The notes below the pieces were generated by a model. That model made no database searches and was not told the DNA's origin. It saw only the letters and a program-made list of their open reading frames with translations. A stretch of 64,000 nucleotides of DNA from Streptomyces sp. T12 (lineage in GTDB: Bacteria > Actinomycetota > Actinomycetes > Streptomycetales > Streptomycetaceae). Below, in pieces: positions 1 to 64,000 of the stretch. The translations under genes and the position numbers were made by a program. The stretch is from positions 6,386,001-6,450,000 of the forward strand of contig NZ_CP117866.1 of assembly GCF_028736035.1 (NCBI RefSeq), in the 5' to 3' direction. Every line of letters starts with the position of its first letter. Within the stretch, counting starts at the first letter, position 1.

Positions 1-1
1 C

Positions 2-295
2 CACGCACGCGTGTGTGAACGCCTCGGCGACGGCGTGGAGCCGCCCGCGTACCCGGCGGGGGAGGGGCACGCCAAGACCTCCGCGGCCTGGCTCATCGAC
101 AAGGCGGGCTTCACCAAGGGGTACGGCACCGGCCCCGCCCGCATCTCCACCAAGCACACCCTCGCCCTCACCAACCGGGGCGGAGCGACCACCGAGGACC
201 TCCTCGCGCTCGCCCGCGAGGTCGTGGCCGGCGTCCGTGAGACCTTCGGCATCACGCTGGTCAACGAGCCGGTGACGGTCGGCGTGAGCCTGTAG
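2..295 (+). CDS. murB: UDP-N-acetylenolpyruvoylglucosamine reductase, C-terminal part (partial)
   Basis: The gene enters from the left edge; only the last 97 codons or so are present. The visible protein carries the end of the MurB C-terminal domain: [15 protein letters not shown], then the [12 protein letters not shown] stretch and a helix ending in a [11 protein letters not shown] motif. MurB is the cytoplasmic FAD enzyme that reduces UDP-GlcNAc-enolpyruvate to UDP-MurNAc with NADPH for peptidoglycan synthesis. An internal GTG at 11 could be mistaken for a start, but the reading frame is open to the edge and the family is over 300 residues long, so the true start lies outside the window. 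Confidence 0.9.
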
Positions 296-313
296 GCCGG
301 GTCTCGGCAGGCC

Positions 314-351
314 CTGAAGGCGGGACCTGAAGGCGGGACCTGAAGGCGGGC
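314..351. repeat. 13-bp tandem repeat, almost three copies
   Basis: The unit CTGAAGGCGGGAC occurs at 314-326 and 327-339, with a nearly complete third copy from 340. It lies just after the murB stop, in the short gap before the convergent oxidoreductase gene. No function is evident. Confidence 0.8.
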
Positions 352-382
352 TGGCCCTGAATCAGGCCCTGCGGGCAAGCCC

Positions 383-1015
383 TCAATAGGCGACGCCCAC
401 GCCCTGCTTCACCGTGGCCCGGTCCCCGATCGCGTCCAGCATCGCGTGCGCCACATCGGCACGCGCCAGGAAGCGGCCCCTGCGTGGAAAGCCGCCCACC
501 ACCCTCCGGTACGTGCCGGTGAGCGGCTTGTCCTGCAGGCGCGGCGGCCGCACGGCCGTCCAGTCCGTGGCGCTGCGGGCCAGCTCGGCCTCCATCTCCC
601 GCAGGTCGGCGTAGATGTCCTTGAGGACCGCGGAGACGATGCCGCGCATCGTCCGGTCGAGGAACCCGTCGCCCTCCGGCTCGGGACCGACCGGCGCCGC
701 GCTCACCACGACCAGCCGCCGCACCTCCTCCGCCTCCAGGGCGCCGAGCACTGTACGCGTCAGGCGCGCCGCGACCCCGGCGTCCTTGCGGCTGCGGGCA
801 CCGAGGCCGGACAGCACCGCGTCCCGGCCGGCGACGGCGGGGCGCAGGGCCTGCGGATCGGCCAGGTCGGCGCGGAACACCTCCAACTGCTCGCCGGTCA
901 CGGTGAACCGCGCCGGATCCCGCACCACTGCCGTGACCTGGTGCCCTGCGTCCAGGGCTTGGCGGACGATCTCCTTGCCCGTGCCTCCGGTGGCGCCGAA
1001 GACGGTGAGTTTCAT
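383..1015 (-). CDS. NAD(P)-binding SDR/NmrA-like oxidoreductase
   Basis: The protein is 210 residues with an N-terminal Rossmann nucleotide-binding motif, KLTVFGATGGTGKEIV, at about residues 2-17. It resembles the NmrA/SDR_a5 group of NAD(P)-binding proteins (flavin-reductase or quinone-oxidoreductase-like), and its substrate is unknown. The ATG at 1015 is chosen over an upstream in-frame GTG at 1099 because GGGAGG lies just before it and because the upstream stretch runs through the operators and promoter region. It is divergent from the TetR gene, with two operator-like palindromes between them, so it is probably the repressed target. Confidence 0.85.
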   Translation of the reverse strand: MKLTVFGATGGTGKEIVRQALDAGHQVTAVVRDPARFTVTGEQLEVFRADLADPQALRPAVAGRDAVLSGLGARSRKDAGVAARLTRTVLGALEAEEVRRLVVVSAAPVGPEPEGDGFLDRTMRGIVSAVLKDIYADLREMEAELARSATDWTAVRPPRLQDKPLTGTYRRVVGGFPRRGRFLARADVAHAMLDAIGDRATVKQGVGVAY

Positions 1016-1047
1016 GGGGCCTCCCGAATCAGGGGTGAAAATGGTGG

Positions 1048-1095
1048 GTGAGTATTCACTCACCACACTCCCTTCTAGAGTGAGTAAGTACTCAC
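1048..1095. promoter_or_regulatory. Two TetR-type operators in the divergent promoter region
   Basis: Two copies of the inverted repeat GTGAGT-N4-ACTCAC are present, at 1048-1063 and 1080-1095. Their centres are 32 bp apart, close to three helical turns. They lie between the oxidoreductase start (1015, minus) and the TetR start (1124, plus), as expected for an autoregulated repressor controlling a divergent target. That the adjacent TetR protein binds them is inferred. Confidence 0.75.
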
Positions 1096-1123
1096 CCATC
1101 CGTCAAGGGCGATTGGACATGCC

Positions 1124-1720
1124 ATGGAGAACCGACCGACCCGCGTTCGCCTGCTCGATGCCGCGCACGACCTGATGCTCACGGTCGGCCTGGCGCGGGC
1201 CACGACGAAGGAGATCGCGCGGGCGGCCGGGTGTTCCGAGGCGGCGCTGTACAAGCACTTCGAGAGCAAGGAGGAGCTGTTCATCCGGGTGCTCACCGAG
1301 CGGCTGCCCCCGCTCCGCCCGTTGCTCAGCAGCCTCGCCGCCGAGCCGGGCAGGCACCCCCTGGAGGAGAACCTCACCGAGATCGCCCGCCAGGCGGCGC
1401 TGTTCTACGAACAGAGCTTCCCGATCGCCGCGTCGCTGTATGCGCAGACCCAGCTCAAACAGCGGCACGACGACGTCATGCGGCAGATGGGGTCGGGACC
1501 GCACGTGCCGATCCAGGAGCTCGACACGTATCTGCGGGCCGAGCAGGAGCTGGGGCGGGTCAGTACGGGCACGGACACGTTCGCGGCGGCGTCGCTGCTG
1601 ATGGGAGCCTGCGCGCAGCGGGCGTTCGCCTATGACGCGACGAAGGAGGCGGTACGGCCGCCGGTGGACGAGTTCGCCGCCCGGCTGGCCCGTACGCTGC
1701 TGGCCGGTATCGCCGACTGA
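1124..1720 (+). CDS. TetR/AcrR-family transcriptional regulator
   Basis: The protein has 198 residues. Its N-terminal helix-turn-helix reads TTKEIARAAGCSEAALYKHF (about residues 27-46) and is followed by ESKEELF, the classic TetR_N pattern. The C-terminal ligand-binding half is divergent, so the effector cannot be named. The start is ATG 1124, and the gene faces away from the oxidoreductase across a pair of palindromes it presumably binds. The stop codon lies inside the first unit of an 18-bp tandem repeat, so the C-terminal residues AGIAD are encoded by repeat sequence. Confidence 0.9.
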   Translation: MENRPTRVRLLDAAHDLMLTVGLARATTKEIARAAGCSEAALYKHFESKEELFIRVLTERLPPLRPLLSSLAAEPGRHPLEENLTEIARQAALFYEQSFPIAASLYAQTQLKQRHDDVMRQMGSGPHVPIQELDTYLRAEQELGRVSTGTDTFAAASLLMGACAQRAFAYDATKEAVRPPVDEFAARLARTLLAGIAD

Positions 1721-1792
1721 GCCGGTATCGCCGACTGAGCCGGTATCGGCGACTGACCCGGTACCGCCGACTGATCCGGTACCGCCGACGAC
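1703..1792. repeat. 18-bp tandem repeat spanning the end of the TetR gene
   Basis: Five consecutive units of GCCGGTATCGCCGACTGA or a close variant lie at 1703, 1721, 1739, 1757 and 1775. The first two are identical and later ones carry one to a few changes. Each of the first four ends in an in-frame TGA, so unit 1 holds the last codons and stop of the TetR gene and the others follow it. The period is a whole number of codons. Confidence 0.9.
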
Positions 1793-1805
1793 GTCGGGAG
1801 GCGGG

Positions 1806-2834
1806 CTAGGCGAGCCAGTCGTCCACCCCCGCCAACAGCTTTGCCTTCACCTCCTCCGGCGCCGCGGAAGCCCGAACCGACTGCCGGGCCAGTTCCGCCA
1901 GTTCCTCGTCCGTGAAGGCGTGGTGGTGGCGGGCGATGTCGTACTGGGCGGCGAGGCGGGAGCCGAAGAGCAGCGGGTCGTCGGCGCCGAGGGCCATCGG
2001 GACGCCGGCCTCGTACAGCGTCCGCAGCGGGACGTCCTCGGGCTTCTCGTAGACACCGAGGGCGACGTTCGACGCGGGACACACCTCGCACGTCACGCCC
2101 CGGTCGGCGAGGCGCTTGAGCAGTCGCGGGTCCTCGGCCGCCCGCACCCCGTGGCCGATCCGGTTCGCGTCCAGGTCGTCCAGGCAGTCACGGACCGAGG
2201 ACGGGCCAGTCAGTTCGCCGCCGTGCGGGGCCGACAGCAGGCCGCCCTCGCGGGCGATGTGGAAGGCACGGTCGAAGTCCCGCGCCATACCCCGGCGTTC
2301 GTCGTTCGACAGCCCGAATCCGACCACGCCCCGGTCGGCGTACCGCACCGCGAGTCGCGCCAGCGTGCGGGCGTCCAGGGGGTGCTTCATACGGTTCGCG
2401 GCGACCAGGACACGCATTCCGACACCCGTGTCCCGCGACGCCGTCTCCACCGCGTCCAGGATGATCTCCAGCGCCGAGATCAGACCGCCCAGCCGGGGCG
2501 CGTACGAGGTGGGGTCGACCTGGATCTCCAGCCAGCCGGAGCCGTCCTTCAGATCCTCCTCCGCGGCCTCCCTGACCAGCCGCTGGATGTCCTCCGGCTG
2601 CCGCAGGCACGAGCGCGCCGCGTCGTACAGGCGCTGGAAACGGAACCAGCCCCGCTCGTCCGTCGCCCGCAGCTTCGGCGACTCCCCGCTGGTCAGCGCG
2701 TCGCTCAGCGCCTCGGGCAGACGCACGCCGTACTTGTCGGCCAGCTCCAGCAGGGTCGCCGGCCGCATCGAGCCGGTGAAGTGCAGGTGCAGATGGGCTT
2801 TCGGCAGCTCAGAGACATCACGTACACGCTCCAT
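1806..2834 (-). CDS. add: Adenosine deaminase
   Basis: The protein has 342 residues and belongs to the metal-dependent adenosine/AMP deaminase family, which converts adenosine to inosine in purine salvage. Visible active-site motifs are LPKAHLHLHFTGS (metal-binding His16 and His18), HGGELTG (corresponding to HAGE), IGHGVRA, CPASN and GADDPLLFG (corresponding to TDDP). The start is ATG 2834; an upstream in-frame start at 2951 would add a basic, non-conserved leader. It lies in the same orientation as aspC. Adenine or another aminopurine as substrate is not excluded. Confidence 0.87.
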   Translation of the reverse strand: MERVRDVSELPKAHLHLHFTGSMRPATLLELADKYGVRLPEALSDALTSGESPKLRATDERGWFRFQRLYDAARSCLRQPEDIQRLVREAAEEDLKDGSGWLEIQVDPTSYAPRLGGLISALEIILDAVETASRDTGVGMRVLVAANRMKHPLDARTLARLAVRYADRGVVGFGLSNDERRGMARDFDRAFHIAREGGLLSAPHGGELTGPSSVRDCLDDLDANRIGHGVRAAEDPRLLKRLADRGVTCEVCPASNVALGVYEKPEDVPLRTLYEAGVPMALGADDPLLFGSRLAAQYDIARHHHAFTDEELAELARQSVRASAAPEEVKAKLLAGVDDWLA

Positions 2835-2970
2835 TCCAGGATCCTGCCGTACACCCCGCCCGCCTCGGTAGCGGTTTCCCCGAACGTGGTCTTGCTCGCA
2901 CGCGCAAACGACGAAGCGGGCCGCTCCCCGAGGGAAACGGCCCGCCACCACTGCTCACGTGAGCAGGTGG

Positions 2971-4197
2971 TCAGTCCCTGGCCTCCGCCAGCAGCTTCTG
3001 GATCCGGCTCACGCCCTCGACGAGGTCCTCGTCACCGAGCGCGTACGACAGCCGCAGATAGCCCGGGGTGCCGAAGGCCTCGCCCGGCACCACCGCGACC
3101 TCGGCCTCTTCCAGGATGAGCGCGGCCAGCTCGACCGAGTCCTGCGGACGCTTGCCGCGGATCTCCTTCCCGATCAGGGCCTTCACCGAGGGGTAGGCGT
3201 AGAAGGCGCCTTCGGGCTCCGGGCAGACCACGCCGTCGATCTCGTTGAGCATCCGCACGATCGTCTTGCGGCGGCGGTCGAAGGCCTCGCGCATCTTCGC
3301 GACCGCGTCCAGGTCGCCCGAGACGGCGGCGAGAGCGGCCACCTGGGCCACGTTCGAGACGTTCGACGTGGCGTGCGACTGGAGGTTGGTCGCGGCCTTC
3401 ACCACGTCCTTGGGGCCGATGATCCAGCCGACCCGCCAGCCCGTCATGGCGTACGTCTTGGCGACACCGTTGACCACGATGCACTTGTCGCGCAGCTCCG
3501 GCAGGACCGCGGGCAGCGACACGGACACCGCGTCGCCGTAGACCAGGTGCTCGTAGATCTCGTCCGTCATCACCCACAGGCCGTGCTCGACGGCCCAGCG
3601 GCCGATCGCCTCGGTCTCGGCCTCGCTGTAGACCGCGCCGGTCGGGTTCGACGGGGAGACGAACAGGACGACCTTCGTCTTCTCCGTACGGGCCGCCTCC
3701 AGCTGCTCGACCGAGACGCGGTAGCCGGTCGTCTCGTCGGCGACGACCTCGACCGGGACACCGCCCGCGAGACGGATCGACTCCGGGTACGTCGTCCAGT
3801 ACGGGGCCGGGACGATGACCTCGTCGCCCGGGTCGAGGATCGCGGCGAAGGCCTCGTAGATGGCCTGCTTGCCGCCGTTGGTGACCAGGATCTGCGAGAC
3901 GTCGGGCTCGTAGCCGGAGTCGCGCAGCGTCTTCGCGGCGATCGCGGCCTTCAGCTCGGGCAGACCGCCGGCCGGCGTGTAGCGGTGGTACTTCGGGTTC
4001 TTGCAGGCCTCGATGGCGGCCTCGACGATGTAGTCCGGGGTCGGGAAGTCGGGCTCGCCGGCGCCGAAGCCGATCACCGGACGCCCGGCGGCCTTGAGGG
4101 CCTTGGCCTTGGCGTCCACGGCGAGGGTGGCGGACTCGGAGATCGCGCCGACTCGGGCGGAGACCCGGCGCTCGGTGGGAGGGGTTGCAGCGCTCAT
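2971..4197 (-). CDS. aspC: Pyridoxal-phosphate aspartate aminotransferase
   Basis: The protein has 408 residues and is a class I/II aminotransferase of fold type I. Visible motifs are [11 protein letters not shown] near the N-terminus, the PSNPTG turn, D212 in [12 protein letters not shown] (pyridine nitrogen contact) and the Schiff-base Lys247 in [15 protein letters not shown]. It is expected to interconvert aspartate and 2-oxoglutarate with oxaloacetate and glutamate in the cytosol. ATG 4197 is chosen because the protein then begins MSAATPP, as I recall for other Streptomyces. An ATG at 4206 would add three residues, and longer extensions run back through the tRNA region. Confidence 0.9.
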
Positions 4198-4366
4198 GGG
4201 GCCCATCGTTTCAGACAGGAAACGTGCCCGGCACGCGGGTTTCACGGACTGAACATCAGCTGAACAACCGTCCGGATCGGGCGCGCGGCCAGGGCGATCT
4301 TGCGTTGTCGCGCGGCCGATCGCCAGGCGATCTTCCGCCGCCCAAGCTCTCATCGGCCACTTTCTG

Positions 4367-4396
4367 TTCGACGAGGCGCCCGGGAGCACGTACACT
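4367..4396 (+). promoter_or_regulatory. Candidate vegetative promoter upstream of tRNA-Trp and secE
   Basis: TTCGAC (4367-4372) and TACACT (4391-4396) are separated by 18 bp, a reasonable Streptomyces housekeeping promoter. The -10 box is 87 bp before the tRNA. The rest of the 285-bp gap between aspC and the tRNA shows no gene. Confidence 0.35.
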
Positions 4397-4482
4397 CTCA
4401 CCTCGTTGGCCTTCAGCAGCCCGCGGTCGCACGGTGCACACCGAGCACTCGGTCGGATGCGGTACGTTGGGGGACACCACAA

Positions 4483-4555
4483 AGGGTCGTAGCTCAATTG
4501 GTAGAGCACCGGTCTCCAAAACCGGCGGTTGGGGGTTCAAGTCCCTCCGGCCCTG
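4483..4555 (+). tRNA. tRNA-Trp (anticodon CCA)
   Basis: A 73-nt cloverleaf can be drawn. The acceptor arm is AGGGTCG/CGGCCCT with one G-T wobble. The D arm contains GCTCAATTGGTAGAGC. The anticodon stem CCGGT/ACCGG closes the loop CTCCAAA with anticodon CCA. The T arm contains GGTTCAAGTCC. The 3' CCA is not encoded: the bases after the discriminator G are CTA. Its place before secE is usual in actinobacteria. Confidence 0.95.
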
Positions 4556-4663
4556 CTACACACACCTTCGCCAGGATGTGTGCGCATGTACGTACAGCAA
4601 TGCACCGCCGTGCGGCTCAGACCGGGCGCGGCACGGCCACGACCCGGAATCAGGTGAGGACGA

Positions 4664-4951
4664 GTGACGGACGCCGTGGGCTCCATCGACATGCCTGATG
4701 CCCAGGACGAGGCGCCGGAGTCCAAGAAGAAGGCCCGAAAGGGTGGCAAGCGCGCCAAGAAGGGCCCGCTGAAGCGACTCGCGCTCTTCTACCGCCAGAT
4801 CGTCGCGGAACTCCGCAAGGTCGTCTGGCCGACGCGCAATCAGTTGACGACGTACACCACTGTGGTGATCCTCTTCGTCGTCATCATGATCGGTCTGGTG
4901 ACCGTGATTGACTATGGGCTCGACCACGCCGCCAAGTACGTCTTCGGCTGA
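4664..4951 (+). CDS. secE: Preprotein translocase subunit SecE
   Basis: The protein has 95 residues. A Lys-rich N-terminal tail (about residues 20-37) precedes the SecE signature [21 protein letters not shown] and one transmembrane helix (about 64-85). SecE clamps SecY in the SecYEG channel. The start is GTG 4664 behind GGTGAGGA. It lies between tRNA-Trp and nusG, the conserved bacterial order, with a hairpin between it and nusG. Confidence 0.96.
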
Positions 4952-4963
4952 GCCAAGAGCGAA

Positions 4964-4986
4964 GGGCGCCGCGGTTACCGGCGCCC
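4964..4986 (+). terminator. Hairpin between secE and nusG
   Basis: GGGCGCCG (4964-4971) pairs with CGGCGCCC (4979-4986) around a 7-nt loop and is followed by CTTTC. It is a modest hairpin and may attenuate rather than fully terminate transcription into nusG. Confidence 0.5.
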
Positions 4987-5031
4987 CTTTCGCATGTTCC
5001 ACCCCTATGTATCCAGGAAGAAGCAGCCACC

Positions 5032-5889
5032 GTGTCTGACCAGAACCTGAACGACGCCATCGAGCCACACGGGCAGGAAGTCGAGTCCGTGGAAGACGAG
5101 CTCGACATCGTCGAGGGCGCTGACGAGGACCTGGACGAGGTCGAGGCTGCCGACGCCGAGGCGGGCGAGCCTGCCGAGGAAGCCGCGCTGCACGTCGAGG
5201 ACGAGGCTGCCGTCGAGGCCGAGGCCGAGGCCGCCGACGAGGACGAGGCCGAGGAAGAGCCCGCCGAGCCCGTCGACCCCGTCGTCGCCCTGCGCGAGGA
5301 ACTCCGCACCCTGCCCGGCGAGTGGTACGTCATCCACACCTACGCCGGTTACGAGAACCGCGTGAAGACCAACCTCGAGCAGCGCGCCGTCTCGCTGAAC
5401 GTCGAGGACTACATCTTCCAGGCCGAGGTGCCGCAGGAAGAGGTCGTCCAGATCAAGAACGGCGACCGCAAGACGATCAAGCAGAACAAGCTGCCGGGTT
5501 ACGTCCTGGTCCGTATGGACCTGACCAACGAGTCCTGGGGCGTCGTCCGCAACACCCCGGGCGTCACCGGCTTCGTGGGCAACGCCTACGACCCGTACCC
5601 GCTGACCCTGGACGAGATCGTCAAGATGCTCGCCCCGGAGGCCGAGGAGAAGGCCGCCCGCGAGGCCGCCGAGGCCGAGGGCAAGCCCGCTCCGCAGCGC
5701 AAGGTCGAGGTCCAGGTGCTGGACTTCGAGGTCGGCGACTCGGTCACCGTCACCGACGGCCCGTTCGCCACGCTGCAGGCCACGATCAACGAGATCAACG
5801 CCGACTCGAAGAAGGTCAAGGGCCTGGTGGAGATCTTCGGCCGCGAGACGCCGGTCGAGCTCTCCTTCGACCAGATCCAGAAGAACTAG
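5032..5889 (+). CDS. nusG: Transcription termination/antitermination protein NusG
   Basis: The protein has 285 residues. A very acidic, Ala/Glu/Asp-rich N-terminal extension (about residues 15-90) precedes the NGN domain, which begins [23 protein letters not shown] domain (about 228-285) contains [13 protein letters not shown]. NusG binds RNA polymerase, modulates pausing and links it to Rho or the ribosome. The extension makes it roughly 100 residues longer than E. coli NusG, which is common in actinobacteria. The start is GTG 5032 behind AGGAAG. A strong terminator follows the stop. Confidence 0.96.
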
Positions 5890-5906
5890 CGGCACAGCAG
5901 CTCTCG

Positions 5907-5950
5907 CAAAGGGCCTCCGACCAGCGTTTCCGCTGGCCGGAGGCCCTTTG
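5907..5950 (+). terminator. Strong terminator after nusG
   Basis: A long hairpin: the outer arm CAAAGGGCCTCCG (5907-5919) pairs with 5938-5950, and the inner arm CCAGCG/CGCTGG encloses the loop TTTC. It ends the secE-nusG unit. Confidence 0.85.
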
Positions 5951-5952
5951 TC

Positions 5953-6144
5953 GTGCGGGTCGGCCTCCGTGCAGACCGCGCCCCCGAAGCGTGCTCGAAC
6001 CATCCTGCTCGTGGCGCCACCAACAGCCAGGAGTTCTGGTCCCTGCCTGCCGACACGGTGAAGGAGTGCACCGCGGCGATCGGCACGCTGCGCGCTCCCG
6101 GCGACCCGGTGCCGGGTCAGGCCACCACGGCCAAGCGCTGCTGA
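5953..6144 (+). other. Unassigned small ORF or remnant between nusG and rplK
   Basis: An open frame of 63 codons begins with GTG immediately after the nusG terminator, without a convincing ribosome site. The latter half (ATNSQEFWSLPADTVKECT and onward) looks more protein-like than the first. I do not recognise it; it may be the tail of a lost gene or chance. The rest of the 470-bp gap holds a GC-rich inverted repeat near 6160-6182 and the rplK promoter. Confidence 0.2.
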
Positions 6145-6234
6145 CCACCCCTCGCGGCCCCCGGCCGACGCGCGGCGGCCGGGGTCGGCCCCTGTTCGGG
6201 GGCTGTGGACGGCCGGGCGCCTGAGCTGCCGGTT

Positions 6235-6262
6235 TTGGCCCTGGCGTGTTACCCGTTATCGT
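6235..6262 (+). promoter_or_regulatory. Candidate promoter for rplK-rplA
   Basis: TTGGCC (6235-6240), a 16-bp spacer and TATCGT (6257-6262) match the Streptomyces vegetative consensus. Transcription would start near 6270, giving a leader of about 90 nt with inverted repeats before rplK. Confidence 0.5.
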
Positions 6263-6359
6263 TGTGCGGTATGCCTCCATCCGGATGATCCGGACACCGC
6301 TCCAGGTGTCAGCGGTACGGGTGGCGGCGCAAAACTCTCACTAAGGACCCGGAGAGAGC

Positions 6360-6794
6360 ATGCCTCCCAAGAAGAAGAAGGTCACGGGGCTTATCAAGCT
6401 CCAGATCCAGGCCGGTGCCGCCAACCCGGCTCCGCCGGTCGGCCCCGCGCTGGGTCAGCACGGCGTGAACATCATGGAGTTCTGCAAGGCCTACAACGCC
6501 GCGACCGAGTCGCAGCGCGGTTGGGTCATCCCGGTGGAGATCACGGTCTACGAGGACCGTTCCTTCACCTTCATCACCAAGACGCCGCCGGCCGCCAAGA
6601 TGATCCTCAAGGCCGCGGGCGTGGAGAAGGGCTCCGGCGAGCCGCACAAGACCAAGGTCGCCAAGATCACCGAGGCGCAGGTCCGCGAGATCGCCACCAC
6701 CAAGATGCCCGACCTCAACGCCAACGACCTGGACGCCGCCGCGAAGATCATCGCCGGCACCGCCCGTTCCATGGGCATCACGGTCGAGGGCTGA
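6360..6794 (+). CDS. rplK: 50S ribosomal protein L11
   Basis: The protein has 144 residues. The N-terminal domain has [27 protein letters not shown], the proline-rich segment that thiopeptides such as thiostrepton contact, and the C-terminal RNA-binding domain ends [11 protein letters not shown]11 binds the GTPase-associated region of 23S rRNA. The start is ATG 6360 behind GGAGAG. It forms the L11 operon with rplA, 79 bp downstream. Confidence 0.98.
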
Positions 6795-6873
6795 CCTCCA
6801 ACCCCCAAGCAGAAGTGAGTGGCAGGGCCTGCTCGGCCCGGACCACAACTCCTAAGAAGCAACAGGAGCAGTA

Positions 6874-7599
6874 GTGAGCAAGCGCAGCAAGACTCTCCGC
6901 GCTGCGGACGCGAAGATCGACCGGGAGAAGCTCTACGCCCCGCTCGAGGCCGTCCGTCTTGCCAAGGAGACGTCCACGTCCAAGTTCGACGGCACCGTCG
7001 AGGTCGCCTTCCGTCTGGGTGTTGACCCGCGTAAGGCCGACCAGATGGTCCGTGGCACCGTGAACCTTCCGCACGGCACCGGTAAGACCGCCCGGGTCCT
7101 GGTCTTCGCGACCGGTGACCGTGCTGCGGCCGCGGAGGCTGCGGGCGCCGACATCGTCGGCTCCGACGAACTGATCGACGAGGTCTCGAAGGGCCGCCTG
7201 GACTTCGACGCCGTCGTCGCCACGCCGGACCTCATGGGCAAGGTCGGCCGCCTCGGCCGCGTGCTCGGTCCGCGTGGTCTGATGCCGAACCCGAAGACCG
7301 GCACCGTGACCCCGGACGTGGCCAAGGCCGTGACCGAGATCAAGGGCGGCAAGATCGAGTTCCGCGTCGACAAGCACTCGAACCTGCACTTCATCATCGG
7401 CAAGGTGTCGTTCGACGACACCAAGCTGGTGGAGAACTACGGCGCCGCGCTGGAGGAGATCCTCCGTCTGAAGCCGTCCGCCGCCAAGGGTCGCTACATC
7501 AAGAAGGCCGCGATCAGCACCACGATCGGCCCCGGCATCCTGGTCGACCCGAACCGCACCCGCAACCTCCTCGTCGAGGAGGACCCGGCCGCGGTCTGA
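6874..7599 (+). CDS. rplA: 50S ribosomal protein L1
   Basis: The protein has 241 residues. The L1 signature [20 protein letters not shown] is present near residues 125-145, and the C-terminus returns to domain I. L1 binds the mobile L1 stalk of 23S rRNA and in many bacteria represses its own L11-L1 mRNA. The start is GTG 6874 behind AGGAG. It ends at a strong terminator. Confidence 0.98.
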
Positions 7600-7622
7600 G
7601 CCAACGGCTCACCAGGCTCACA

Positions 7623-7659
7623 GACGGGCCCCGCACCCTTCCCGGGTGCGGGGCCCGTC
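7623..7659 (+). terminator. Terminator after rplA
   Basis: A 16-bp perfect stem, 7623-7638 with 7644-7659, has a TTCCC loop. It closes the L11 operon and separates it from the lipoprotein genes. Confidence 0.85.
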
Positions 7660-7729
7660 CCCGTTCTCCGGCCCGTTTGTCAGTGCCCTGGGTTAACGTG
7701 CATTCACGGGATGGGCACAGGGGGGACGA

Positions 7730-8524
7730 ATGACGAGCACGAGGGCGGGCCGGTCGGTCTTCTGGATCGCGCTGCTGACCGCGCTGACGGCCCTGGCCGC
7801 CTGCACGTCCTCCGACCGTCCCGACGAGGAGCCCGCTCGCGCCGTGACGGCCGCCCTGCGCACCGTCGAGCGGTCCACCGACGCCGCCGAGTCCGCCCGC
7901 GTCAGCTCCACGACCACCATGGGCTCGACGCTGTCCATGAAGGCCGACGGCACCCTCGCCTGGGGCGACGGCCTCACCGGCACCCTGACGATCACGTACA
8001 CCGGCGGCACGACGGCCGAGACCATGCGCCGACTGGGCACCACGTCGATGGAGGCCCGCTATCTCCCGGACGCCTACTACGCGCGCATGGGCGACACGTT
8101 CGCCGAGAAGACCGATGGCAAGCACTGGATCAAGTACGGCTACGAAGACCTCAAGCGCGTCGCCGGCGGCTCCGGAGCGGATCTCGCGGACCAGATGCGC
8201 GGCACCGCGCCGCATACGTCCGTGAAGCTGCTGCTGTCCTCCACGGACGTGCGGAAAGTCGGCGAGGAGAAGGTGAGAGGCGAGCACACCACGCACTACT
8301 CCGGCACGGTGCAGGGTGAGGGCGCGACCACGCAGACCTTCGACATATGGGTCGACCACCGGAACCTGCTGGTCAAGAAGGTCGAGAAGGGCCGGATGGC
8401 CACGGGAGAGCTGACCCAGACCGCCTACTACAGCGACTACGGCGTGAAGGCCGCGACCGAGAAGCCTCCGGCGGGGGACACCGCGGACTTCAAGGAGCTG
8501 CTGAAGGCCCCTGAGCGCCGCTGA
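7730..8524 (+). CDS. Putative lipoprotein, first of two tandem paralogues
   Basis: The protein has 264 residues. A signal peptide ends in the lipobox LAAC (Cys near residue 25), so it should be a membrane-anchored extracytoplasmic lipoprotein. The mature part is a single domain with GKHWIKYG, THYSGTV, DIWVDHRNLLVKKV and YYSDYG motifs, generally like LppX/LprG-type actinobacterial lipoproteins. The ligand is unknown. The start is ATG 7730 behind GGGGGGA. The next gene shares these motifs in the same order, pointing to a tandem duplication. Confidence 0.85.
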   Translation: MTSTRAGRSVFWIALLTALTALAACTSSDRPDEEPARAVTAALRTVERSTDAAESARVSSTTTMGSTLSMKADGTLAWGDGLTGTLTITYTGGTTAETMRRLGTTSMEARYLPDAYYARMGDTFAEKTDGKHWIKYGYEDLKRVAGGSGADLADQMRGTAPHTSVKLLLSSTDVRKVGEEKVRGEHTTHYSGTVQGEGATTQTFDIWVDHRNLLVKKVEKGRMATGELTQTAYYSDYGVKAATEKPPAGDTADFKELLKAPERR

Positions 8525-8625
8525 AGGACGCGGAATCCGGAAGACTGTCCAGGCCTCCCGGGTTACGCTCCCGATCTTGCTGTGCGCCGACCACGCACCA
8601 GCCATGCGTTCCTTGGGGGGAATCA

Positions 8626-9483
8626 ATGAGCCTTGCCGTACGTGCCTCCGTGCCGCGTCGGGTGGCGGGCGCCGGCCTCGCGGCGCTGCTGCTCGCCGGC
8701 TGCGGGGCCGGGGCCGGCCCGGAGCGGTCGGCGGACTCACCGGCCACCGATGCCGTCGCACGGGCCATGGAGAAGACCGAGGGCGTCACGTCCCTGCACT
8801 ACCGGGTGACCGGCAAGTTCCCGGGGCGGGGGCGGATGGCGGACGAGGCGACCGTCGCCACGAAGCCGGTGGCGGCGCGTCTCAGGACGGCCAACCTGAG
8901 CGGCGATCAGAAGGGCGAGTCCGAGCTGCGCCTGGTCGGCGGGGTGCTGTACGGCAGCGCGACCGGCGACATGGTCGAGGAGATGGGCGGCCGGCACTGG
9001 ATCAGCTACGGCCCGAACGCCAAGTTCACCACGCACGGCGGCCTGCGCATGGACGTCGGCGATCTGCGCGACCAGGTGAGCCGCAACCCGGCACGGGAAG
9101 CGGCCTTCCTGGCCGCCGCGGAGGACGTGAAGCGGATCGGGTCCGAGAAGGTGGACGGCGCCGACACCACGCACTACGCGGGGACGGCCACCCTCGACGA
9201 GCTCCGCGCCTCCCTCAAGAAGATCGACGACAAGGCCACCCGACAGGGCCGCGAGAACAGCCTCGACCAGTACGAGAAGCTGGGCGTGGACGAGCTCACC
9301 CTGGACGCCTGGGTCGACGGCGACGACCGCGTCAAGCGGCTCCGCACCCAGGGCTTCGGCCGGCACGGCCGGCTCGACCTCACCTTCACCTTCCTCGACT
9401 ACGGCAAGCCGGTGACGATCCGGGCACCCCGCGCCGACGACACGGCGGACCTGCGCAAGCCGCTGAAGAAGAACGGGCGCTGA
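8626..9483 (+). CDS. Putative lipoprotein, second of two tandem paralogues
   Basis: The protein has 285 residues. Its lipobox is LLLAGC (Cys near residue 26). The body aligns by eye with the upstream lipoprotein: GRHWISYG, THYAGTA, DAWVDGDDRVKRL, FLDYGKPV and a shared ending DTADLRKPLKK. It has an extra segment around residues 185-215. The start is ATG 8626 behind GGGGGG. The role is unknown; both lie between the L11 and L10 ribosomal operons but have their own gaps (101 and 142 bp), so they may be transcribed separately. Confidence 0.85.
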   Translation: MSLAVRASVPRRVAGAGLAALLLAGCGAGAGPERSADSPATDAVARAMEKTEGVTSLHYRVTGKFPGRGRMADEATVATKPVAARLRTANLSGDQKGESELRLVGGVLYGSATGDMVEEMGGRHWISYGPNAKFTTHGGLRMDVGDLRDQVSRNPAREAAFLAAAEDVKRIGSEKVDGADTTHYAGTATLDELRASLKKIDDKATRQGRENSLDQYEKLGVDELTLDAWVDGDDRVKRLRTQGFGRHGRLDLTFTFLDYGKPVTIRAPRADDTADLRKPLKKNGR

Positions 9484-9500
9484 GGGTCGTAAGGGCCGAT

Positions 9501-9530
9501 TTGCTCGACAGCGACTGCGTCCCGTACTCT
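9501..9530 (+). promoter_or_regulatory. Candidate promoter for rplJ-rplL
   Basis: TTGCTC (9501-9506), an 18-bp spacer and TACTCT (9525-9530) fit a vegetative promoter. Transcription would start near 9537, leaving a leader of about 235 nt before rplJ. Confidence 0.45.
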
Positions 9531-9536
9531 CCTACA

Positions 9537-9772
9537 GAAGCCAAAGACCGCTGGTCGTTGCCGTGCGCTCGCGAGAGGGTGCGGTGGCCGAAGGATCCGC
9601 TGAAAATGCGGGCGACCCGCGCAGGTGACTGTGGAAGAACTCCCGGAGTGCGCACGTCCAGTGTGTACGCCCGGTCGAGTCCGCCCCGTGCGCCTGCGCC
9701 GGGGCGTTTCGTTTTCCCCAGTCCTCCTTCGGGTCCGCGCGGTCAGAATCACCCGGAAGGAGGCCGAGGCTC
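9537..9772 (+). promoter_or_regulatory. rplJ 5' leader with attenuator hairpin (probable L10 leader)
   Basis: The long leader ends with CGCCCCG (9682-9688) pairing with CGGGGCG (9700-9706) followed by TTTCGTTTT, a good intrinsic terminator before the gene. L10 leaders bound by L10(L12)4 are known upstream of rplJ in many bacteria. The location and the terminator-like end suggest the same autoregulation here; the L10 site itself was not mapped. Confidence 0.5.
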
Positions 9773-10303
9773 ATGGCGAGGCCCGACAAGGCTGCCGCAG
9801 TGGCCGAGTTGACGGAGCAGTTCCGCAACTCCAACGCTGCCGTGCTGACCGAGTACCGCGGTCTCACCGTGGCGCAGCTCAAGACGCTGCGTCGTTCGCT
9901 CGGTGAGAACGCCCAGTACGCCGTGGTGAAGAACACGCTGACCAAGATTGCGGCCAACGAGGCCGGGATCACGACGCTGGACGACCTGTTCAACGGTCCG
10001 ACGGCTGTCGCCTTCGTCACCGGTGACCCGGTGGAGTCGGCGAAGGGTCTCCGTGACTTCGCCAAGGACAACCCGAATCTCGTCATCAAGGGCGGTGTCC
10101 TTGAGGGTAAGGCGCTGAGCGCCGACGAGATCAAGAAGCTTGCGGACCTCGAGTCCCGCGAGGTTCTGCTCAGCAAGCTGGCCGGTGCCTTCAAGGCGAA
10201 GCAGTCCCAGGCTGCCTCCGTCTTCCAGGCGCTGCCGTCGAAGCTCGTCCGCACGGTGGACGCGCTCCGCGCCAAGCAGGCCGAGCAGGGCGGTGCCGAG
10301 TAA
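9773..10303 (+). CDS. rplJ: 50S ribosomal protein L10
   Basis: The protein has 176 residues. The N-terminal RNA-binding domain has [16 protein letters not shown] and VVKNTL, and the C-terminal helix that carries L7/L12 dimers follows [15 protein letters not shown]10 is the base of the stalk that recruits translational GTPases. The start is ATG 9773 behind GGAAGGAGG. It is followed by rplL 114 bp on. Confidence 0.98.
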
Positions 10304-10417
10304 TTCGGCTCGCACACTGGCCCCCGCAGCCTGAACGCGGAGGCCACAGCGGGCCGACGTACGCCCGCCTCACCCAGTACACCCGGCACCTGCCGAATTA
10401 GTGGAAGGACCGCCATC

Positions 10418-10807
10418 ATGGCGAAGCTCAGCCAGGAAGACCTGCTCGCGCAGTTCGAGGAGATGACCCTCATCGAGCTCTCCGAGTTCGTGAAGGCCTT
10501 CGAGGAGAAGTTCGACGTCACCGCCGCCGCTGCCGCGCCGGTCGTCGTCGCCGGTGGTGCCGCTGGTGGCGCCGCCGCCGAGGCCGAGGAGGAGAAGGAC
10601 GAGTTCGACGTCATCCTCACCGGCGCCGGCGACAAGAAGATCCAGGTCATCAAGGTCGTGCGTGAGCTGACCTCCCTGGGCCTGAAGGAGGCCAAGGACC
10701 TCGTGGACGGCGCCCCCAAGCCCGTTCTCGAGAAGGTCGCCAAGGACGCCGCCGAGAAGGCCGCCGAGTCCCTCAAGGGCGCCGGCGCCTCCGTCGAGGT
10801 CAAGTAA
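10418..10807 (+). CDS. rplL: 50S ribosomal protein L7/L12
   Basis: The protein has 129 residues. The N-terminal dimerisation helix is followed by an Ala/Gly hinge (about residues 40-60), and the C-terminal domain has [20 protein letters not shown] and LVDGAPKPV, the factor-binding face. Multiple copies form the flexible stalk that stimulates EF-Tu and EF-G. The start is ATG 10418 behind GTGGAAGGA. A strong terminator follows. Confidence 0.98.
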
Positions 10808-10875
10808 GACCTCTCGGTCGAGTACGACCTTCGCGCATGCTGAGAGCAGCCTCGTAGGGCTGTAACGCAGTCGCA

Positions 10876-10913
10876 CCGAAGAGCGATCATCCATTCGGGT
10901 GGTCGCTCTTCGG
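10876..10913 (+). terminator. Terminator after rplL
   Basis: A 17-bp stem, 10876-10892 with 10897-10913 (two G-T pairs), has an ATTC loop. It separates the L10 operon from rpoBC. Confidence 0.85.
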
Positions 10914-11173
10914 CGTTCCTGGGGGCGCGGCCACGGTTACCTTGCGCCCGCTTCGGCGGGGGGTATGGTGATCTTCGTCGTGTCTCCGGGAGTCCTTGGG
11001 TTCGGGCATGGGGGCCTTGACGAACCGCACGCAGCGCGCAATTCTCAGGACGCGTCGTCACAAGGATCCGAATCCGAGGCATGGATCGGCGACGAAGAGG
11101 GCAGTATCAACGTGCATTGAGGGCGAGCATGCCGAGGGCGTTGAGAACAACGAGGGTCGCGAAAAACCCGCAC

Positions 11174-11202
11174 TGGACATCAGTGTGCCAAGTGGCTACA
11201 CT
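11174..11202 (+). promoter_or_regulatory. Candidate rpoBC promoter
   Basis: TGGACA (11174-11179), a 17-bp spacer and TACACT (11197-11202) closely match the vegetative consensus. The predicted start near 11209 leaves a leader of about 180 nt. No gene is apparent in the 10914-11388 stretch; the few open frames there have no coding character. Confidence 0.6.
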
Positions 11203-11388
11203 GACCCTTTGCGCTGCCTGTTAGCTGTCCCCTGCCCGTCACCAGGGGCATGCCCTCGCTTGAGCACCGATGACCGGACCATCCCTGACCTGGCCATTCT
11301 TTGGTCGGAGAAGGAAACACCTGTCTCTGTGCCCCGGTGAGGGGCCGGTACGCGCGTAGTGAGTCCGAGCCCTCGGAAGGACCCCCTC

Positions 11389-14300
11389 TTGGCCGCCTCG
11401 CGCACTGCCTCGACCGCGAATACGAACAACGGCGCCAGCACCGCCCCGCTGCGCATCTCTTTTGCAAAGATCAAGGAGCCCCTCGAGGTTCCGAACCTGC
11501 TCGCGCTGCAGACCGAGAGCTTCGACTGGCTGCTCGGCAACACCGCCTGGCAGAGTCGGGTCGAGGCGGCTCTGGAGTCCGGTCAGGATGTCCCCACCAA
11601 GTCCGGCCTCGAGGAGATCTTCGAGGAGATCTCCCCGATCGAGGACTTCTCCGGGTCGATGTCGCTGACGTTCCGCGACCACCGTTTCGAGCCGCCGAAG
11701 AACAGCATCGACGAGTGCAAGGAGCGCGACTTCACGTACGCCGCCCCGCTCTTCGTGACGGCTGAGTTCACCAACAACGAGACCGGCGAGATCAAGTCCC
11801 AGACGGTCTTCATGGGCGACTTCCCGCTCATGACGAACAAGGGCACCTTCGTCATCAACGGCACCGAGCGTGTCGTGGTGTCGCAGCTGGTCCGTTCGCC
11901 CGGTGTCTACTTCGACTCCTCCATCGACAAGACGTCCGACAAGGACATCTTCTCCGCCAAGATCATCCCGTCCCGGGGTGCCTGGCTGGAGATGGAGATC
12001 GACAAGCGCGACATGGTCGGTGTCCGCATCGACCGCAAGCGCAAGCAGTCCGTCACCGTTCTGCTCAAGGCTCTCGGCTGGACGACCGAGCAGATCCTCG
12101 AGGAGTTCGGCGAGTACGAGTCGATGCGCGCCACCCTGGAGAAGGACCACACCCAGGGCCAGGACGACGCGCTGCTCGACATCTACCGCAAGCTGCGTCC
12201 GGGCGAGCCCCCCACGCGTGAGGCCGCCCAGACGCTTCTGGAGAACCTCTACTTCAACCCGAAGCGCTACGACCTCGCCAAGGTCGGCCGCTACAAGGTC
12301 AACAAGAAGCTGGGTGCGGACGCTCCGCTCGATGCGGGCATCCTGACCGTCGAGGACGTCATCTCGACGATCAAGTACCTGGTCAAGCTGCACGCCGGTG
12401 AGACCGAGACGACCGGCGACAGCGGCGGCACGATCGTCGTCGAGACCGACGACATCGACCACTTCGGCAACCGTCGTCTGCGCAGCGTCGGCGAGCTCAT
12501 CCAGAACCAGGTCCGTACCGGTCTGGCTCGTATGGAGCGCGTCGTCCGTGAGCGCATGACGACCCAGGACGTCGAGGCGATCACGCCGCAGACCCTGATC
12601 AACATCCGGCCGGTCGTCGCCTCCATCAAGGAGTTCTTCGGCACCAGCCAGCTGTCGCAGTTCATGGACCAGAACAACCCGCTGTCGGGTCTCACCCACA
12701 AGCGCCGTCTGTCGGCGCTTGGCCCGGGTGGTCTCTCCCGTGAGCGGGCCGGCTTCGAGGTCCGTGACGTGCACCCGTCTCACTACGGCCGTATGTGCCC
12801 GATCGAGACCCCTGAAGGCCCGAACATCGGTCTGATCGGTTCGCTCGCCTCCTACGGCCGCGTCAACGCGTTCGGTTTCGTGGAGACGCCGTACCGCAAG
12901 GTCGTCGACGGTCAGGTCACCGACGAGGTCGACTACCTGACGGCCGACGAAGAGGACCGCTTCGTCATCGCGCAGGCCAACGCCACGCTCAACGACGACA
13001 TGCGGTTCGCCGAGAACCGCGTCCTCGTCCGCCGCCGTGGTGGCGAGGTCGACTACGTCGCCGGTGACGACGTGGACTACATGGACGTCTCGCCGCGCCA
13101 GATGGTGTCGGTCGCGACCGCCATGATCCCGTTCCTCGAGCACGACGACGCCAACCGTGCCCTCATGGGCGCGAACATGATGCGTCAAGCCGTGCCGCTG
13201 ATTAAGTCCGAGGCCCCGCTCGTCGGCACCGGCATGGAGTACCGCTCCGCCGTCGACGCCGGTGACGTGGTCAAGGCCGAGAAGGCGGGTGTGGTCCAGG
13301 AGGTCTCCGCGGACTACATCACCACCGCCAACGACGACGGCACGTACATCACGTACCGCCTGGCCAAGTTCGCCCGTTCCAACCAGGGCACCTCGGTCAA
13401 CCAGAAGGTCATCGTCCACGAGGGCGACCGGATCATCGAGGGCCAGGTCCTCGCCGACGGTCCGGCCACCCAGCAGGGCGAGATGGCGCTGGGCAAGAAC
13501 CTGCTCGTGGCGTTCATGCCGTGGGAGGGTCACAACTACGAGGACGCGATCATCCTGTCGCAGCGCCTCGTGCAGGACGACGTCCTCTCCTCGATCCACA
13601 TCGAGGAGCACGAGGTCGACGCCCGTGACACCAAGCTCGGCCCCGAGGAGATCACCCGGGACATCCCGAACGTCTCCGAGGAGGTCCTCGCCGACCTCGA
13701 CGAGCGCGGCATCATCCGCATCGGTGCCGAGGTCATCGCCGGTGACATCCTCGTCGGCAAGGTGACCCCGAAGGGTGAGACCGAGCTGACGCCGGAGGAG
13801 CGCCTGCTGCGCGCGATCTTCGGTGAGAAGGCCCGTGAGGTCCGTGACACCTCGCTGAAGGTGCCGCACGGCGAGACCGGCAAGGTCATCGGCGTCCGCG
13901 TCTTCGACCGCGAGGAGGGCGACGAGCTTCCCCCCGGTGTGAACCAGCTGGTGCGCGTGTACGTGGCGCAGAAGCGCAAGATCACCGACGGTGACAAGCT
14001 CGCCGGCCGTCACGGCAACAAGGGTGTCATCTCGAAGATCCTGCCCATCGAGGACATGCCGTTCCTCGAGGACGGAACTCCGGTCGACATCATCCTGAAC
14101 CCGCTGGGTGTGCCGTCCCGAATGAACCCGGGACAGGTTCTGGAGATCCACCTCGGCTGGCTCGCCAGCCGCGGCTGGGACGTCTCCGGCCTCGCGGAGG
14201 AGTGGGCGCAGCGCCTCCAGGCGATCGGCGCCGACCAGGTCGACCCGGGCACGAACGTCGCGACCCCCGTCTTCGACGGTGCGCGCGAGGACGAGCTCGC

Positions 14301-14874
14301 GGGTCTGCTGCAGCACACCATCCCGAACCGCGACGGCGAGCGCATGGTGCTCCCGACCGGTAAGGCGCGGCTGTTCGACGGCCGTAGCGGTGAGCCGTTC
14401 CCGGACCCGATCTCCGTCGGCTACATGTACATCCTGAAGCTGCACCACCTGGTCGACGACAAGCTGCACGCCCGTTCGACCGGCCCGTACAGCATGATCA
14501 CCCAGCAGCCGCTGGGTGGTAAGGCCCAGTTCGGTGGCCAGCGCTTCGGTGAGATGGAGGTGTGGGCGCTGGAGGCTTACGGCGCCGCGTACGCCCTCCA
14601 GGAGCTGCTGACCATCAAGTCCGACGACGTCACCGGCCGCGTGAAGGTCTACGAGGCCATCGTCAAGGGCGAGAACATCCCCGAGCCCGGCATCCCCGAG
14701 TCCTTCAAGGTGCTCATCAAGGAGATGCAGTCGCTCTGCCTGAACGTGGAGGTGCTGTCCAGCGACGGTATGTCCATCGAGATGCGTGACACCGACGAGG
14801 ACGTCTTCCGCGCTGCGGAGGAGCTCGGCATCGACCTGTCCCGGCGCGAGCCGAGCAGCGTCGAAGAGGTCTGA
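11389..14874 (+). CDS. rpoB: DNA-directed RNA polymerase subunit beta
   Basis: The protein has 1161 residues. The TTG at 11389 is taken as start because GGAAGGA lies 7 nt before it and the protein then begins with [13 protein letters not shown], which I recall for S. coelicolor RpoB at this length. An in-frame GTG at 11359 has no such site. The rifampicin region [29 protein letters not shown] is wild type at the positions equivalent to E. coli D516, H526 and S531. Other hallmarks are [28 protein letters not shown] and [11 protein letters not shown]. It is followed by rpoC in one unit. Confidence 0.98.
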
Positions 14875-14882
14875 CGGGAGTC

Positions 14883-14913
14883 CGGCGGGGCCCTCACCCA
14901 CAGGGCCCCGCCG
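14883..14913 (+). terminator. GC-rich hairpin between rpoB and rpoC
   Basis: CGGCGGGGCCCT (14883-14894) pairs perfectly with 14902-14913. There is no T-tract, so it is more likely an RNA processing or stability element than a terminator. Confidence 0.45.
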
Positions 14914-14972
14914 ACCCCCAGGCCCCCGTTTCAGACCCCAAGACTTACAACCCTGAGAGGGATTGACGCATA

Positions 14973-18872
<3,900 letters not shown>

Positions 18873-18894
18873 GGCGTGCGTCTGAAGCACTGAG

Positions 18895-18922
18895 GGGCGG
18901 TCACCTCCCGGGGTGGCCGCCC
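18895..18922 (+). terminator. Terminator after rpoC
   Basis: GGGCGGTCACC (18895-18905) pairs with GGTGGCCGCCC (18912-18922), an 11-bp stem with one wobble, followed by TTCGGCGTT. It ends the rpoBC transcript. Confidence 0.7.
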
Positions 18923-19032
18923 TTCGGCGTTCCCGGGGTCGTCTCCGGGTTTTCTCCGGGGGGACCCCGATGCCGGGAATGCCGGTTCGGCGCATCATGG
19001 AGGGACTCCGACCAGTACGGGGGAGGTGCTCC

Positions 19033-19560
19033 ATGACGCATCCGTTGTGGCAGCCATGGCAGCCATGGCAGCCGGGGCCTGTCCCGAGCAGTCCGGCGAT
19101 GCTCGCCTCGCACGCCGACCGTGAGCGTGCCGTGGATGTGCTCAGGGCGGGATTCGGTGAGGGCCGCCTGGAGAAGGACGAGTTCGACAAGCGGATCGAG
19201 CGGGCCTACGCGGCCCGTACCGTCGGTGAGCTGGCCCTGCTCGTGGCCGACCTGCCCCAGGGCCCCGTACCGCAGCCTGTGCCCCTCACGGCTGTGCCAC
19301 GCACGTTCCTGCCGGCCCGGCCGCAGACCAATGGCAAGGCCGTCGGTTCGGCGGTCTGCGGGGTGCTGTGCCTGGTGACCTTCGGGATGACCGGCATCCC
19401 GGCAGTGGTCCTGGGGCACGCGGCCCGCTCCGAGATCCGCCGTACCGGGGAGAGCGGTGACGCGCTCGCCCTGACCGGACTCGTGCTCGGCTGGCTGTCG
19501 ACCGCGGGCTGGGCGCTCCTGCTGACGCTGATGCTCGTGGCCGCCGCGGTGTCCGCGTGA
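19033..19560 (+). CDS. DUF1707 and DUF4190 domain membrane protein
   Basis: The protein has 175 residues. A Trp/Pro-rich N-terminus (PLWQPWQPWQPGP) precedes a DUF1707 segment, SHADRERAVDVLRAGFGEGRL through ELALLVADLPQG. Two hydrophobic segments follow, around 107-128 and 150-173, in a DUF4190 arrangement with GHAARSEIRRTGESG between them. It is an inner-membrane protein of unknown role, common near Streptomyces housekeeping genes. The start is ATG 19033 behind GGGGGAGG; an upstream in-frame start is less likely. Confidence 0.8.
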   Translation: MTHPLWQPWQPWQPGPVPSSPAMLASHADRERAVDVLRAGFGEGRLEKDEFDKRIERAYAARTVGELALLVADLPQGPVPQPVPLTAVPRTFLPARPQTNGKAVGSAVCGVLCLVTFGMTGIPAVVLGHAARSEIRRTGESGDALALTGLVLGWLSTAGWALLLTLMLVAAAVSA

Positions 19561-19694
19561 GGACGGGCTACGGGTGGCCGGTTCGGGGGTTGTGCGCTAC
19601 GGCTCCGACGTGCCGGGACCGCCGATTCGAAGATCAAACACGGCTCGTGGTCTTGACATGGGCCGGGCGGCGAGGTGGGCGAGGCCCATTTGTT

Positions 19695-19723
19695 TTGACC
19701 GCAGCGAATGAGGTAGGTACGCT
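19695..19723 (+). promoter_or_regulatory. Candidate promoter of the str operon (rpsL)
   Basis: TTGACC (19695-19700), a 17-bp spacer and TACGCT (19718-19723) match the vegetative consensus well. It predicts a start near 19730 and a leader of about 185 nt containing a hairpin shared with the rpsJ leader. Confidence 0.6.
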
Positions 19724-19840
19724 CAGACCTTGTGCCTGGGGTGTGCCCTGGCTCTCGTGCGTGCCTTCGACCGCATAGCGAGCTGTGAGCGGCCACCGTA
19801 ATCTGTGCTCTTTTCGCCTTGCGGCGGGAGTCCGCAGGAT

Positions 19841-19865
19841 CGACACACCCGACCGCGTGGGTCGG
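19841..19865 (+). promoter_or_regulatory. rpsL leader hairpin shared with rpsJ leader
   Basis: CCCGACCGCGTGGGTCGG forms a CCGACC/GGTCGG hairpin about 50 nt before the rpsL start. Twenty-four of 25 positions (19841-19865) are identical to 42740-42764 in the rpsJ leader. The matching place in two ribosomal-protein operons suggests a common regulatory or processing element. Confidence 0.6.
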
Positions 19866-19915
19866 CGACGTTCCAGGTTAGCTTCACCATTCGGCACACA
19901 GAAACCGGAGAAGTA

Positions 19916-20287
19916 GTGCCTACGATCCAGCAGCTGGTCCGTAAGGGCCGGCAGGACAAGGTCGAGAAGAACAAGACGCCCGCACTCGAGGGTTCCCCTC
20001 AGCGTCGTGGCGTCTGCACGCGTGTGTTCACGACCACCCCGAAGAAGCCGAACTCGGCCCTGCGTAAGGTCGCGCGTGTGCGTCTGACCAGCGGGATCGA
20101 GGTCACCGCTTACATTCCGGGTGAGGGACACAACCTGCAGGAGCACTCCATCGTGCTCGTGCGCGGCGGCCGTGTGAAGGACCTGCCGGGTGTTCGCTAC
20201 AAGATCATCCGTGGTTCGCTTGACACCCAGGGTGTCAAGAACCGCAAGCAGGCCCGCAGCCGCTACGGCGCCAAGAAGGAGAAGTAA
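19916..20287 (+). CDS. rpsL: 30S ribosomal protein S12
   Basis: The protein has 123 residues: [11 protein letters not shown] at the N-terminus, then [17 protein letters not shown] and [13 protein letters not shown]. The lysines equivalent to E. coli K43 and K88, where streptomycin-resistance changes arise, are both present. S12 sits at the decoding centre. GTG 19916 is chosen over an upstream in-frame ATG at 19805 because CCGGAG precedes it and the protein then has normal length. Confidence 0.98.
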
Positions 20288-20289
20288 GA

Positions 20290-20760
20290 ATGCCTCGTAA
20301 GGGCCCCGCCCCGAAGCGCCCGGTCATCATCGACCCGGTCTACGGTTCTCCTCTTGTCACGTCGCTCATCAACAAGGTGCTGCTGAACGGCAAGCGCTCC
20401 ACCGCCGAGCGCATCGTCTACGGCGCCATGGAGGGTCTGCGTGAGAAGACGGGCAACGACCCGATCATCACGCTGAAGCGCGCGCTGGAGAACATCAAGC
20501 CGACCCTTGAGGTCAAGTCCCGCCGTGTCGGTGGTGCGACGTACCAGGTTCCGATCGAGGTCAAGCCCGGTCGTGCCAACACGCTCGCGCTGCGCTGGCT
20601 GGTCGGTTACTCCCGCGCCCGTCGCGAGAAGACCATGACCGAGCGTCTGCTCAACGAGCTTCTCGACGCCTCCAACGGCCTTGGTGCCGCTGTGAAGAAG
20701 CGCGAGGACACCCACAAGATGGCCGAGTCCAACAAGGCCTTCGCGCACTACCGCTGGTAG
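20290..20760 (+). CDS. rpsG: 30S ribosomal protein S7
   Basis: The protein has 156 residues, beginning [18 protein letters not shown] and containing [21 protein letters not shown] and [11 protein letters not shown], the typical S7 pattern. S7 nucleates assembly of the 30S head. The start is ATG 20290, 2 nt after the rpsL stop, with AAGGAGAAG overlapping the end of rpsL. Confidence 0.98.
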
Positions 20761-20799
20761 TCGCAGACCCCATCGAGACCGAGAGAAGACTGAAGCCTT

Positions 20800-22926
20800 A
20801 TGGCTACCACTTCACTTGACCTGGCCAAGGTCCGCAATATCGGGATCATGGCCCACATCGACGCGGGCAAGACGACCACCACCGAGCGGATCCTCTTCTA
20901 CACCGGCGTCAGCTACAAGATCGGTGAAGTCCACGACGGCGCTGCCACCATGGACTGGATGGAGCAGGAGCAGGAGCGTGGCATCACGATCACCTCTGCT
21001 GCCACCACCTGTCACTGGCCGCTCGAGGACAACGACTACACCATCAACATCATCGACACCCCGGGGCACGTCGACTTCACCGTTGAGGTGGAGCGCTCCC
21101 TGCGTGTGCTCGACGGTGCCGTGACGGTGTTCGACGGTGTCGCCGGTGTCGAGCCGCAGTCCGAGACGGTGTGGCGTCAGGCCGACCGTTACGGCGTGCC
21201 GCGCATCTGCTTCGTGAACAAGCTGGACCGCACCGGTGCCGAGTTCCACCGCTGCGTCGACATGATCTCGGACCGCCTTGGTGCGCAGCCGCTGGTCATG
21301 CAGCTTCCGATCGGCGCCGAGGCCGACTTCAAGGGCGTCGTGGACCTGGTCCGCATGAAGGCGCTCGTGTGGTCCGCCGAGGCCGCCAAGGGCGAGATGT
21401 ACGACGTCGTCGACATTCCGGCCACGCACACCGAGGCTGCCGAGGAGTACCGCGGCAAGCTGATCGAGGGCGTCGCCGAGAACGACGAAGAGATCATGGA
21501 GCTGTACCTGGAGGGCCAGGAGCCCACCGAGGAGCAGCTGTACGCCGCGATCCGTCGCATCACCATCGCGTCCGGCAAGTCCAGCGACACCACGGTCACC
21601 CCGGTGTTCTGTGGCACCGCGTTCAAGAACAAGGGCGTTCAGCCCCTGCTCGACGCGGTCGTGCGCTACCTGCCGACCCCGCTCGACGTCGAGGCCATCG
21701 AGGGCCACGACGTGAAGGACCCCGAGGTCGTCGTCAAGCGCAAGCCGTCCGACGACGAGCCGCTGTCCGCGCTGGCGTTCAAGATCATGAGCGACCCGCA
21801 CCTCGGCAAGCTCACCTTCGTCCGGATCTACTCCGGTCGCCTGGAGTCCGGCACCGCCGTGCTGAACTCCGTCAAGGGCAAGAAGGAGCGCATCGGCAAG
21901 ATCTACCGCATGCACGCGAACAAGCGTGAGGAGATCGAGTCGGTGGGCGCCGGCGACATCGTCGCCGTCATGGGCCTCAAGCAGACCACCACCGGTGAGA
22001 CGCTGAGCGACGACAAGCAGCCGGTGATCCTGGAGTCCATGGACTTCCCGGCGCCGGTCATCCAGGTCGCCATCGAGCCCAAGTCGAAGGGCGACCAGGA
22101 GAAGCTGGGCGTCGCGATCCAGCGCCTGGCCGAGGAGGACCCGTCCTTCCAGGTCCACTCGGACGAGGAGACCGGCCAGACCATCATCGGTGGTATGGGC
22201 GAGCTGCACCTCGAGGTGCTGGTCGACCGTATGCGCCGTGAGTTCAAGGTCGAGGCCAACGTCGGCAAGCCGCAGGTCGCCTACCGCGAGACGATCCGCA
22301 AGGCCGTCGAGCGCGTCGACTACACGCACAAGAAGCAGACTGGTGGTACCGGCCAGTTCGCCAAGGTGCAGATCGCGATCGAGCCGATCGAGGGCGGCGA
22401 CGCCTCGTACGAGTTCGTGAACAAGGTGACCGGTGGTCGTATCCCGAAGGAGTACATCCCTTCGGTCGACGCCGGTGCGCAGGAGGCCATGCAGTTCGGC
22501 ATCCTCGCGGGCTACGAGATGACGGGCGTCCGCGTCACGCTCATCGACGGTGGCTACCACGAGGTCGACTCCTCCGAGCTCGCGTTCAAGATCGCCGGTT
22601 CGCAGGCCTTCAAGGAGGCCGCGCGCAAGGCCAGCCCCGTGCTGCTCGAGCCGATGATGGCCGTCGAGGTCACCACGCCCGAGGACTACATGGGCGAGGT
22701 CATCGGCGACATCAACTCCCGCCGTGGCCAGATCCAGGCCATGGAGGAGCGGGCGGGTGCTCGCGTCGTGAAGGGCCTCGTGCCCCTCTCGGAGATGTTC
22801 GGCTACGTCGGCGACCTGCGCAGCAAGACGTCCGGCCGTGCCAGCTACTCCATGCAGTTCGACTCCTACGCCGAGGTTCCGCGGAACGTCGCCGAGGAGA
22901 TCATCGCGAAGGCCAAGGGCGAGTAA
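20800..22926 (+). CDS. fusA: Elongation factor G
   Basis: The protein has 708 residues. G-motifs are [15 protein letters not shown] (P-loop), [23 protein letters not shown] and [10 protein letters not shown], followed by domains II-V, with [23 protein letters not shown] in domain IV. It catalyses translocation with GTP hydrolysis. The start is ATG 20800, 39 bp after rpsG. Confidence 0.98.
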
Positions 22927-22951
22927 CGCTCCGCGTTCACACGCTTTAGGC

Positions 22952-22979
22952 TTGACTCCGGAGCCGCCAGGGGTATTCA
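22952..22979 (+). promoter_or_regulatory. Possible separate promoter and leader for tuf
   Basis: TTGACT (22952-22957), a 16-bp spacer and TATTCA (22974-22979) could form a promoter in the fusA-tuf gap. Small hairpins follow, CCCAC/GTGGG and GGGGG/CCCCC (about 22980-23004). From memory, a tuf1-specific promoter in this gap is reported for other Streptomyces. The -10 box is imperfect. Confidence 0.35.
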
Positions 22980-23080
22980 CCCACATTCGTGGGGGAATGC
23001 CCCCGGCCCCGGGCTTTCCAGCAAAGATCACCTGGCGCCGATGAAGCAAGGCGTTCAGAACCACTCCACAGGAGGACCCC

Positions 23081-24274
<1,194 letters not shown>

Positions 24275-24316
24275 GCTTGTTGACTTGACCTGGTAGCTCC
24301 GACGCGAGCTCCTGAA

Positions 24317-24348
24317 GGGGCCCGCACGACTTCGGTCGTGCGGGCCCC
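24317..24348. terminator. Bidirectional terminator between tuf and the secreted-protein gene
   Basis: GGGGCCCGCACGAC (24317-24330) pairs perfectly with 24335-24348 around a TTCG tetraloop, with CTTTGCTTT after it. It lies between two convergent genes and can serve both strands. Confidence 0.85.
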
Positions 24349-24383
24349 TTTGCTTTCCGGTGCTTTCCGGCAGGGGAGACGCG

Positions 24384-24911
24384 TCAGGTGTTGGAGCCGT
24401 CCGGCAGGATGCAGAAGGCGACGTGGCTGAGGTCCGCGAAGCCACCGCTGGGGTTGATCGGGGCATGGAGCGTTTCGTCGGCCTCGATCTGGCCGGCCAT
24501 CGTGGGCCGGTAGTCGTAGATGTTGGCGTTGTTGCTGCCCTTGACGATGACCGCACCGGCGGCGAAGGGGCCGCTGAAGTCGAACGAGAGAAGCTGCCCC
24601 TGCTCGCCCTCCGTGACGCCGAGGGTGATCGTTCCGTTCTGGCCCCCGGACGAGAAGTTGAGCACCTCTCCGTCCGCGGGCTCGTCGTCCGTGTCGACCT
24701 CCAGGGTGAACCCGTTGATGTCCTCGCAGTCCGGGTTCACCTCCGCCGTGTACTCAACGGGCGGCACAGCGGCGTCCAGCTGGTCCCCCGCCTGCGCCGA
24801 CGCGGGGGCGGCGAAGGTCACGGCCAGCGCCGTCGACAGGCCGAGGGCGACGAGGTGTGCTCCCCACCTCGGGCGCCGCGATGGGGTCATTGCTCGAGTA
24901 GTCACTCGCAC
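24384..24911 (-). CDS. Secreted protein of unknown function
   Basis: The protein has 175 residues. A basic N-terminus, a hydrophobic core ([16 protein letters not shown]) and an APASAQA-type cleavage site indicate a Sec signal peptide. The mature part is acidic, has no other membrane segment, and contains two cysteines (DCEDINGF and [10 protein letters not shown]) that could pair. The SHVAFC ending resembles short motifs in some surface-exposed beta-rich proteins, but I do not recognise a family. GTG 24911 is preferred because AAGGAG lies 8 nt before it; ATG 24890 is possible. Confidence 0.65.
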
Positions 24912-25329
24912 GACGAGTACTCCTTCTTGTTCTGGGTGTACCGGCCTTCGCGGACTGTCGCGCCTCTTCCTTCGGCGGCTCGAGCGCTGATTCGCATCCG
25001 CTGCCGGGCATCTGATCATTTACACAATCCGATCAACGCCACCCCCGGGGGATTCCTCTGCCTAGGCCGTCCGGGTTGCGGAGCACCGGAAAGGCCGAGC
25101 GCCGGTGTGTCGTCACGGGCGTTCGGCGAGGCCGTCACACCCCCGTGCGGGCCGGTTTCCGGCGCCTGTGAGCACGTCGTCCCGCGACGGGAAACGCCCG
25201 GTATCAAGTCATGCAAGTAGGACATACATTCAAAAAATGTTGATATAACCCTCACACAGGGCGTGAGCTGCTCCTCCGACGCAGCCGCGCCCCATGTGTT
25301 CGCCGAGGGCCGGGGTCAGAGGGAGAACC
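24912..25329. other. Intergenic region with an AT-rich stretch before the EPS priming gene
   Basis: No gene is apparent. Bases 25201-25250 are markedly AT-rich for this genome, with the palindrome ACATT-N5-AATGT (25226-25240) and TATAAC (25244-25249), a possible -10 box for the downstream sugar transferase. The -35 is unclear. Confidence 0.4.
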
Positions 25330-26802
25330 ATGCGGCAGTTCACCAGCGCGGCGTCAGGGCAGGCGATTCCCCTCACGCCGCACCGGTCCACCACGCCCCA
25401 ACGCCCTGCGCAGGGGTGGTGCGTACCGGTCGCGGTCGGTGCCGACTCCTTGGGGATGGCGCTGCCGACCGGGGTGACCTTCGCGGCGATCGGTGCGGCC
25501 CACCCCGTGCACCAGGCGGTGACCATCACGTTCGTCTGGGTGCTCGTGGGCCTCGCCGCCAGGCGCTACGCATCCTGGACATGGGACGAAGGCGCCCCGG
25601 TCGGACCGGTCGTGCGGGACTGGCTGGTGCTGCTCGGCGCGCTGGCCGTGCTGCGGACCGTATTCGGGCTCGGCGAGCCACCCGCAGCGGTTCTTGCCGC
25701 GCTGTGCCCGTCGTTGGCGGTCACCGTGGTCTGCCGCAAGGCGATCCATCGCCGCATCCTGGCCGTCCGACGCCGCGCCCGAGGGCTTCGACGTGTCCTC
25801 GTCGTCGGTGAGGCCGGGGCCGTGGACGCCGTGGTCGGGCAGCTCGCCGAGCGTACGGACCACGGGTACGTGGTGGTCGGGGCCTGTGTGCTGGGCGAGG
25901 GCGACGTGTTGTCCGGCCTGCCCGTGCCGGCCCGGCTGCGGGTCGGCGTGCCGACCGCCGCGGACGAGGATGCCGTGCCCGTGGCGGAGGCGGCTGAGGC
26001 GCTCGGTGCCGACCTGGTCTTCGTCACCACGGGCAGGCACATGTGCGGGGACCGGCTTCGGCGGTTGTCGTGGGCCCTGCACGACCGAGGCCGCCGGCTG
26101 ATGGTGCTGCCCGGCATCGTCGAAGTGGCCCGGCGCAGGGTCCGTATCGCCTCGGCCGCCGGGCTCACCCTGCTGGACGTCTCACCGCCGACGCGCCGTG
26201 GGCTGCCGACGCTGCTGAAGGCCGCCACGGACCGGGCAGGCTCGCTCGTGCTGCTCATGGTGCTGGCTCCGCTGTTCGCACTGCTGGCGCTCGCCGTGCG
26301 CGTGAGTTCGCCGGGGCCGGTCATCTACCGTCAGGTCCGCGTCGGCCGGGACGGGACGCCTTTCCCCATGTGGAAGTTCCGGACCATGGTCGTGGACGCG
26401 GACCGGATAAAGGGTGACCTGGCGGCGGCGAACGAACACGACGGCCATATGTTCAAGCTGCGCCGGGATCCGCGGGTCACGTCCGCCGGGCGCTTTCTGC
26501 GCCGCTACTCGCTGGACGAGCTGCCCCAGTTGGCCAATGTCCTCCTCGGACACATGTCGCTGGTGGGACCCCGCCCGCCGCTGCCCGAGGAAGTCGCCCG
26601 CTACGACCAGGTGGAGATGCGCCGGCTGAGTGTCAAACCCGGCCTCACGGGACTGTGGCAGGTGAGCGGCAGATCCGACCTGTCCTGGCACGAGACCGTC
26701 TCGCTCGATCTGCGGTACGTCGACAACTGGTCGTGGACCTGGGACATGACGGTCATGGCGCGCACGGTTCGCGCCGTGTTGGACGGGCGCGGCGCCTACT
26801 GA
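25330..26802 (+). CDS. Exopolysaccharide priming polyprenyl-phosphate sugar-phosphotransferase
   Basis: The protein has 490 residues. The N-terminal part has several hydrophobic segments and a Rossmann-like CoA-binding-type domain with VLVVGEAGAVDAVVGQL. A transmembrane helix near residues 305-325 precedes the bacterial sugar-transferase domain, with SSPGPVIYRQVRVGRDG, MWKFRTMVVDAD, RRYSLDELPQL, MSLVGPRPPLPEEV and KPGLTGLWQVSGRSDLSW. Such enzymes load the first sugar-phosphate onto undecaprenyl phosphate. The start is ATG 25330 behind GAGGGAG. It probably initiates the polymer made by the block to 41240, though it is separated from it by an opposite-strand gene. Confidence 0.9.
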   Translation: MRQFTSAASGQAIPLTPHRSTTPQRPAQGWCVPVAVGADSLGMALPTGVTFAAIGAAHPVHQAVTITFVWVLVGLAARRYASWTWDEGAPVGPVVRDWLVLLGALAVLRTVFGLGEPPAAVLAALCPSLAVTVVCRKAIHRRILAVRRRARGLRRVLVVGEAGAVDAVVGQLAERTDHGYVVVGACVLGEGDVLSGLPVPARLRVGVPTAADEDAVPVAEAAEALGADLVFVTTGRHMCGDRLRRLSWALHDRGRRLMVLPGIVEVARRRVRIASAAGLTLLDVSPPTRRGLPTLLKAATDRAGSLVLLMVLAPLFALLALAVRVSSPGPVIYRQVRVGRDGTPFPMWKFRTMVVDADRIKGDLAAANEHDGHMFKLRRDPRVTSAGRFLRRYSLDELPQLANVLLGHMSLVGPRPPLPEEVARYDQVEMRRLSVKPGLTGLWQVSGRSDLSWHETVSLDLRYVDNWSWTWDMTVMARTVRAVLDGRGAY

Positions 26803-26834
26803 GAAGGTTCGGCCCGGTGGCCTGGATCGACCCG

Positions 26835-28541
26835 TCAGGAAAGCCGGCACACCGAATCGAGATTCAGGGAGCGCACATACTGCTCGTCGACCTCGGCACC
26901 GCGGTAGCGCAGCAGGCGTGCCTTCTCGGGGATGCCCGGCGTGCACCGTGAGTCCAGCTTCAGGCGGAGGTCATGACGCAGGTACATCCACATTCCGCGG
27001 ACGACGATCGGTGTGTAGTTGTCCCGGAAGTAGGCGATGTCGTACAGCTTCGAGGCCTCCGACCACATGCCGTGTGTCTCCACCAGGTCGGGTTTGCTGG
27101 CCGCCAAGTACGAGGGCATCGCAGCGAATCCGTCCCGGGCGAGCGCAGCGTTGGCCAGCAGGGCAAGGTCAAGAATCTTCAATTTCGTACAGCACAGACT
27201 CGAGCCCCCGACGTCCGGGGTCAACACGGTCAGTGCCGGCTGTCCCAGCTTCACCCGCACCTCATCCATCGCCTCGCCGGTCATGCGATATGCCGCTGGG
27301 GTGACAGCCACCTCGGTCTCGGGATGGAGCCGTGCGGCGATGAACTGCTTTTCGATGCCGCAGGCCGTGAGGAGAAGCAGCGCGGCGATCACGGCGAAGA
27401 GGCGGGGCGTGGATTTCAGGAAATGCATGACATGAGGCTTTGACAGTGCGACCGCCACCACGCCCAGCGCGATCGCGGCCTGCTCCATCCGTCCGATGTA
27501 GCCCCAGTTCCGGCCGATCCCCAAGTTGAATGCCGCGACAGCCGCGATGTAGCCGAGGCTGAAGCTCGCGACGGGGCGGACACTCCGTGAGCGCATGCGC
27601 CCGAATGCCTCGGTGCCTGCCGACCGCCACCCACTGCGCATGGCGGTCAACGCCGTGATGGCGATGACGGCTGCCGGCAGCAGGACGTAGAGGACCTCCA
27701 CCGCGGCCACGCACACCTGCAGGATGTGCTTGATCGGCGAGTCCGCGCTGTACGGGCTGGACCGCTTCGCCGTCATCGTGTTCGGCAGCAGCGAGCCGAA
27801 CAGCGCCAGGCGAACTGCTGTGAGCACCGTGAAGGAGAGAACGGCCCCCGCAGCCAGGGCCACCGCCGAGCGGTACTCCTTGGAGCAGAGCGCCAGCACC
27901 ACAGCGCCGGCGATGACGTAGCCGACGGCTTCCGCCCGGATCCACGGGGCTGTGGCAGCCAGCAGCATCAGCCCGATCCACGCATGTCGGTGGCCGCTGC
28001 GCAGCAGCCATACGATCGCGAGCGCCGCCGCCGACAGCGACGTCATCTCCATTCCATTGATGGTCTCGTTGAGGAACGGCCCGTACCCGAAGAGCACCAG
28101 GCTGACGATCCAGGCCTGGAGGCGACCGTACTGTCGCAGCATGATGTACAGCAGGGCGGCACCGAGGGCTGCGAAGAGGCCGGACCACAGCTGGCTGGCC
28201 AGGATCATGCCGTCGAATTCCAATGGCAGCCAGCGGTAGGTCCCCGCCATCAGCAAGAACCAGAAGGGGCTCGAAAATCCCTCGACCGTCTCGGAGAGCG
28301 GTGTCAGCGCAATCTGGCCGGACTCGGCGAAGGTGCGTGCAAACGCAAGGGTGATGGATCCGTCGTCCCAGCCGTTCGCCCCGATGAACAGAGCGAGGGC
28401 GGAGTGCATGAGAAGGACCGCGCAGAACAGGCCGTAGGAAAGGGGCCGGTCTGTCTTTTCGGCTGCCCGTCGAGGCGCTGATGCGAGGTCGTCCGTCGTG
28501 CGGCTGACGCCGAGATCGTGTGCCGTCTGCCCAGCGTGCAT
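26835..28541 (-). CDS. GT-C family integral-membrane glycosyltransferase
   Basis: The protein has 568 residues with roughly ten hydrophobic helices and a soluble C-terminal domain of about 170 residues. Near the N-terminus, D59-D60 in GANGWDDGSI sit in the first outer loop, and TVEGFSSPFWFLL follows at about 86-98. This is the Asp-Asp plus VEG(Y/F)xxxxW layout of polyprenyl-phosphate-sugar-dependent GT-C enzymes such as mycobacterial AftB. It probably adds a sugar outside the membrane. The start is ATG 28541 behind GAGGA. It converges on the sugar transferase (32-bp gap) and diverges from the main EPS operon. Confidence 0.75.
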   Translation of the reverse strand: MHAGQTAHDLGVSRTTDDLASAPRRAAEKTDRPLSYGLFCAVLLMHSALALFIGANGWDDGSITLAFARTFAESGQIALTPLSETVEGFSSPFWFLLMAGTYRWLPLEFDGMILASQLWSGLFAALGAALLYIMLRQYGRLQAWIVSLVLFGYGPFLNETINGMEMTSLSAAALAIVWLLRSGHRHAWIGLMLLAATAPWIRAEAVGYVIAGAVVLALCSKEYRSAVALAAGAVLSFTVLTAVRLALFGSLLPNTMTAKRSSPYSADSPIKHILQVCVAAVEVLYVLLPAAVIAITALTAMRSGWRSAGTEAFGRMRSRSVRPVASFSLGYIAAVAAFNLGIGRNWGYIGRMEQAAIALGVVAVALSKPHVMHFLKSTPRLFAVIAALLLLTACGIEKQFIAARLHPETEVAVTPAAYRMTGEAMDEVRVKLGQPALTVLTPDVGGSSLCCTKLKILDLALLANAALARDGFAAMPSYLAASKPDLVETHGMWSEASKLYDIAYFRDNYTPIVVRGMWMYLRHDLRLKLDSRCTPGIPEKARLLRYRGAEVDEQYVRSLNLDSVCRLS

Positions 28542-28920
28542 GCCGTCTGTCCTCGTGTCGGAATCCCGCTCTTTTTCCTTCAGGAATTCAATTTCGACTC
28601 AGCGATGGCATAGTCCATCAATCAGAACGGGCGGCGGTCGCGGGCGCGCTCACAGCCGAGGCCAATCGGGTGGATCTCACGATAAGTCCGCTTGTCTCAT
28701 CGGGTGTGGCGCGCCCGAGCGCTTACGTTCGTGACATGGCGATCATGGCGAGGCAGTCATCCATAGGCGAGATGCATGGGACACGATTACGCGAAGGGCT
28801 CGCCTCACCCAGCTGGTCGACCGCGTCGCTCCAGGTGATTTCGGAATCCTCGCGCACGGACGCCATTGAGGATGTGGCAAGCGGTGATCGTTGCGCCTGC
28901 TCAGGCATGAGGTTGAGAGA
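28542..28920. other. Divergent intergenic region upstream of the main EPS operon
   Basis: This is about 380 bp between the GT-C gene and the CDP-alcohol phosphotransferase. Bases 28570-28625 are relatively AT-rich, consistent with promoters for both directions, but no box pair is convincing. No coding frame is supported. Confidence 0.4.
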
Positions 28921-29625
28921 GTGGACTTCCCCAGCACACTGAAGCAGCTCTCGAAGGCGCAGAAGCCCGCCCGCGGGGTCCCCGGCTACTCACGATTCGT
29001 CAATCGGCCGGCCGGAAGGCTGCTCGCGGCCGCGGCTCACCGTATCGGGCTTTCGCCCAACCACGTGACCGCCGCAAGCGGCCTGGTCACCTTTCCGGCC
29101 ATTGCCGCGATCGCCCTTTACCCCCCCTCACACGCGCTCGCACCATGGGTCGCGTTCGCCTTGCTCGTCGGGTTCGCGCTTGATTCCGCGGACGGTCAAC
29201 TGGCCCGGCTGCACGGGTCGGCCAGCCCTGCCGGGGCGTGGATGGACCATGTGGTGGACTGCGCGAAGATCCTGAGCGTCCATGCGGCGGTTCTGATTTC
29301 GTTCTACCGGTTCTTCGACCTCCCGCGTCCCGTCCTGCTGCTCACCCCGATCACCTTCCAGTTCGCCGCTGTCCTGCTGTTCTTCGGAGGGATCCTGACG
29401 GAACAGCTGAGACGGCGAGGGGACGATGCGCACGTCGGCCCGGTGCGCCCGGCCTCCGCTGCTCGCGGTATGGCGCTGCTGCCCGTGGATTACGGCCTGC
29501 TCTGCCTGATCTTCTTGTTCCTGGGAAATCAGAAGCTCTTCTTCACGCTGTATGTCGCCCTGCTCGCGGCCCACCTGATGCTCGTGCCCGCATTCTTCGC
29601 CAAGTGGTTCCGGGAACTCTCCTGA
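28921..29625 (+). CDS. CDP-alcohol phosphatidyltransferase-family membrane enzyme
   Basis: The protein has 234 residues with several transmembrane helices. The full family signature is present: D88-x2-D91-G92-x2-A95-R96-x8-G105-x3-D109-x3-D113, which binds two metal ions and the CDP-alcohol. These enzymes transfer a phospho-alcohol from a CDP-alcohol to an acceptor alcohol. GTG 28921 is chosen for the upstream GAGG; a TTG ten codons earlier is possible. It heads an eleven-gene, same-strand EPS block whose last gene is a cytidylyltransferase that could make its CDP substrate. The acceptor is unknown. Confidence 0.88.
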   Translation: MDFPSTLKQLSKAQKPARGVPGYSRFVNRPAGRLLAAAAHRIGLSPNHVTAASGLVTFPAIAAIALYPPSHALAPWVAFALLVGFALDSADGQLARLHGSASPAGAWMDHVVDCAKILSVHAAVLISFYRFFDLPRPVLLLTPITFQFAAVLLFFGGILTEQLRRRGDDAHVGPVRPASAARGMALLPVDYGLLCLIFLFLGNQKLFFTLYVALLAAHLMLVPAFFAKWFRELS

Positions 29626-29660
29626 CCCGGTTCATTCCCCTCACAAAGAAGGGTCGACCC

Positions 29661-30209
29661 ATGGCAGACACCGCCGTGCCGACCGCCGTGGAACGCTCCC
29701 TGCGAGGCTTCACCGGAGCCGGCTACGACAAGGGGCGCCCCCTGCTCGTTCAGGCAGCCTGGTTCGCGGTTCTCAACCTCGTCTTCGTGAAGTGGTGGTT
29801 CCCGGCCCGCTGGCGGCCCGTTCTGCTGCGGGCCTTCGGCGCGCGGATCGGGCAACGGGTGCTGATCCGCCAGCGGGTGCGCGTGCACTGGCCGTGGCGG
29901 CTGGACATCGGTGACGACGTATGGATCGGCGAGGACGCCTGGTTGCTGAACCTCGAGCGGATCAGCATCGGCAGCAATGTCTGTGTCTCCCAGGGGGCGT
30001 TGCTGTGCACCGGCAGCCACCAGCGCCTCAGCCCCACCTTCGAGTTCGACAACGGGCCCATCCGCCTGGAGCCCGGAGCCTGGGTGGCGGCGCGGGCCGT
30101 CGTGTTGCGAGGGGTCACCGTCGGTCGTGGCGCTGTGGTGGGTGCCGCGGCGATCGCCCACCGCGACATCGCACCGGCCGAGGTCGTCACGGCGAGGGGC
30201 GTGGGATGA
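29661..30209 (+). CDS. WcaF-type hexapeptide-repeat O-acetyltransferase
   Basis: The protein has 182 residues. After an N-terminal hydrophobic stretch, left-handed beta-helix repeats are visible: IGQRVLIRQRVRV, IGDDVWIGEDAWL, ISIGSNVCVSQGALLCTGSH, GAWVAARAVVLRGVTVGRGAVVGAAA. The CTGSH segment holds the likely catalytic His, as in colanic-acid acetyltransferase WcaF. It probably acetylates a sugar of the exopolysaccharide. The start is ATG 29661, and its stop overlaps the next gene's start (ATGA). Confidence 0.87.
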   Translation: MADTAVPTAVERSLRGFTGAGYDKGRPLLVQAAWFAVLNLVFVKWWFPARWRPVLLRAFGARIGQRVLIRQRVRVHWPWRLDIGDDVWIGEDAWLLNLERISIGSNVCVSQGALLCTGSHQRLSPTFEFDNGPIRLEPGAWVAARAVVLRGVTVGRGAVVGAAAIAHRDIAPAEVVTARGVG

Positions 30210-31318
30210 GGCTCGTTCATGTGGTGACGCTCGTCAGCGAGGACGGAGCGTACGGCGGTCCCACGAGCGTGGCGACGGGACAACTGGAGGAGTGCGCCGC
30301 GCGCGGCCATGAGGTCACGCTGCTGTCCTTGTGGCGAGGCAGAGCCGAGGCACCGGCACGCATCGGCTCGGTTCCGCTGCGAACGCGCCCGGCGCGCGCC
30401 CTGCTTCCTGGCCGCTTCACCGGGATCATGCACCCGCTGCTCGTCAGGGACATGTGGCGTTCCATGGGCAGGGCCGATGTGGTGCACATCCACGCGGGGC
30501 GCGACCTCGTCTCCCTCGCCGCGCTGGCCGTGGCGACGCTGCGGGGAAAGAGGTTCTTCACGCAGACGCACGGAATGGTGGAGCCACGCCACAGGCTTGT
30601 GGCCAAGCTCTTCGACAGCCTGTACGTACCTCTCCTGCGCCGGGCGCGCGGTTGTCTGGTGCTCACCGAGCGGGAGCGGCGGGCCGTGTCCGAGGTCATC
30701 GGACCGCAGGGGCCGCCGCTGCTGACGTTGCCCAACGGGGTGCGGCCCGAGCGCGACGCGGCGGTGGAGCGTCGGCCGCACGCCCCGGAGGTGCTCTTCA
30801 TGGCGCGGCTGCATCCGCGCAAGCGCCCGGAGGCGTTCGTCGAGATGGCCGCCCTGGTCCACCGGAAGCTGCCCGACGCGCGGTTCACCCTGCACGGGCC
30901 GGACGAGGGCTCGCTGCCGACGGTGCGTCAGCTCATCGCCATCCACCGGCTCGGGGATGTCGTCTCCTACGGCGGGGCGCTGTCGTACGCCGAGGCGGTG
31001 CGTGCCTACGCGAAAGCGGCGGTGTACGTGCTGCCGAGCGTGGACGAGCCGTTCCCCATGACCGTGATCGAAGCCATGTCCGCCGGAACCCCGGTGGTGT
31101 GCACGGACACCTGCGGCATGGCGGACGAACTCGCGCGCCGCGGAGCGGCGATCGTCACCGACGGCAGCCCGCAGGCCATGGCCGACGCGGTCTGCGAGCT
31201 GCTCACCGACGAGGACAAACGACATGGGCTGGTGAAGGCGGGCACGCGCGCAGTGGAGGAAGCCTTCTCCATCCACGCGGTGGCAGACCGACTGGAAGAG
31301 CTCTACCGAAATCTCTGA
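30206..31318 (+). CDS. GT4-family glycosyltransferase
   Basis: The protein has 370 residues with a GT-B fold. The N-terminus MRLVHVVTLVSEDGAYGG has the Gly-rich acceptor-side loop. The C-terminal half has VLFMARLHPRKRPEAFVEM (GT4 domain start) and the E-x7-E motif in DEPFPMTVIEAMSAGTPVV, which binds the nucleotide sugar. It is a retaining glycosyltransferase whose donor cannot be told. The start is ATG 30206, overlapping the acetyltransferase by 4 nt, which implies translational coupling. Confidence 0.9.
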   Translation: MRLVHVVTLVSEDGAYGGPTSVATGQLEECAARGHEVTLLSLWRGRAEAPARIGSVPLRTRPARALLPGRFTGIMHPLLVRDMWRSMGRADVVHIHAGRDLVSLAALAVATLRGKRFFTQTHGMVEPRHRLVAKLFDSLYVPLLRRARGCLVLTERERRAVSEVIGPQGPPLLTLPNGVRPERDAAVERRPHAPEVLFMARLHPRKRPEAFVEMAALVHRKLPDARFTLHGPDEGSLPTVRQLIAIHRLGDVVSYGGALSYAEAVRAYAKAAVYVLPSVDEPFPMTVIEAMSAGTPVVCTDTCGMADELARRGAAIVTDGSPQAMADAVCELLTDEDKRHGLVKAGTRAVEEAFSIHAVADRLEELYRNL

Positions 31319-31453
31319 CAGGTCCAGACGGAGGCATCAGGTAACCCGGGGCGGCGCAAGGGCGTGGCATATTGGCCTAATTCGGATAATTGGTGCATAG
31401 CCTACCAGGCGGGTCTCAGTGACCACTGATTCCGGGTTTCTGGAGGAGTTGCC

Positions 31454-32434
31454 ATGACCAAGCAGGTGGACGCCGTTGTTGCCGGAGGCGGGGGATTCAT
31501 CGGTGGGCATCTCGCTGCCGACCTCCTGGCGCAGGGGCTGTCGGTGCGCTGCGTCGACATCAAGCCTCAGTACGAGTGGCACCAACTGCACCGCGACGCC
31601 GAGAACGTCGTCGCCGATCTGTCGCTCCTGGAGAACGCCCGCGACGCCGTCCGGGGCGCCGGCCAGGTGTACATGCTGGCCGCCGACATGGGCGGCATGG
31701 GGTTCATCGAGAACCACAAGGCCGCCTGCATGATGTCGGTGCTGATCAGCACACACATGCTCAAGGCCGCCCACGAGGCCGATGTGGAGCGCTACTTCTA
31801 CTCCTCGTCCGCCTGCGTGTACGCCGCCGGCAAGCAGACCGCCGCGAACGTCACCGCGCTGAAGGAGGAGGACGCGTATCCGGCACAGCCCGAAGACGGC
31901 TACGGCTGGGAGAAGCTCTTTTCCGAGCGCATGTGCCGCCACTTCGAGGAGGACTACGGGTTCACCTGTCGTGTCGCGCGCTACCACAACGTGTACGGCC
32001 CCGCGGGCACGTGGACCGGCGGCCGCGAGAAGGCCCCGGCGGCCGTGTGCCGCAAGATCGCCGAGGCGGCCATCTCCGGGTCGCACCGGATCGACATCTG
32101 GGGTGACGGTCGGCAGACCCGTTCCTTCATGTACATCGACGACTGCCTCCACGGCACGCAGATGCTCATGCACGGGGCCAGCAGTGTCCCCGTCAACATC
32201 GGCTCTTCCGAACTCGTCACCATCAACCAACTGGTCGACATCGTCGAGGAGATCGCGGGCATCCGCTGCGAGCGCAAGTACCAGTTGGACGCGCCGCAGG
32301 GCGTACGCGGCCGCAACTCCGACAACAGCCTGATCCGCGAACTCCACGGCTGGGAGCCCTCGATCCCCCTCACCGCGGGCCTCGAGAAGACCTACGCCTG
32401 GGTCTACGACCAGGTCAAGCTCGCTCGCTCGTGA
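31454..32434 (+). CDS. GDP-mannose 3,5-epimerase
   Basis: The protein has 326 residues, an extended SDR. The NAD-binding GGGGFIG is at 11-17. LAADMGGMGFI, YGPAGTWTGGREKAPAA, WGDGRQTRSFMYIDD and GVRGRNSDN match plant GDP-mannose 3,5-epimerase closely. Catalytic residues Ser119, Cys121, Tyr150, Lys154 and Lys193 keep exactly the spacing of Arabidopsis S143, C145, Y174, K178 and K217. It should convert GDP-D-mannose to GDP-L-galactose, with GDP-L-gulose as by-product. The start is ATG 31454 behind TGGAGGAG, 135 bp after the previous gene. The operon context points to L-galactose in an exopolysaccharide. Confidence 0.9.
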   Translation: MTKQVDAVVAGGGGFIGGHLAADLLAQGLSVRCVDIKPQYEWHQLHRDAENVVADLSLLENARDAVRGAGQVYMLAADMGGMGFIENHKAACMMSVLISTHMLKAAHEADVERYFYSSSACVYAAGKQTAANVTALKEEDAYPAQPEDGYGWEKLFSERMCRHFEEDYGFTCRVARYHNVYGPAGTWTGGREKAPAAVCRKIAEAAISGSHRIDIWGDGRQTRSFMYIDDCLHGTQMLMHGASSVPVNIGSSELVTINQLVDIVEEIAGIRCERKYQLDAPQGVRGRNSDNSLIRELHGWEPSIPLTAGLEKTYAWVYDQVKLARS

Positions 32435-32472
32435 TCGCTCGTGATCGCTCGAATCGGCAGGGAGAGCAGCCG

Positions 32473-33675
32473 ATGAGGATCCTCGTCCACGACTACAGCG
32501 GGCACCCGTTCCAGGCACAGCTCAGCCGTGAGCTGGCGCATCGCGGTCATGACGTCGTTCACTCGACCTGCCCGGCCTACGTCTCCGGGAAGGGCAACCT
32601 CGCCGAAAACGCGGTCGCCGGCCTGCGGTTCGTCACCATCGGCGACCACATCGTGCTGGACAAGGGCGCCTACGTCCGCCGCCTCTTCCAGGAGACCCGG
32701 CTGGGCCTGGAACTGGCCCGACAGGTGCGGCGCGAGAAACCGGACGTGGCGATGCTCGGGAATCTGCCGATCCCGACCCTGGTCGTGGCCGCGTCGGCGC
32801 TGAAGATGCTGCGCATCCCCTGGGTGTTGTGGCACCAGGACATCACCGCGATCGCTCTTCGGAGCTTCGCCGCCGCCGGTGTGTCGAGGCTGATGGGCGT
32901 CGCCGCCAGAGTCTTCGAGCAGGGCGAGAAGTGGTCGGCGCGACGCGCCTCGGCGATCGTGGTGATCGCCGACTCCTTCGTGCGGGTCCACCGGGAGTGG
33001 GGCACGGCCCACAAGGTCACCGTCATTCCCAACTGGGCGCCGCTGGACGAGATCCTCCCCGTGGCCCGCACCAACGCGTGGTCGCAGGAGCACGGCCTCA
33101 CCGGCGTCAGGACCGTGCTGTACTCGGGCACGATCGGCCTCAAGCACAACCCCGCCCTGCTGGTGCGCCTGGTCGAGACGCTGCGTGAGCAGGGCGAACG
33201 GGTCCGCCTCGTCGTCGTCAACGACGGCCCGGCCGTCCCGGTCATCAAGGAGGCCGCGGCCGCCCGAGGCGTCGATCTGACCCTGTTGCCCTTCCAGCCG
33301 TACGAGCGGCTGCCCGAGGTGCTGGGCACGGGTGATGTGCTGGTCGTGCTGCTGGCGGCGGACGCCGGGGAGTTCTCGGTGCCCTCCAAGACGCTGTCCT
33401 ATCTGTGCGCCGGACGCCCGGTGCTGGGCCTGATGCCGGCGGACAACCTGGCGGCGCACCTGCTCCGCAAGGCCGGCTCGGTGGTGTTCGCCCCGGAAGA
33501 GTCCTCGCTGGCGGACGCGGCCACGTGGGTCCGCGAGGTCCTGAACGACCCGGCGCGTGCGGAGTCCCTGGGCAAGGAGAGCCGGGCGCTGGCCGAGCGC
33601 GAGTTCGCCCTGGAGGGCTGCGCCTCGCAATTCGAGGACATCCTGAGGACCGTAAGCCGCTCCCACACCGGCTGA
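32473..33675 (+). CDS. GT4-family glycosyltransferase, WbuB-like
   Basis: The protein has 400 residues. MRILVHDYSGHPFQAQLSREL opens the GT-B N-domain, and the C-domain contains VLYSGTIGLKHNP and EFSVPSKTLSYLCAGRPVLG. The latter is the SVPSK form of the donor-binding region seen in WbuB (L-fucosamine transferase) relatives. It presumably adds one sugar of the repeat unit on the cytoplasmic side. The start is ATG 32473 behind GGGAGAG; an earlier in-frame start has no comparable site. Confidence 0.88.
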   Translation: MRILVHDYSGHPFQAQLSRELAHRGHDVVHSTCPAYVSGKGNLAENAVAGLRFVTIGDHIVLDKGAYVRRLFQETRLGLELARQVRREKPDVAMLGNLPIPTLVVAASALKMLRIPWVLWHQDITAIALRSFAAAGVSRLMGVAARVFEQGEKWSARRASAIVVIADSFVRVHREWGTAHKVTVIPNWAPLDEILPVARTNAWSQEHGLTGVRTVLYSGTIGLKHNPALLVRLVETLREQGERVRLVVVNDGPAVPVIKEAAAARGVDLTLLPFQPYERLPEVLGTGDVLVVLLAADAGEFSVPSKTLSYLCAGRPVLGLMPADNLAAHLLRKAGSVVFAPEESSLADAATWVREVLNDPARAESLGKESRALAEREFALEGCASQFEDILRTVSRSHTG

Positions 33676-33725
33676 GCCTTTTCGGCATGGCATGTCTTCT
33701 CATCAACCAACATCGGGAGCTCTCG

Positions 33726-34457
33726 ATGCGCGAAATTTCCTACGAAGAACAAACGGTCAAGTCCGGCAATCCGCTGGCGCGTTTCGCTCACCGTACTCGT
33801 ATGACGGTGGCGGTCGACCTTGTCACCGGGGTATGCGCGAAGAACGGAACCGTCGTCGATTTCGGCGCAGGGCCGGGACTCTTTCTGCACACGCTCGGCG
33901 AGGCGCGCCCCGACGTCACGCTCGTCGGATACGACCGGTACATGGAACCGGCGTATTCCGAAGTGAAGTACGCGGAATCGATGGAAAGCATCGCGGCGCA
34001 GAGCGTGGATGTGCTGACCGCGTTCGAGGTCTGCGAGCATCTTTACGCCAAAGAACTCGATGATCTGCTCGAAGACGCGGTGCGCATTCTCAAGCCGAAC
34101 GGCGCGCTCGTGATCTCCGTACCGATCATGTGCGGCCTGGCCATCGTGCCGAAGGTGTCGAACTGGATGATTCGCAGCCGCTCGCTCAAGTCGGAGTACA
34201 CGCCTACGGAAGTGCTGAAGGCACTGGTCGGAATGCATGTGAGTCGACCGCAGAATCCGCGCACCACACACAAGGGCTTTGATTTTCGTGAACTGCGGGA
34301 AGTCGTGAGGGAGCGGTTCTCTCTCGATGCCGTGCATATGAGCCCGGTGCCGAACCTGCCCTGGTGGTTGAGCTCGCAGTACTTCATGGTTTGTCGGCCG
34401 AAGCGGCAGCCCTCAAGCAAAACGCTCGTGGATTCACCCGATATGTATCGCATGTGA
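33726..34457 (+). CDS. Class I SAM-dependent methyltransferase
   Basis: The protein has 243 residues. Motif I, VVDFGAGPGLFLHTL, lies at about residues 43-57, an acidic motif II follows at VGYD, and DVLTAFEVCEHL and RILKPNGALVISVP are the post-I and IV/V regions of Methyltransf_11/23 folds. It is probably a sugar O-methyltransferase acting on the polymer or its precursor, by context. The start is ATG 33726 behind GGGAG. The base composition is visibly less GC-rich than its neighbours, which suggests separate acquisition. Confidence 0.82.
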   Translation: MREISYEEQTVKSGNPLARFAHRTRMTVAVDLVTGVCAKNGTVVDFGAGPGLFLHTLGEARPDVTLVGYDRYMEPAYSEVKYAESMESIAAQSVDVLTAFEVCEHLYAKELDDLLEDAVRILKPNGALVISVPIMCGLAIVPKVSNWMIRSRSLKSEYTPTEVLKALVGMHVSRPQNPRTTHKGFDFRELREVVRERFSLDAVHMSPVPNLPWWLSSQYFMVCRPKRQPSSKTLVDSPDMYRM

Positions 34458-34489
34458 GATACAAGTAGATTCACGTGAGAGGGGTGCAG

Positions 34490-35965
34490 GTGCAGGGCAG
34501 TCAAGAACGTTGCATGGCCGCGGTCTGTGCCTGGGCCGCTGTACTCATCGGCTTGCTGCCGGGGCTGGTCCTGCAGACCTCCGACGGCCACGTCGGCGCC
34601 GCACTCGTCGTGCAGTGTGTCGTCGTGGCGCATACCGGTGGCGCGCTCACGTGGGTGCTCACCGATACGTCAGTACGGCTCGTCGCGTTCGGTTTCTGGC
34701 TCTTCTCCTATGTATGGCTCGGGCTGGCGCCGCTGGCCATGCTCGCCACCGACACCTACCCCCTCGGCTACCGGACCGACGAGGCCAACGCCTTCACCGT
34801 CACCGTCCTGACCGAAGTCGGGCTCCTCGCCTACAGCGCCGGAGCGCTCCTGGCCGCCAGGCGGGCAGAGAATCGCTCGGTCGTTCTCGGACCGGTGCTC
34901 TCCCGCAGGCTCGCGCCGTTGCCCGTGCTCGTCCTGAGCGGCCTGTCCCTCGTGCTCGCGGTCGTGCTCATTCCCCAGCTGGGAGGGTGGGGCGCCTTCT
35001 TCACCAGCAGGCAGGCCCTGTGGCAGTCGCAGTCCGCGACGGATTCGGAGCGGACGCTGCGCACCTGGATCCTCGCCGTCCCCGCCTTCTGGGCCTTGGT
35101 GGGCCTGATCCACCTGCCCCGCCGCACGACGGGCGACCGGTGGTTGCGCGGCGCCCGCCGGCTGCTGCTCCCGCTGCTGCTCGGGCTCAACGTGGTCGTC
35201 AACAACCCGATCAGCAGGCCGCGCTTCTGGGCCGGCACCGTCCTTCTGGTCCTGCTGTTCTCCTGGAGCCGGTTCAACCGCCCACGGGCCTTCCGCATCA
35301 CCGCCGCGGCGCTCACGGCGGTGGTGCTGCTCGTCTTCCCGTACAGCGACTACTTCCGCTACAGCGAACGTGAAGCCGTCCAGGTGGTGAGCCTGACGGA
35401 GCAGCTCACCTCGAACATGGACTACGACTCCTTCCAGCAGATGCAGACGGGTGTCGACCATGTGAAGGAGCACGGCTTCTCGCCGTCGGACGCGCTCGGT
35501 CCCGTCGTGTTCATGGTGCCGCGCTCCGTGTGGCCGGAAAAGCCGCAGGCCGTCGGCATCACGCTCGCCCAGCATGCGGGCTACGACTTCTGGAACCTCT
35601 CGGCACCGCTGTGGATCGAGAGCTACATGTGGGCCGGTTTTCCCTCGGTGGCGGCCGTCTTCTGCCTGCTGGGTGCGGCCGGGCGCCGTATGGACGACAT
35701 CCGGGAACGGCTCCGGGACAGGCGGACGACGCTGGCGTTTCTGCTGGTCCCGGCCTTCGCCTTCTACCAGATGATCTTCCTGCGCGGCAGCCTCCTGGCC
35801 ATCGTGGGGCCGATGCTGCTGCTCCTGGTCGTCCCGCTGTTCATCACCCGCCCCGCCGCCCGGCCATCCCGGTTCCCTTCACCGGCGCTGCCGCCCGCGA
35901 CCGCCAGCCACGCATCCATCCCTGGAACAGGAGGCATCCGTGACCAGCTCCACCAGCTTCGATGA
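34490..35965 (+). CDS. O-antigen/exopolysaccharide polymerase-like membrane protein
   Basis: The protein has 491 residues with about ten to twelve hydrophobic helices and a large extracytoplasmic loop (about residues 290-380, with VVSLTEQLTSNMDYDSFQQM). This is the usual architecture of Wzy-type polymerases, which share little sequence. Its position between glycosyltransferases and the chain-length and flippase genes supports that role. Start choice is uncertain: GTG 34490 has AGAGGGG at good distance, while GTG 34475/34484 and ATG 34514 are alternatives. Its 3' end overlaps the next gene by 26 nt. Confidence 0.72.
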   Translation: MQGSQERCMAAVCAWAAVLIGLLPGLVLQTSDGHVGAALVVQCVVVAHTGGALTWVLTDTSVRLVAFGFWLFSYVWLGLAPLAMLATDTYPLGYRTDEANAFTVTVLTEVGLLAYSAGALLAARRAENRSVVLGPVLSRRLAPLPVLVLSGLSLVLAVVLIPQLGGWGAFFTSRQALWQSQSATDSERTLRTWILAVPAFWALVGLIHLPRRTTGDRWLRGARRLLLPLLLGLNVVVNNPISRPRFWAGTVLLVLLFSWSRFNRPRAFRITAAALTAVVLLVFPYSDYFRYSEREAVQVVSLTEQLTSNMDYDSFQQMQTGVDHVKEHGFSPSDALGPVVFMVPRSVWPEKPQAVGITLAQHAGYDFWNLSAPLWIESYMWAGFPSVAAVFCLLGAAGRRMDDIRERLRDRRTTLAFLLVPAFAFYQMIFLRGSLLAIVGPMLLLLVVPLFITRPAARPSRFPSPALPPATASHASIPGTGGIRDQLHQLR

Positions 35966-37598
35966 CCGGTACGGCGAACCGGACCAGCTCCGCGACCAGC
36001 TGCGCCAGCTGCTGAAGTACCGCGTGACCATCGCGCTGGGTATCGTCCTCGGGCTGCTCGGGGGACTGCTGCTGGTGCTGCTCCGCGCGGGCAGCTACAC
36101 CTCCACCGGTGAGGTCCTCGTCCGTTCGACGGTGGACCCGTTCAGCACCTTCGGCGTGTCCGTCGACAACCAGGTGAGCATGGGCACCGAGCAGCAGATC
36201 GCGCTCAGTGCCTCCGTCGCGGCCCGTGCGGCAAAGGCGTTGCGTGAACCCTCCCACGCCGACACGCTGCTGGAGGAGCTGCGGGTCAGCAATCCGCCGC
36301 ACACCCAGATTCTCCGGTTCGAGTACACGGCCGGCACGCCGAAGCGGGCGGCCCGGATCACCAACGCGTTCCTCGACGCCTATCTCGCCGACCGCAAGGA
36401 GCGGACCGACGCCACGGTGCGGCGGATGGCGAGCGCGCTGAAGAAGCAGCTCGCCCCGCTGACCAGAAAGAGCAACGCGGAAGCCGGCAAGCCCGGCAGC
36501 GCGGCTCTGCGGGACCAGATCAACGTGCTGCAGAAGCGGATCTCCGACTTCGAGTCCCGCGACACCACCGGAGGCGACGTCGTACGCAAGGCCGAGCCGC
36601 CGGAGCAGCCCGCGGGGCCGGGGCCGGTGGCGCTCATCGGCCTCGGCCTGATGGGCGGACTGGTGCTGGCCGTCCTGCTCGCCTGGCTGCGGTGCGCCTT
36701 CGAACCGCGGGTCCGCTCGGTCGGCGAGGCCCAAGGCGCACTGGGCGCCCCGGTGCTGGCCATCCTCCCGGGCACCGGGAAGGACGGCGAACTGCTGGAG
36801 GTCGGCCGGGTCGCCAGCAGTCGCGCGGAGGTGTACCGCACGGTCGCCTTCCACCTCCGGCAGGGCGATGCCCGTACGGCCGGCGGCACGCTGCTGGTCG
36901 TGGCCCCGAAGCACGACCGCGAGGCCGAGGCGGCCGCCATCAACCTCGCCGCCGTGTTCGCCGAGTCCGGTGAGGACGTACTGCTGGTGGACGCCACCGC
37001 GAGCACACCCGGCCTCGCGGCACGACTGCCGCTGCTGAGCGAGGACTTGGGTGACGACGCCGAACCGCTGCGCCCCTTGGACGGCCGGGTCGTCGTCGAC
37101 GCGGGCACGGCGGGGCGCATCACGCTCTGCCCCGACAGACGGGGTGCGTCCACCGGCGACATCCCGATGTCCCCCATGGTGGTGCGTGCTCTGTCGTGTG
37201 CCGCTGCCGGAAGGTCCTCGGTGGTCGTCACGCGGCCTCTGCTGGAACACGCCGACGGTCTCGCGGTCGCCCAACGCGCGGACGGCGTCCTCATCGTGGG
37301 CGGCCTGGAGCACACCACACGTGACGACCTCAGGCAGGTTCGCGAGCTGATCAGCTGCTCGGGTGGACACATCGTGGGCGCGGTGCTCTGCCCGGGTACT
37401 CGGCGGAGCCTGCTCCGCGGTGCCCTGGACGGCAGCCGCGGGCCGGGGGAGCCGGGCTCGTCCGCGATGCCGGCCACCCGTGCCGAGGGTCTGTCCGGCG
37501 CTGCGCACCAGGCCGGCGGCCACCCGCAGGAAGAGCTGATCTCCCAGCCGCAGGGCTCGTCCGCCCAGGACGACACGCTCACCGCCTCCAAAGGATGA
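35940..37598 (+). CDS. Wzz-like chain-length protein with degenerate BY-kinase-like domain
   Basis: The protein has 552 residues. Transmembrane helices at about 29-49 and 229-251 flank an extracytoplasmic Wzz-like domain with a coiled segment near 150-205. The cytoplasmic domain follows the bacterial tyrosine-kinase/ParA fold (LLVVAPKHDREAEAAAINLAAVFAE and onward, VVVDAG, DGVLIVGG), but the Walker A loop at about 321-337 lacks the GK(S/T) needed for ATP, so it is probably not a kinase. The tail is disordered, with no Tyr cluster. The start is GTG 35940 behind ACAGGAGG. It would govern polymer length and export. Confidence 0.8.
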   Translation: MTSSTSFDDRYGEPDQLRDQLRQLLKYRVTIALGIVLGLLGGLLLVLLRAGSYTSTGEVLVRSTVDPFSTFGVSVDNQVSMGTEQQIALSASVAARAAKALREPSHADTLLEELRVSNPPHTQILRFEYTAGTPKRAARITNAFLDAYLADRKERTDATVRRMASALKKQLAPLTRKSNAEAGKPGSAALRDQINVLQKRISDFESRDTTGGDVVRKAEPPEQPAGPGPVALIGLGLMGGLVLAVLLAWLRCAFEPRVRSVGEAQGALGAPVLAILPGTGKDGELLEVGRVASSRAEVYRTVAFHLRQGDARTAGGTLLVVAPKHDREAEAAAINLAAVFAESGEDVLLVDATASTPGLAARLPLLSEDLGDDAEPLRPLDGRVVVDAGTAGRITLCPDRRGASTGDIPMSPMVVRALSCAAAGRSSVVVTRPLLEHADGLAVAQRADGVLIVGGLEHTTRDDLRQVRELISCSGGHIVGAVLCPGTRRSLLRGALDGSRGPGEPGSSAMPATRAEGLSGAAHQAGGHPQEELISQPQGSSAQDDTLTASKG

Positions 37599-39139
37599 GC
37601 GCCTCCGGAACGGCCCTTCCCGCCGCCGGTGGGAAGGCCGCCCGGAGCGGGGTCGCCGCCACCGCGCGGGGCGGGTGGTGGGGCTTTCTGGGGGCAGCGG
37701 TCAGCGCTGTCTTCGGCTACGCCCTCGTCACCCTGGTCACTCGTGCCCTGGGGGCGCATGGGTCGGGAGCGGTGTTCACCGGCGTTGCCGTCTTCACCAT
37801 CCTCAGCAACACCTGCAAGCTCGGTGCCGACACCGGGCTGGTGCGCTTCGTCTCCCGTGACGTGGCCACAGGCGGCGGCCGGCAGGTGGGCGCGCTTCTG
37901 CGCACCGCGGTCGTACCGGGAGCCGCGGTGAGCACCGGGGCCGCCGCCCTGCTGTTCCTGTCTCCCTCGATGGCCACCTCGCTGCTGCCGAACCTGGCTC
38001 CACAGGACGCGGTCACTCTGGTCCGGCTCTTCGCCCTGTTTCTCCCTCTGGCCACGGTCACCCTGGTTCTGCTCGGCGCGACCCAGGGCTACGGCACGGT
38101 GATTCCGCTGGTCGGGGTCGAGCAGATCGGCAAACCGGTCCTGCGCGTGCTGATCGCCGTACCGGTCGCCCTGCTGGCCCCGGGTGTGCTGAGTCTGGCC
38201 GCCGCCTGGCTCATTCCCTCCCTGGCCGGCGTCGTCGTCGCCTGGCACGCGCTGCGCCGGTGCCGCCGTACGAGCCCCGGGCGTCCCCCCGCACCCGACG
38301 CGGCCGCCACACGGCACGGATTCTGGGCATTCGCCGGGCCCCGGGCGATCTCTTCCGTCTTCGACATCAGCGCGGTCTGGGTGGGCGTCGTCCTGCTGTC
38401 CTGCCTGGCGACGAGCGAAGAGGCGGGCATCTACACCGCCGTCGGCCGGGTCGTCATCGCGGCCACGCTGCTCCAGCTCGCCATCCGGCTGGCCGTCGCT
38501 CCGGAGATCAGCCGGCTCCTCGCCGTGGGCGACATCCCACAGGCCCGCCATCTGTACCGGGTCTCGACGCGCTGGATCGTGCTGTTCTCCTGGCCGCTGC
38601 TCGTCCTGCTCACCTGCTTCCCGGGCACCGTCCTGTCCTTGTTCGGGCCGGAGTTCGAGCAGGGGGCGGCCGCGCTGGTGGTGCTCTGTATCGCCTCGGC
38701 GGTCAACGTGGGGGTGGGAAACGCCCAGACGGTGCTGCTCATGGCAGGCAAGAGCTCGTGGCATCTGGCGGTCACCGGTGTCGCGTTCACGGTGCAGCTG
38801 ACGGTCGGCCTGCTCGCCGTACCCCGCCTGGGCGTCCTCGGAGCCGCCCTGTCGTGGGCAGCGGCGACCGTCGTCGAGAACCTGGTCTCCGCCGCGCTGG
38901 TGCGGCGGCATCCGGGCTTCACGATCATCGACCACGGATATCTCCTGGCGACCGCCGCCGGCCTGTGTCTCACGGTGCCGCTGGTCCTTCCCGCCAGGCT
39001 CCTGGCAGGTGACACGGCCATCGGACTTGCCGTCGCAATCACCATGGGATTTTGCGTATTCGGTATAAGTTTGTGGCGATTTAGCGCCCCCCTGGGGGTG
39101 CGTGAACTCGTCGGTGTGCTGCGCGAACGCGCCACTTGA
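37595..39139 (+). CDS. Polysaccharide flippase (Wzx/MATE-like)
   Basis: The protein has 514 residues with twelve to fourteen hydrophobic helices. The N-terminus has GYALVTLVTRALGAHGSGAVF, the lead motif of polysaccharide-biosynthesis flippases, and LLGATQGYGTVIP and PEFEQGAAALVVL are also family-like. It should move the lipid-linked repeat unit across the membrane. ATG 37595 overlaps the stop of the previous gene by 4 nt (ATGA). Confidence 0.88.
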   Translation: MSASGTALPAAGGKAARSGVAATARGGWWGFLGAAVSAVFGYALVTLVTRALGAHGSGAVFTGVAVFTILSNTCKLGADTGLVRFVSRDVATGGGRQVGALLRTAVVPGAAVSTGAAALLFLSPSMATSLLPNLAPQDAVTLVRLFALFLPLATVTLVLLGATQGYGTVIPLVGVEQIGKPVLRVLIAVPVALLAPGVLSLAAAWLIPSLAGVVVAWHALRRCRRTSPGRPPAPDAAATRHGFWAFAGPRAISSVFDISAVWVGVVLLSCLATSEEAGIYTAVGRVVIAATLLQLAIRLAVAPEISRLLAVGDIPQARHLYRVSTRWIVLFSWPLLVLLTCFPGTVLSLFGPEFEQGAAALVVLCIASAVNVGVGNAQTVLLMAGKSSWHLAVTGVAFTVQLTVGLLAVPRLGVLGAALSWAAATVVENLVSAALVRRHPGFTIIDHGYLLATAAGLCLTVPLVLPARLLAGDTAIGLAVAITMGFCVFGISLWRFSAPLGVRELVGVLRERAT

Positions 39140-39213
39140 GGCCGTCTCAGAGCCGAGACCGCCCCTGCTCCTCCCCTTCTCCCACCCGTACTTGCTGCAA
39201 CCAGGGATGTTCC

Positions 39214-40755
39214 ATGCGCCTGAGAAAAAGCACGAAGAGGGGGGCCACCACGGCTTCGGCTGTGGCCCTCCTCGCGGCTGCGTCGCTCATCACCGCTTCG
39301 AGCTCGGCAGCCGACGGCGACGAAAAGACCCTGACCGCCGACCGTTTGGCGACCTGGCAGACCGACGGCATCGTCTGGTCGATCGAGTACGCAGACGGTG
39401 TCGTGTACGTCGGCGGAACCTTCGGCAAGGTCCGTCCGCCGGGCGCGAAGCCCGGCCAGAGGGAGGTCGCACGCAAGAACTTCGCCGCGTTCGACGCCGC
39501 CACCGGCAAGCTGCTGCCGTGCGCCAAGTCCTTCTCCGGCGCGGGTGACACCGTACGGGCGCTGAAGGCGTCGCCGGACGGTGAGGTGCTGTACGTCGGC
39601 GGCTCGTTCGGCAAGGTCGGCAAGGCCGATGCGTCCAGTGCGGTCGCGCTCAACACGGCCGACTGCTCGCTGCGCAAGGACTTCCGTCCGCACATGTCGT
39701 CGTTCGTGCGGGCGATCGAGGTCACGGACGCCGCGGTCTATCTGGGCGGCGACTTCACGATCGTCAACGGTCAGAAGAGGCAGCGCATCGCGGCGTTCAC
39801 CCCCAGCGGTTCGCTGCTGCCGTTCAAGGCGGAGATCGACGCCCCCGTGCGGGCCATCCTCGCCGCGCCCGAGTTCGGCAAGCTCATCGTCGGCGGCGAC
39901 TTCCTCGAGGTCAACGACGAGTTCGAGTTCAAGCTCGTCGCCCTGCGCCCCGCCACAGGCACGACGGTGACCTCGTACCCGAGCTGGCTGCCCGTGCGAT
40001 CGAAGGTAAAGGCGCTGGTACGCGACGCAACCAACTTCTATCTGGCGGCCGAGGGCAAGGGAACGGGCATCTTCGACGGCCGCATCGCCGGCCGCCTCGG
40101 CAACGGCGAGATGGTCTGGAAGGACACCTGCCTGGGTGCCACCCAAGCCGTCGCCGTGCACAACGGTGTTCTCTACAGCGGGTCCCACGCCCACAACTGC
40201 AGGGACACACCGGGCGGTTTCCCCGAGTACAACCAGCGCCAGCACTTCCTGGCCCAGTCGGTCCGCAACCGGCACATCCTGCACTGGTTCCCCGACACGG
40301 ACGGCGGCACCGGCGAGGGCAACGGCCCTCGTGCGCTGAAGATGGCCGGTGAAGTCCTCTGGGCGGGCGGCGAGTTCACCACGGTCAACGGCAGGGGGCA
40401 GCAGAGCCTGGTCCGCTTCTCGCCCGGGCCCGACCGGGGAGCCCCGGAAGAGCCGCCCCAGCTCCAGGCCTCGGCCTCGGCCGCCGGCAAGGTCACGCTC
40501 AGCTGGCGGGCCGCATGGGACCGGGACGACGCGGAGCTGAAGTACCTGGTCTACCGCGACGGCAAGCTCGTGGCCTCGCCGACGCAGCGGTCCGCGGAGT
40601 GGAACCGGCCCACGATGACGTACACGGATTCCGTCGCCCCCGGCTCGCGCCATCGCTACCGGATCGCCGTCAGCGACGGCGAGAACACCTCGCCCAGGTC
40701 GAAAGCGCTCGTAGTCGCAGCGGTCGCCGACGGGCGTCCGAAGGAACAGCGTTGA
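39214..40755 (+). CDS. Secreted beta-propeller/fibronectin-III protein in the EPS operon
   Basis: The protein has 513 residues. A signal peptide (AVALLAAASLITASSSAA) is followed by repeated blades with the pattern V/LYVGGxF..V, seen as VYVGGTFGKV, LYVGGSFGKV, VYLGGDFTIVNG, LIVGGDFLEVND and LWAGGEFTTVNG. These resemble delta-60/PQQ-like propeller repeats. The last 90 or so residues form a fibronectin type III domain (KVTLSWRAAWDRDDAELKYLVYRDG to SRHRYRIAVSDG). It is exported, and I infer polymer binding or surface attachment. The start is ATG 39214 behind AGGGA; it joins the next gene by a TGATG overlap. Confidence 0.8.
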   Translation: MRLRKSTKRGATTASAVALLAAASLITASSSAADGDEKTLTADRLATWQTDGIVWSIEYADGVVYVGGTFGKVRPPGAKPGQREVARKNFAAFDAATGKLLPCAKSFSGAGDTVRALKASPDGEVLYVGGSFGKVGKADASSAVALNTADCSLRKDFRPHMSSFVRAIEVTDAAVYLGGDFTIVNGQKRQRIAAFTPSGSLLPFKAEIDAPVRAILAAPEFGKLIVGGDFLEVNDEFEFKLVALRPATGTTVTSYPSWLPVRSKVKALVRDATNFYLAAEGKGTGIFDGRIAGRLGNGEMVWKDTCLGATQAVAVHNGVLYSGSHAHNCRDTPGGFPEYNQRQHFLAQSVRNRHILHWFPDTDGGTGEGNGPRALKMAGEVLWAGGEFTTVNGRGQQSLVRFSPGPDRGAPEEPPQLQASASAAGKVTLSWRAAWDRDDAELKYLVYRDGKLVASPTQRSAEWNRPTMTYTDSVAPGSRHRYRIAVSDGENTSPRSKALVVAAVADGRPKEQR

Positions 40756-41240
40756 TGGGAGAACGTCTCGGCTACGCGCCAGGGGTCTTCGACCTCTTCC
40801 ATGTGGGCCATCTGAACATCCTGCGCCGGGCGCGCGGGCACTGCGACCGGCTCATCGCCGGTGTCTGCTCGGACGACCTCGTGGTGCGCCTGAAGGGCAG
40901 GCCGCCCGTCGTCCCGCTCTCCGAGCGGCTGCAGATCGTTCAGAGTGTGCGCTATGTGGACGAGACGTTCGTCGCGACCGTGGACGACAAGATCGGGATC
41001 TGGAAGGAAGTCGGCTTCGACGTCATCTTCAAAGGTGACGACTGGCTCGGCACGGAGGTCTGGACGGCTCTCGAAACCGAATTCGCGAGGGTGGGGGTGA
41101 AGGTCGTCTACTTCCCCTACACCGTGCACACCTCGAGCACGCTGCTACGGGACGCGCTCCAGCTCCTCGCCCAGCGGAGCCCTTCCGAGCCTGCCTCGGG
41201 ACAGCTCGCGGGACCGGGTCCGAGAAGTACAGAGGGCTGA
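40755..41240 (+). CDS. Glycerol-3-phosphate cytidylyltransferase-like enzyme
   Basis: The protein has 161 residues. GYAPGVFDLFHVGHLNILRRAR contains the HxGH nucleotidyltransferase motif (His16, His19). FKGDDWLGTEVW and HTSSTLLRD correspond to the substrate-binding region and the RTEGISTT-like end of TagD/CCT cytidylyltransferases. It should form a CDP-alcohol from CTP and a polyol phosphate, glycerol 3-phosphate being the nearest guess. The start is ATG 40755, overlapping the propeller gene's stop by one base. Its likely customer is the CDP-alcohol transferase at 28921. Confidence 0.85.
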   Translation: MGERLGYAPGVFDLFHVGHLNILRRARGHCDRLIAGVCSDDLVVRLKGRPPVVPLSERLQIVQSVRYVDETFVATVDDKIGIWKEVGFDVIFKGDDWLGTEVWTALETEFARVGVKVVYFPYTVHTSSTLLRDALQLLAQRSPSEPASGQLAGPGPRSTEG

Positions 41241-41426
41241 CGCCGGGCCGGTGGCCTGGTGCTGGTGTGGCTGACGGGTCTGCCGAGGCGGCCCGTCGGC
41301 CCCGTCTGACGTATCGTCACATCCCATTCCGCACCATGAGAACCTCACCCTCGCGGGCGGCTCACCACGAGTGGCAGCCCGCTCACGCCTCGTAAAGATT
41401 GCTGTGCAGGGCGGCGGGGTCCCAGC

Positions 41427-42138
41427 CGACCCTCGCTCACCGCCGCGGCCGCCCTGCTGGCGGCAGGCCTGGCGCAGCCGGCATCGGCAGGCCCCGTACC
41501 GTCCCCCACCGCCGTGGCCACGGATCGCGCCCCGCGCGCCGCCGCCGGCGTCACCGCGTTGTCCACGGGCTGGTCCAACCAACCGAGCCAAGGGCGGGCT
41601 GCTGGGGGTCGCGCTGTCTCCGACGTGGGACGGCGCGAAGGACAAGCGCGTGTTCTTCATGCACACCACCGCGACCGAGGCCCGGGTCGTGCGGATGCAC
41701 TACGACGGCAAGTCGCTCAGCGGCTACACCGTGGTGCTCGGCGGGCTCCGGCGGGGCTCGAACCACCACGGCGGCAAGATCGCCTTCGGGCCCGACGGGT
41801 ACCTCTACGTCACGACCGGTGAGGCCACGCAGGCCCAGCTCGCGCAGGACAAGAACTCGATCAACGGCAAGATCCTGCGGATCACCAAGTCCGGCGCCCC
41901 GGCTCCCGGCAACCCGTTCGGCAACCACAGCTACAGCTACGGCCACCGCAATCCGCAGGGCCTGGCCTGGGATCGCAAGGGTCGGCTGTGGTCGGTGGAG
42001 ATCGGCCAGGAAACGACGGACGAACTCAACCTGATCGAGCCGGGCCGCAACTACGGCTGGCCGCACTGCGAGGGCCACTGCGACGACAAGGGCATGACCA
42101 ACCCGAAGGTCACCTGGGATCACACCACCGCCCCCGCG
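41427..42138 (+). pseudogene. Decayed PQQ-dependent sugar (glucose/sorbosone) dehydrogenase
   Basis: A signal-peptide-like segment (LTAAAALLAAGLAQPASAGP) and the start of the mature domain (GVTALSTGWS) are readable from 41427 without a start codon. The body then resumes in another frame at about 41590 as [43 protein letters not shown] and [22 protein letters not shown], which are dehydrogenase hallmarks. The segment that normally links the two parts is missing, and the 3' end stops at a junction near 42138. It has lost its start, an internal block with a frame change and its C-terminus, so it is non-functional. Confidence 0.8.
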
Positions 42139-42419
42139 CAGACTGGATCTGGGACCACTCCAAGGCGTTCACCCGCTACCGCGGCACCGACTGGATGGCC
42201 GACCCCTGCCGCAGCTGTTCCCGCCGCGACGAGGACTTCGGCGGCTGCCGCTGCCAGGCGTACGCGCTCACCGGCGACGCCGCCCGTACGGACCCCGCCT
42301 GTCGGCTGTCCCCGGACCACGGGGTGATCCGGGCGCTGGCGGACGGCAGTGCGGACGCATCGGCTCCGATCAGGCGGCGGGGACCGGGTCGATCCGAGGG
42401 CGCGGCCGCCCGGGTTTGA
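42139..42419 (+). pseudogene. pqqE: C-terminal fragment of PqqE (PQQ biosynthesis radical-SAM enzyme)
   Basis: Reading in the frame that ends at TGA 42417-42419, the sequence gives [34 protein letters not shown] and [18 protein letters not shown]. These match the PqqE SPASM-domain end, including the cysteines for auxiliary Fe-S clusters. The N-terminal radical-SAM domain is absent and there is no start codon. It abuts, in a different frame, the truncated PQQ-dependent dehydrogenase. The stop codon overlaps the S10 promoter. Confidence 0.8.
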
Positions 42420-42443
42420 CCTACGTCACCCTCGGGGTATTCT
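42416..42443 (+). promoter_or_regulatory. Candidate S10-operon promoter
   Basis: TTGACC (42416-42421), a 16-bp spacer and TATTCT (42438-42443) match the vegetative consensus. The -35 box overlaps the stop codon of the PqqE fragment. The predicted leader to rpsJ is about 375 nt. Confidence 0.6.
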
Positions 42444-42825
42444 CTCCGGCTCGATTGGCCAGCCCCCTGCCCCATATGGCAGACTGTCCGAGTTGCTCGG
42501 TCGAGTGTTGATGCTGCGCGCCTCCCGCCGGGAGGACCGGAAGCGAGTCCCACAGTACTCGTCGCCCTAACTGCCGTAAGGCAGCGCTGGGGCGGACGTA
42601 CGGGAATCTTTCGGGAAGTGTCAGTGCGGCGCCGGCCAGGCACCCGGTGGGCCTCCTCGCCCCCGGCTTGCGGTTCCGGAAGGGCCGTGCTCCCCGGCAA
42701 GGGATGTTCGAACAAGGGGCATCTGTGTCAGCGAGAGCGCGACACGCCCGACCGCGTGGGTCGGAGAAGAGGGACTTTGGACACCGGGTTCCAGAGCGTA
42801 AGAGAGACAGGACTACTGAGTAGCC
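42444..42825 (+). promoter_or_regulatory. Long rpsJ 5' leader with shared hairpin
   Basis: There is no gene here. The leader contains several inverted repeats, and at 42740-42764 a near copy of the rpsL leader hairpin (CCCGACCGCGTGGGTCGG), about 60 nt before rpsJ. S10 leaders are autoregulated by L4 in some bacteria; whether this one is cannot be read from the sequence. Confidence 0.5.
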
Positions 42826-43134
42826 ATGGCGGGACAGAAGATCCGCATCCGGCTCAAGGCCTACGACCACGAGGTCATCGACTCCTCGGCGAAGAAGATC
42901 GTCGAGACGGTGACGCGCACTGGTGCGTCGGTCGCGGGCCCGGTGCCGCTGCCCACTGAGAAGAACGTGTACTGCGTCATCAAGTCGCCGCACAAGTACA
43001 AGGACTCGCGCGAGCACTTCGAGATGCGCACGCACAAGCGCCTGATCGACATCCTCGACCCGACCCCCAAGACCGTTGACTCTCTGATGCGACTCGACCT
43101 CCCGGCCGGTGTCGACATCGAGATCAAGCTCTGA
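42826..43134 (+). CDS. rpsJ: 30S ribosomal protein S10
   Basis: The protein has 102 residues: [25 protein letters not shown] at the N-terminus, then GPVPLPTEK and [19 protein letters not shown], the S10/NusE signature. Besides the ribosome it serves as NusE, linking NusG to translation. The start is ATG 42826, first gene of the S10-spc operon running to rplO. Confidence 0.98.
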
Positions 43135-43151
43135 GGCCGGTGATCTGAAAG

Positions 43152-43796
43152 ATGGCTAAGCAGATCAAGGGCATCCTGGGCGAGAAGCTCGGCATGACGC
43201 AGGTGTGGGACGAGAACAACCGTGTTGTTCCGGTCACCGTCGTCAAGGCCGGCCCCAACGTCGTGACCCAGGTCCGTACGAACGACGTCGACGGCTACGA
43301 GTCGGTCCAGATCGCCTTCGGCGAGATCGACCCGCGCAAGGTGAACAAGCCCCTCAAGGGCCACTTCGCCAAGGCCGACGTCACCCCCCGTCGTCACCTC
43401 GTCGAGATCCGCACCGCGGACGCCTCCGAGTACACGCTGGGCCAGGAAGTCACCGCCGAGGTGTTCGAGGCCGGCGTGAAGGTCGACGTCACCGGCAAGA
43501 GCAAGGGCAAGGGCTTCGCCGGTGTCATGAAGCGCCACAACTTCAAGGGCCTCGGCGCCGGTCACGGCACCCAGCGCAAGCACCGCTCGCCCGGTTCCAT
43601 CGGTGGCTGCGCCACCCCGGGCCGCGTGTTCAAGGGCCTCCGCATGGCGGGTCGCATGGGCAACGAGCGGGTCACCACCCAGAACCTGACCGTCCACGCC
43701 GTTGACGCGGAGAAGGGTCTGCTGCTCATCAAGGGCGCGGTTCCCGGTCCGAACGGCGGCCTCGTCCTGGTCCGCACCGCGGCCAAGGGGGCCTGA
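43152..43796 (+). CDS. rplC: 50S ribosomal protein L3
   Basis: The protein has 214 residues, beginning [26 protein letters not shown], with the long loop [21 protein letters not shown] that reaches the peptidyl-transferase centre and GRMAGRMG-type residues after it. It starts 17 nt after rpsJ with a weak ribosome site. Confidence 0.98.
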
Positions 43797-43804
43797 GGTA
43801 ACCG

Positions 43805-44461
43805 ATGAGCACTGTTGACATCCTTTCGCCGGCGGGCGACAAGGCCGGTACCGTCGAGCTCCCTGCGGAGATCTTCGACGTAGAGAAGATCAGCGTTCCG
43901 CTGCTTCACCAGGTCGTCGTCGCGCAGCTGGCCGCTGCCCGCCAGGGCACGCACAAGACCAAGACCCGTGGCGAGGTCCGTGGTGGTGGCAAGAAGCCTT
44001 ACCGCCAGAAGGGCACCGGTCGCGCCCGTCAGGGTTCGACCCGCGCGCCGCAGTTCGCCGGTGGTGGCGTCGTGCACGGTCCCGTGCCGCGTGACTACTC
44101 GCAGCGGACCCCGAAGAAGATGAAGGCCGCGGCCCTGCGCCACGCCCTCACCGACCGGGCCCGCAACAACCGCATCCACGTCGTCTCCGGCGTCATCGAG
44201 GGCGAGAACCCGTCCACGAAGGCCGCCAAGAGCCTGTTCGGCAAGATCTCGGAGCGCAAGAACCTGCTCCTGGTCGTCGAGCGCGCCGACGAGGCCGCGT
44301 GGCTGTCCGCCCGCAACCTGCCCCAGGTCCACATCCTGGAGCCGGGCCAGCTGAACACGTACGACGTTCTCGTCTCGGACGACGTGGTCTTCACCCAGGC
44401 CGCTCTCGAGTCCTTCGTGTCCGGCCCGAAGGCCAATGACACCGAAGGGAGCGAGGCCTGA
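43805..44461 (+). CDS. rplD: 50S ribosomal protein L4
   Basis: The protein has 218 residues. The exit-tunnel loop [25 protein letters not shown] is intact, the region where macrolide-resistance changes occur in other species. In some bacteria L4 also represses the S10 operon through its leader. The start is ATG 43805 behind GAGGT, 8 nt after rplC. Its stop shares one base with the rplW start. Confidence 0.98.
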
Positions 44462-44880
44462 TGGCTATCCGTCACCCCGCCATTGCCTCGAAGGCCGCGA
44501 AGAAGGCCAAGGAAGCGCGCGTCAAGAAGGCGCGTCGCCACGCCACCGAGGGCAAGAACACCGTCGTCACGCCGGCGAGCAAGGCCTTCACGGACCTCCG
44601 TGACGTCCTGATCAAGCCGGTCGTGTCCGAGAAGAGCTACGCGCTCCTCGACGAGAACAAGTACACGTTCATCGTCGCCCCGGGCTCCAACAAGACCCAG
44701 ATCAAGCAGGCCGTCGAGACGGTCTTCGAGGTCAAGGTCACCGGGGTCAACACGATCAACCGCCAGGGCAAGCGCAAGCGGACCCGCACCGGCTTCGGCC
44801 AGCGTGCCGGGACCAAGCGCGCGATCGTGACCCTCGCTGAGGGCGACCGTATCGACATCTTCGGCGGTCCGACCGCCTAA
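44461..44880 (+). CDS. rplW: 50S ribosomal protein L23
   Basis: The protein has 139 residues. An N-terminal Lys/Ala-rich extension of about 40 residues precedes the L23 core ([23 protein letters not shown] and [20 protein letters not shown]). L23 lies at the tunnel exit and docks trigger factor and SRP. It is overlapped by rplD (TGATG). Confidence 0.97.
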
Positions 44881-44920
44881 GGGCGGTCCGGATCGTCCGA
44901 TATCGGACGAGGACTGAGAA

Positions 44921-45757
44921 ATGGGAATCCGCAAGTACAAGCCGACTACGCCGGGCCGCCGTGGCTCCAGCGTCGCCGACTTCGTCGAGGTCACGCGGTC
45001 CACGCCGGAGAAGTCGTTGGTCCGCCCCCTGCACAGCAAGGGTGGCCGTAACAACTCCGGTCGTGTGACCGTCCGCCACCAGGGTGGTGGCCACAAGCGC
45101 GCCTACCGCGTGATCGACTTCCGTCGTCACGACAAGGACGGCGTGCCGGCGAAGGTCGCGCACATCGAGTACGACCCCAACCGCACCGCGCGCATCGCGC
45201 TGCTGCACTACGCCGACGGCGAGAAGCGCTACATCCTCGCCCCGCGCAACCTGCAGCAGGGTGACCGCGTCGAGAACGGTCCCGGGGCCGACATCAAGCC
45301 GGGCAACAACCTGGCGCTGCGCAACATCCCGGTCGGTACCACGATCCACGCGATCGAGCTCCGTCCCGGTGGCGGCGCCAAGTTCGCCCGCTCCGCCGGT
45401 GCCTCCGTGCAGCTGCTCGCGAAGGAGGGCTCGATGGCCCACCTCCGCATGCCCTCCGGTGAGATCCGCCTGGTCGACCAGCGCTGCCGCGCCACGGTCG
45501 GCGAGGTCGGCAACGCCGAGCAGAGCAACATCAACTGGGGTAAGGCCGGCCGTAAGCGCTGGCTGGGCGTTCGCCCGACCGTTCGCGGTGTGGCGATGAA
45601 CCCGGTTGACCACCCGCACGGTGGTGGTGAGGGCAAGACCTCCGGTGGTCGCCACCCGGTCTCCCCGTGGGGTCAGAAGGAGGGTCGTACTCGTGCTCCC
45701 AAGAAGGCGAGCAACAAGTACATCGTCCGCCGCCGCAAGACGAACAAGAAGCGCTAG
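44921..45757 (+). CDS. rplB: 50S ribosomal protein L2
   Basis: The protein has 278 residues. [14 protein letters not shown] opens it, [22 protein letters not shown] follows, and the C-terminal [30 protein letters not shown] includes the conserved His in DHPHGGG near the peptidyl-transferase centre. The start is ATG 44921 behind GAGGACT, 40 bp after rplW. Confidence 0.98.
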
Positions 45758-45769
45758 GAGCGGGTTTAG

Positions 45770-46051
45770 ATGCCGCGCAGTCTCAAGAAGGGGCCCTTCG
45801 TCGACGACCACCTGTTCAAGAAGGTGGAAGCCCAGAACGAAGCCGGCACCAAGAACGTCATCAAGACCTGGTCCCGTCGCTCCATGATCGTGCCGGCCAT
45901 GCTCGGCCACACGCTCGCGGTGCACAACGGCAAGACCCACATCCCGGTGTTCGTCACCGAGTCGATGGTCGGCCACAAGCTCGGCGAGTTCTCGCCGACG
46001 CGCACCTTCCGGGGCCACGTCAAGGACGACCGGAAGTCGAAGCGCCGCTAG
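45770..46051 (+). CDS. rpsS: 30S ribosomal protein S19
   Basis: The protein has 93 residues: [44 protein letters not shown] and [17 protein letters not shown]19 contacts the A-site finger at the top of the 30S head. The start is ATG 45770 behind AGGAG, 12 nt after rplB. Confidence 0.98.
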
Positions 46052-46094
46052 TAGCGGATCGCATTCAGACACGTAAGAAACTGAAGGGACAACC

Positions 46095-46442
46095 ATGGAA
46101 GCCAGGGCCCAGGCGCGGTACATCCGCGTCACGCCCATGAAGGCCCGCCGCGTGGTGGACCTCATCCGTGGCATGGACGCCACGGAGGCCCAGGCTGTTC
46201 TGCGATTCGCTCCGCAGGCAGCCTCCGTGCCGGTCGGCAAGGTGCTCGACAGCGCCATTGCCAACGCCGCGCACAACTACGACCACCCGGACGCCACCTC
46301 GCTGTTCATCAGTGAGGCGTACGTCGACGAGGGCCCGACCCTGAAGCGGTTCCGTCCGCGTGCCCAGGGCCGTGCCTACCGGATCCGCAAGCGGACCAGC
46401 CACATCACCGTGGTCGTCGCCAGCAAGGAAGGAACCCGGTAA
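46095..46442 (+). CDS. rplV: 50S ribosomal protein L22
   Basis: The protein has 115 residues: [20 protein letters not shown] and the tunnel hairpin [24 protein letters not shown]22 lines the nascent-peptide tunnel with L4. The start is ATG 46095 behind GAAGGG. Its TAA overlaps the rpsC ATG by one base. Confidence 0.98.
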
Positions 46443-47263
46443 TGGGCCAGAAGGTTAACCCGCATGGGTTCCGGCTCGGTGTCACCACGGACTTCAAGTC
46501 CCGGTGGTACGCCGACAAGCTGTACAAGGACTACGTCAAGGAAGACGTCGCCATCCGTCGGATGATGACGTCCGGCATGGAGCGCGCCGGTATCTCGAAG
46601 GTGGAGATCGAGCGCACCCGTGACCGCGTGCGTGTGGACATCCACACCGCTCGTCCGGGCATCGTCATCGGCCGCCGTGGCGCCGAGGCCGACCGCATCC
46701 GCGGTGACCTCGAGAAGCTCACGGGCAAGCAGGTCCAGCTGAACATCCTCGAGGTCAAGAACCCCGAGACCGACGCTCAGCTGGTTGCTCAGGCCGTTGC
46801 CGAGCAGCTCTCCTCCCGCGTCTCCTTCCGCCGCGCCATGCGTAAGAGCATGCAGTCGGCGATGAAGGCCGGCGCCAAGGGCATCAAGATCCAGTGCGGT
46901 GGCCGCCTCGGCGGCGCCGAGATGTCCCGCTCGGAGTTCTACCGCGAGGGCCGTGTGCCCCTGCACACGCTCCGCGCGAACGTGGACTACGGCTTCTTCG
47001 AGGCCAAGACGACCTTCGGCCGCATCGGTGTGAAGGTCTGGATCTACAAGGGCGACGTCAAGAACATCGCCGAGGTCCGCGCCGAGAACGCTGCGGCCCG
47101 TGCGGGTAACCGCCCGGCCCGCGGTGGTGCCGACCGCCCGGCCCGTGGTGGCCGTGGTGGCGAGCGGCGCGGTCGCAAGCCGCAGCAGGCTGCCGGCGCC
47201 GAGGCCCCCAAGGCCGAGGCTCCCGCCGCCGCTCCGGCTGAGAGCACCGGAACGGAGGCCTGA
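46442..47263 (+). CDS. rpsC: 30S ribosomal protein S3
   Basis: The protein has 273 residues. The KH domain holds [26 protein letters not shown], and the C-domain [23 protein letters not shown] Gly/Arg and Pro/Ala-rich tail of about 55 residues ([20 protein letters not shown], then [11 protein letters not shown]) extends beyond the E. coli protein and is usual in actinobacteria. It is one of the mRNA-entry proteins with helicase activity. The start is ATG 46442. Confidence 0.98.
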
Positions 47264-47268
47264 CCGAA

Positions 47269-47688
47269 ATGCTGATCCCCCGTAGGGTCAAGCACCGCAA
47301 GCAGCACCACCCGAAGCGCAGCGGCGCTGCCAAGGGCGGCACGCAGGTTGCGTTCGGCGAGTACGGCATCCAGGCGCTCACCCCGGCGTACGTGACGAAC
47401 CGTCAGATCGAGGCCGCTCGTATCGCCATGACGCGTCACATCAAGCGTGGTGGCAAGGTCTGGATCAACATCTACCCGGACCGTCCCCTCACCAAGAAGC
47501 CTGCCGAGACCCGCATGGGTTCCGGTAAGGGTTCTCCGGAGTGGTGGATCGCCAACGTCAAGCCCGGACGCGTGATGTTCGAGCTGTCGTACCCCAACGA
47601 GAAGATCGCCCGTGAGGCGCTGACTCGTGCGGCCCACAAGCTGCCGATGAAGTGCCGGATCGTCAAGCGCGAGGCAGGTGAAGCGTGA
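47269..47688 (+). CDS. rplP: 50S ribosomal protein L16
   Basis: The protein has 139 residues: [54 protein letters not shown] and [25 protein letters not shown]. It binds near the A-site tRNA. The start is ATG 47269 behind GGAGG, 5 nt after rpsC. Its stop abuts the rpmC start. Confidence 0.98.
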
Positions 47689-47912
47689 TGTCGGCCGGTA
47701 CCAAGGCGTCCGAGCTGCGCGAGCTGGGCAACGAGGAGCTGCTGAACAAGCTCCGCGAGGCCAAGGAAGAGCTGTTCAACCTCCGCTTCCAGGCGGCGAC
47801 GGGCCAGCTCGAGAACCACGGTCGGCTCAAGGCCGTCCGTAAGGACATCGCGCGGATCTACACCCTGATGCGTGAGCGCGAGCTGGGCATCGAGACGGTG
47901 GAGAGCGCCTGA
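47688..47912 (+). CDS. rpmC: 50S ribosomal protein L29
   Basis: The protein has 74 residues, a two-helix protein with [38 protein letters not shown] 47688 is taken because AGGTGA precedes it; a GTG one codon upstream is possible. It shares a base with rplP and with rpsQ (TGATG). Confidence 0.97.
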
Positions 47913-48199
47913 TGAGTGAGAGCAACGTGACTGAGCAGACTGCAGAGGCCCGCGGCTTCCGCAAGACCCGTGAGGGTCTCGTCGTCAGCGACAAGATGGA
48001 CAAGACCGTCGTCGTCGCCGTCGAGGACCGCGTCAAGCACGCGCTGTACGGCAAGGTCATCCGCCGTACGAACAAGCTCAAGGCGCACGACGAGCAGAAC
48101 GCTGCGGGCGTCGGCGACCGCGTCCTCCTCGCGGAGACCCGGCCGCTGTCCGCGACGAAGCGCTGGCGCATCGTCGAGATCCTCGAGAAGGCCAAGTAA
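47912..48199 (+). CDS. rpsQ: 30S ribosomal protein S17
   Basis: The protein has 95 residues. After an N-terminal extension, [32 protein letters not shown] and [23 protein letters not shown] form the OB-fold of S17. It starts on the last base of rpmC and is followed by a 102-bp gap with two hairpins before rplN. Confidence 0.98.
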
Positions 48200-48202
48200 T
48201 TT

Positions 48203-48272
48203 CCTGCGGGGCAAACCCCGCAGGTCAGTTCCGCCAGGCTCGGCAGGGGCTCTCGTAACCGAGGCCCCTGCC
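48203..48272 (+). other. Two hairpins in the rpsQ-rplN gap
   Basis: CCTGCGGGG (48203-48211) pairs with 48216-48224 around CAAA. GGCAGGGGC (48242-48250) pairs with GCCCCTGCC (48264-48272). Neither has a T-tract. They mark the S10/spc junction and may be processing or attenuation sites. Confidence 0.5.
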
Positions 48273-48301
48273 GGGAACCGGCAGACAAACAGGAGATAGA
48301 C

Positions 48302-48670
48302 GTGATCCAGCAGGAGTCGCGACTGCGCGTCGCCGACAACACTGGTGCGAAGGAAATCCTTTGCATCCGTGTGCTCGGTGGCTCCGGTCGCCGCTACGCG
48401 GGCATCGGTGACGTCATCGTCGCCACCGTCAAGGACGCGATCCCCGGTGGCAACGTGAAGAAGGGTGACGTCGTCAAGGCGGTCATCGTTCGCACCGTCA
48501 AGGAGCGCCGCCGTCCGGACGGCTCGTACATCCGCTTCGACGAGAACGCCGCCGTCATTCTGAAGAACGACGGCGACCCTCGTGGCACCCGCATCTTCGG
48601 CCCGGTCGGGCGTGAGCTGCGCGAGAAGAAGTTCATGAAGATCATCTCGCTGGCTCCGGAGGTGCTGTAA
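48302..48670 (+). CDS. rplN: 50S ribosomal protein L14
   Basis: The protein has 122 residues: [32 protein letters not shown] and the [17 protein letters not shown] ending of L14. L14 lies at the subunit interface. The start is GTG 48302 behind AGGAG. It is the first gene of the spc part of the operon. Confidence 0.98.
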
Positions 48671-48672
48671 GC

Positions 48673-48996
48673 ATGAAGATCAAGAAGGGCGACCTGGTCC
48701 AGGTCATCACCGGCAAGGACAAGGGCAAGCAGGGCAAGGTCATTGCCGCTTACCCGCGCGACGAGCGTGTCCTGGTCGAGGGTGTCAACCGGGTCAAGAA
48801 GCACACCAAGGCCGGCCCGACCGCCAAGGGTTCGCAGGCCGGTGGCATCGTCACGACCGAGGCGCCGATCCACGTCTCCAACGTCCAGCTGGTCGTTGAG
48901 AAGGACGGCAACAAGGTCGTCACGCGTGTCGGTTACCGCTTCGACGACGAGGGCAACAAGATCCGCGTTGCCAAGCGGACGGGTGAGGACATCTGA
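48673..48996 (+). CDS. rplX: 50S ribosomal protein L24
   Basis: The protein has 107 residues with the KOW motif [23 protein letters not shown] at the N-terminus. L24 initiates 50S assembly near the tunnel exit. The start is ATG 48673 behind GGAGGTG, which overlaps the rplN stop. It shares one base with rplE. Confidence 0.98.
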
Positions 48997-49553
48997 TGGC
49001 TACCACCACCACTCCGCGTCTCAAGACGAAGTACCGCGAGGAGATCGCGGGCAAGCTGCGTGACGAGTTCAAGTACGAGAACGTCATGCAGATCCCCGGC
49101 CTCGTCAAGATCGTGGTCAACATGGGTGTCGGCGACGCCGCCCGTGACTCGAAGCTGATCGAGGGCGCGATCCGCGACCTGACCACCATCACCGGTCAGA
49201 AGCCGGCCGTCACCAAGGCCCGCAAGTCCATCGCGCAGTTCAAGCTGCGTGAGGGTCAGCCGATCGGTGCCCACGTCACGCTTCGTGGCGACCGCATGTG
49301 GGAGTTCCTGGACCGCACCCTGTCGCTCGCGCTCCCGCGCATCCGCGACTTCCGTGGTCTGTCCCCCAAGCAGTTCGACGGCCGTGGCAACTACACCTTC
49401 GGTCTCACGGAGCAGGTCATGTTCCACGAGATCGACCAGGACAAGATCGACCGCGTCCGGGGTATGGACATCACCGTGGTGACCACGGCGACCAACGACG
49501 CTGAGGGCCGTGCGCTCCTTCGTCACCTCGGCTTCCCCTTCAAGGAGGCGTGA
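48996..49553 (+). CDS. rplE: 50S ribosomal protein L5
   Basis: The protein has 185 residues: [45 protein letters not shown] and [25 protein letters not shown]. It belongs to the central protuberance and binds 5S rRNA. The start is ATG 48996, overlapping rplX by one base. Confidence 0.98.
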
Positions 49554-49558
49554 GCGAG

Positions 49559-49744
49559 ATGGCGAAGAAGGCTCTCATCGCGAAGGCTGCTCGCAAGCCC
49601 AAGTTCGGCGTGCGTGGCTACACGCGCTGCCAGCGCTGCGGCCGTCCCCACTCCGTGTACCGCAAGTTCGGCCTGTGCCGCGTGTGCCTTCGTGAGATGG
49701 CTCACCGTGGCGAGCTGCCGGGCGTGACCAAGAGCTCCTGGTAA
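49559..49744 (+). CDS. rpsZ: 30S ribosomal protein S14, zinc-binding type Z
   Basis: The protein has 61 residues. The zinc ribbon [20 protein letters not shown] has both CxxC pairs, so this is the short, zinc-containing form rather than the long zinc-free paralogue that actinobacteria induce under zinc starvation. The start is ATG 49559 behind AAGGAGG, 5 nt after rplE. Confidence 0.97.
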
Positions 49745-49956
49745 TCCCTGTATTTAGGGATTCCTGAAGCTCTCGGTAAGCATCTGGGTGGACAGGGGCC
49801 CACCCCCGCATGGCTTAGGCTTGTGGGGTTGGGCGCCTGTCGCGCCCGTACGACTTACTACGCCGTAGGTCCACCGCGCCGCACCCGTCCCGTCTCGGAT
49901 CGGGGAGAGGGATGGCGCACCAGGAAACCCCGGCGAGAGAGGCCGAAGGCCAATTC

Positions 49957-50355
49957 ATGACCATGACTGATCCGATCGCAGACATGCTTACGCGTCTGCG
50001 GAACGCGAACTCGGCATACCACGACTCCGTGACGATGCCGGCATCGAAGATCAAGTCGCACATCGCGGAGATCCTCCAGCAGGAGGGCTTCATCACGGGC
50101 TGGAAGGTCGAGGACGCCGAGGTCGGCAAGAACCTCGTCCTGGAGCTGAAGTTCGGCCCCAACCGTGAGCGCTCCATCGCGGGCATCAAGCGGATCTCCA
50201 AGCCCGGTCTCCGGGTTTACGCGAAGTCCACCAACCTGCCCAAGGTCCTCGGTGGCCTCGGCGTGGCGATCATCTCCACGTCGCACGGTCTCCTGACCGA
50301 CAAGCAGGCCGGCAAGAAGGGCGTGGGTGGGGAAGTCCTCGCCTACGTCTGGTAG
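49957..50355 (+). CDS. rpsH: 30S ribosomal protein S8
   Basis: The protein has 132 residues: [25 protein letters not shown] and the C-terminal [27 protein letters not shown]8 binds 16S rRNA helix 21 and in E. coli represses the spc operon. ATG 49957 gives the normal N-terminus. An in-frame ATG at 49912, with GAGAGGG directly against it, would add 15 residues. A 212-bp gap precedes the gene. Confidence 0.96.
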
Positions 50356-50379
50356 CGGAAGGGAACGGAGGAAACAGCT

Positions 50380-50919
50380 ATGTCGCGTATTGGCAAGCTC
50401 CCCATCACGGTTCCCGCCGGCGTGGACGTCACCATCGACGGCCGTACGGTTTCGGTCAAGGGCCCCAAGGGTTCCTTGAGCCACACCGTTGCCGCGCCGA
50501 TCGAGATCGCTAAGGGCGAGGACGGCGTTCTGAACGTCACCCGTCCGAACGACGAGCGTCAGAACAAGGCCCTGCACGGCCTGTCCCGCACGCTGGTGGC
50601 GAACATGATCACCGGCGTGACCCAGGGTTACGTGAAGAAGCTCGAGATCAGCGGTGTCGGTTACCGCGTGACGGCCAAGGGTTCGAACCTCGAGTTCGCT
50701 CTCGGCTACAGCCACCCGATCACCGTCGAGGCCCCCGAGGGCATCACCTTCAAGGTGGAGGCCCCCACCCGGTTCTCGGTCGAGGGCATCGACAAGCAGA
50801 AGGTCGGCGAGGTTGCGGCCAACATCCGCAAGCTGCGCAAGCCCGACCCGTACAAGGCCAAGGGCGTCAAGTACGAGGGCGAAGTCATCCGCCGCAAGGT
50901 CGGAAAGGCGGGTAAGTAA
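50380..50919 (+). CDS. rplF: 50S ribosomal protein L6
   Basis: The protein has 179 residues: [31 protein letters not shown] and the second domain [22 protein letters not shown]. It lies at the base of the stalk near the sarcin-ricin loop. The start is ATG 50380 behind GGAGG. Confidence 0.98.
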
Positions 50920-50922
50920 GCC

Positions 50923-51306
50923 ATGGCATACGGACAGAAGATCCTTAAGGGCGACGCCTACAAGCGCGCCGCGATCAAGCGCCGCCACATCCGGATCCGT
51001 AAGCACATCAACGGTACGGCGGAGCGTCCGCGTCTGGTCGTTACTCGCTCGAACCGCCACATCGTGGCCCAGGTGATCGACGACATCAAGGGTCACACCC
51101 TTGCGTCGGCGTCCACCCTGGACACCACGATCCGCGGTGCCGAGGGCGACAAGTCGGCGCAGGCCAAGCAGGTCGGCGCCCTGGTCGCCGAGCGCGCCAA
51201 GGCCGCCGGCGTCGAGGCTGTCGTATTCGACCGTGGTGGCAACCAGTACGCCGGGCGCATCGCCGCCCTGGCGGACGCCGCCCGCGAAGCCGGGCTCAAG
51301 TTCTGA
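50923..51306 (+). CDS. rplR: 50S ribosomal protein L18
   Basis: The protein has 127 residues: [35 protein letters not shown] and [21 protein letters not shown]. It binds 5S rRNA with L5. The start is ATG 50923, 3 nt after rplF. Confidence 0.98.
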
Positions 51307-51344
51307 GCCGCTTCCGTAGCTAGCGGAAAGAGAGAGGTAATCCA

Positions 51345-51950
51345 ATGGCTGGACCCCAGCGCCGTGGAAGCGGTGCCGGTGGCGGCGAGCGGCGGGACCG
51401 GAAGGGCCGTGACGGCGGCGCTGCTGCCGCCGAGAAGACCGCGTACGTTGAGCGCGTTGTCGCGATCAACCGCGTCGCCAAGGTTGTGAAGGGTGGTCGT
51501 CGCTTCAGCTTCACCGCGCTGGTCGTGGTGGGCGACGGTGACGGCACCGTGGGTGTCGGTTACGGCAAGGCCAAGGAGGTGCCGGCCGCCATCGCCAAGG
51601 GTGTTGAGGAGGCCAAGAAGCACTTCTTCAAGGTCCCCCGTATCCAGGGCACCATCCCGCACCCGATCCAGGGTGAGAAGGCTGCCGGCGTCGTGCTGCT
51701 CAAGCCCGCGTCCCCCGGTACCGGTGTTATCGCCGGTGGCCCGGTGCGTGCCGTGCTCGAGTGCGCCGGTATCCACGACATCCTGTCGAAGTCGCTCGGC
51801 TCCGACAACGCGATCAACATCGTGCACGCGACCGTGGAGGCCCTCAAGGGCCTGCAGCGTCCCGAGGAGGTCGCGGCCCGTCGCGGTCTGCCGCTCGAGG
51901 ACGTCGCTCCCGCGGCTCTGCTGCGTGCGCGTGCCGGGGCTGGTGCGTAA
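51345..51950 (+). CDS. rpsE: 30S ribosomal protein S5
   Basis: The protein has 201 residues. A Gly/Arg-rich N-terminal extension precedes [31 protein letters not shown], the S5 double-stranded RNA-binding domain where spectinomycin-resistance changes occur. The start is ATG 51345 behind AGAGAGG. It shares its last base with rpmD. Confidence 0.98.
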
Positions 51951-52132
51951 TGGCGCAGCTCAAGATCACGCAGACGAAGTCGTACATCGGCAGCAAGCAG
52001 AACCACCGTGACACCCTGCGCTCCCTTGGCCTCAAGGGCATCAACACGCAGGTCGTCAAGGAGGACCGCCCCGAGTTCCGCGGCATGGTGCACACCGTCC
52101 GCCACCTCGTGACGGTCGAGGAGGTCGACTGA
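51950..52132 (+). CDS. rpmD: 50S ribosomal protein L30
   Basis: The protein has 60 residues: [27 protein letters not shown] and [14 protein letters not shown]. It is a small ferredoxin-like-fold protein of the 50S. The start is ATG 51950 (TAATG overlap with rpsE), read by coupling since no separate ribosome site is visible. Confidence 0.97.
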
Positions 52133-52134
52133 TC

Positions 52135-52590
52135 ATGGCGGAGAACAACCCGCTCAAGATCCACAACCTCCGTCCCGCCCCGGGCGCCAAGACCGCCAAG
52201 ACCCGTGTGGGTCGTGGTGAGGCGTCGAAGGGTAAGACGGCCGGTCGTGGTACCAAGGGTACGAAGGCCCGTTACCAGGTTCCGGAGCGCTTCGAGGGTG
52301 GCCAGATGCCCCTCCACATGCGTCTCCCGAAGCTGAAGGGCTTCAAGAACCCGTTCAAGACCGAGTTCCAGGTCGTGAACCTCGACAAGCTGGCGGCGCT
52401 GTACCCCGAGGGTGGCGAGGTCACCGTCGAGGGTCTGGTCGCCAAGGGTGCCGTTCGCAAGAACAGCCTCGTCAAGGTCCTCGGCCAGGGCGAGATCTCC
52501 GTGGCGCTGCAGGTGACGGTCGACGCCGTCTCCGGCTCCGCCAAGGAGAAGATCACCGCCGCCGGCGGTACCGTCACCGAGCTCGTCTGA
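52135..52590 (+). CDS. rplO: 50S ribosomal protein L15
   Basis: The protein has 151 residues: [36 protein letters not shown] and [18 protein letters not shown]. It is a late-assembly 50S protein. The start is ATG 52135 behind GAGGAGG. It is the last ribosomal gene before the terminator, so secY is on a separate transcript here. Confidence 0.98.
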
Positions 52591-52625
52591 ACACATCAGG
52601 CGTCTCGATGACTTGAGCGATCCCG

Positions 52626-52659
52626 ACCGGGGATACCCCACAAATGGGGTATCCCCGGT
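52626..52659 (+). terminator. Terminator after rplO
   Basis: ACCGGGGATACCCCA (52626-52640) pairs perfectly with 52645-52659 around CAAA. It ends the S10-spc transcript. A possible secY -35 (TTGACC, 52751-52756) follows, but no matching -10 is clear. Confidence 0.8.
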
Positions 52660-52835
52660 TGGTCGTTCCAAGGGGGGCGGTCTCGCCGGTAAGGTGGCCT
52701 GTACTGCCCACTTTTACGGAGTGCTTCCTGTGGGGCACTCTGAGCGGCAGTTGACCGTTAGCTAAGTCGTTCCCATTAGTCGATCCTCAAGACCGTCACC
52801 CTTGACGCAGTAGCGCGGGGGTCGCAGGAGGCACC

Positions 52836-54149
52836 GTGCTCACCGCGTTCGCCCGGGCGTTCAAGACGCCCGACCTGCGCAAGAAGCTGCTCTTCACGCT
52901 CGGCATCATCGTGATCTACCGGATCGGTACACACATTCCGATCCCCGGCGTCGACTACAGGGCCGTTCAGGTCTGCATCGACCAGGCGAGCACCAACCAG
53001 GGCCTTTTCGGTCTGGTCAACATGTTCAGTGGCGGTGCGCTGCTGCAGATCACGATCTTCGCGCTCGGCATCATGCCGTACATCACGGCGAGCATCATCC
53101 TGCAGCTGTTGACCGTCGTGATCCCGCGCCTGGAAGCCCTCAAGAAAGAGGGCCAGGCCGGCACGGCCAAGATCACGCAGTACACACGCTATCTGACCGT
53201 GGCGCTCGCCATCCTGCAGGGCACCGGCCTGGTGGCCACCGCCCGCAGTGGCTCGCTGTTCCCGAACTGCCAGGTGGCCGGCCAGATCGTGCCGGACCGC
53301 TCGATCTTCACCACCATCGTGATGGTCATCACGATGACCGCCGGTACGGCCACCGTCATGTGGCTCGGTGAGCTCATCACCGACCGCGGTATCGGCAACG
53401 GCATGTCGATCCTGATGTTCATCTCGATCGCCGCGACTTTCCCGTCCGCGCTGTGGGCCATCAAGCAGCAGGGTGACCTGGCCGGCGGCTGGATCGAATT
53501 CGGCACGGTCATCGCCGTCGGCCTGTTCATGGTCGGCCTGGTGGTCTTCGTCGAGCAGGCTCAGCGCCGAATTCCGGTGCAGTACGCGAAGCGCATGATC
53601 GGCCGCCGTTCCTACGGCGGTACTTCGACGTACATCCCGCTCAAGGTGAACCAGGCGGGTGTGATTCCGGTCATCTTCGCGTCGTCGCTGCTCTACATCC
53701 CGGCGTTGATCGTGCAGTTCGCCGGATCCCAATCGGGATGGGCGAGTTGGATCACGGCGAACCTCGCCGACACGGGGGCGCCCGTGCACGTCACTTTGTA
53801 CTTCTTCCTGATTGTCTTTTTCGCGTTCTTCTACGTGGCCATCTCGTTCAACCCCGAGGAAGTCGCGGACAACATGAAGAAGTATGGTGGCTTCATCCCG
53901 GGCATCCGGGCTGGCCGACCGACCGCTGAGTACCTTTCGTACGTGCTCAACCGGATCACCTGGCCGGGCTCGCTGTACTTGGGTCTGATCGCTCTCGTGC
54001 CGACGATGGCGTTGGCTGGTTTCGGGGCAAACCAGAACTTCCCGTTCGGTGGTACCAGCATCCTGATCATCGTGGGTGTTGGTCTCGAAACGGTGAAGCA
54101 GATCGAGAGCCAGCTCCAGCAGCGCAATTACGAAGGGTTCCTCCGCTGA
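52836..54149 (+). CDS. secY: Preprotein translocase subunit SecY
   Basis: The protein has 437 residues and ten transmembrane helices. GTHIPIPGVDY, the plug-region FSGGALLQITIFALGIMPYITASIILQLL, and GGTSTYIPLKVNQAGVIPVIFASSLL are SecY signatures. It forms the protein-conducting channel. The start is GTG 52836 behind GCAGGAGG. Its stop overlaps the adk start by one base. Confidence 0.98.
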   Translation: MLTAFARAFKTPDLRKKLLFTLGIIVIYRIGTHIPIPGVDYRAVQVCIDQASTNQGLFGLVNMFSGGALLQITIFALGIMPYITASIILQLLTVVIPRLEALKKEGQAGTAKITQYTRYLTVALAILQGTGLVATARSGSLFPNCQVAGQIVPDRSIFTTIVMVITMTAGTATVMWLGELITDRGIGNGMSILMFISIAATFPSALWAIKQQGDLAGGWIEFGTVIAVGLFMVGLVVFVEQAQRRIPVQYAKRMIGRRSYGGTSTYIPLKVNQAGVIPVIFASSLLYIPALIVQFAGSQSGWASWITANLADTGAPVHVTLYFFLIVFFAFFYVAISFNPEEVADNMKKYGGFIPGIRAGRPTAEYLSYVLNRITWPGSLYLGLIALVPTMALAGFGANQNFPFGGTSILIIVGVGLETVKQIESQLQQRNYEGFLR

Positions 54150-54811
54150 TGCGTATCGTCCTCGTCGGGCCGCCGGGCGCCGGTAAGGGAACGCAGGCCG
54201 CGTTCCTCGCCAAGAACCTGTCGATCCCGCACATCTCCACGGGCGACCTGTTCCGCGCCAACATCAGCCAGCAGACGGAGCTCGGGAAGCTCGCGAAGTC
54301 CTACATGGACGCGGGCAACCTGGTGCCGGACGAGGTCACCATCGGGATGGCCAAGGACCGCATGGAGAAGCCGGACGCCGAGGGTGGCTTCCTGCTGGAC
54401 GGTTTCCCGCGCAATGTGTCCCAGGCCGAGGCGCTCGACGAGATGCTCCAGTCCGAGAGCATGAAGCTGGACGCGGTGCTCGACCTCGAGGTCCCCGAGG
54501 AAGAGGTCGTCAAGCGGATCGCCGGGCGGCGGATCTGCCGCAAGGACTCCAGCCACGTCTTCCACGTCACGTACAGCCAGCCGAAGAAGGAAGGCGTCTG
54601 CGACGTCTGCGGCGGCGAGCTGTACCAGCGGGACGACGACTCCGAGGAGACCGTGCGCAAGCGGCTGGAGGTCTACCACACGCAGACCGAGCCGATCATC
54701 GACTACTACAAGGCGCAGGGACTGGTGGTCACCATCTCCGCGCTGGGCAAGGTCGATGAGGTCACGGGTCGCGCGATGGAGGCGCTTCAGCGCGACGAGG
54801 ACGGCAAGTAG
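54149..54811 (+). CDS. adk: Adenylate kinase
   Basis: The protein has 220 residues. The P-loop GPPGAGKGT is at 7-15, DGFPRN at about 84-89, and a long LID follows. The LID has C130 and the CxxC pair C151/C154, but D133 replaces the usual second cysteine, so zinc ligation would be Cys3-Asp or altered. It catalyses ATP + AMP = 2 ADP. The start is ATG 54149, coupled to secY. Confidence 0.97.
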   Translation: MRIVLVGPPGAGKGTQAAFLAKNLSIPHISTGDLFRANISQQTELGKLAKSYMDAGNLVPDEVTIGMAKDRMEKPDAEGGFLLDGFPRNVSQAEALDEMLQSESMKLDAVLDLEVPEEEVVKRIAGRRICRKDSSHVFHVTYSQPKKEGVCDVCGGELYQRDDDSEETVRKRLEVYHTQTEPIIDYYKAQGLVVTISALGKVDEVTGRAMEALQRDEDGK

Positions 54812-54950
54812 AAGCGCTCGTAGCTCGTACGTAGCTCAGGCCGCGGTTCCCTGTCGGGGGCCGCGGCTGCTGCGTGGGGTGGGGCGCACCGGCTCCGCCC
54901 TTATGGTTGAAGAAGTCCCCTTATCCGGTCCGAGAAAGGCCCCCGTCCCC

Positions 54951-55787
54951 ATGGTGCAGATCAAGAGCCCCGAGCAGATCGCCAAGATGCGTGAGGCGGG
55001 GCTGGTCGTCGCCGCCATTCACGCGGCCACGCGTGAGGCCGCGGTGCCCGGGGCGAGCACCAAGGATCTGGACGAGGTGGCCCGCAAGGTGCTCGCGGAG
55101 CACGGGGCCAAGTCGAACTTCCTCGGTTACGGCGGCTTCCCCGCGACGATCTGCACGTCCGTGAACGACGTGGTCGTCCACGGCATCCCGTCCGAGGACG
55201 TCGTCCTCAAGGACGGCGACATCATCTCCATCGACTGCGGCGCGATCATCGACGGCTGGCACGGCGACGCCGCGTACACGGCCTTCGTCGGCTCTGGTCA
55301 CGCCCCGGAGCTGATCGAGCTCTCCCGGGTGACCGAGGAGTCGATGTGGGCCGGCATCGCGGCCATGAAGCAGGGGAACCGCCTCGTGGACGTCTCCCGT
55401 GCCATCGAGACGTACATCCGCCGGCAGCCGAAGCTCGGCGGCGGTCGCTACGGCATCATCGAGGACTACGGCGGCCACGGCATCGGCACCGAGATGCACA
55501 TGGACCCGCACCTGCTGAACTACGTCGACCGGCGGCGGGGGAAGGGGCCGAAGCTGGTTCCCGGCTTCTGCCTCGCGATCGAGCCGATGGTCTCGCTGGG
55601 GACGCCGAAGACGGAGGTCCTCTCGGACGACTGGACCGTCATCACCACCGACGGCACCTGGTCGTCCCACTGGGAGCACTCGGTCGCGCTGACCGAGGAG
55701 GGGCCGCTGGTGCTGACCGCTCCCGACGGGGGTAAGGCGAAGCTGGCGGAGTACGGGATTGTCGCTGCGCCGGATCCGTTGGTCTGA
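54951..55787 (+). CDS. map: Methionine aminopeptidase type I
   Basis: The protein has 278 residues with a pita-bread fold. Metal ligands appear in IISIDCGAIIDGWHGDAAYT (two Asp), GHGIGTEMHMDP (His), CLAIEPMVSLG (Glu) and WEHSVALTEEG (Glu). It removes N-terminal Met from new proteins. ATG 54951 gives the MVQIKSPEQIAKMREAG start. An ATG at 54903 would add 16 residues and has no better ribosome site. It lies 139 bp after adk. Confidence 0.96.
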   Translation: MVQIKSPEQIAKMREAGLVVAAIHAATREAAVPGASTKDLDEVARKVLAEHGAKSNFLGYGGFPATICTSVNDVVVHGIPSEDVVLKDGDIISIDCGAIIDGWHGDAAYTAFVGSGHAPELIELSRVTEESMWAGIAAMKQGNRLVDVSRAIETYIRRQPKLGGGRYGIIEDYGGHGIGTEMHMDPHLLNYVDRRRGKGPKLVPGFCLAIEPMVSLGTPKTEVLSDDWTVITTDGTWSSHWEHSVALTEEGPLVLTAPDGGKAKLAEYGIVAAPDPLV

Positions 55788-55797
55788 GTACGCCCTT

Positions 55798-55826
55798 GCG
55801 CAGTTCCCCGCGCCCCTTTGGGGCGC
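55798..55826 (+). repeat. Streptomyces intergenic repeat with hairpin, copy 1
   Basis: GCGCAGTTCCCCGCGCCCCT (55798-55817) recurs exactly at 59290-59309. It overlaps the perfect hairpin GCGCCCC-TTT-GGGGCGC (55810-55826), which probably serves as the map terminator. From memory this is a widespread intergenic repeat in Streptomyces. Confidence 0.75.
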
Positions 55827-55860
55827 TTAACGATCTGTCCTCTGGGGCAGGCTCTCTCGA

Positions 55861-55890
55861 TTCGTCTTTCCGGGTGCGCTGACGTAGACT
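55861..55890 (+). promoter_or_regulatory. Candidate infA promoter
   Basis: TTCGTC (55861-55866), an 18-bp spacer and TAGACT (55885-55890) are seen about 90 bp before infA. The -10 is good and the -35 weak. Confidence 0.4.
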
Positions 55891-55982
55891 GACTCGTCGG
55901 CTCTCGTGCACCCGCATGCCTGCATGCGCCCGTAAGGGACGCAAGGGAGTCGATCAAGGTAGTCGATTCCGAAGGGCAAAGC

Positions 55983-56204
55983 GTGGCCAAGAAGCAAGGT
56001 GCCATCGAGATCGAGGGCACTGTCGTCGAGTCTCTGCCGAACGCCATGTTCAAGGTCGAGCTCCAGAACGGCCACCAGGTCCTGGCACACATCAGCGGCA
56101 AGATGCGTATGCACTACATCCGCATCCTCCCTGACGACCGGGTCGTGGTGGAGCTGTCTCCGTACGACCTGACGCGTGGCCGGATCGTCTACCGGTACAA
56201 GTAG
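55983..56204 (+). CDS. infA: Translation initiation factor IF-1
   Basis: The protein has 73 residues: [25 protein letters not shown], [23 protein letters not shown] segment and [11 protein letters not shown], the IF-1 OB-fold. It occupies the ribosomal A site during initiation. The start is GTG 55983 behind GAAGGG. Confidence 0.98.
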
Positions 56205-56262
56205 ATCTTGCCCCCGCCCCGGGCCTCCCGAGGCGATGGCACTGACCCGGAGAACCTCACCA

Positions 56263-56376
56263 ATGAAGGTCAAGCCGAGCGTCAAGAAGATCTGCGACAA
56301 GTGCAGGGTGATCCGCCGTCACGGCCGGGTCATGGTCATCTGCGAGAACCCGCGCCACAAGCAGCGCCAGGGCTGA
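56263..56376 (+). CDS. rpmJ: 50S ribosomal protein L36
   Basis: The protein has 37 residues: [21 protein letters not shown] and [13 protein letters not shown]. The ligands C11, C14, C27 and H32 define the zinc-binding form. The start is ATG 56263, 58 bp after infA. Confidence 0.97.
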
Positions 56377-56575
56377 CGCACGATCGTCCACTCCCTCTGC
56401 ATCGATATCGCAGGGATTCGCGCGACGCGAGCTGAATATGTTCATACGCAGAATCCAGGCCGAGCGATCGTGCCTGACACCCCCGGTTCGGAGGCCGGGG
56501 ACCCAGTTCGTACCTGGTACGGCGGCTGGGAGCCGGTTCTGCGGAAGACCTCCGAAGATCACCAGGAGCCATTGA

Positions 56576-56956
56576 ATGGCACGCGTTTCCGGTGTTGACA
56601 TCCCGCGCGACAAGCGCGTGGAGGTCGCCCTCACCTACGTGTTCGGCATTGGCCGGACCCTTTCGCAGGAGACGCTGGCAGCGACCGGCGTCGACCCGAA
56701 CACCCGCGTTCGCGACCTCTCCGAGGAGCAGCTCGTCGCGATCCGCGAGTACGTGGACAACAACATCAAGACCGAGGGTGACCTCCGTCGCGAGATCCAG
56801 GCCGACATCCGCCGCAAGGTCGAGATCGGCTGCTACCAGGGTCTCCGTCACCGTCGCGGCCTGCCCGTCCGCGGTCAGCGCACCAGCACGAACGCTCGTA
56901 CCCGCAAGGGCCCGCGTCGCGCCATCGCCGGCAAGAAGAAGCCGGGCAAGAAGTAG
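56576..56956 (+). CDS. rpsM: 30S ribosomal protein S13
   Basis: The protein has 126 residues: [24 protein letters not shown] and [29 protein letters not shown]. It contacts the P-site tRNA and the 50S. The start is ATG 56576 behind CAGGAG. The 199-bp gap upstream carries GC-rich inverted repeats but no gene. Confidence 0.98.
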
Positions 56957-57026
56957 TCCTCAGCGGACAACGCTTCATCAGCGGTCTTCGCTGTAGGACC
57001 GACCACCTCCCCGTAGGAGTTACTAG

Positions 57027-57431
57027 ATGCCCCCCAAGGGTCGTCAGGGCGCTGCCAAGAAGGTGCGCCGCAAGGAAAAGAAGAACGTCGCTCACGGCCA
57101 CGCGCACATCAAGAGCACGTTCAACAACACGATCGTCTCCATCACGGACCCGTCCGGCAACGTGATCTCCTGGGCCTCCGCCGGCCACGTCGGCTTCAAG
57201 GGCTCCCGGAAGTCCACGCCGTTCGCCGCGCAGATGGCTGCCGAGTCGGCTGCCCGCCGCGCCCAGGAGCACGGCATGCGCAAGGTCGACGTGTTCGTGA
57301 AGGGTCCGGGTTCGGGTCGTGAGACCGCGATCCGTTCGCTTCAGGCGACCGGTCTCGAGGTCGGCTCCATCCAGGACGTCACCCCGACCCCGCACAACGG
57401 CTGCCGCCCGCCGAAGCGTCGTCGCGTCTGA
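57027..57431 (+). CDS. rpsK: 30S ribosomal protein S11
   Basis: The protein has 134 residues: [35 protein letters not shown] and the conserved C-terminus [21 protein letters not shown]. It is a platform protein near the mRNA exit. The start is ATG 57027 behind TAGGAG. Confidence 0.98.
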
Positions 57432-57462
57432 CGTACGGCTGCTTCGCAGCAGGCTTGGTCTC

Positions 57463-57495
57463 GGGCGGTACGGCTCTGTAAGGGCCGTACCGCCC
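57463..57495 (+). terminator. Hairpin between rpsK and rpoA
   Basis: GGGCGGTACGGC (57463-57474) pairs perfectly with 57484-57495. A second smaller hairpin, CCGCAC/GTGCGG (57511-57531), is followed by TTTCC. It may partly terminate transcription before rpoA. Confidence 0.5.
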
Positions 57496-57585
57496 GTACC
57501 CTTGCAGTACCCGCACTTTTCACGGGTGCGGTTTCCGTCGGGCGTCAAATAGCGGGCGTCCACGAAAGAAGGATCTGATCCACAC

Positions 57586-58608
57586 ATGCTGATCGCTCAG
57601 CGTCCCTCGTTGACCGAAGAGGTCGTCGACGAGTTCCGCTCACGGTTCGTGATCGAGCCGCTGGAGCCGGGTTTCGGTTACACCCTCGGCAACTCCCTGC
57701 GTCGTACGCTCCTGTCCTCGATTCCGGGTGCGGCGGTCACGTCCATCCGTATCGACGGTGTGCTGCACGAGTTCACCACCGTGCCGGGCGTCAAGGAGGA
57801 TGTCACCGACCTGATCCTCAACATCAAGCAGCTGGTCGTCTCCTCGGAGCACGACGAGCCGGTCGTGATGTACCTGCGTAAGCAGGGTCCGGGTCTGGTC
57901 ACCGCCGCCGACATCGCGCCCCCGGCCGGTGTCGAGGTGCACAACCCCGATCTGGTCCTCGCCACGCTGAACGGCAAGGGCAAGCTGGAGATGGAGCTGA
58001 CGGTCGAGCGTGGCCGTGGTTACGTCTCGGCCGTGCAGAACAAGCAGGTGGGCCAGGAGATCGGTCGTATCCCGGTCGACTCCATCTACAGCCCCGTGCT
58101 GAAGGTCACGTACAAGGTCGAGGCCACGCGTGTCGAGCAGCGCACCGACTTCGACAAGCTGATCGTCGATGTCGAGACCAAGCAGGCGATGCGTCCGCGT
58201 GACGCCATGGCGTCGGCCGGTAAGACGCTGGTCGAGCTGTTCGGTCTGGCCCGTGAGCTGAACATCGACGCCGAGGGCATCGACATGGGCCCGTCCCCCA
58301 CGGACGCCGCCCTCGCCGCCGACCTGGCGCTGCCGATCGAGGAGCTGGAGCTCACCGTTCGGTCGTACAACTGCCTCAAGCGTGAGGGCATCCACTCCGT
58401 GGGTGAGCTCGTCGCTCGTTCTGAGGCCGACCTGCTCGACATTCGTAACTTCGGTGCGAAGTCGATCGACGAGGTCAAGGCGAAGCTGGCCGGCATGGGC
58501 CTGGCCCTGAAGGACAGCCCGCCCGGATTCGACCCGACCGCCGCTGCCGACGCCTTCGGCGCCGACGACGACGCGGACGCGGGCTTCGTGGAGACCGAGC
58601 AGTACTGA
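57586..58608 (+). CDS. rpoA: DNA-directed RNA polymerase subunit alpha
   Basis: The protein has 340 residues. The N-terminal domain has [35 protein letters not shown] for dimerisation. The C-terminal domain has [23 protein letters not shown] and [19 protein letters not shown], which contacts UP elements and regulators. An acidic Ala/Asp tail follows. The start is ATG 57586 with AAGGA 11 nt upstream. Confidence 0.98.
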
Positions 58609-58619
58609 TCTCCACCACC

Positions 58620-58647
58620 TCCGGGGTTCGCGTCAGCGGACCCCGGA
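58620..58647 (+). other. Hairpin between rpoA and rplQ
   Basis: TCCGGGGT (58620-58627) pairs with ACCCCGGA (58640-58647). There is no T-tract; it is probably internal to the operon. Confidence 0.4.
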
Positions 58648-58727
58648 TCTCCGACAGGCAAACCCGCCTGCTCGGATACTGACCCCGGTACCTGATACGG
58701 CCGGGGCAGACACTGAGGAGAAACACC

Positions 58728-59237
58728 ATGCCGAAGCCCGCCAAGGGTGCCCGTCTGGGCGGCAGTGCCGCGCACGAGAAGCTGCTTCTCGCGAACCTCG
58801 CGAAGGCGCTGTTCGAGCACGGCCGTATCACCACCACCGAGGCGAAGGCCCGCCGTCTGCGGCCGTACGCCGAGCGTCTGGTCACCAAGGCGAAGAAGGG
58901 CGACCTTCACAACCGCCGTCAGGTGCTCCAGGTCATCACGGACAAGAGCGTCGTCCACACGCTCTTCACCGAGATCGGCCCGCGGTACGAGAACCGTCCG
59001 GGTGGCTACACCCGTATCACCAAGATCGGTAACCGCCGTGGCGACAACGCGCCCATGGCTGTCATCGAGCTGGTCGAGGCGCTGACGGTCGCGCAGGAGG
59101 CCACGGGTGAGGCCGAGGCGGCCACGAAGCGTGCCGCCAAGGACGCCGAGGTTGCCGAGGTTGCCGAGGCCAAGGTCGACACGACCAAGGCCGACGAGGC
59201 TGCTGAGGCTCCCGCCGAGGAGTCGAAGGACGCCTAA
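58728..59237 (+). CDS. rplQ: 50S ribosomal protein L17
   Basis: The protein has 169 residues. The L17 core is [49 protein letters not shown] through [21 protein letters not shown]. An Ala/Glu/Lys-rich acidic tail of about 45 residues follows, typical of actinobacteria. The start is ATG 58728 behind GAGGAG. Confidence 0.98.
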
Positions 59238-59289
59238 GCGTCTGCCGGGTGGCTGCCGTATTGCGGCTGCGGCTTCGTCGTGGTTGTTC

Positions 59290-59318
59290 GCGCAGTTCCC
59301 CGCGCCCCTGAAGGGGCG
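59290..59318 (+). repeat. Streptomyces intergenic repeat with hairpin, copy 2
   Basis: An exact second copy of GCGCAGTTCCCCGCGCCCCT at 59290-59309 overlaps the hairpin CGCCCC-TGAA-GGGGCG (59303-59318). It is followed at once by a strong terminator. Confidence 0.75.
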
Positions 59319-59321
59319 ACT

Positions 59322-59353
59322 GCGGGCCCGTTCCTTTCGAGGAGCGGGCCCGC
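59322..59353 (+). terminator. Terminator after rplQ
   Basis: GCGGGCCCG (59322-59330) pairs with CGGGCCCGC (59345-59353), extended by a five-pair inner stem (one G-T) around a TTCG loop, and followed by TTTT. It ends the rpoA-rplQ transcript 26 bp before truA. Confidence 0.85.
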
Positions 59354-59379
59354 TTTTGTGTACCTGAGAGGATCTGTGT

Positions 59380-60246
59380 GTGAGTGATGAAGTAGCAGCC
59401 GGTTACGTCCGTCTCCGTCTTGATCTGTCCTATGACGGTGCCGCGTTTCACGGCTGGGCCAAGCAGGCCGGTGGGCGGCGGACTGTGCAGGGGGAGGTCG
59501 AGGATGCGCTGCGGACCGTCACGCGGTCGGGGGGCACGACGTATGAGCTGACCGTGGCGGGGCGCACCGATGCCGGGGTGCATGCGCGGGGGCAGGTGGC
59601 GCATGTCGATCTGCCGGAGTCGGTCTGGCGCGAACATCACGAGAAGCTGCTCAAGCGGCTCGCCGGGCGGTTGTCCAAGGACGTGCGGGTGTGGGCGCTG
59701 AGGGAGGCCCCCAGCGGGTTCAACGCGCGGTTCTCCGCCGTCTGGCGGCGGTACGCGTATCGCGTCACCGACAATCCCGGCGGTGTCGATCCGCTGCTGC
59801 GCAGTCACGTCCTCTGGCACGACTGGCCCCTCGACGTCGACGCCATGAACGAGGCGGCGCGGCGGCTGCTCGGTGAGCACGACTTCGCTGCCTACTGCAA
59901 GAAGCGGGAGGGGGCGACCACCATCCGCACGCTGCAGGAGCTGAGCCTGGTGCGGGGGGAGGACGGGATCATCACCGCGACGGTTCGGGCCGACGCCTTC
60001 TGTCACAACATGGTGCGGTCGCTCATCGGGGCGCTGCTGTTCGTCGGGGACGGGCATCGCCCCACCGACTGGCCCGGCAAGGTGCTCGCCGCCGGTGTAC
60101 GGGACTCGGCCGTGCATGTCGTACGGCCCCATGGGCTGACCCTCGAAGAGGTCGGGTATCCCGCCGACGAGTTGCTCGCGGCGCGGAGCAAGGAAGCGCG
60201 AAACCGGCGGTCCTTGCCCGGGACGTCCGGATGCGAAACCTGTTAG
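59380..60246 (+). CDS. truA: tRNA pseudouridine(38-40) synthase
   Basis: The protein has 288 residues: [32 protein letters not shown], the catalytic Asp64 in [13 protein letters not shown], and [17 protein letters not shown]. It makes pseudouridine in the anticodon arm of tRNAs. The start is GTG 59380, in frame, behind GAGAGGA; two neighbouring GTGs are out of frame. Confidence 0.96.
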
Positions 60247-60460
60247 TTACCCGACATTTGACGGCAGATAGTGCCCATGTCGGGACTTACTAGGCGTAAG
60301 TCTCTTGATCCCCCTTACGACCTTCTTACCTCTCGTATAGCCTTTCGTCGCTCGATCGCTGGTTCGAGTTGCTCGGCCGTTGTTCGAGAAATCGACATGG
60401 GGAGGGCCGAGTAGGGGTGGGGGTCGGCGGGCCGTATCCGGGCCCGGGGGTGGGTTTTGC

Positions 60461-62083
60461 ATGAGTTCAATTGGTCCTGCGCGGACTGGGGGGCGCCGAA
60501 CCGCGCGTCAGAACAATGCCGGTGGACGGCGGAAGGCGGGGCGGGGTGAGGGTGCCCCGTCGGGGCTGCTGCCGCTGCCGCCGACGGACAAGGAGAAGTA
60601 CTCCTATGCGCGCCGGAACCTGTGGATCCTGACGATCAGCTCGCTGATCAGCTTCTGCTGCCTGGTGATGAGCCAGTTCAAGCTGGCCCAGTCGACGCCG
60701 GTGCTGTGGATCTACACGCCGCTGCTGGTCTTCACGGTCATCTACTACCTGGTGTCGCTGCGGGTGAACGGGTTCACCCGGGACTTCGACATCGCGCATC
60801 ACAAGCGCCTGGTGCACAACTGGCGGCCCGAGGTGTACCCGACGGTGGATGTGTTCCTGCCGGTGTGCGGTGAGCCCATCGAGGTGCTGCACAACACCTG
60901 GCGGCATGTGCGGGAGATGGCCGACCGGTATCCGGGTGTGTGCATGCCTTTCGTGCTCGACGACGGTGGCAGTCCCGAACTGGCCGCCATGGCCCGGGAC
61001 TTCGGCTTCCGCTACGGCACCCGGGAGAACCGCGGCTGGTTCAAGAAGGCCGGCAACCTGCACTTCGGGTTCGGGCAGTCCGACGGTCAGTACATCCTGA
61101 TCCTGGACGCCGACTTCACGCCGCGCGCCGACCTGCTCCAGGAGCTGCTGCCGTACATGGAGGCGGACCCGCGCATCGGGATCGTCCAGTCGCCGCAGTA
61201 CTTCCGGGTGCTGGACTCGCAGAACTGGATCGAGCGCGGCGCGGGTGCGGTGCAGGAGCTGTTCTACCGGTCCGTGCAGGTGTCGAGGCAGGGCAGCGAC
61301 GGTGCGATCTGCGTGGGCAGTTGCGCGGTGTACCGGCGCGCGGCCCTGGAGACCAACGGCGGTACGACGCTGATCGAGCACTCCGAGGACGTGCACACAG
61401 GCTTCGACCTGCGAGGGCTCGGCTGGGATCTGCGGTACGTGCCGGTCGCGGTGTCGACGGGGGTGTGCCCGGACACCGCGGGCGCCTTCTTCAACCAGCA
61501 GTACCGCTGGTGCTCCGGCTCGATGAGCCTGCTCGGCAGCCGGAAGTTCTGGCAGGCGAAGATCAGGCTCTCCAGCCGCCTGTGCTACATGTCCGGGTTC
61601 TTCTACTACATCCACACGGCGCTGTTCACCTTCGCCGCCCCGGTCATCCCGATCGTGCTGCTGCTGATGATGCCGGAGAAGCTCATGGTCGAGCACCTGG
61701 CCCTGGTGCTGCCCAGCATCGTCTACACCACGATCGTCTTCCCGATGTGGCACAAGGCGCCCTACCGCCTGGAGGCCTGGGCCGCCCGCATGATGTACGG
61801 CTGGGCGCACGTCTTCGCCATCTGGGACATCCTCCGCAAGAACCGCATGGGCTGGCAGCCCACCGGCTCCTCCGGCGCCAAGAAGAACAAGACCCGGCGC
61901 TTCTGGCTCGGCATGTGGATCTGGAGCGGCGGCACCGCGCTGATCTGGGTCGTGGGAGCGGTCTACCGCACCTTCACCATGGACGCCCCGGACTTCGCCC
62001 TGATCCTGTCCTCCGGGCTCTTCTACGCTCTCGTCGTGGGCCGTGTCCTGGTCCAGCCCCGCGAGAAGGCGGTGGCTGCCTGA
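60461..62083 (+). CDS. Processive GT2 glycosyltransferase, cellulose/mannan-synthase-like
   Basis: The protein has 540 residues. A basic N-tail is followed by two helices (about 50-95), the GT2 domain and several C-terminal helices. Catalytic features are D167-D168 (LDDGGS), D216-x-D218 (ILDADFTP), D310 (HSEDVHTG, the TED position) and Q346-Q-Y-R-W350. This is the complete D, DxD, D, QxxRW set of processive beta-glycan synthases. The donor (GDP-mannose or UDP-glucose) is unknown; the linked GH26 gene favours a beta-mannan or mixed-linkage glucan. The start is ATG 60461 behind GGGGGTGGG. Confidence 0.9.
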   Translation: MSSIGPARTGGRRTARQNNAGGRRKAGRGEGAPSGLLPLPPTDKEKYSYARRNLWILTISSLISFCCLVMSQFKLAQSTPVLWIYTPLLVFTVIYYLVSLRVNGFTRDFDIAHHKRLVHNWRPEVYPTVDVFLPVCGEPIEVLHNTWRHVREMADRYPGVCMPFVLDDGGSPELAAMARDFGFRYGTRENRGWFKKAGNLHFGFGQSDGQYILILDADFTPRADLLQELLPYMEADPRIGIVQSPQYFRVLDSQNWIERGAGAVQELFYRSVQVSRQGSDGAICVGSCAVYRRAALETNGGTTLIEHSEDVHTGFDLRGLGWDLRYVPVAVSTGVCPDTAGAFFNQQYRWCSGSMSLLGSRKFWQAKIRLSSRLCYMSGFFYYIHTALFTFAAPVIPIVLLLMMPEKLMVEHLALVLPSIVYTTIVFPMWHKAPYRLEAWAARMMYGWAHVFAIWDILRKNRMGWQPTGSSGAKKNKTRRFWLGMWIWSGGTALIWVVGAVYRTFTMDAPDFALILSSGLFYALVVGRVLVQPREKAVAA

Positions 62084-63105
62084 TGCGGTCGTTCACCCGT
62101 ATCCGTACGGCTTTGGCGGCCTGCCTGCTCGCCGGCGCGCTCGCCCTCACCGGTTGCTCGGTCCTCGGCGAGGAGTCGGACGGTTCCTCGCAGAGCAGGC
62201 AGCGGGACGAGGCCGGCGCCGATGCCGGGGCAGGCTCCGAGGCCGACGTGCCCTACGACGTCGTATCGCTCCTGAAGCCGGGCAAGAAGTACTTCGGCGC
62301 CGCTGTCGACGGCGCGCCGATCTCCATGAAGGGCGTCGACACGTACACGAAGATGGTCGGCAAGCAGCCGAACCTCATCGAGTACTACGCCGCCTGGGGC
62401 GACGGCTTCGACGCCACCGGTGTGCGCAACGCCTGGCGTGAGGGCGCCATGACGCTGATGTCGTGGGAGCCCTTCGACACGCCGATCGCGGACATCGCGG
62501 CGGGCAAGTCGGACGCGTACATCAAGGAGTACGCGACGGCGGTCCGCAAGCTGAACCTGCCCGTCGTGATCTCCTTCGCCGACGAGTTCAACGGCCACTG
62601 GGAGAAGTGGGGCACGAAGAACGTGACCCCCAAGGACTACGTGGCCGCCTGGCGGCACCTCCACGAGACCTTCATCGACGTCGGCGCCTCGAACGTCATC
62701 TGGGCCTGGTCGCCCAACATCGTCAACCCGGTCAAGAGCGTGAAGCTCAAGCCGTACTACCCCGGCGACGCCTACGTCGACTGGGTCGGGTTGATCGGCT
62801 ACTGGACGATCGCGGAGGACAACGCCTTCGACAGCGTCTTCGGGGCGACCCGGGACCAGGTCCGCACTTTCACCAAGAAGCCGATGATCCTGCTGGAGAC
62901 CGCCGCGATGGCGGGTGAGCGGCGCCGTGCCGACATCCGCAATCTGTTCGCGGGCGTCGCGGCGGACGACGACATGCTCGGCTTCGTCTGGTTCAACCAC
63001 AAAAAGCGTGCCGACTGGCGGCTGGAGGCGAGTCCGCTGGCGCTGAAGGAGTTCAAGCGCCTGGCCGCCGACGACAGCTTCGGCTTCGACGTACGGAAGC
63101 CGTGA
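62083..63105 (+). CDS. GH26-family glycoside hydrolase lipoprotein
   Basis: The protein has 340 residues. The lipobox ALTGC (Cys25) anchors it outside the membrane. FADEFNGHWEKWG holds the likely acid/base Glu168 and PMILLETAA the nucleophile Glu272, with IWAWSPN and WVGLIGYW between them, in GH26 order. The residue before Glu168 is Asp rather than the usual His. GH26 enzymes cut beta-mannans or mixed beta-glucans. ATG 62083 overlaps the synthase stop by one base, so the two are co-translated; it may trim or release the nascent polymer. Confidence 0.87.
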   Translation: MRSFTRIRTALAACLLAGALALTGCSVLGEESDGSSQSRQRDEAGADAGAGSEADVPYDVVSLLKPGKKYFGAAVDGAPISMKGVDTYTKMVGKQPNLIEYYAAWGDGFDATGVRNAWREGAMTLMSWEPFDTPIADIAAGKSDAYIKEYATAVRKLNLPVVISFADEFNGHWEKWGTKNVTPKDYVAAWRHLHETFIDVGASNVIWAWSPNIVNPVKSVKLKPYYPGDAYVDWVGLIGYWTIAEDNAFDSVFGATRDQVRTFTKKPMILLETAAMAGERRRADIRNLFAGVAADDDMLGFVWFNHKKRADWRLEASPLALKEFKRLAADDSFGFDVRKP

Positions 63106-64000
63106 TGACCTCCCGACGCGATCACTACACGCCTCAGCCCTATGACCCGTATGCCGAGGACGACTCCACCTGGTTCAACTCCGACGGCCAGGCACCGCAG
63201 GCGCGGCAGGGGTACGGGTACGGGTACGGGTACGACGACCAGAACTACGGCTACCAGCAGCACGAGCAGTACGCCGGCGCCGTCCCGCAACAACCGCAGG
63301 GGCAGCACGAGGACCAGCCGACGTACGCGCTGCGCACGGTCCATTACCAGCAGGTGCCGGACGACGAGCCCGAGTACCACATCCCAAAGACGCCGGAAGC
63401 CGGCTGGGAGATGGCGGCGAGCAGGCGGCGGGCCTGGGTGAGCCGGGCCGTGCTGCTGTGCATCATGGCCATCCAGGCGGCGCTGTCGCTGCGTCTGTCG
63501 AACACCGCGTTCCAGGACGAGGCGCTGTACCTGGCGGCCGGCCATGCCCACCTGGACCACATGCTCAACGGCACCGAGCTGCCTCGCGACTACGCCGCGT
63601 ACTTCTCCGGCTCACCGCAGCTCTACCCCGTGCTCGCCGCGATCGTGGACGCGAAGTTCGGGCTCGCCGGGGCGCGCACCCTGAGCCTGTTCTTCATGCT
63701 CTGCACCACCGGGCTGCTGTATTCGTTCAGCCGGCGCCTGTTCAACGAGCGGGCCGCGCTGGCCGCCGCCGCCCTGTTCGCGGTGCTCCAGTCGACCGTC
63801 GTCATGGGCTACTTCGCCACCTATGACGCGGCCGCGGTGTTCCTGCTGGCCCTGACCACCTGGATCGTCGTACGCACCGACCGGGCGCCCGTGGTCGCCG
63901 TGCTGCTGGCCGCGCCCGTCGGTGTGCTGGCGGTCGGGGTGAAGTACGCGTCCGCGCTGTACCTGCCGACCATCGTCGTGCTCGCGCTGCTCACCGCGTG
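63105..64000 (+). CDS. GT39-like membrane glycosyltransferase (partial)
   Basis: The gene begins at ATG 63105, sharing one base with the GH26 stop, and runs off the window after 298 codons. The first 110 or so residues are cytoplasmic, rich in Tyr, Gln and Gly, including GYGYGYGY. Then comes a helix, AFQDEALYLAAGHAHLDHML with the Asp-Glu pair typical of the first loop of PMT/ArnT GT-C enzymes, PQLYPVLAAIVDAKFGLAGARTLSL, and further helices. It probably transfers a sugar from a polyprenyl-phosphate donor outside the membrane. Confidence 0.82.
   Translation, partial: MTSRRDHYTPQPYDPYAEDDSTWFNSDGQAPQARQGYGYGYGYDDQNYGYQQHEQYAGAVPQQPQGQHEDQPTYALRTVHYQQVPDDEPEYHIPKTPEAGWEMAASRRRAWVSRAVLLCIMAIQAALSLRLSNTAFQDEALYLAAGHAHLDHMLNGTELPRDYAAYFSGSPQLYPVLAAIVDAKFGLAGARTLSLFFMLCTTGLLYSFSRRLFNERAALAAAALFAVLQSTVVMGYFATYDAAAVFLLALTTWIVVRTDRAPVVAVLLAAPVGVLAVGVKYASALYLPTIVVLALLTA
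63210..63233. repeat. (GGGTAC)4 hexanucleotide repeat
   Basis: Four perfect in-frame copies encode the GYGYGYGY stretch in the cytoplasmic tail of the GT39-like protein. Copy-number change would add or remove Gly-Tyr pairs without shifting the frame. Confidence 0.85.

Follow-up and report, generated by a model that had tools for sequence, protein, structure and literature searches.

Within the window analysed here, a stretch of 64,000 nucleotides at C1:6386001-6450000 of the 11.46 Mb genome of Streptomyces sp. T12, a GDP-mannose 3,5-epimerase (GME) homologue is encoded in an exopolysaccharide gene cluster, immediately upstream of a GT4 glycosyltransferase gene that recurs beside it in other actinobacteria. 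Membership of the protein in the GME family, its conserved active site, the content of the cluster and the conservation of the gene pair were established by computation. Judged from the sequence, the enzyme probably makes mainly GDP-L-galactose from housekeeping GDP-mannose, with the adjacent GT4 enzyme transferring the L-sugar to an exopolysaccharide repeat unit.

The reading frame (Table 1) runs from an ATG to a single, terminal stop codon, with the limits given in a preliminary description of this DNA. GGAGGAG stands a short way 5' of the start codon, as seen by eye, and the GC3 of 0.91 matches the codon-position composition of the other called genes of the window. No other gene of the genome is a close copy; the strongest further match is 29% identical (E 9.5e-25). 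Among the 106 PDB sequences matched by phmmer, the top five were plant GMEs at 293 to 296 bits (best 295.8 bits, E 3.6e-87), followed in sixth place by the first non-GME, a UDP-glucose 4-epimerase at 96.7 bits; pairwise, 141 of 305 aligned residues (46%) are identical between the window protein and Arabidopsis GME. The extended SDR fold, the glycine motif and the S...YxxxK triad are all present. In a fold search with the AlphaFold model (pLDDT 89.1, pTM 0.90), 14 plant GME chains ranked first (E 1.3e-35 to 2.6e-31, TM ~0.87) and the best non-GME SDR among the 50 matches listed reached E 2.0e-24 and TM 0.78, a ranking that alone is weak evidence for GME, since SDRs in general have the same fold.

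Five catalytic positions of Arabidopsis GME (S143, C145, Y174, K178 and K217) align with S119, C121, Y150, K154 and K193 at a constant offset of 24, as the preliminary description had stated, and N203 follows with the same offset (N179). Beyond these positions gaps shift the offset, to 20 for R243 (R223) and to 19 for R306 (R287), with both arginines kept; passages of PMC8787198 give these two as functional arginines of GME and distinguish GME, with Cys and Lys together with Arg, from fucose synthase, with Cys and His together with Lys. C121, K193 and R287 of the window protein form the GME signature C/K/R. The same signature was counted in all 13 plant and algal rows and in 114 of 114 bacterial homologue rows, which were selected by similarity to the window protein, are related and possibly include same-species duplicates, and so do not amount to 114 independent observations. 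These bacterial rows were drawn from 119 loci above 150 bits after removal of five copies (own genome and re-fetched stretches). As a control, C/H/K was read in 7/7 correctly read fucose-synthase rows, an eighth (L135), read on the wrong strand, being left out of the count and corrected for the large tree. In the NAD motif, the third glycine is present in the window protein but is alanine in 12 of the 13 plant rows.

Phylogenetic placement was assessed in two trees. The careful tree was built with IQ-TREE and bootstrap from 42 rows of full reading frames, omitting L004 and L005, for which no frame with the glycine motif had been picked; the large tree retained 103 of 138 rows after thinning of near-copies and includes two SDRs of the T12 genome on very long branches. 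In the careful tree, a GME clade of 28 rows, comprising the window protein together with six green plants and algae, two cyanophages, two NRPS-linked proteins and others, received support of 97/94 and appeared in 96% of 200 bootstrap trees. Eight fucose synthases formed a separate clade (100/100), and six other SDRs fell outside the GME clade, some with long branches. The tree check that had been proposed thus groups the protein with GMEs and not with other sugar epimerases. Together with plant GMEs as best PDB relatives, the intact C/K/R residues and the fold rank, this upholds the earlier assignment to the GME family, for which the sequence evidence is strong.

The label "plant-type" was not supported. 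The window protein falls in an exclusively bacterial group (12 rows, support 100/100, in the careful tree; 64 rows, support 99, in the large tree) that spans Actinomycetota, Acidobacteriota, Pseudomonadota, Bacteroidota, Planctomycetota, Chloroflexota and Chlamydiota and lies beside, not within, the plant clade; moreover, bacterial GMEs had already been published, as passages of PMC6678494 and PMC8787198 attest. Plants form a clade of their own (100/100 and 100, respectively), which joins the bacteria-only group at 95/85 in the careful tree, an order that the large tree leaves open. A recent transfer from plants was rejected, the window protein being outside the plant clade in both trees. On present sampling, these topologies suggest that the family is mainly bacterial, with plant GME as one of its branches.

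A protein search returned at least 8000 homologues at E≤1e-40. Distribution within Streptomyces is patchy, with a match at E≤1e-60 in 14 of 199 genomes (identity is 81-100% in eleven of these, T12 among them, and 43-51% in three), and a phylum sample gave a GME match in 22 of 396 genomes. Cyanophages also carry homologues, in 37 phage records at E≤1e-40; Synechococcus phage S-SCSM1 (L143, 4956-5945) and Prochlorococcus phage P-TIM68 (L144, 5001-6050) both retain the full catalytic set, and in S-SCSM1 the annotation places genes for GDP-mannose dehydratase and GDP-fucose synthase before GME and one for an alpha-1,2-fucosyltransferase two genes beyond it. In two Streptomyces genomes, homologues of 43-44% identity (L100 and L101, the same GME copies as L110 and L111) lie beside large NRPS-like reading frames, recognized by eye. 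These proteins branch first in the GME clade, replace the asparagine equivalent to Arabidopsis N203 by alanine and read RAKSLS for REKAPA around the catalytic lysine; their loci possibly make L-sugar-bearing peptides.

The family matches of the neighbouring genes (Table 1) agree with the location in a Streptomyces exopolysaccharide cluster proposed in the preliminary description. An initiating polyprenyl sugar transferase, glycosyltransferases and a Wzx flippase, by which Wzx/Wzy-type clusters are recognized, are all present. GT4 genes flank GME on both sides, a gap of 135 bases lies 5' of GME, and several cluster genes overlap or nearly touch, in what appears to be an operon-like arrangement. 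The cluster (24300-42800) lies between tuf (23081-24274) and rpsJ (42826-43134), the ends of two ribosomal gene runs, and no RNA family reached its gathering threshold in 23000-43500. Among the 14 named Streptomyces loci, tuf is found upstream in five (L009-L012, L015); L013 keeps the gene order with tuf out of reach, and L014 and L016-L022 are arranged differently, likewise with tuf out of reach. The 568-aa opposite-strand protein is kept in L009 of S. cyaneus (85%) and in L011 (78%). The CDP-alcohol phosphotransferase-like and cytidylyltransferase-like genes could jointly add a phospho-alcohol group to the polymer. In S. coelicolor, passages of PMC6767563 link the cwg operon, sco6179-6190, to sigma-E.

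Table 1. Genes of the polysaccharide cluster and active-site features of the GME homologue (window coordinates).
Feature	Position	Strand	Evidence
Polyprenyl-phosphate hexose-1-phosphate transferase (initiating enzyme)	25330..26802	+	TIGR03025 366.3 bits, above cut-off 295.55; PF02397
568-aa protein, no family match	26835..28541	-	Profile searches
CDP-alcohol phosphotransferase-like protein	28921..29625	+	PF01066 35.9 bits, above 22; start codon by eye
WcaF-like hexapeptide acetyltransferase	29661..30209	+	NF007797 186.7 bits, slightly below cut-off 192
GT4 glycosyltransferase	30206..31318	+	Family match
GDP-mannose 3,5-epimerase homologue (GME)	31454..32434	+	326 aa; reading frame, phmmer, residues, tree, fold
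NAD-binding glycine motif GGGGFIGG (residues 11-18)	31484..31507	+	Translation; G11/G14/G17 align with Arabidopsis G34/G37/A40
S119-A120-C121, triad serine and catalytic acid cysteine (Arabidopsis C145)	31808..31816	+	Alignment; S119 and C121 in 114/114 bacterial rows
Y150-x3-K154 catalytic motif	31901..31915	+	Alignment to Arabidopsis GME; row residue count
Loop G189-G190-R191-E192-K193 with catalytic base K193 (Arabidopsis K217)	32018..32032	+	Alignment
R287, counterpart of cysteine-acidifying R306	32312..32314	+	Alignment; row residue count
GT4 glycosyltransferase, WcaI-like; candidate GDP-L-galactose transferase	32473..33675	+	NF007640 92.8 bits, below cut-off 276
Class I methyltransferase	33726..34457	+	Family match
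Candidate Wzy polymerase, by position only	34514..35965	+	No family match over cut-off
Wzz/Wzc-like chain-length protein, weak match	35940..37598	+	TIGR01006 39.9 bits (cut-off 296); PF02706 16.6 bits (cut-off 25.5)
Wzx-type flippase	37595..39139	+	PF01943 42.6 bits, above cut-off 28.2
Beta-propeller-like protein, probably secreted	39214..40755	+	PF17164 31.8 bits, above 27; signal-like N-terminus by eye
Cytidylyltransferase-like protein	40755..41240	+	TIGR00125 68.6 bits, above cut-off 27.7; start by eye

The downstream GT4 gene starts 38 bases past the GME stop. Of 80 loci, 73 had room for a downstream gene (seven were too short), and in 29 of these, 28 of them actinobacterial, the start of a same-strand GT4 homologue lies at most 500 nt downstream of GME; the other 44 loci have no GT4 homologue after GME. 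All 14 named Streptomyces loci carry the pair, which stays together in eight of them (L014, L016-L022) despite reversed or moved other cluster genes. Ten further close Streptomyces loci (L089-L098, some perhaps of the same species) also have the GT4 homologue, which is absent within the short flanks of the three distant Streptomyces homologues L099-L101. The GT4 protein scores 92.8 and 53.5 bits with the WcaI models, far short of their respective cut-offs of 276 and 800.45, and a structure-database search for solved relatives gave two weak matches, uninformative on the donor.

L-Fucose is 6-deoxy-L-galactose, and because of this a WcaI-like enzyme would be reasonable as a GDP-L-galactose transferase. 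The assignment of the GT4 enzyme as a GDP-L-galactose transferase paired with GME is a good, testable hypothesis. In colanic acid synthesis, WcaJ, WcaI and WcaE act early and fucose is added in steps two and three, according to passages of PMC12075129. More tentatively, and at somewhat less than even chances, many actinobacteria may make colanic-acid-like exopolysaccharides in which L-galactose replaces L-fucose, by means of GME and a dedicated WcaI-related GT4 L-galactosyltransferase, a module whose two genes would remain side by side from one cluster arrangement to another and which, in a number of Streptomyces, T12 among them, would lie in a cluster between tuf and rpsJ. If this is right, soil actinobacteria would have a set of two genes that makes L-galactose and attaches it, with a candidate GDP-L-galactose transferase; passages of PMC8787198 name transferases able to use GME products as worthwhile search targets.

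Other lineages place different genes next to GME. In L039 and L053, both from Bacteroidota, the reading frame after GME encodes a family-11 glycosyltransferase; a GDP-mannose 4,6-dehydratase takes this place in L069, and a WecG/TagA/CpsF-family glycosyltransferase in L051 (Glycomyces) and L063 (Acidobacteriaceae). Genes like these neighbours recur in other loci of the groups concerned. Among the 80 loci, nine have a GDP-mannose dehydratase gene in the flanking DNA that was retrieved. With seven glycan-gene queries, 60 of the 80 loci gave one or more matches and 20 gave none, counts that have no background rate, come from flanks of differing length and include self-matches, four of the queries (GDP-mannose dehydratase, family 11 and two WecG-type) having come from the same locus set. 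If the role proposed here is right, GME would seem to be chiefly a bacterial glycan enzyme, the plant ascorbate enzyme being one branch of the family.

A single mannose-1-phosphate guanylyltransferase of the genome exceeds its curated cut-off (552.9 bits; cut-off 440), and profile searches of the genome found neither a GDP-mannose 4,6-dehydratase nor a GDP-fucose synthase over cut-off; therefore GDP-mannose should be available, without sign of the standard GDP-fucose route. A branch through GDP-L-galactofuranose was rejected, as the genome has no family-75 mutase (PF03214). We infer catalysis, product, transferase donor and polymer structure in the following form. GDP-mannose would come from the housekeeping pool of the cell, and bound NAD+ and Y150 would oxidise its C4, GME being self-sufficient in this respect. 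Epimerisation at C5 and C3 would fall to C121 and K193, with R287 holding the cysteine acidic, and re-reduction of the 4-keto group would yield mainly GDP-L-galactose. The WcaI-like GT4 enzyme would add the L-sugar to the polyprenyl-linked repeat unit begun by the hexose-1-phosphate transferase, and the unit, possibly acetylated and methylated, would then be flipped by the Wzx-like protein and polymerised.

The product of use might instead be GDP-L-gulose, the C5 epimer only, as proposed for BlmG, with L-gulose held in the polymer. Passages of PMC6678494 and PMC8787198 report GDP-L-gulose as a GME side product, and Streptomyces GME homologues also occur beside NRPS-like reading frames (L100, L101). 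However, the window protein has the plant-form loop HN...GGREKAPA, and therefore GDP-L-galactose is favoured, whereas the two NRPS-linked proteins have HA...xRAKSLS, a comparison that is only suggestive, as L-gulose is not known to occur in the products of these NRPSs. An L-galacto (fucose-like) donor is likewise indicated by the WcaI-like GT4, by the linkage to GDP-mannose dehydratase and by the family-11 transferase of the Bacteroidota loci L039 and L053. Loop residues and neighbours make GDP-L-galactose the likely product over GDP-L-gulose, and an L-gulose polymer unlikely. Among the top matches in the open-licence literature, no L-galactose-containing Streptomyces polymer and no paper on the present cluster was found; Ebosin, a Streptomyces polymer, has galactose and fucose, described in passages of PMC4347597 without the handedness of the galactose. 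Quite unlikely, too, is a GME-fold epimerase of the bacterial group that uses another GDP-sugar or makes mainly GDP-D-altrose or another epimer: the bacterial group was placed without any assayed enzyme, identity to Arabidopsis GME is at the level given above and passages of PMC8787198 report GDP-D-altrose as a GM35E side product, yet neither the loop nor any diagnostic catalytic position is altered.

Misreading of a GDP-L-fucose synthase (GMER) or another sugar-nucleotide SDR as GME is contradicted by the data and very improbable. GDP-L-fucose synthase is the best NCBIfam model and the nearest related activity in NCBIfam, but at 121 bits the match falls far short of the cut-off, 500 bits (NF047922), K193 and R287 occupy the fucose-synthase His and Lys positions, the two families form the separate clades described above, and the genome lacks a GDP-mannose 4,6-dehydratase over cut-off as feeder; on score, C/K/R residues and tree, this identity was rejected. 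Least credible is service in an ascorbate-like pathway as in plants. The enzyme family is common to the plant ascorbate route, and a sorbosone-dehydrogenase-like gene lies downstream (41371-42327), but GME is embedded among polysaccharide genes, and in L013 and L014 the sorbosone-dehydrogenase-like gene is on the opposite side of GME and reversed, so this role was rejected on gene context.

Compared with known systems, the window GME resembles plant GME (Arabidopsis, PDB 2C59; Myrciaria dubia, 8SG0) in its fold, NAD motif region, S/Y/K triad, Cys-Lys acid-base pair, both key arginines and substrate-wall Asn, and differs in overall sequence (46% identity), separate clade, the third glycine of the NAD motif and a context of polysaccharide export. 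The cluster can be likened to E. coli colanic acid synthesis (Wca/Wz) in its polyprenyl hexose-1-phosphate transferase, WcaI-like GT4, WcaF-like acetyltransferase and flippase; in contrast to that system, its WcaJ, WcaI and WcaF matches all lie below cut-offs and GME replaces the GDP-fucose genes. BlmG of the bleomycin cluster (Q9FB21), likened here by description, is a GME homologue from Streptomyces that shares 42% identity with the Arabidopsis enzyme and is proposed to supply L-gulose to an antibiotic, according to passages of PMC6678494, whereas the window GME lies in a polysaccharide cluster. A bacterial parallel in neighbour types is MfGM35E of Methylacidiphilum fumariolicum (UniProt I0K0X9), whose gene, as passages of the same paper (PMC6678494) relate, lies near glycosyltransferase, methyltransferase and phosphatidylglycerolphosphate synthase genes, from which its authors infer a lipopolysaccharide role; MfGM35E has been assayed, whereas the window GME is known from sequence alone. 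Bacterial GMEs are thus already in print, and the window gene is a well-supported candidate for a further one.
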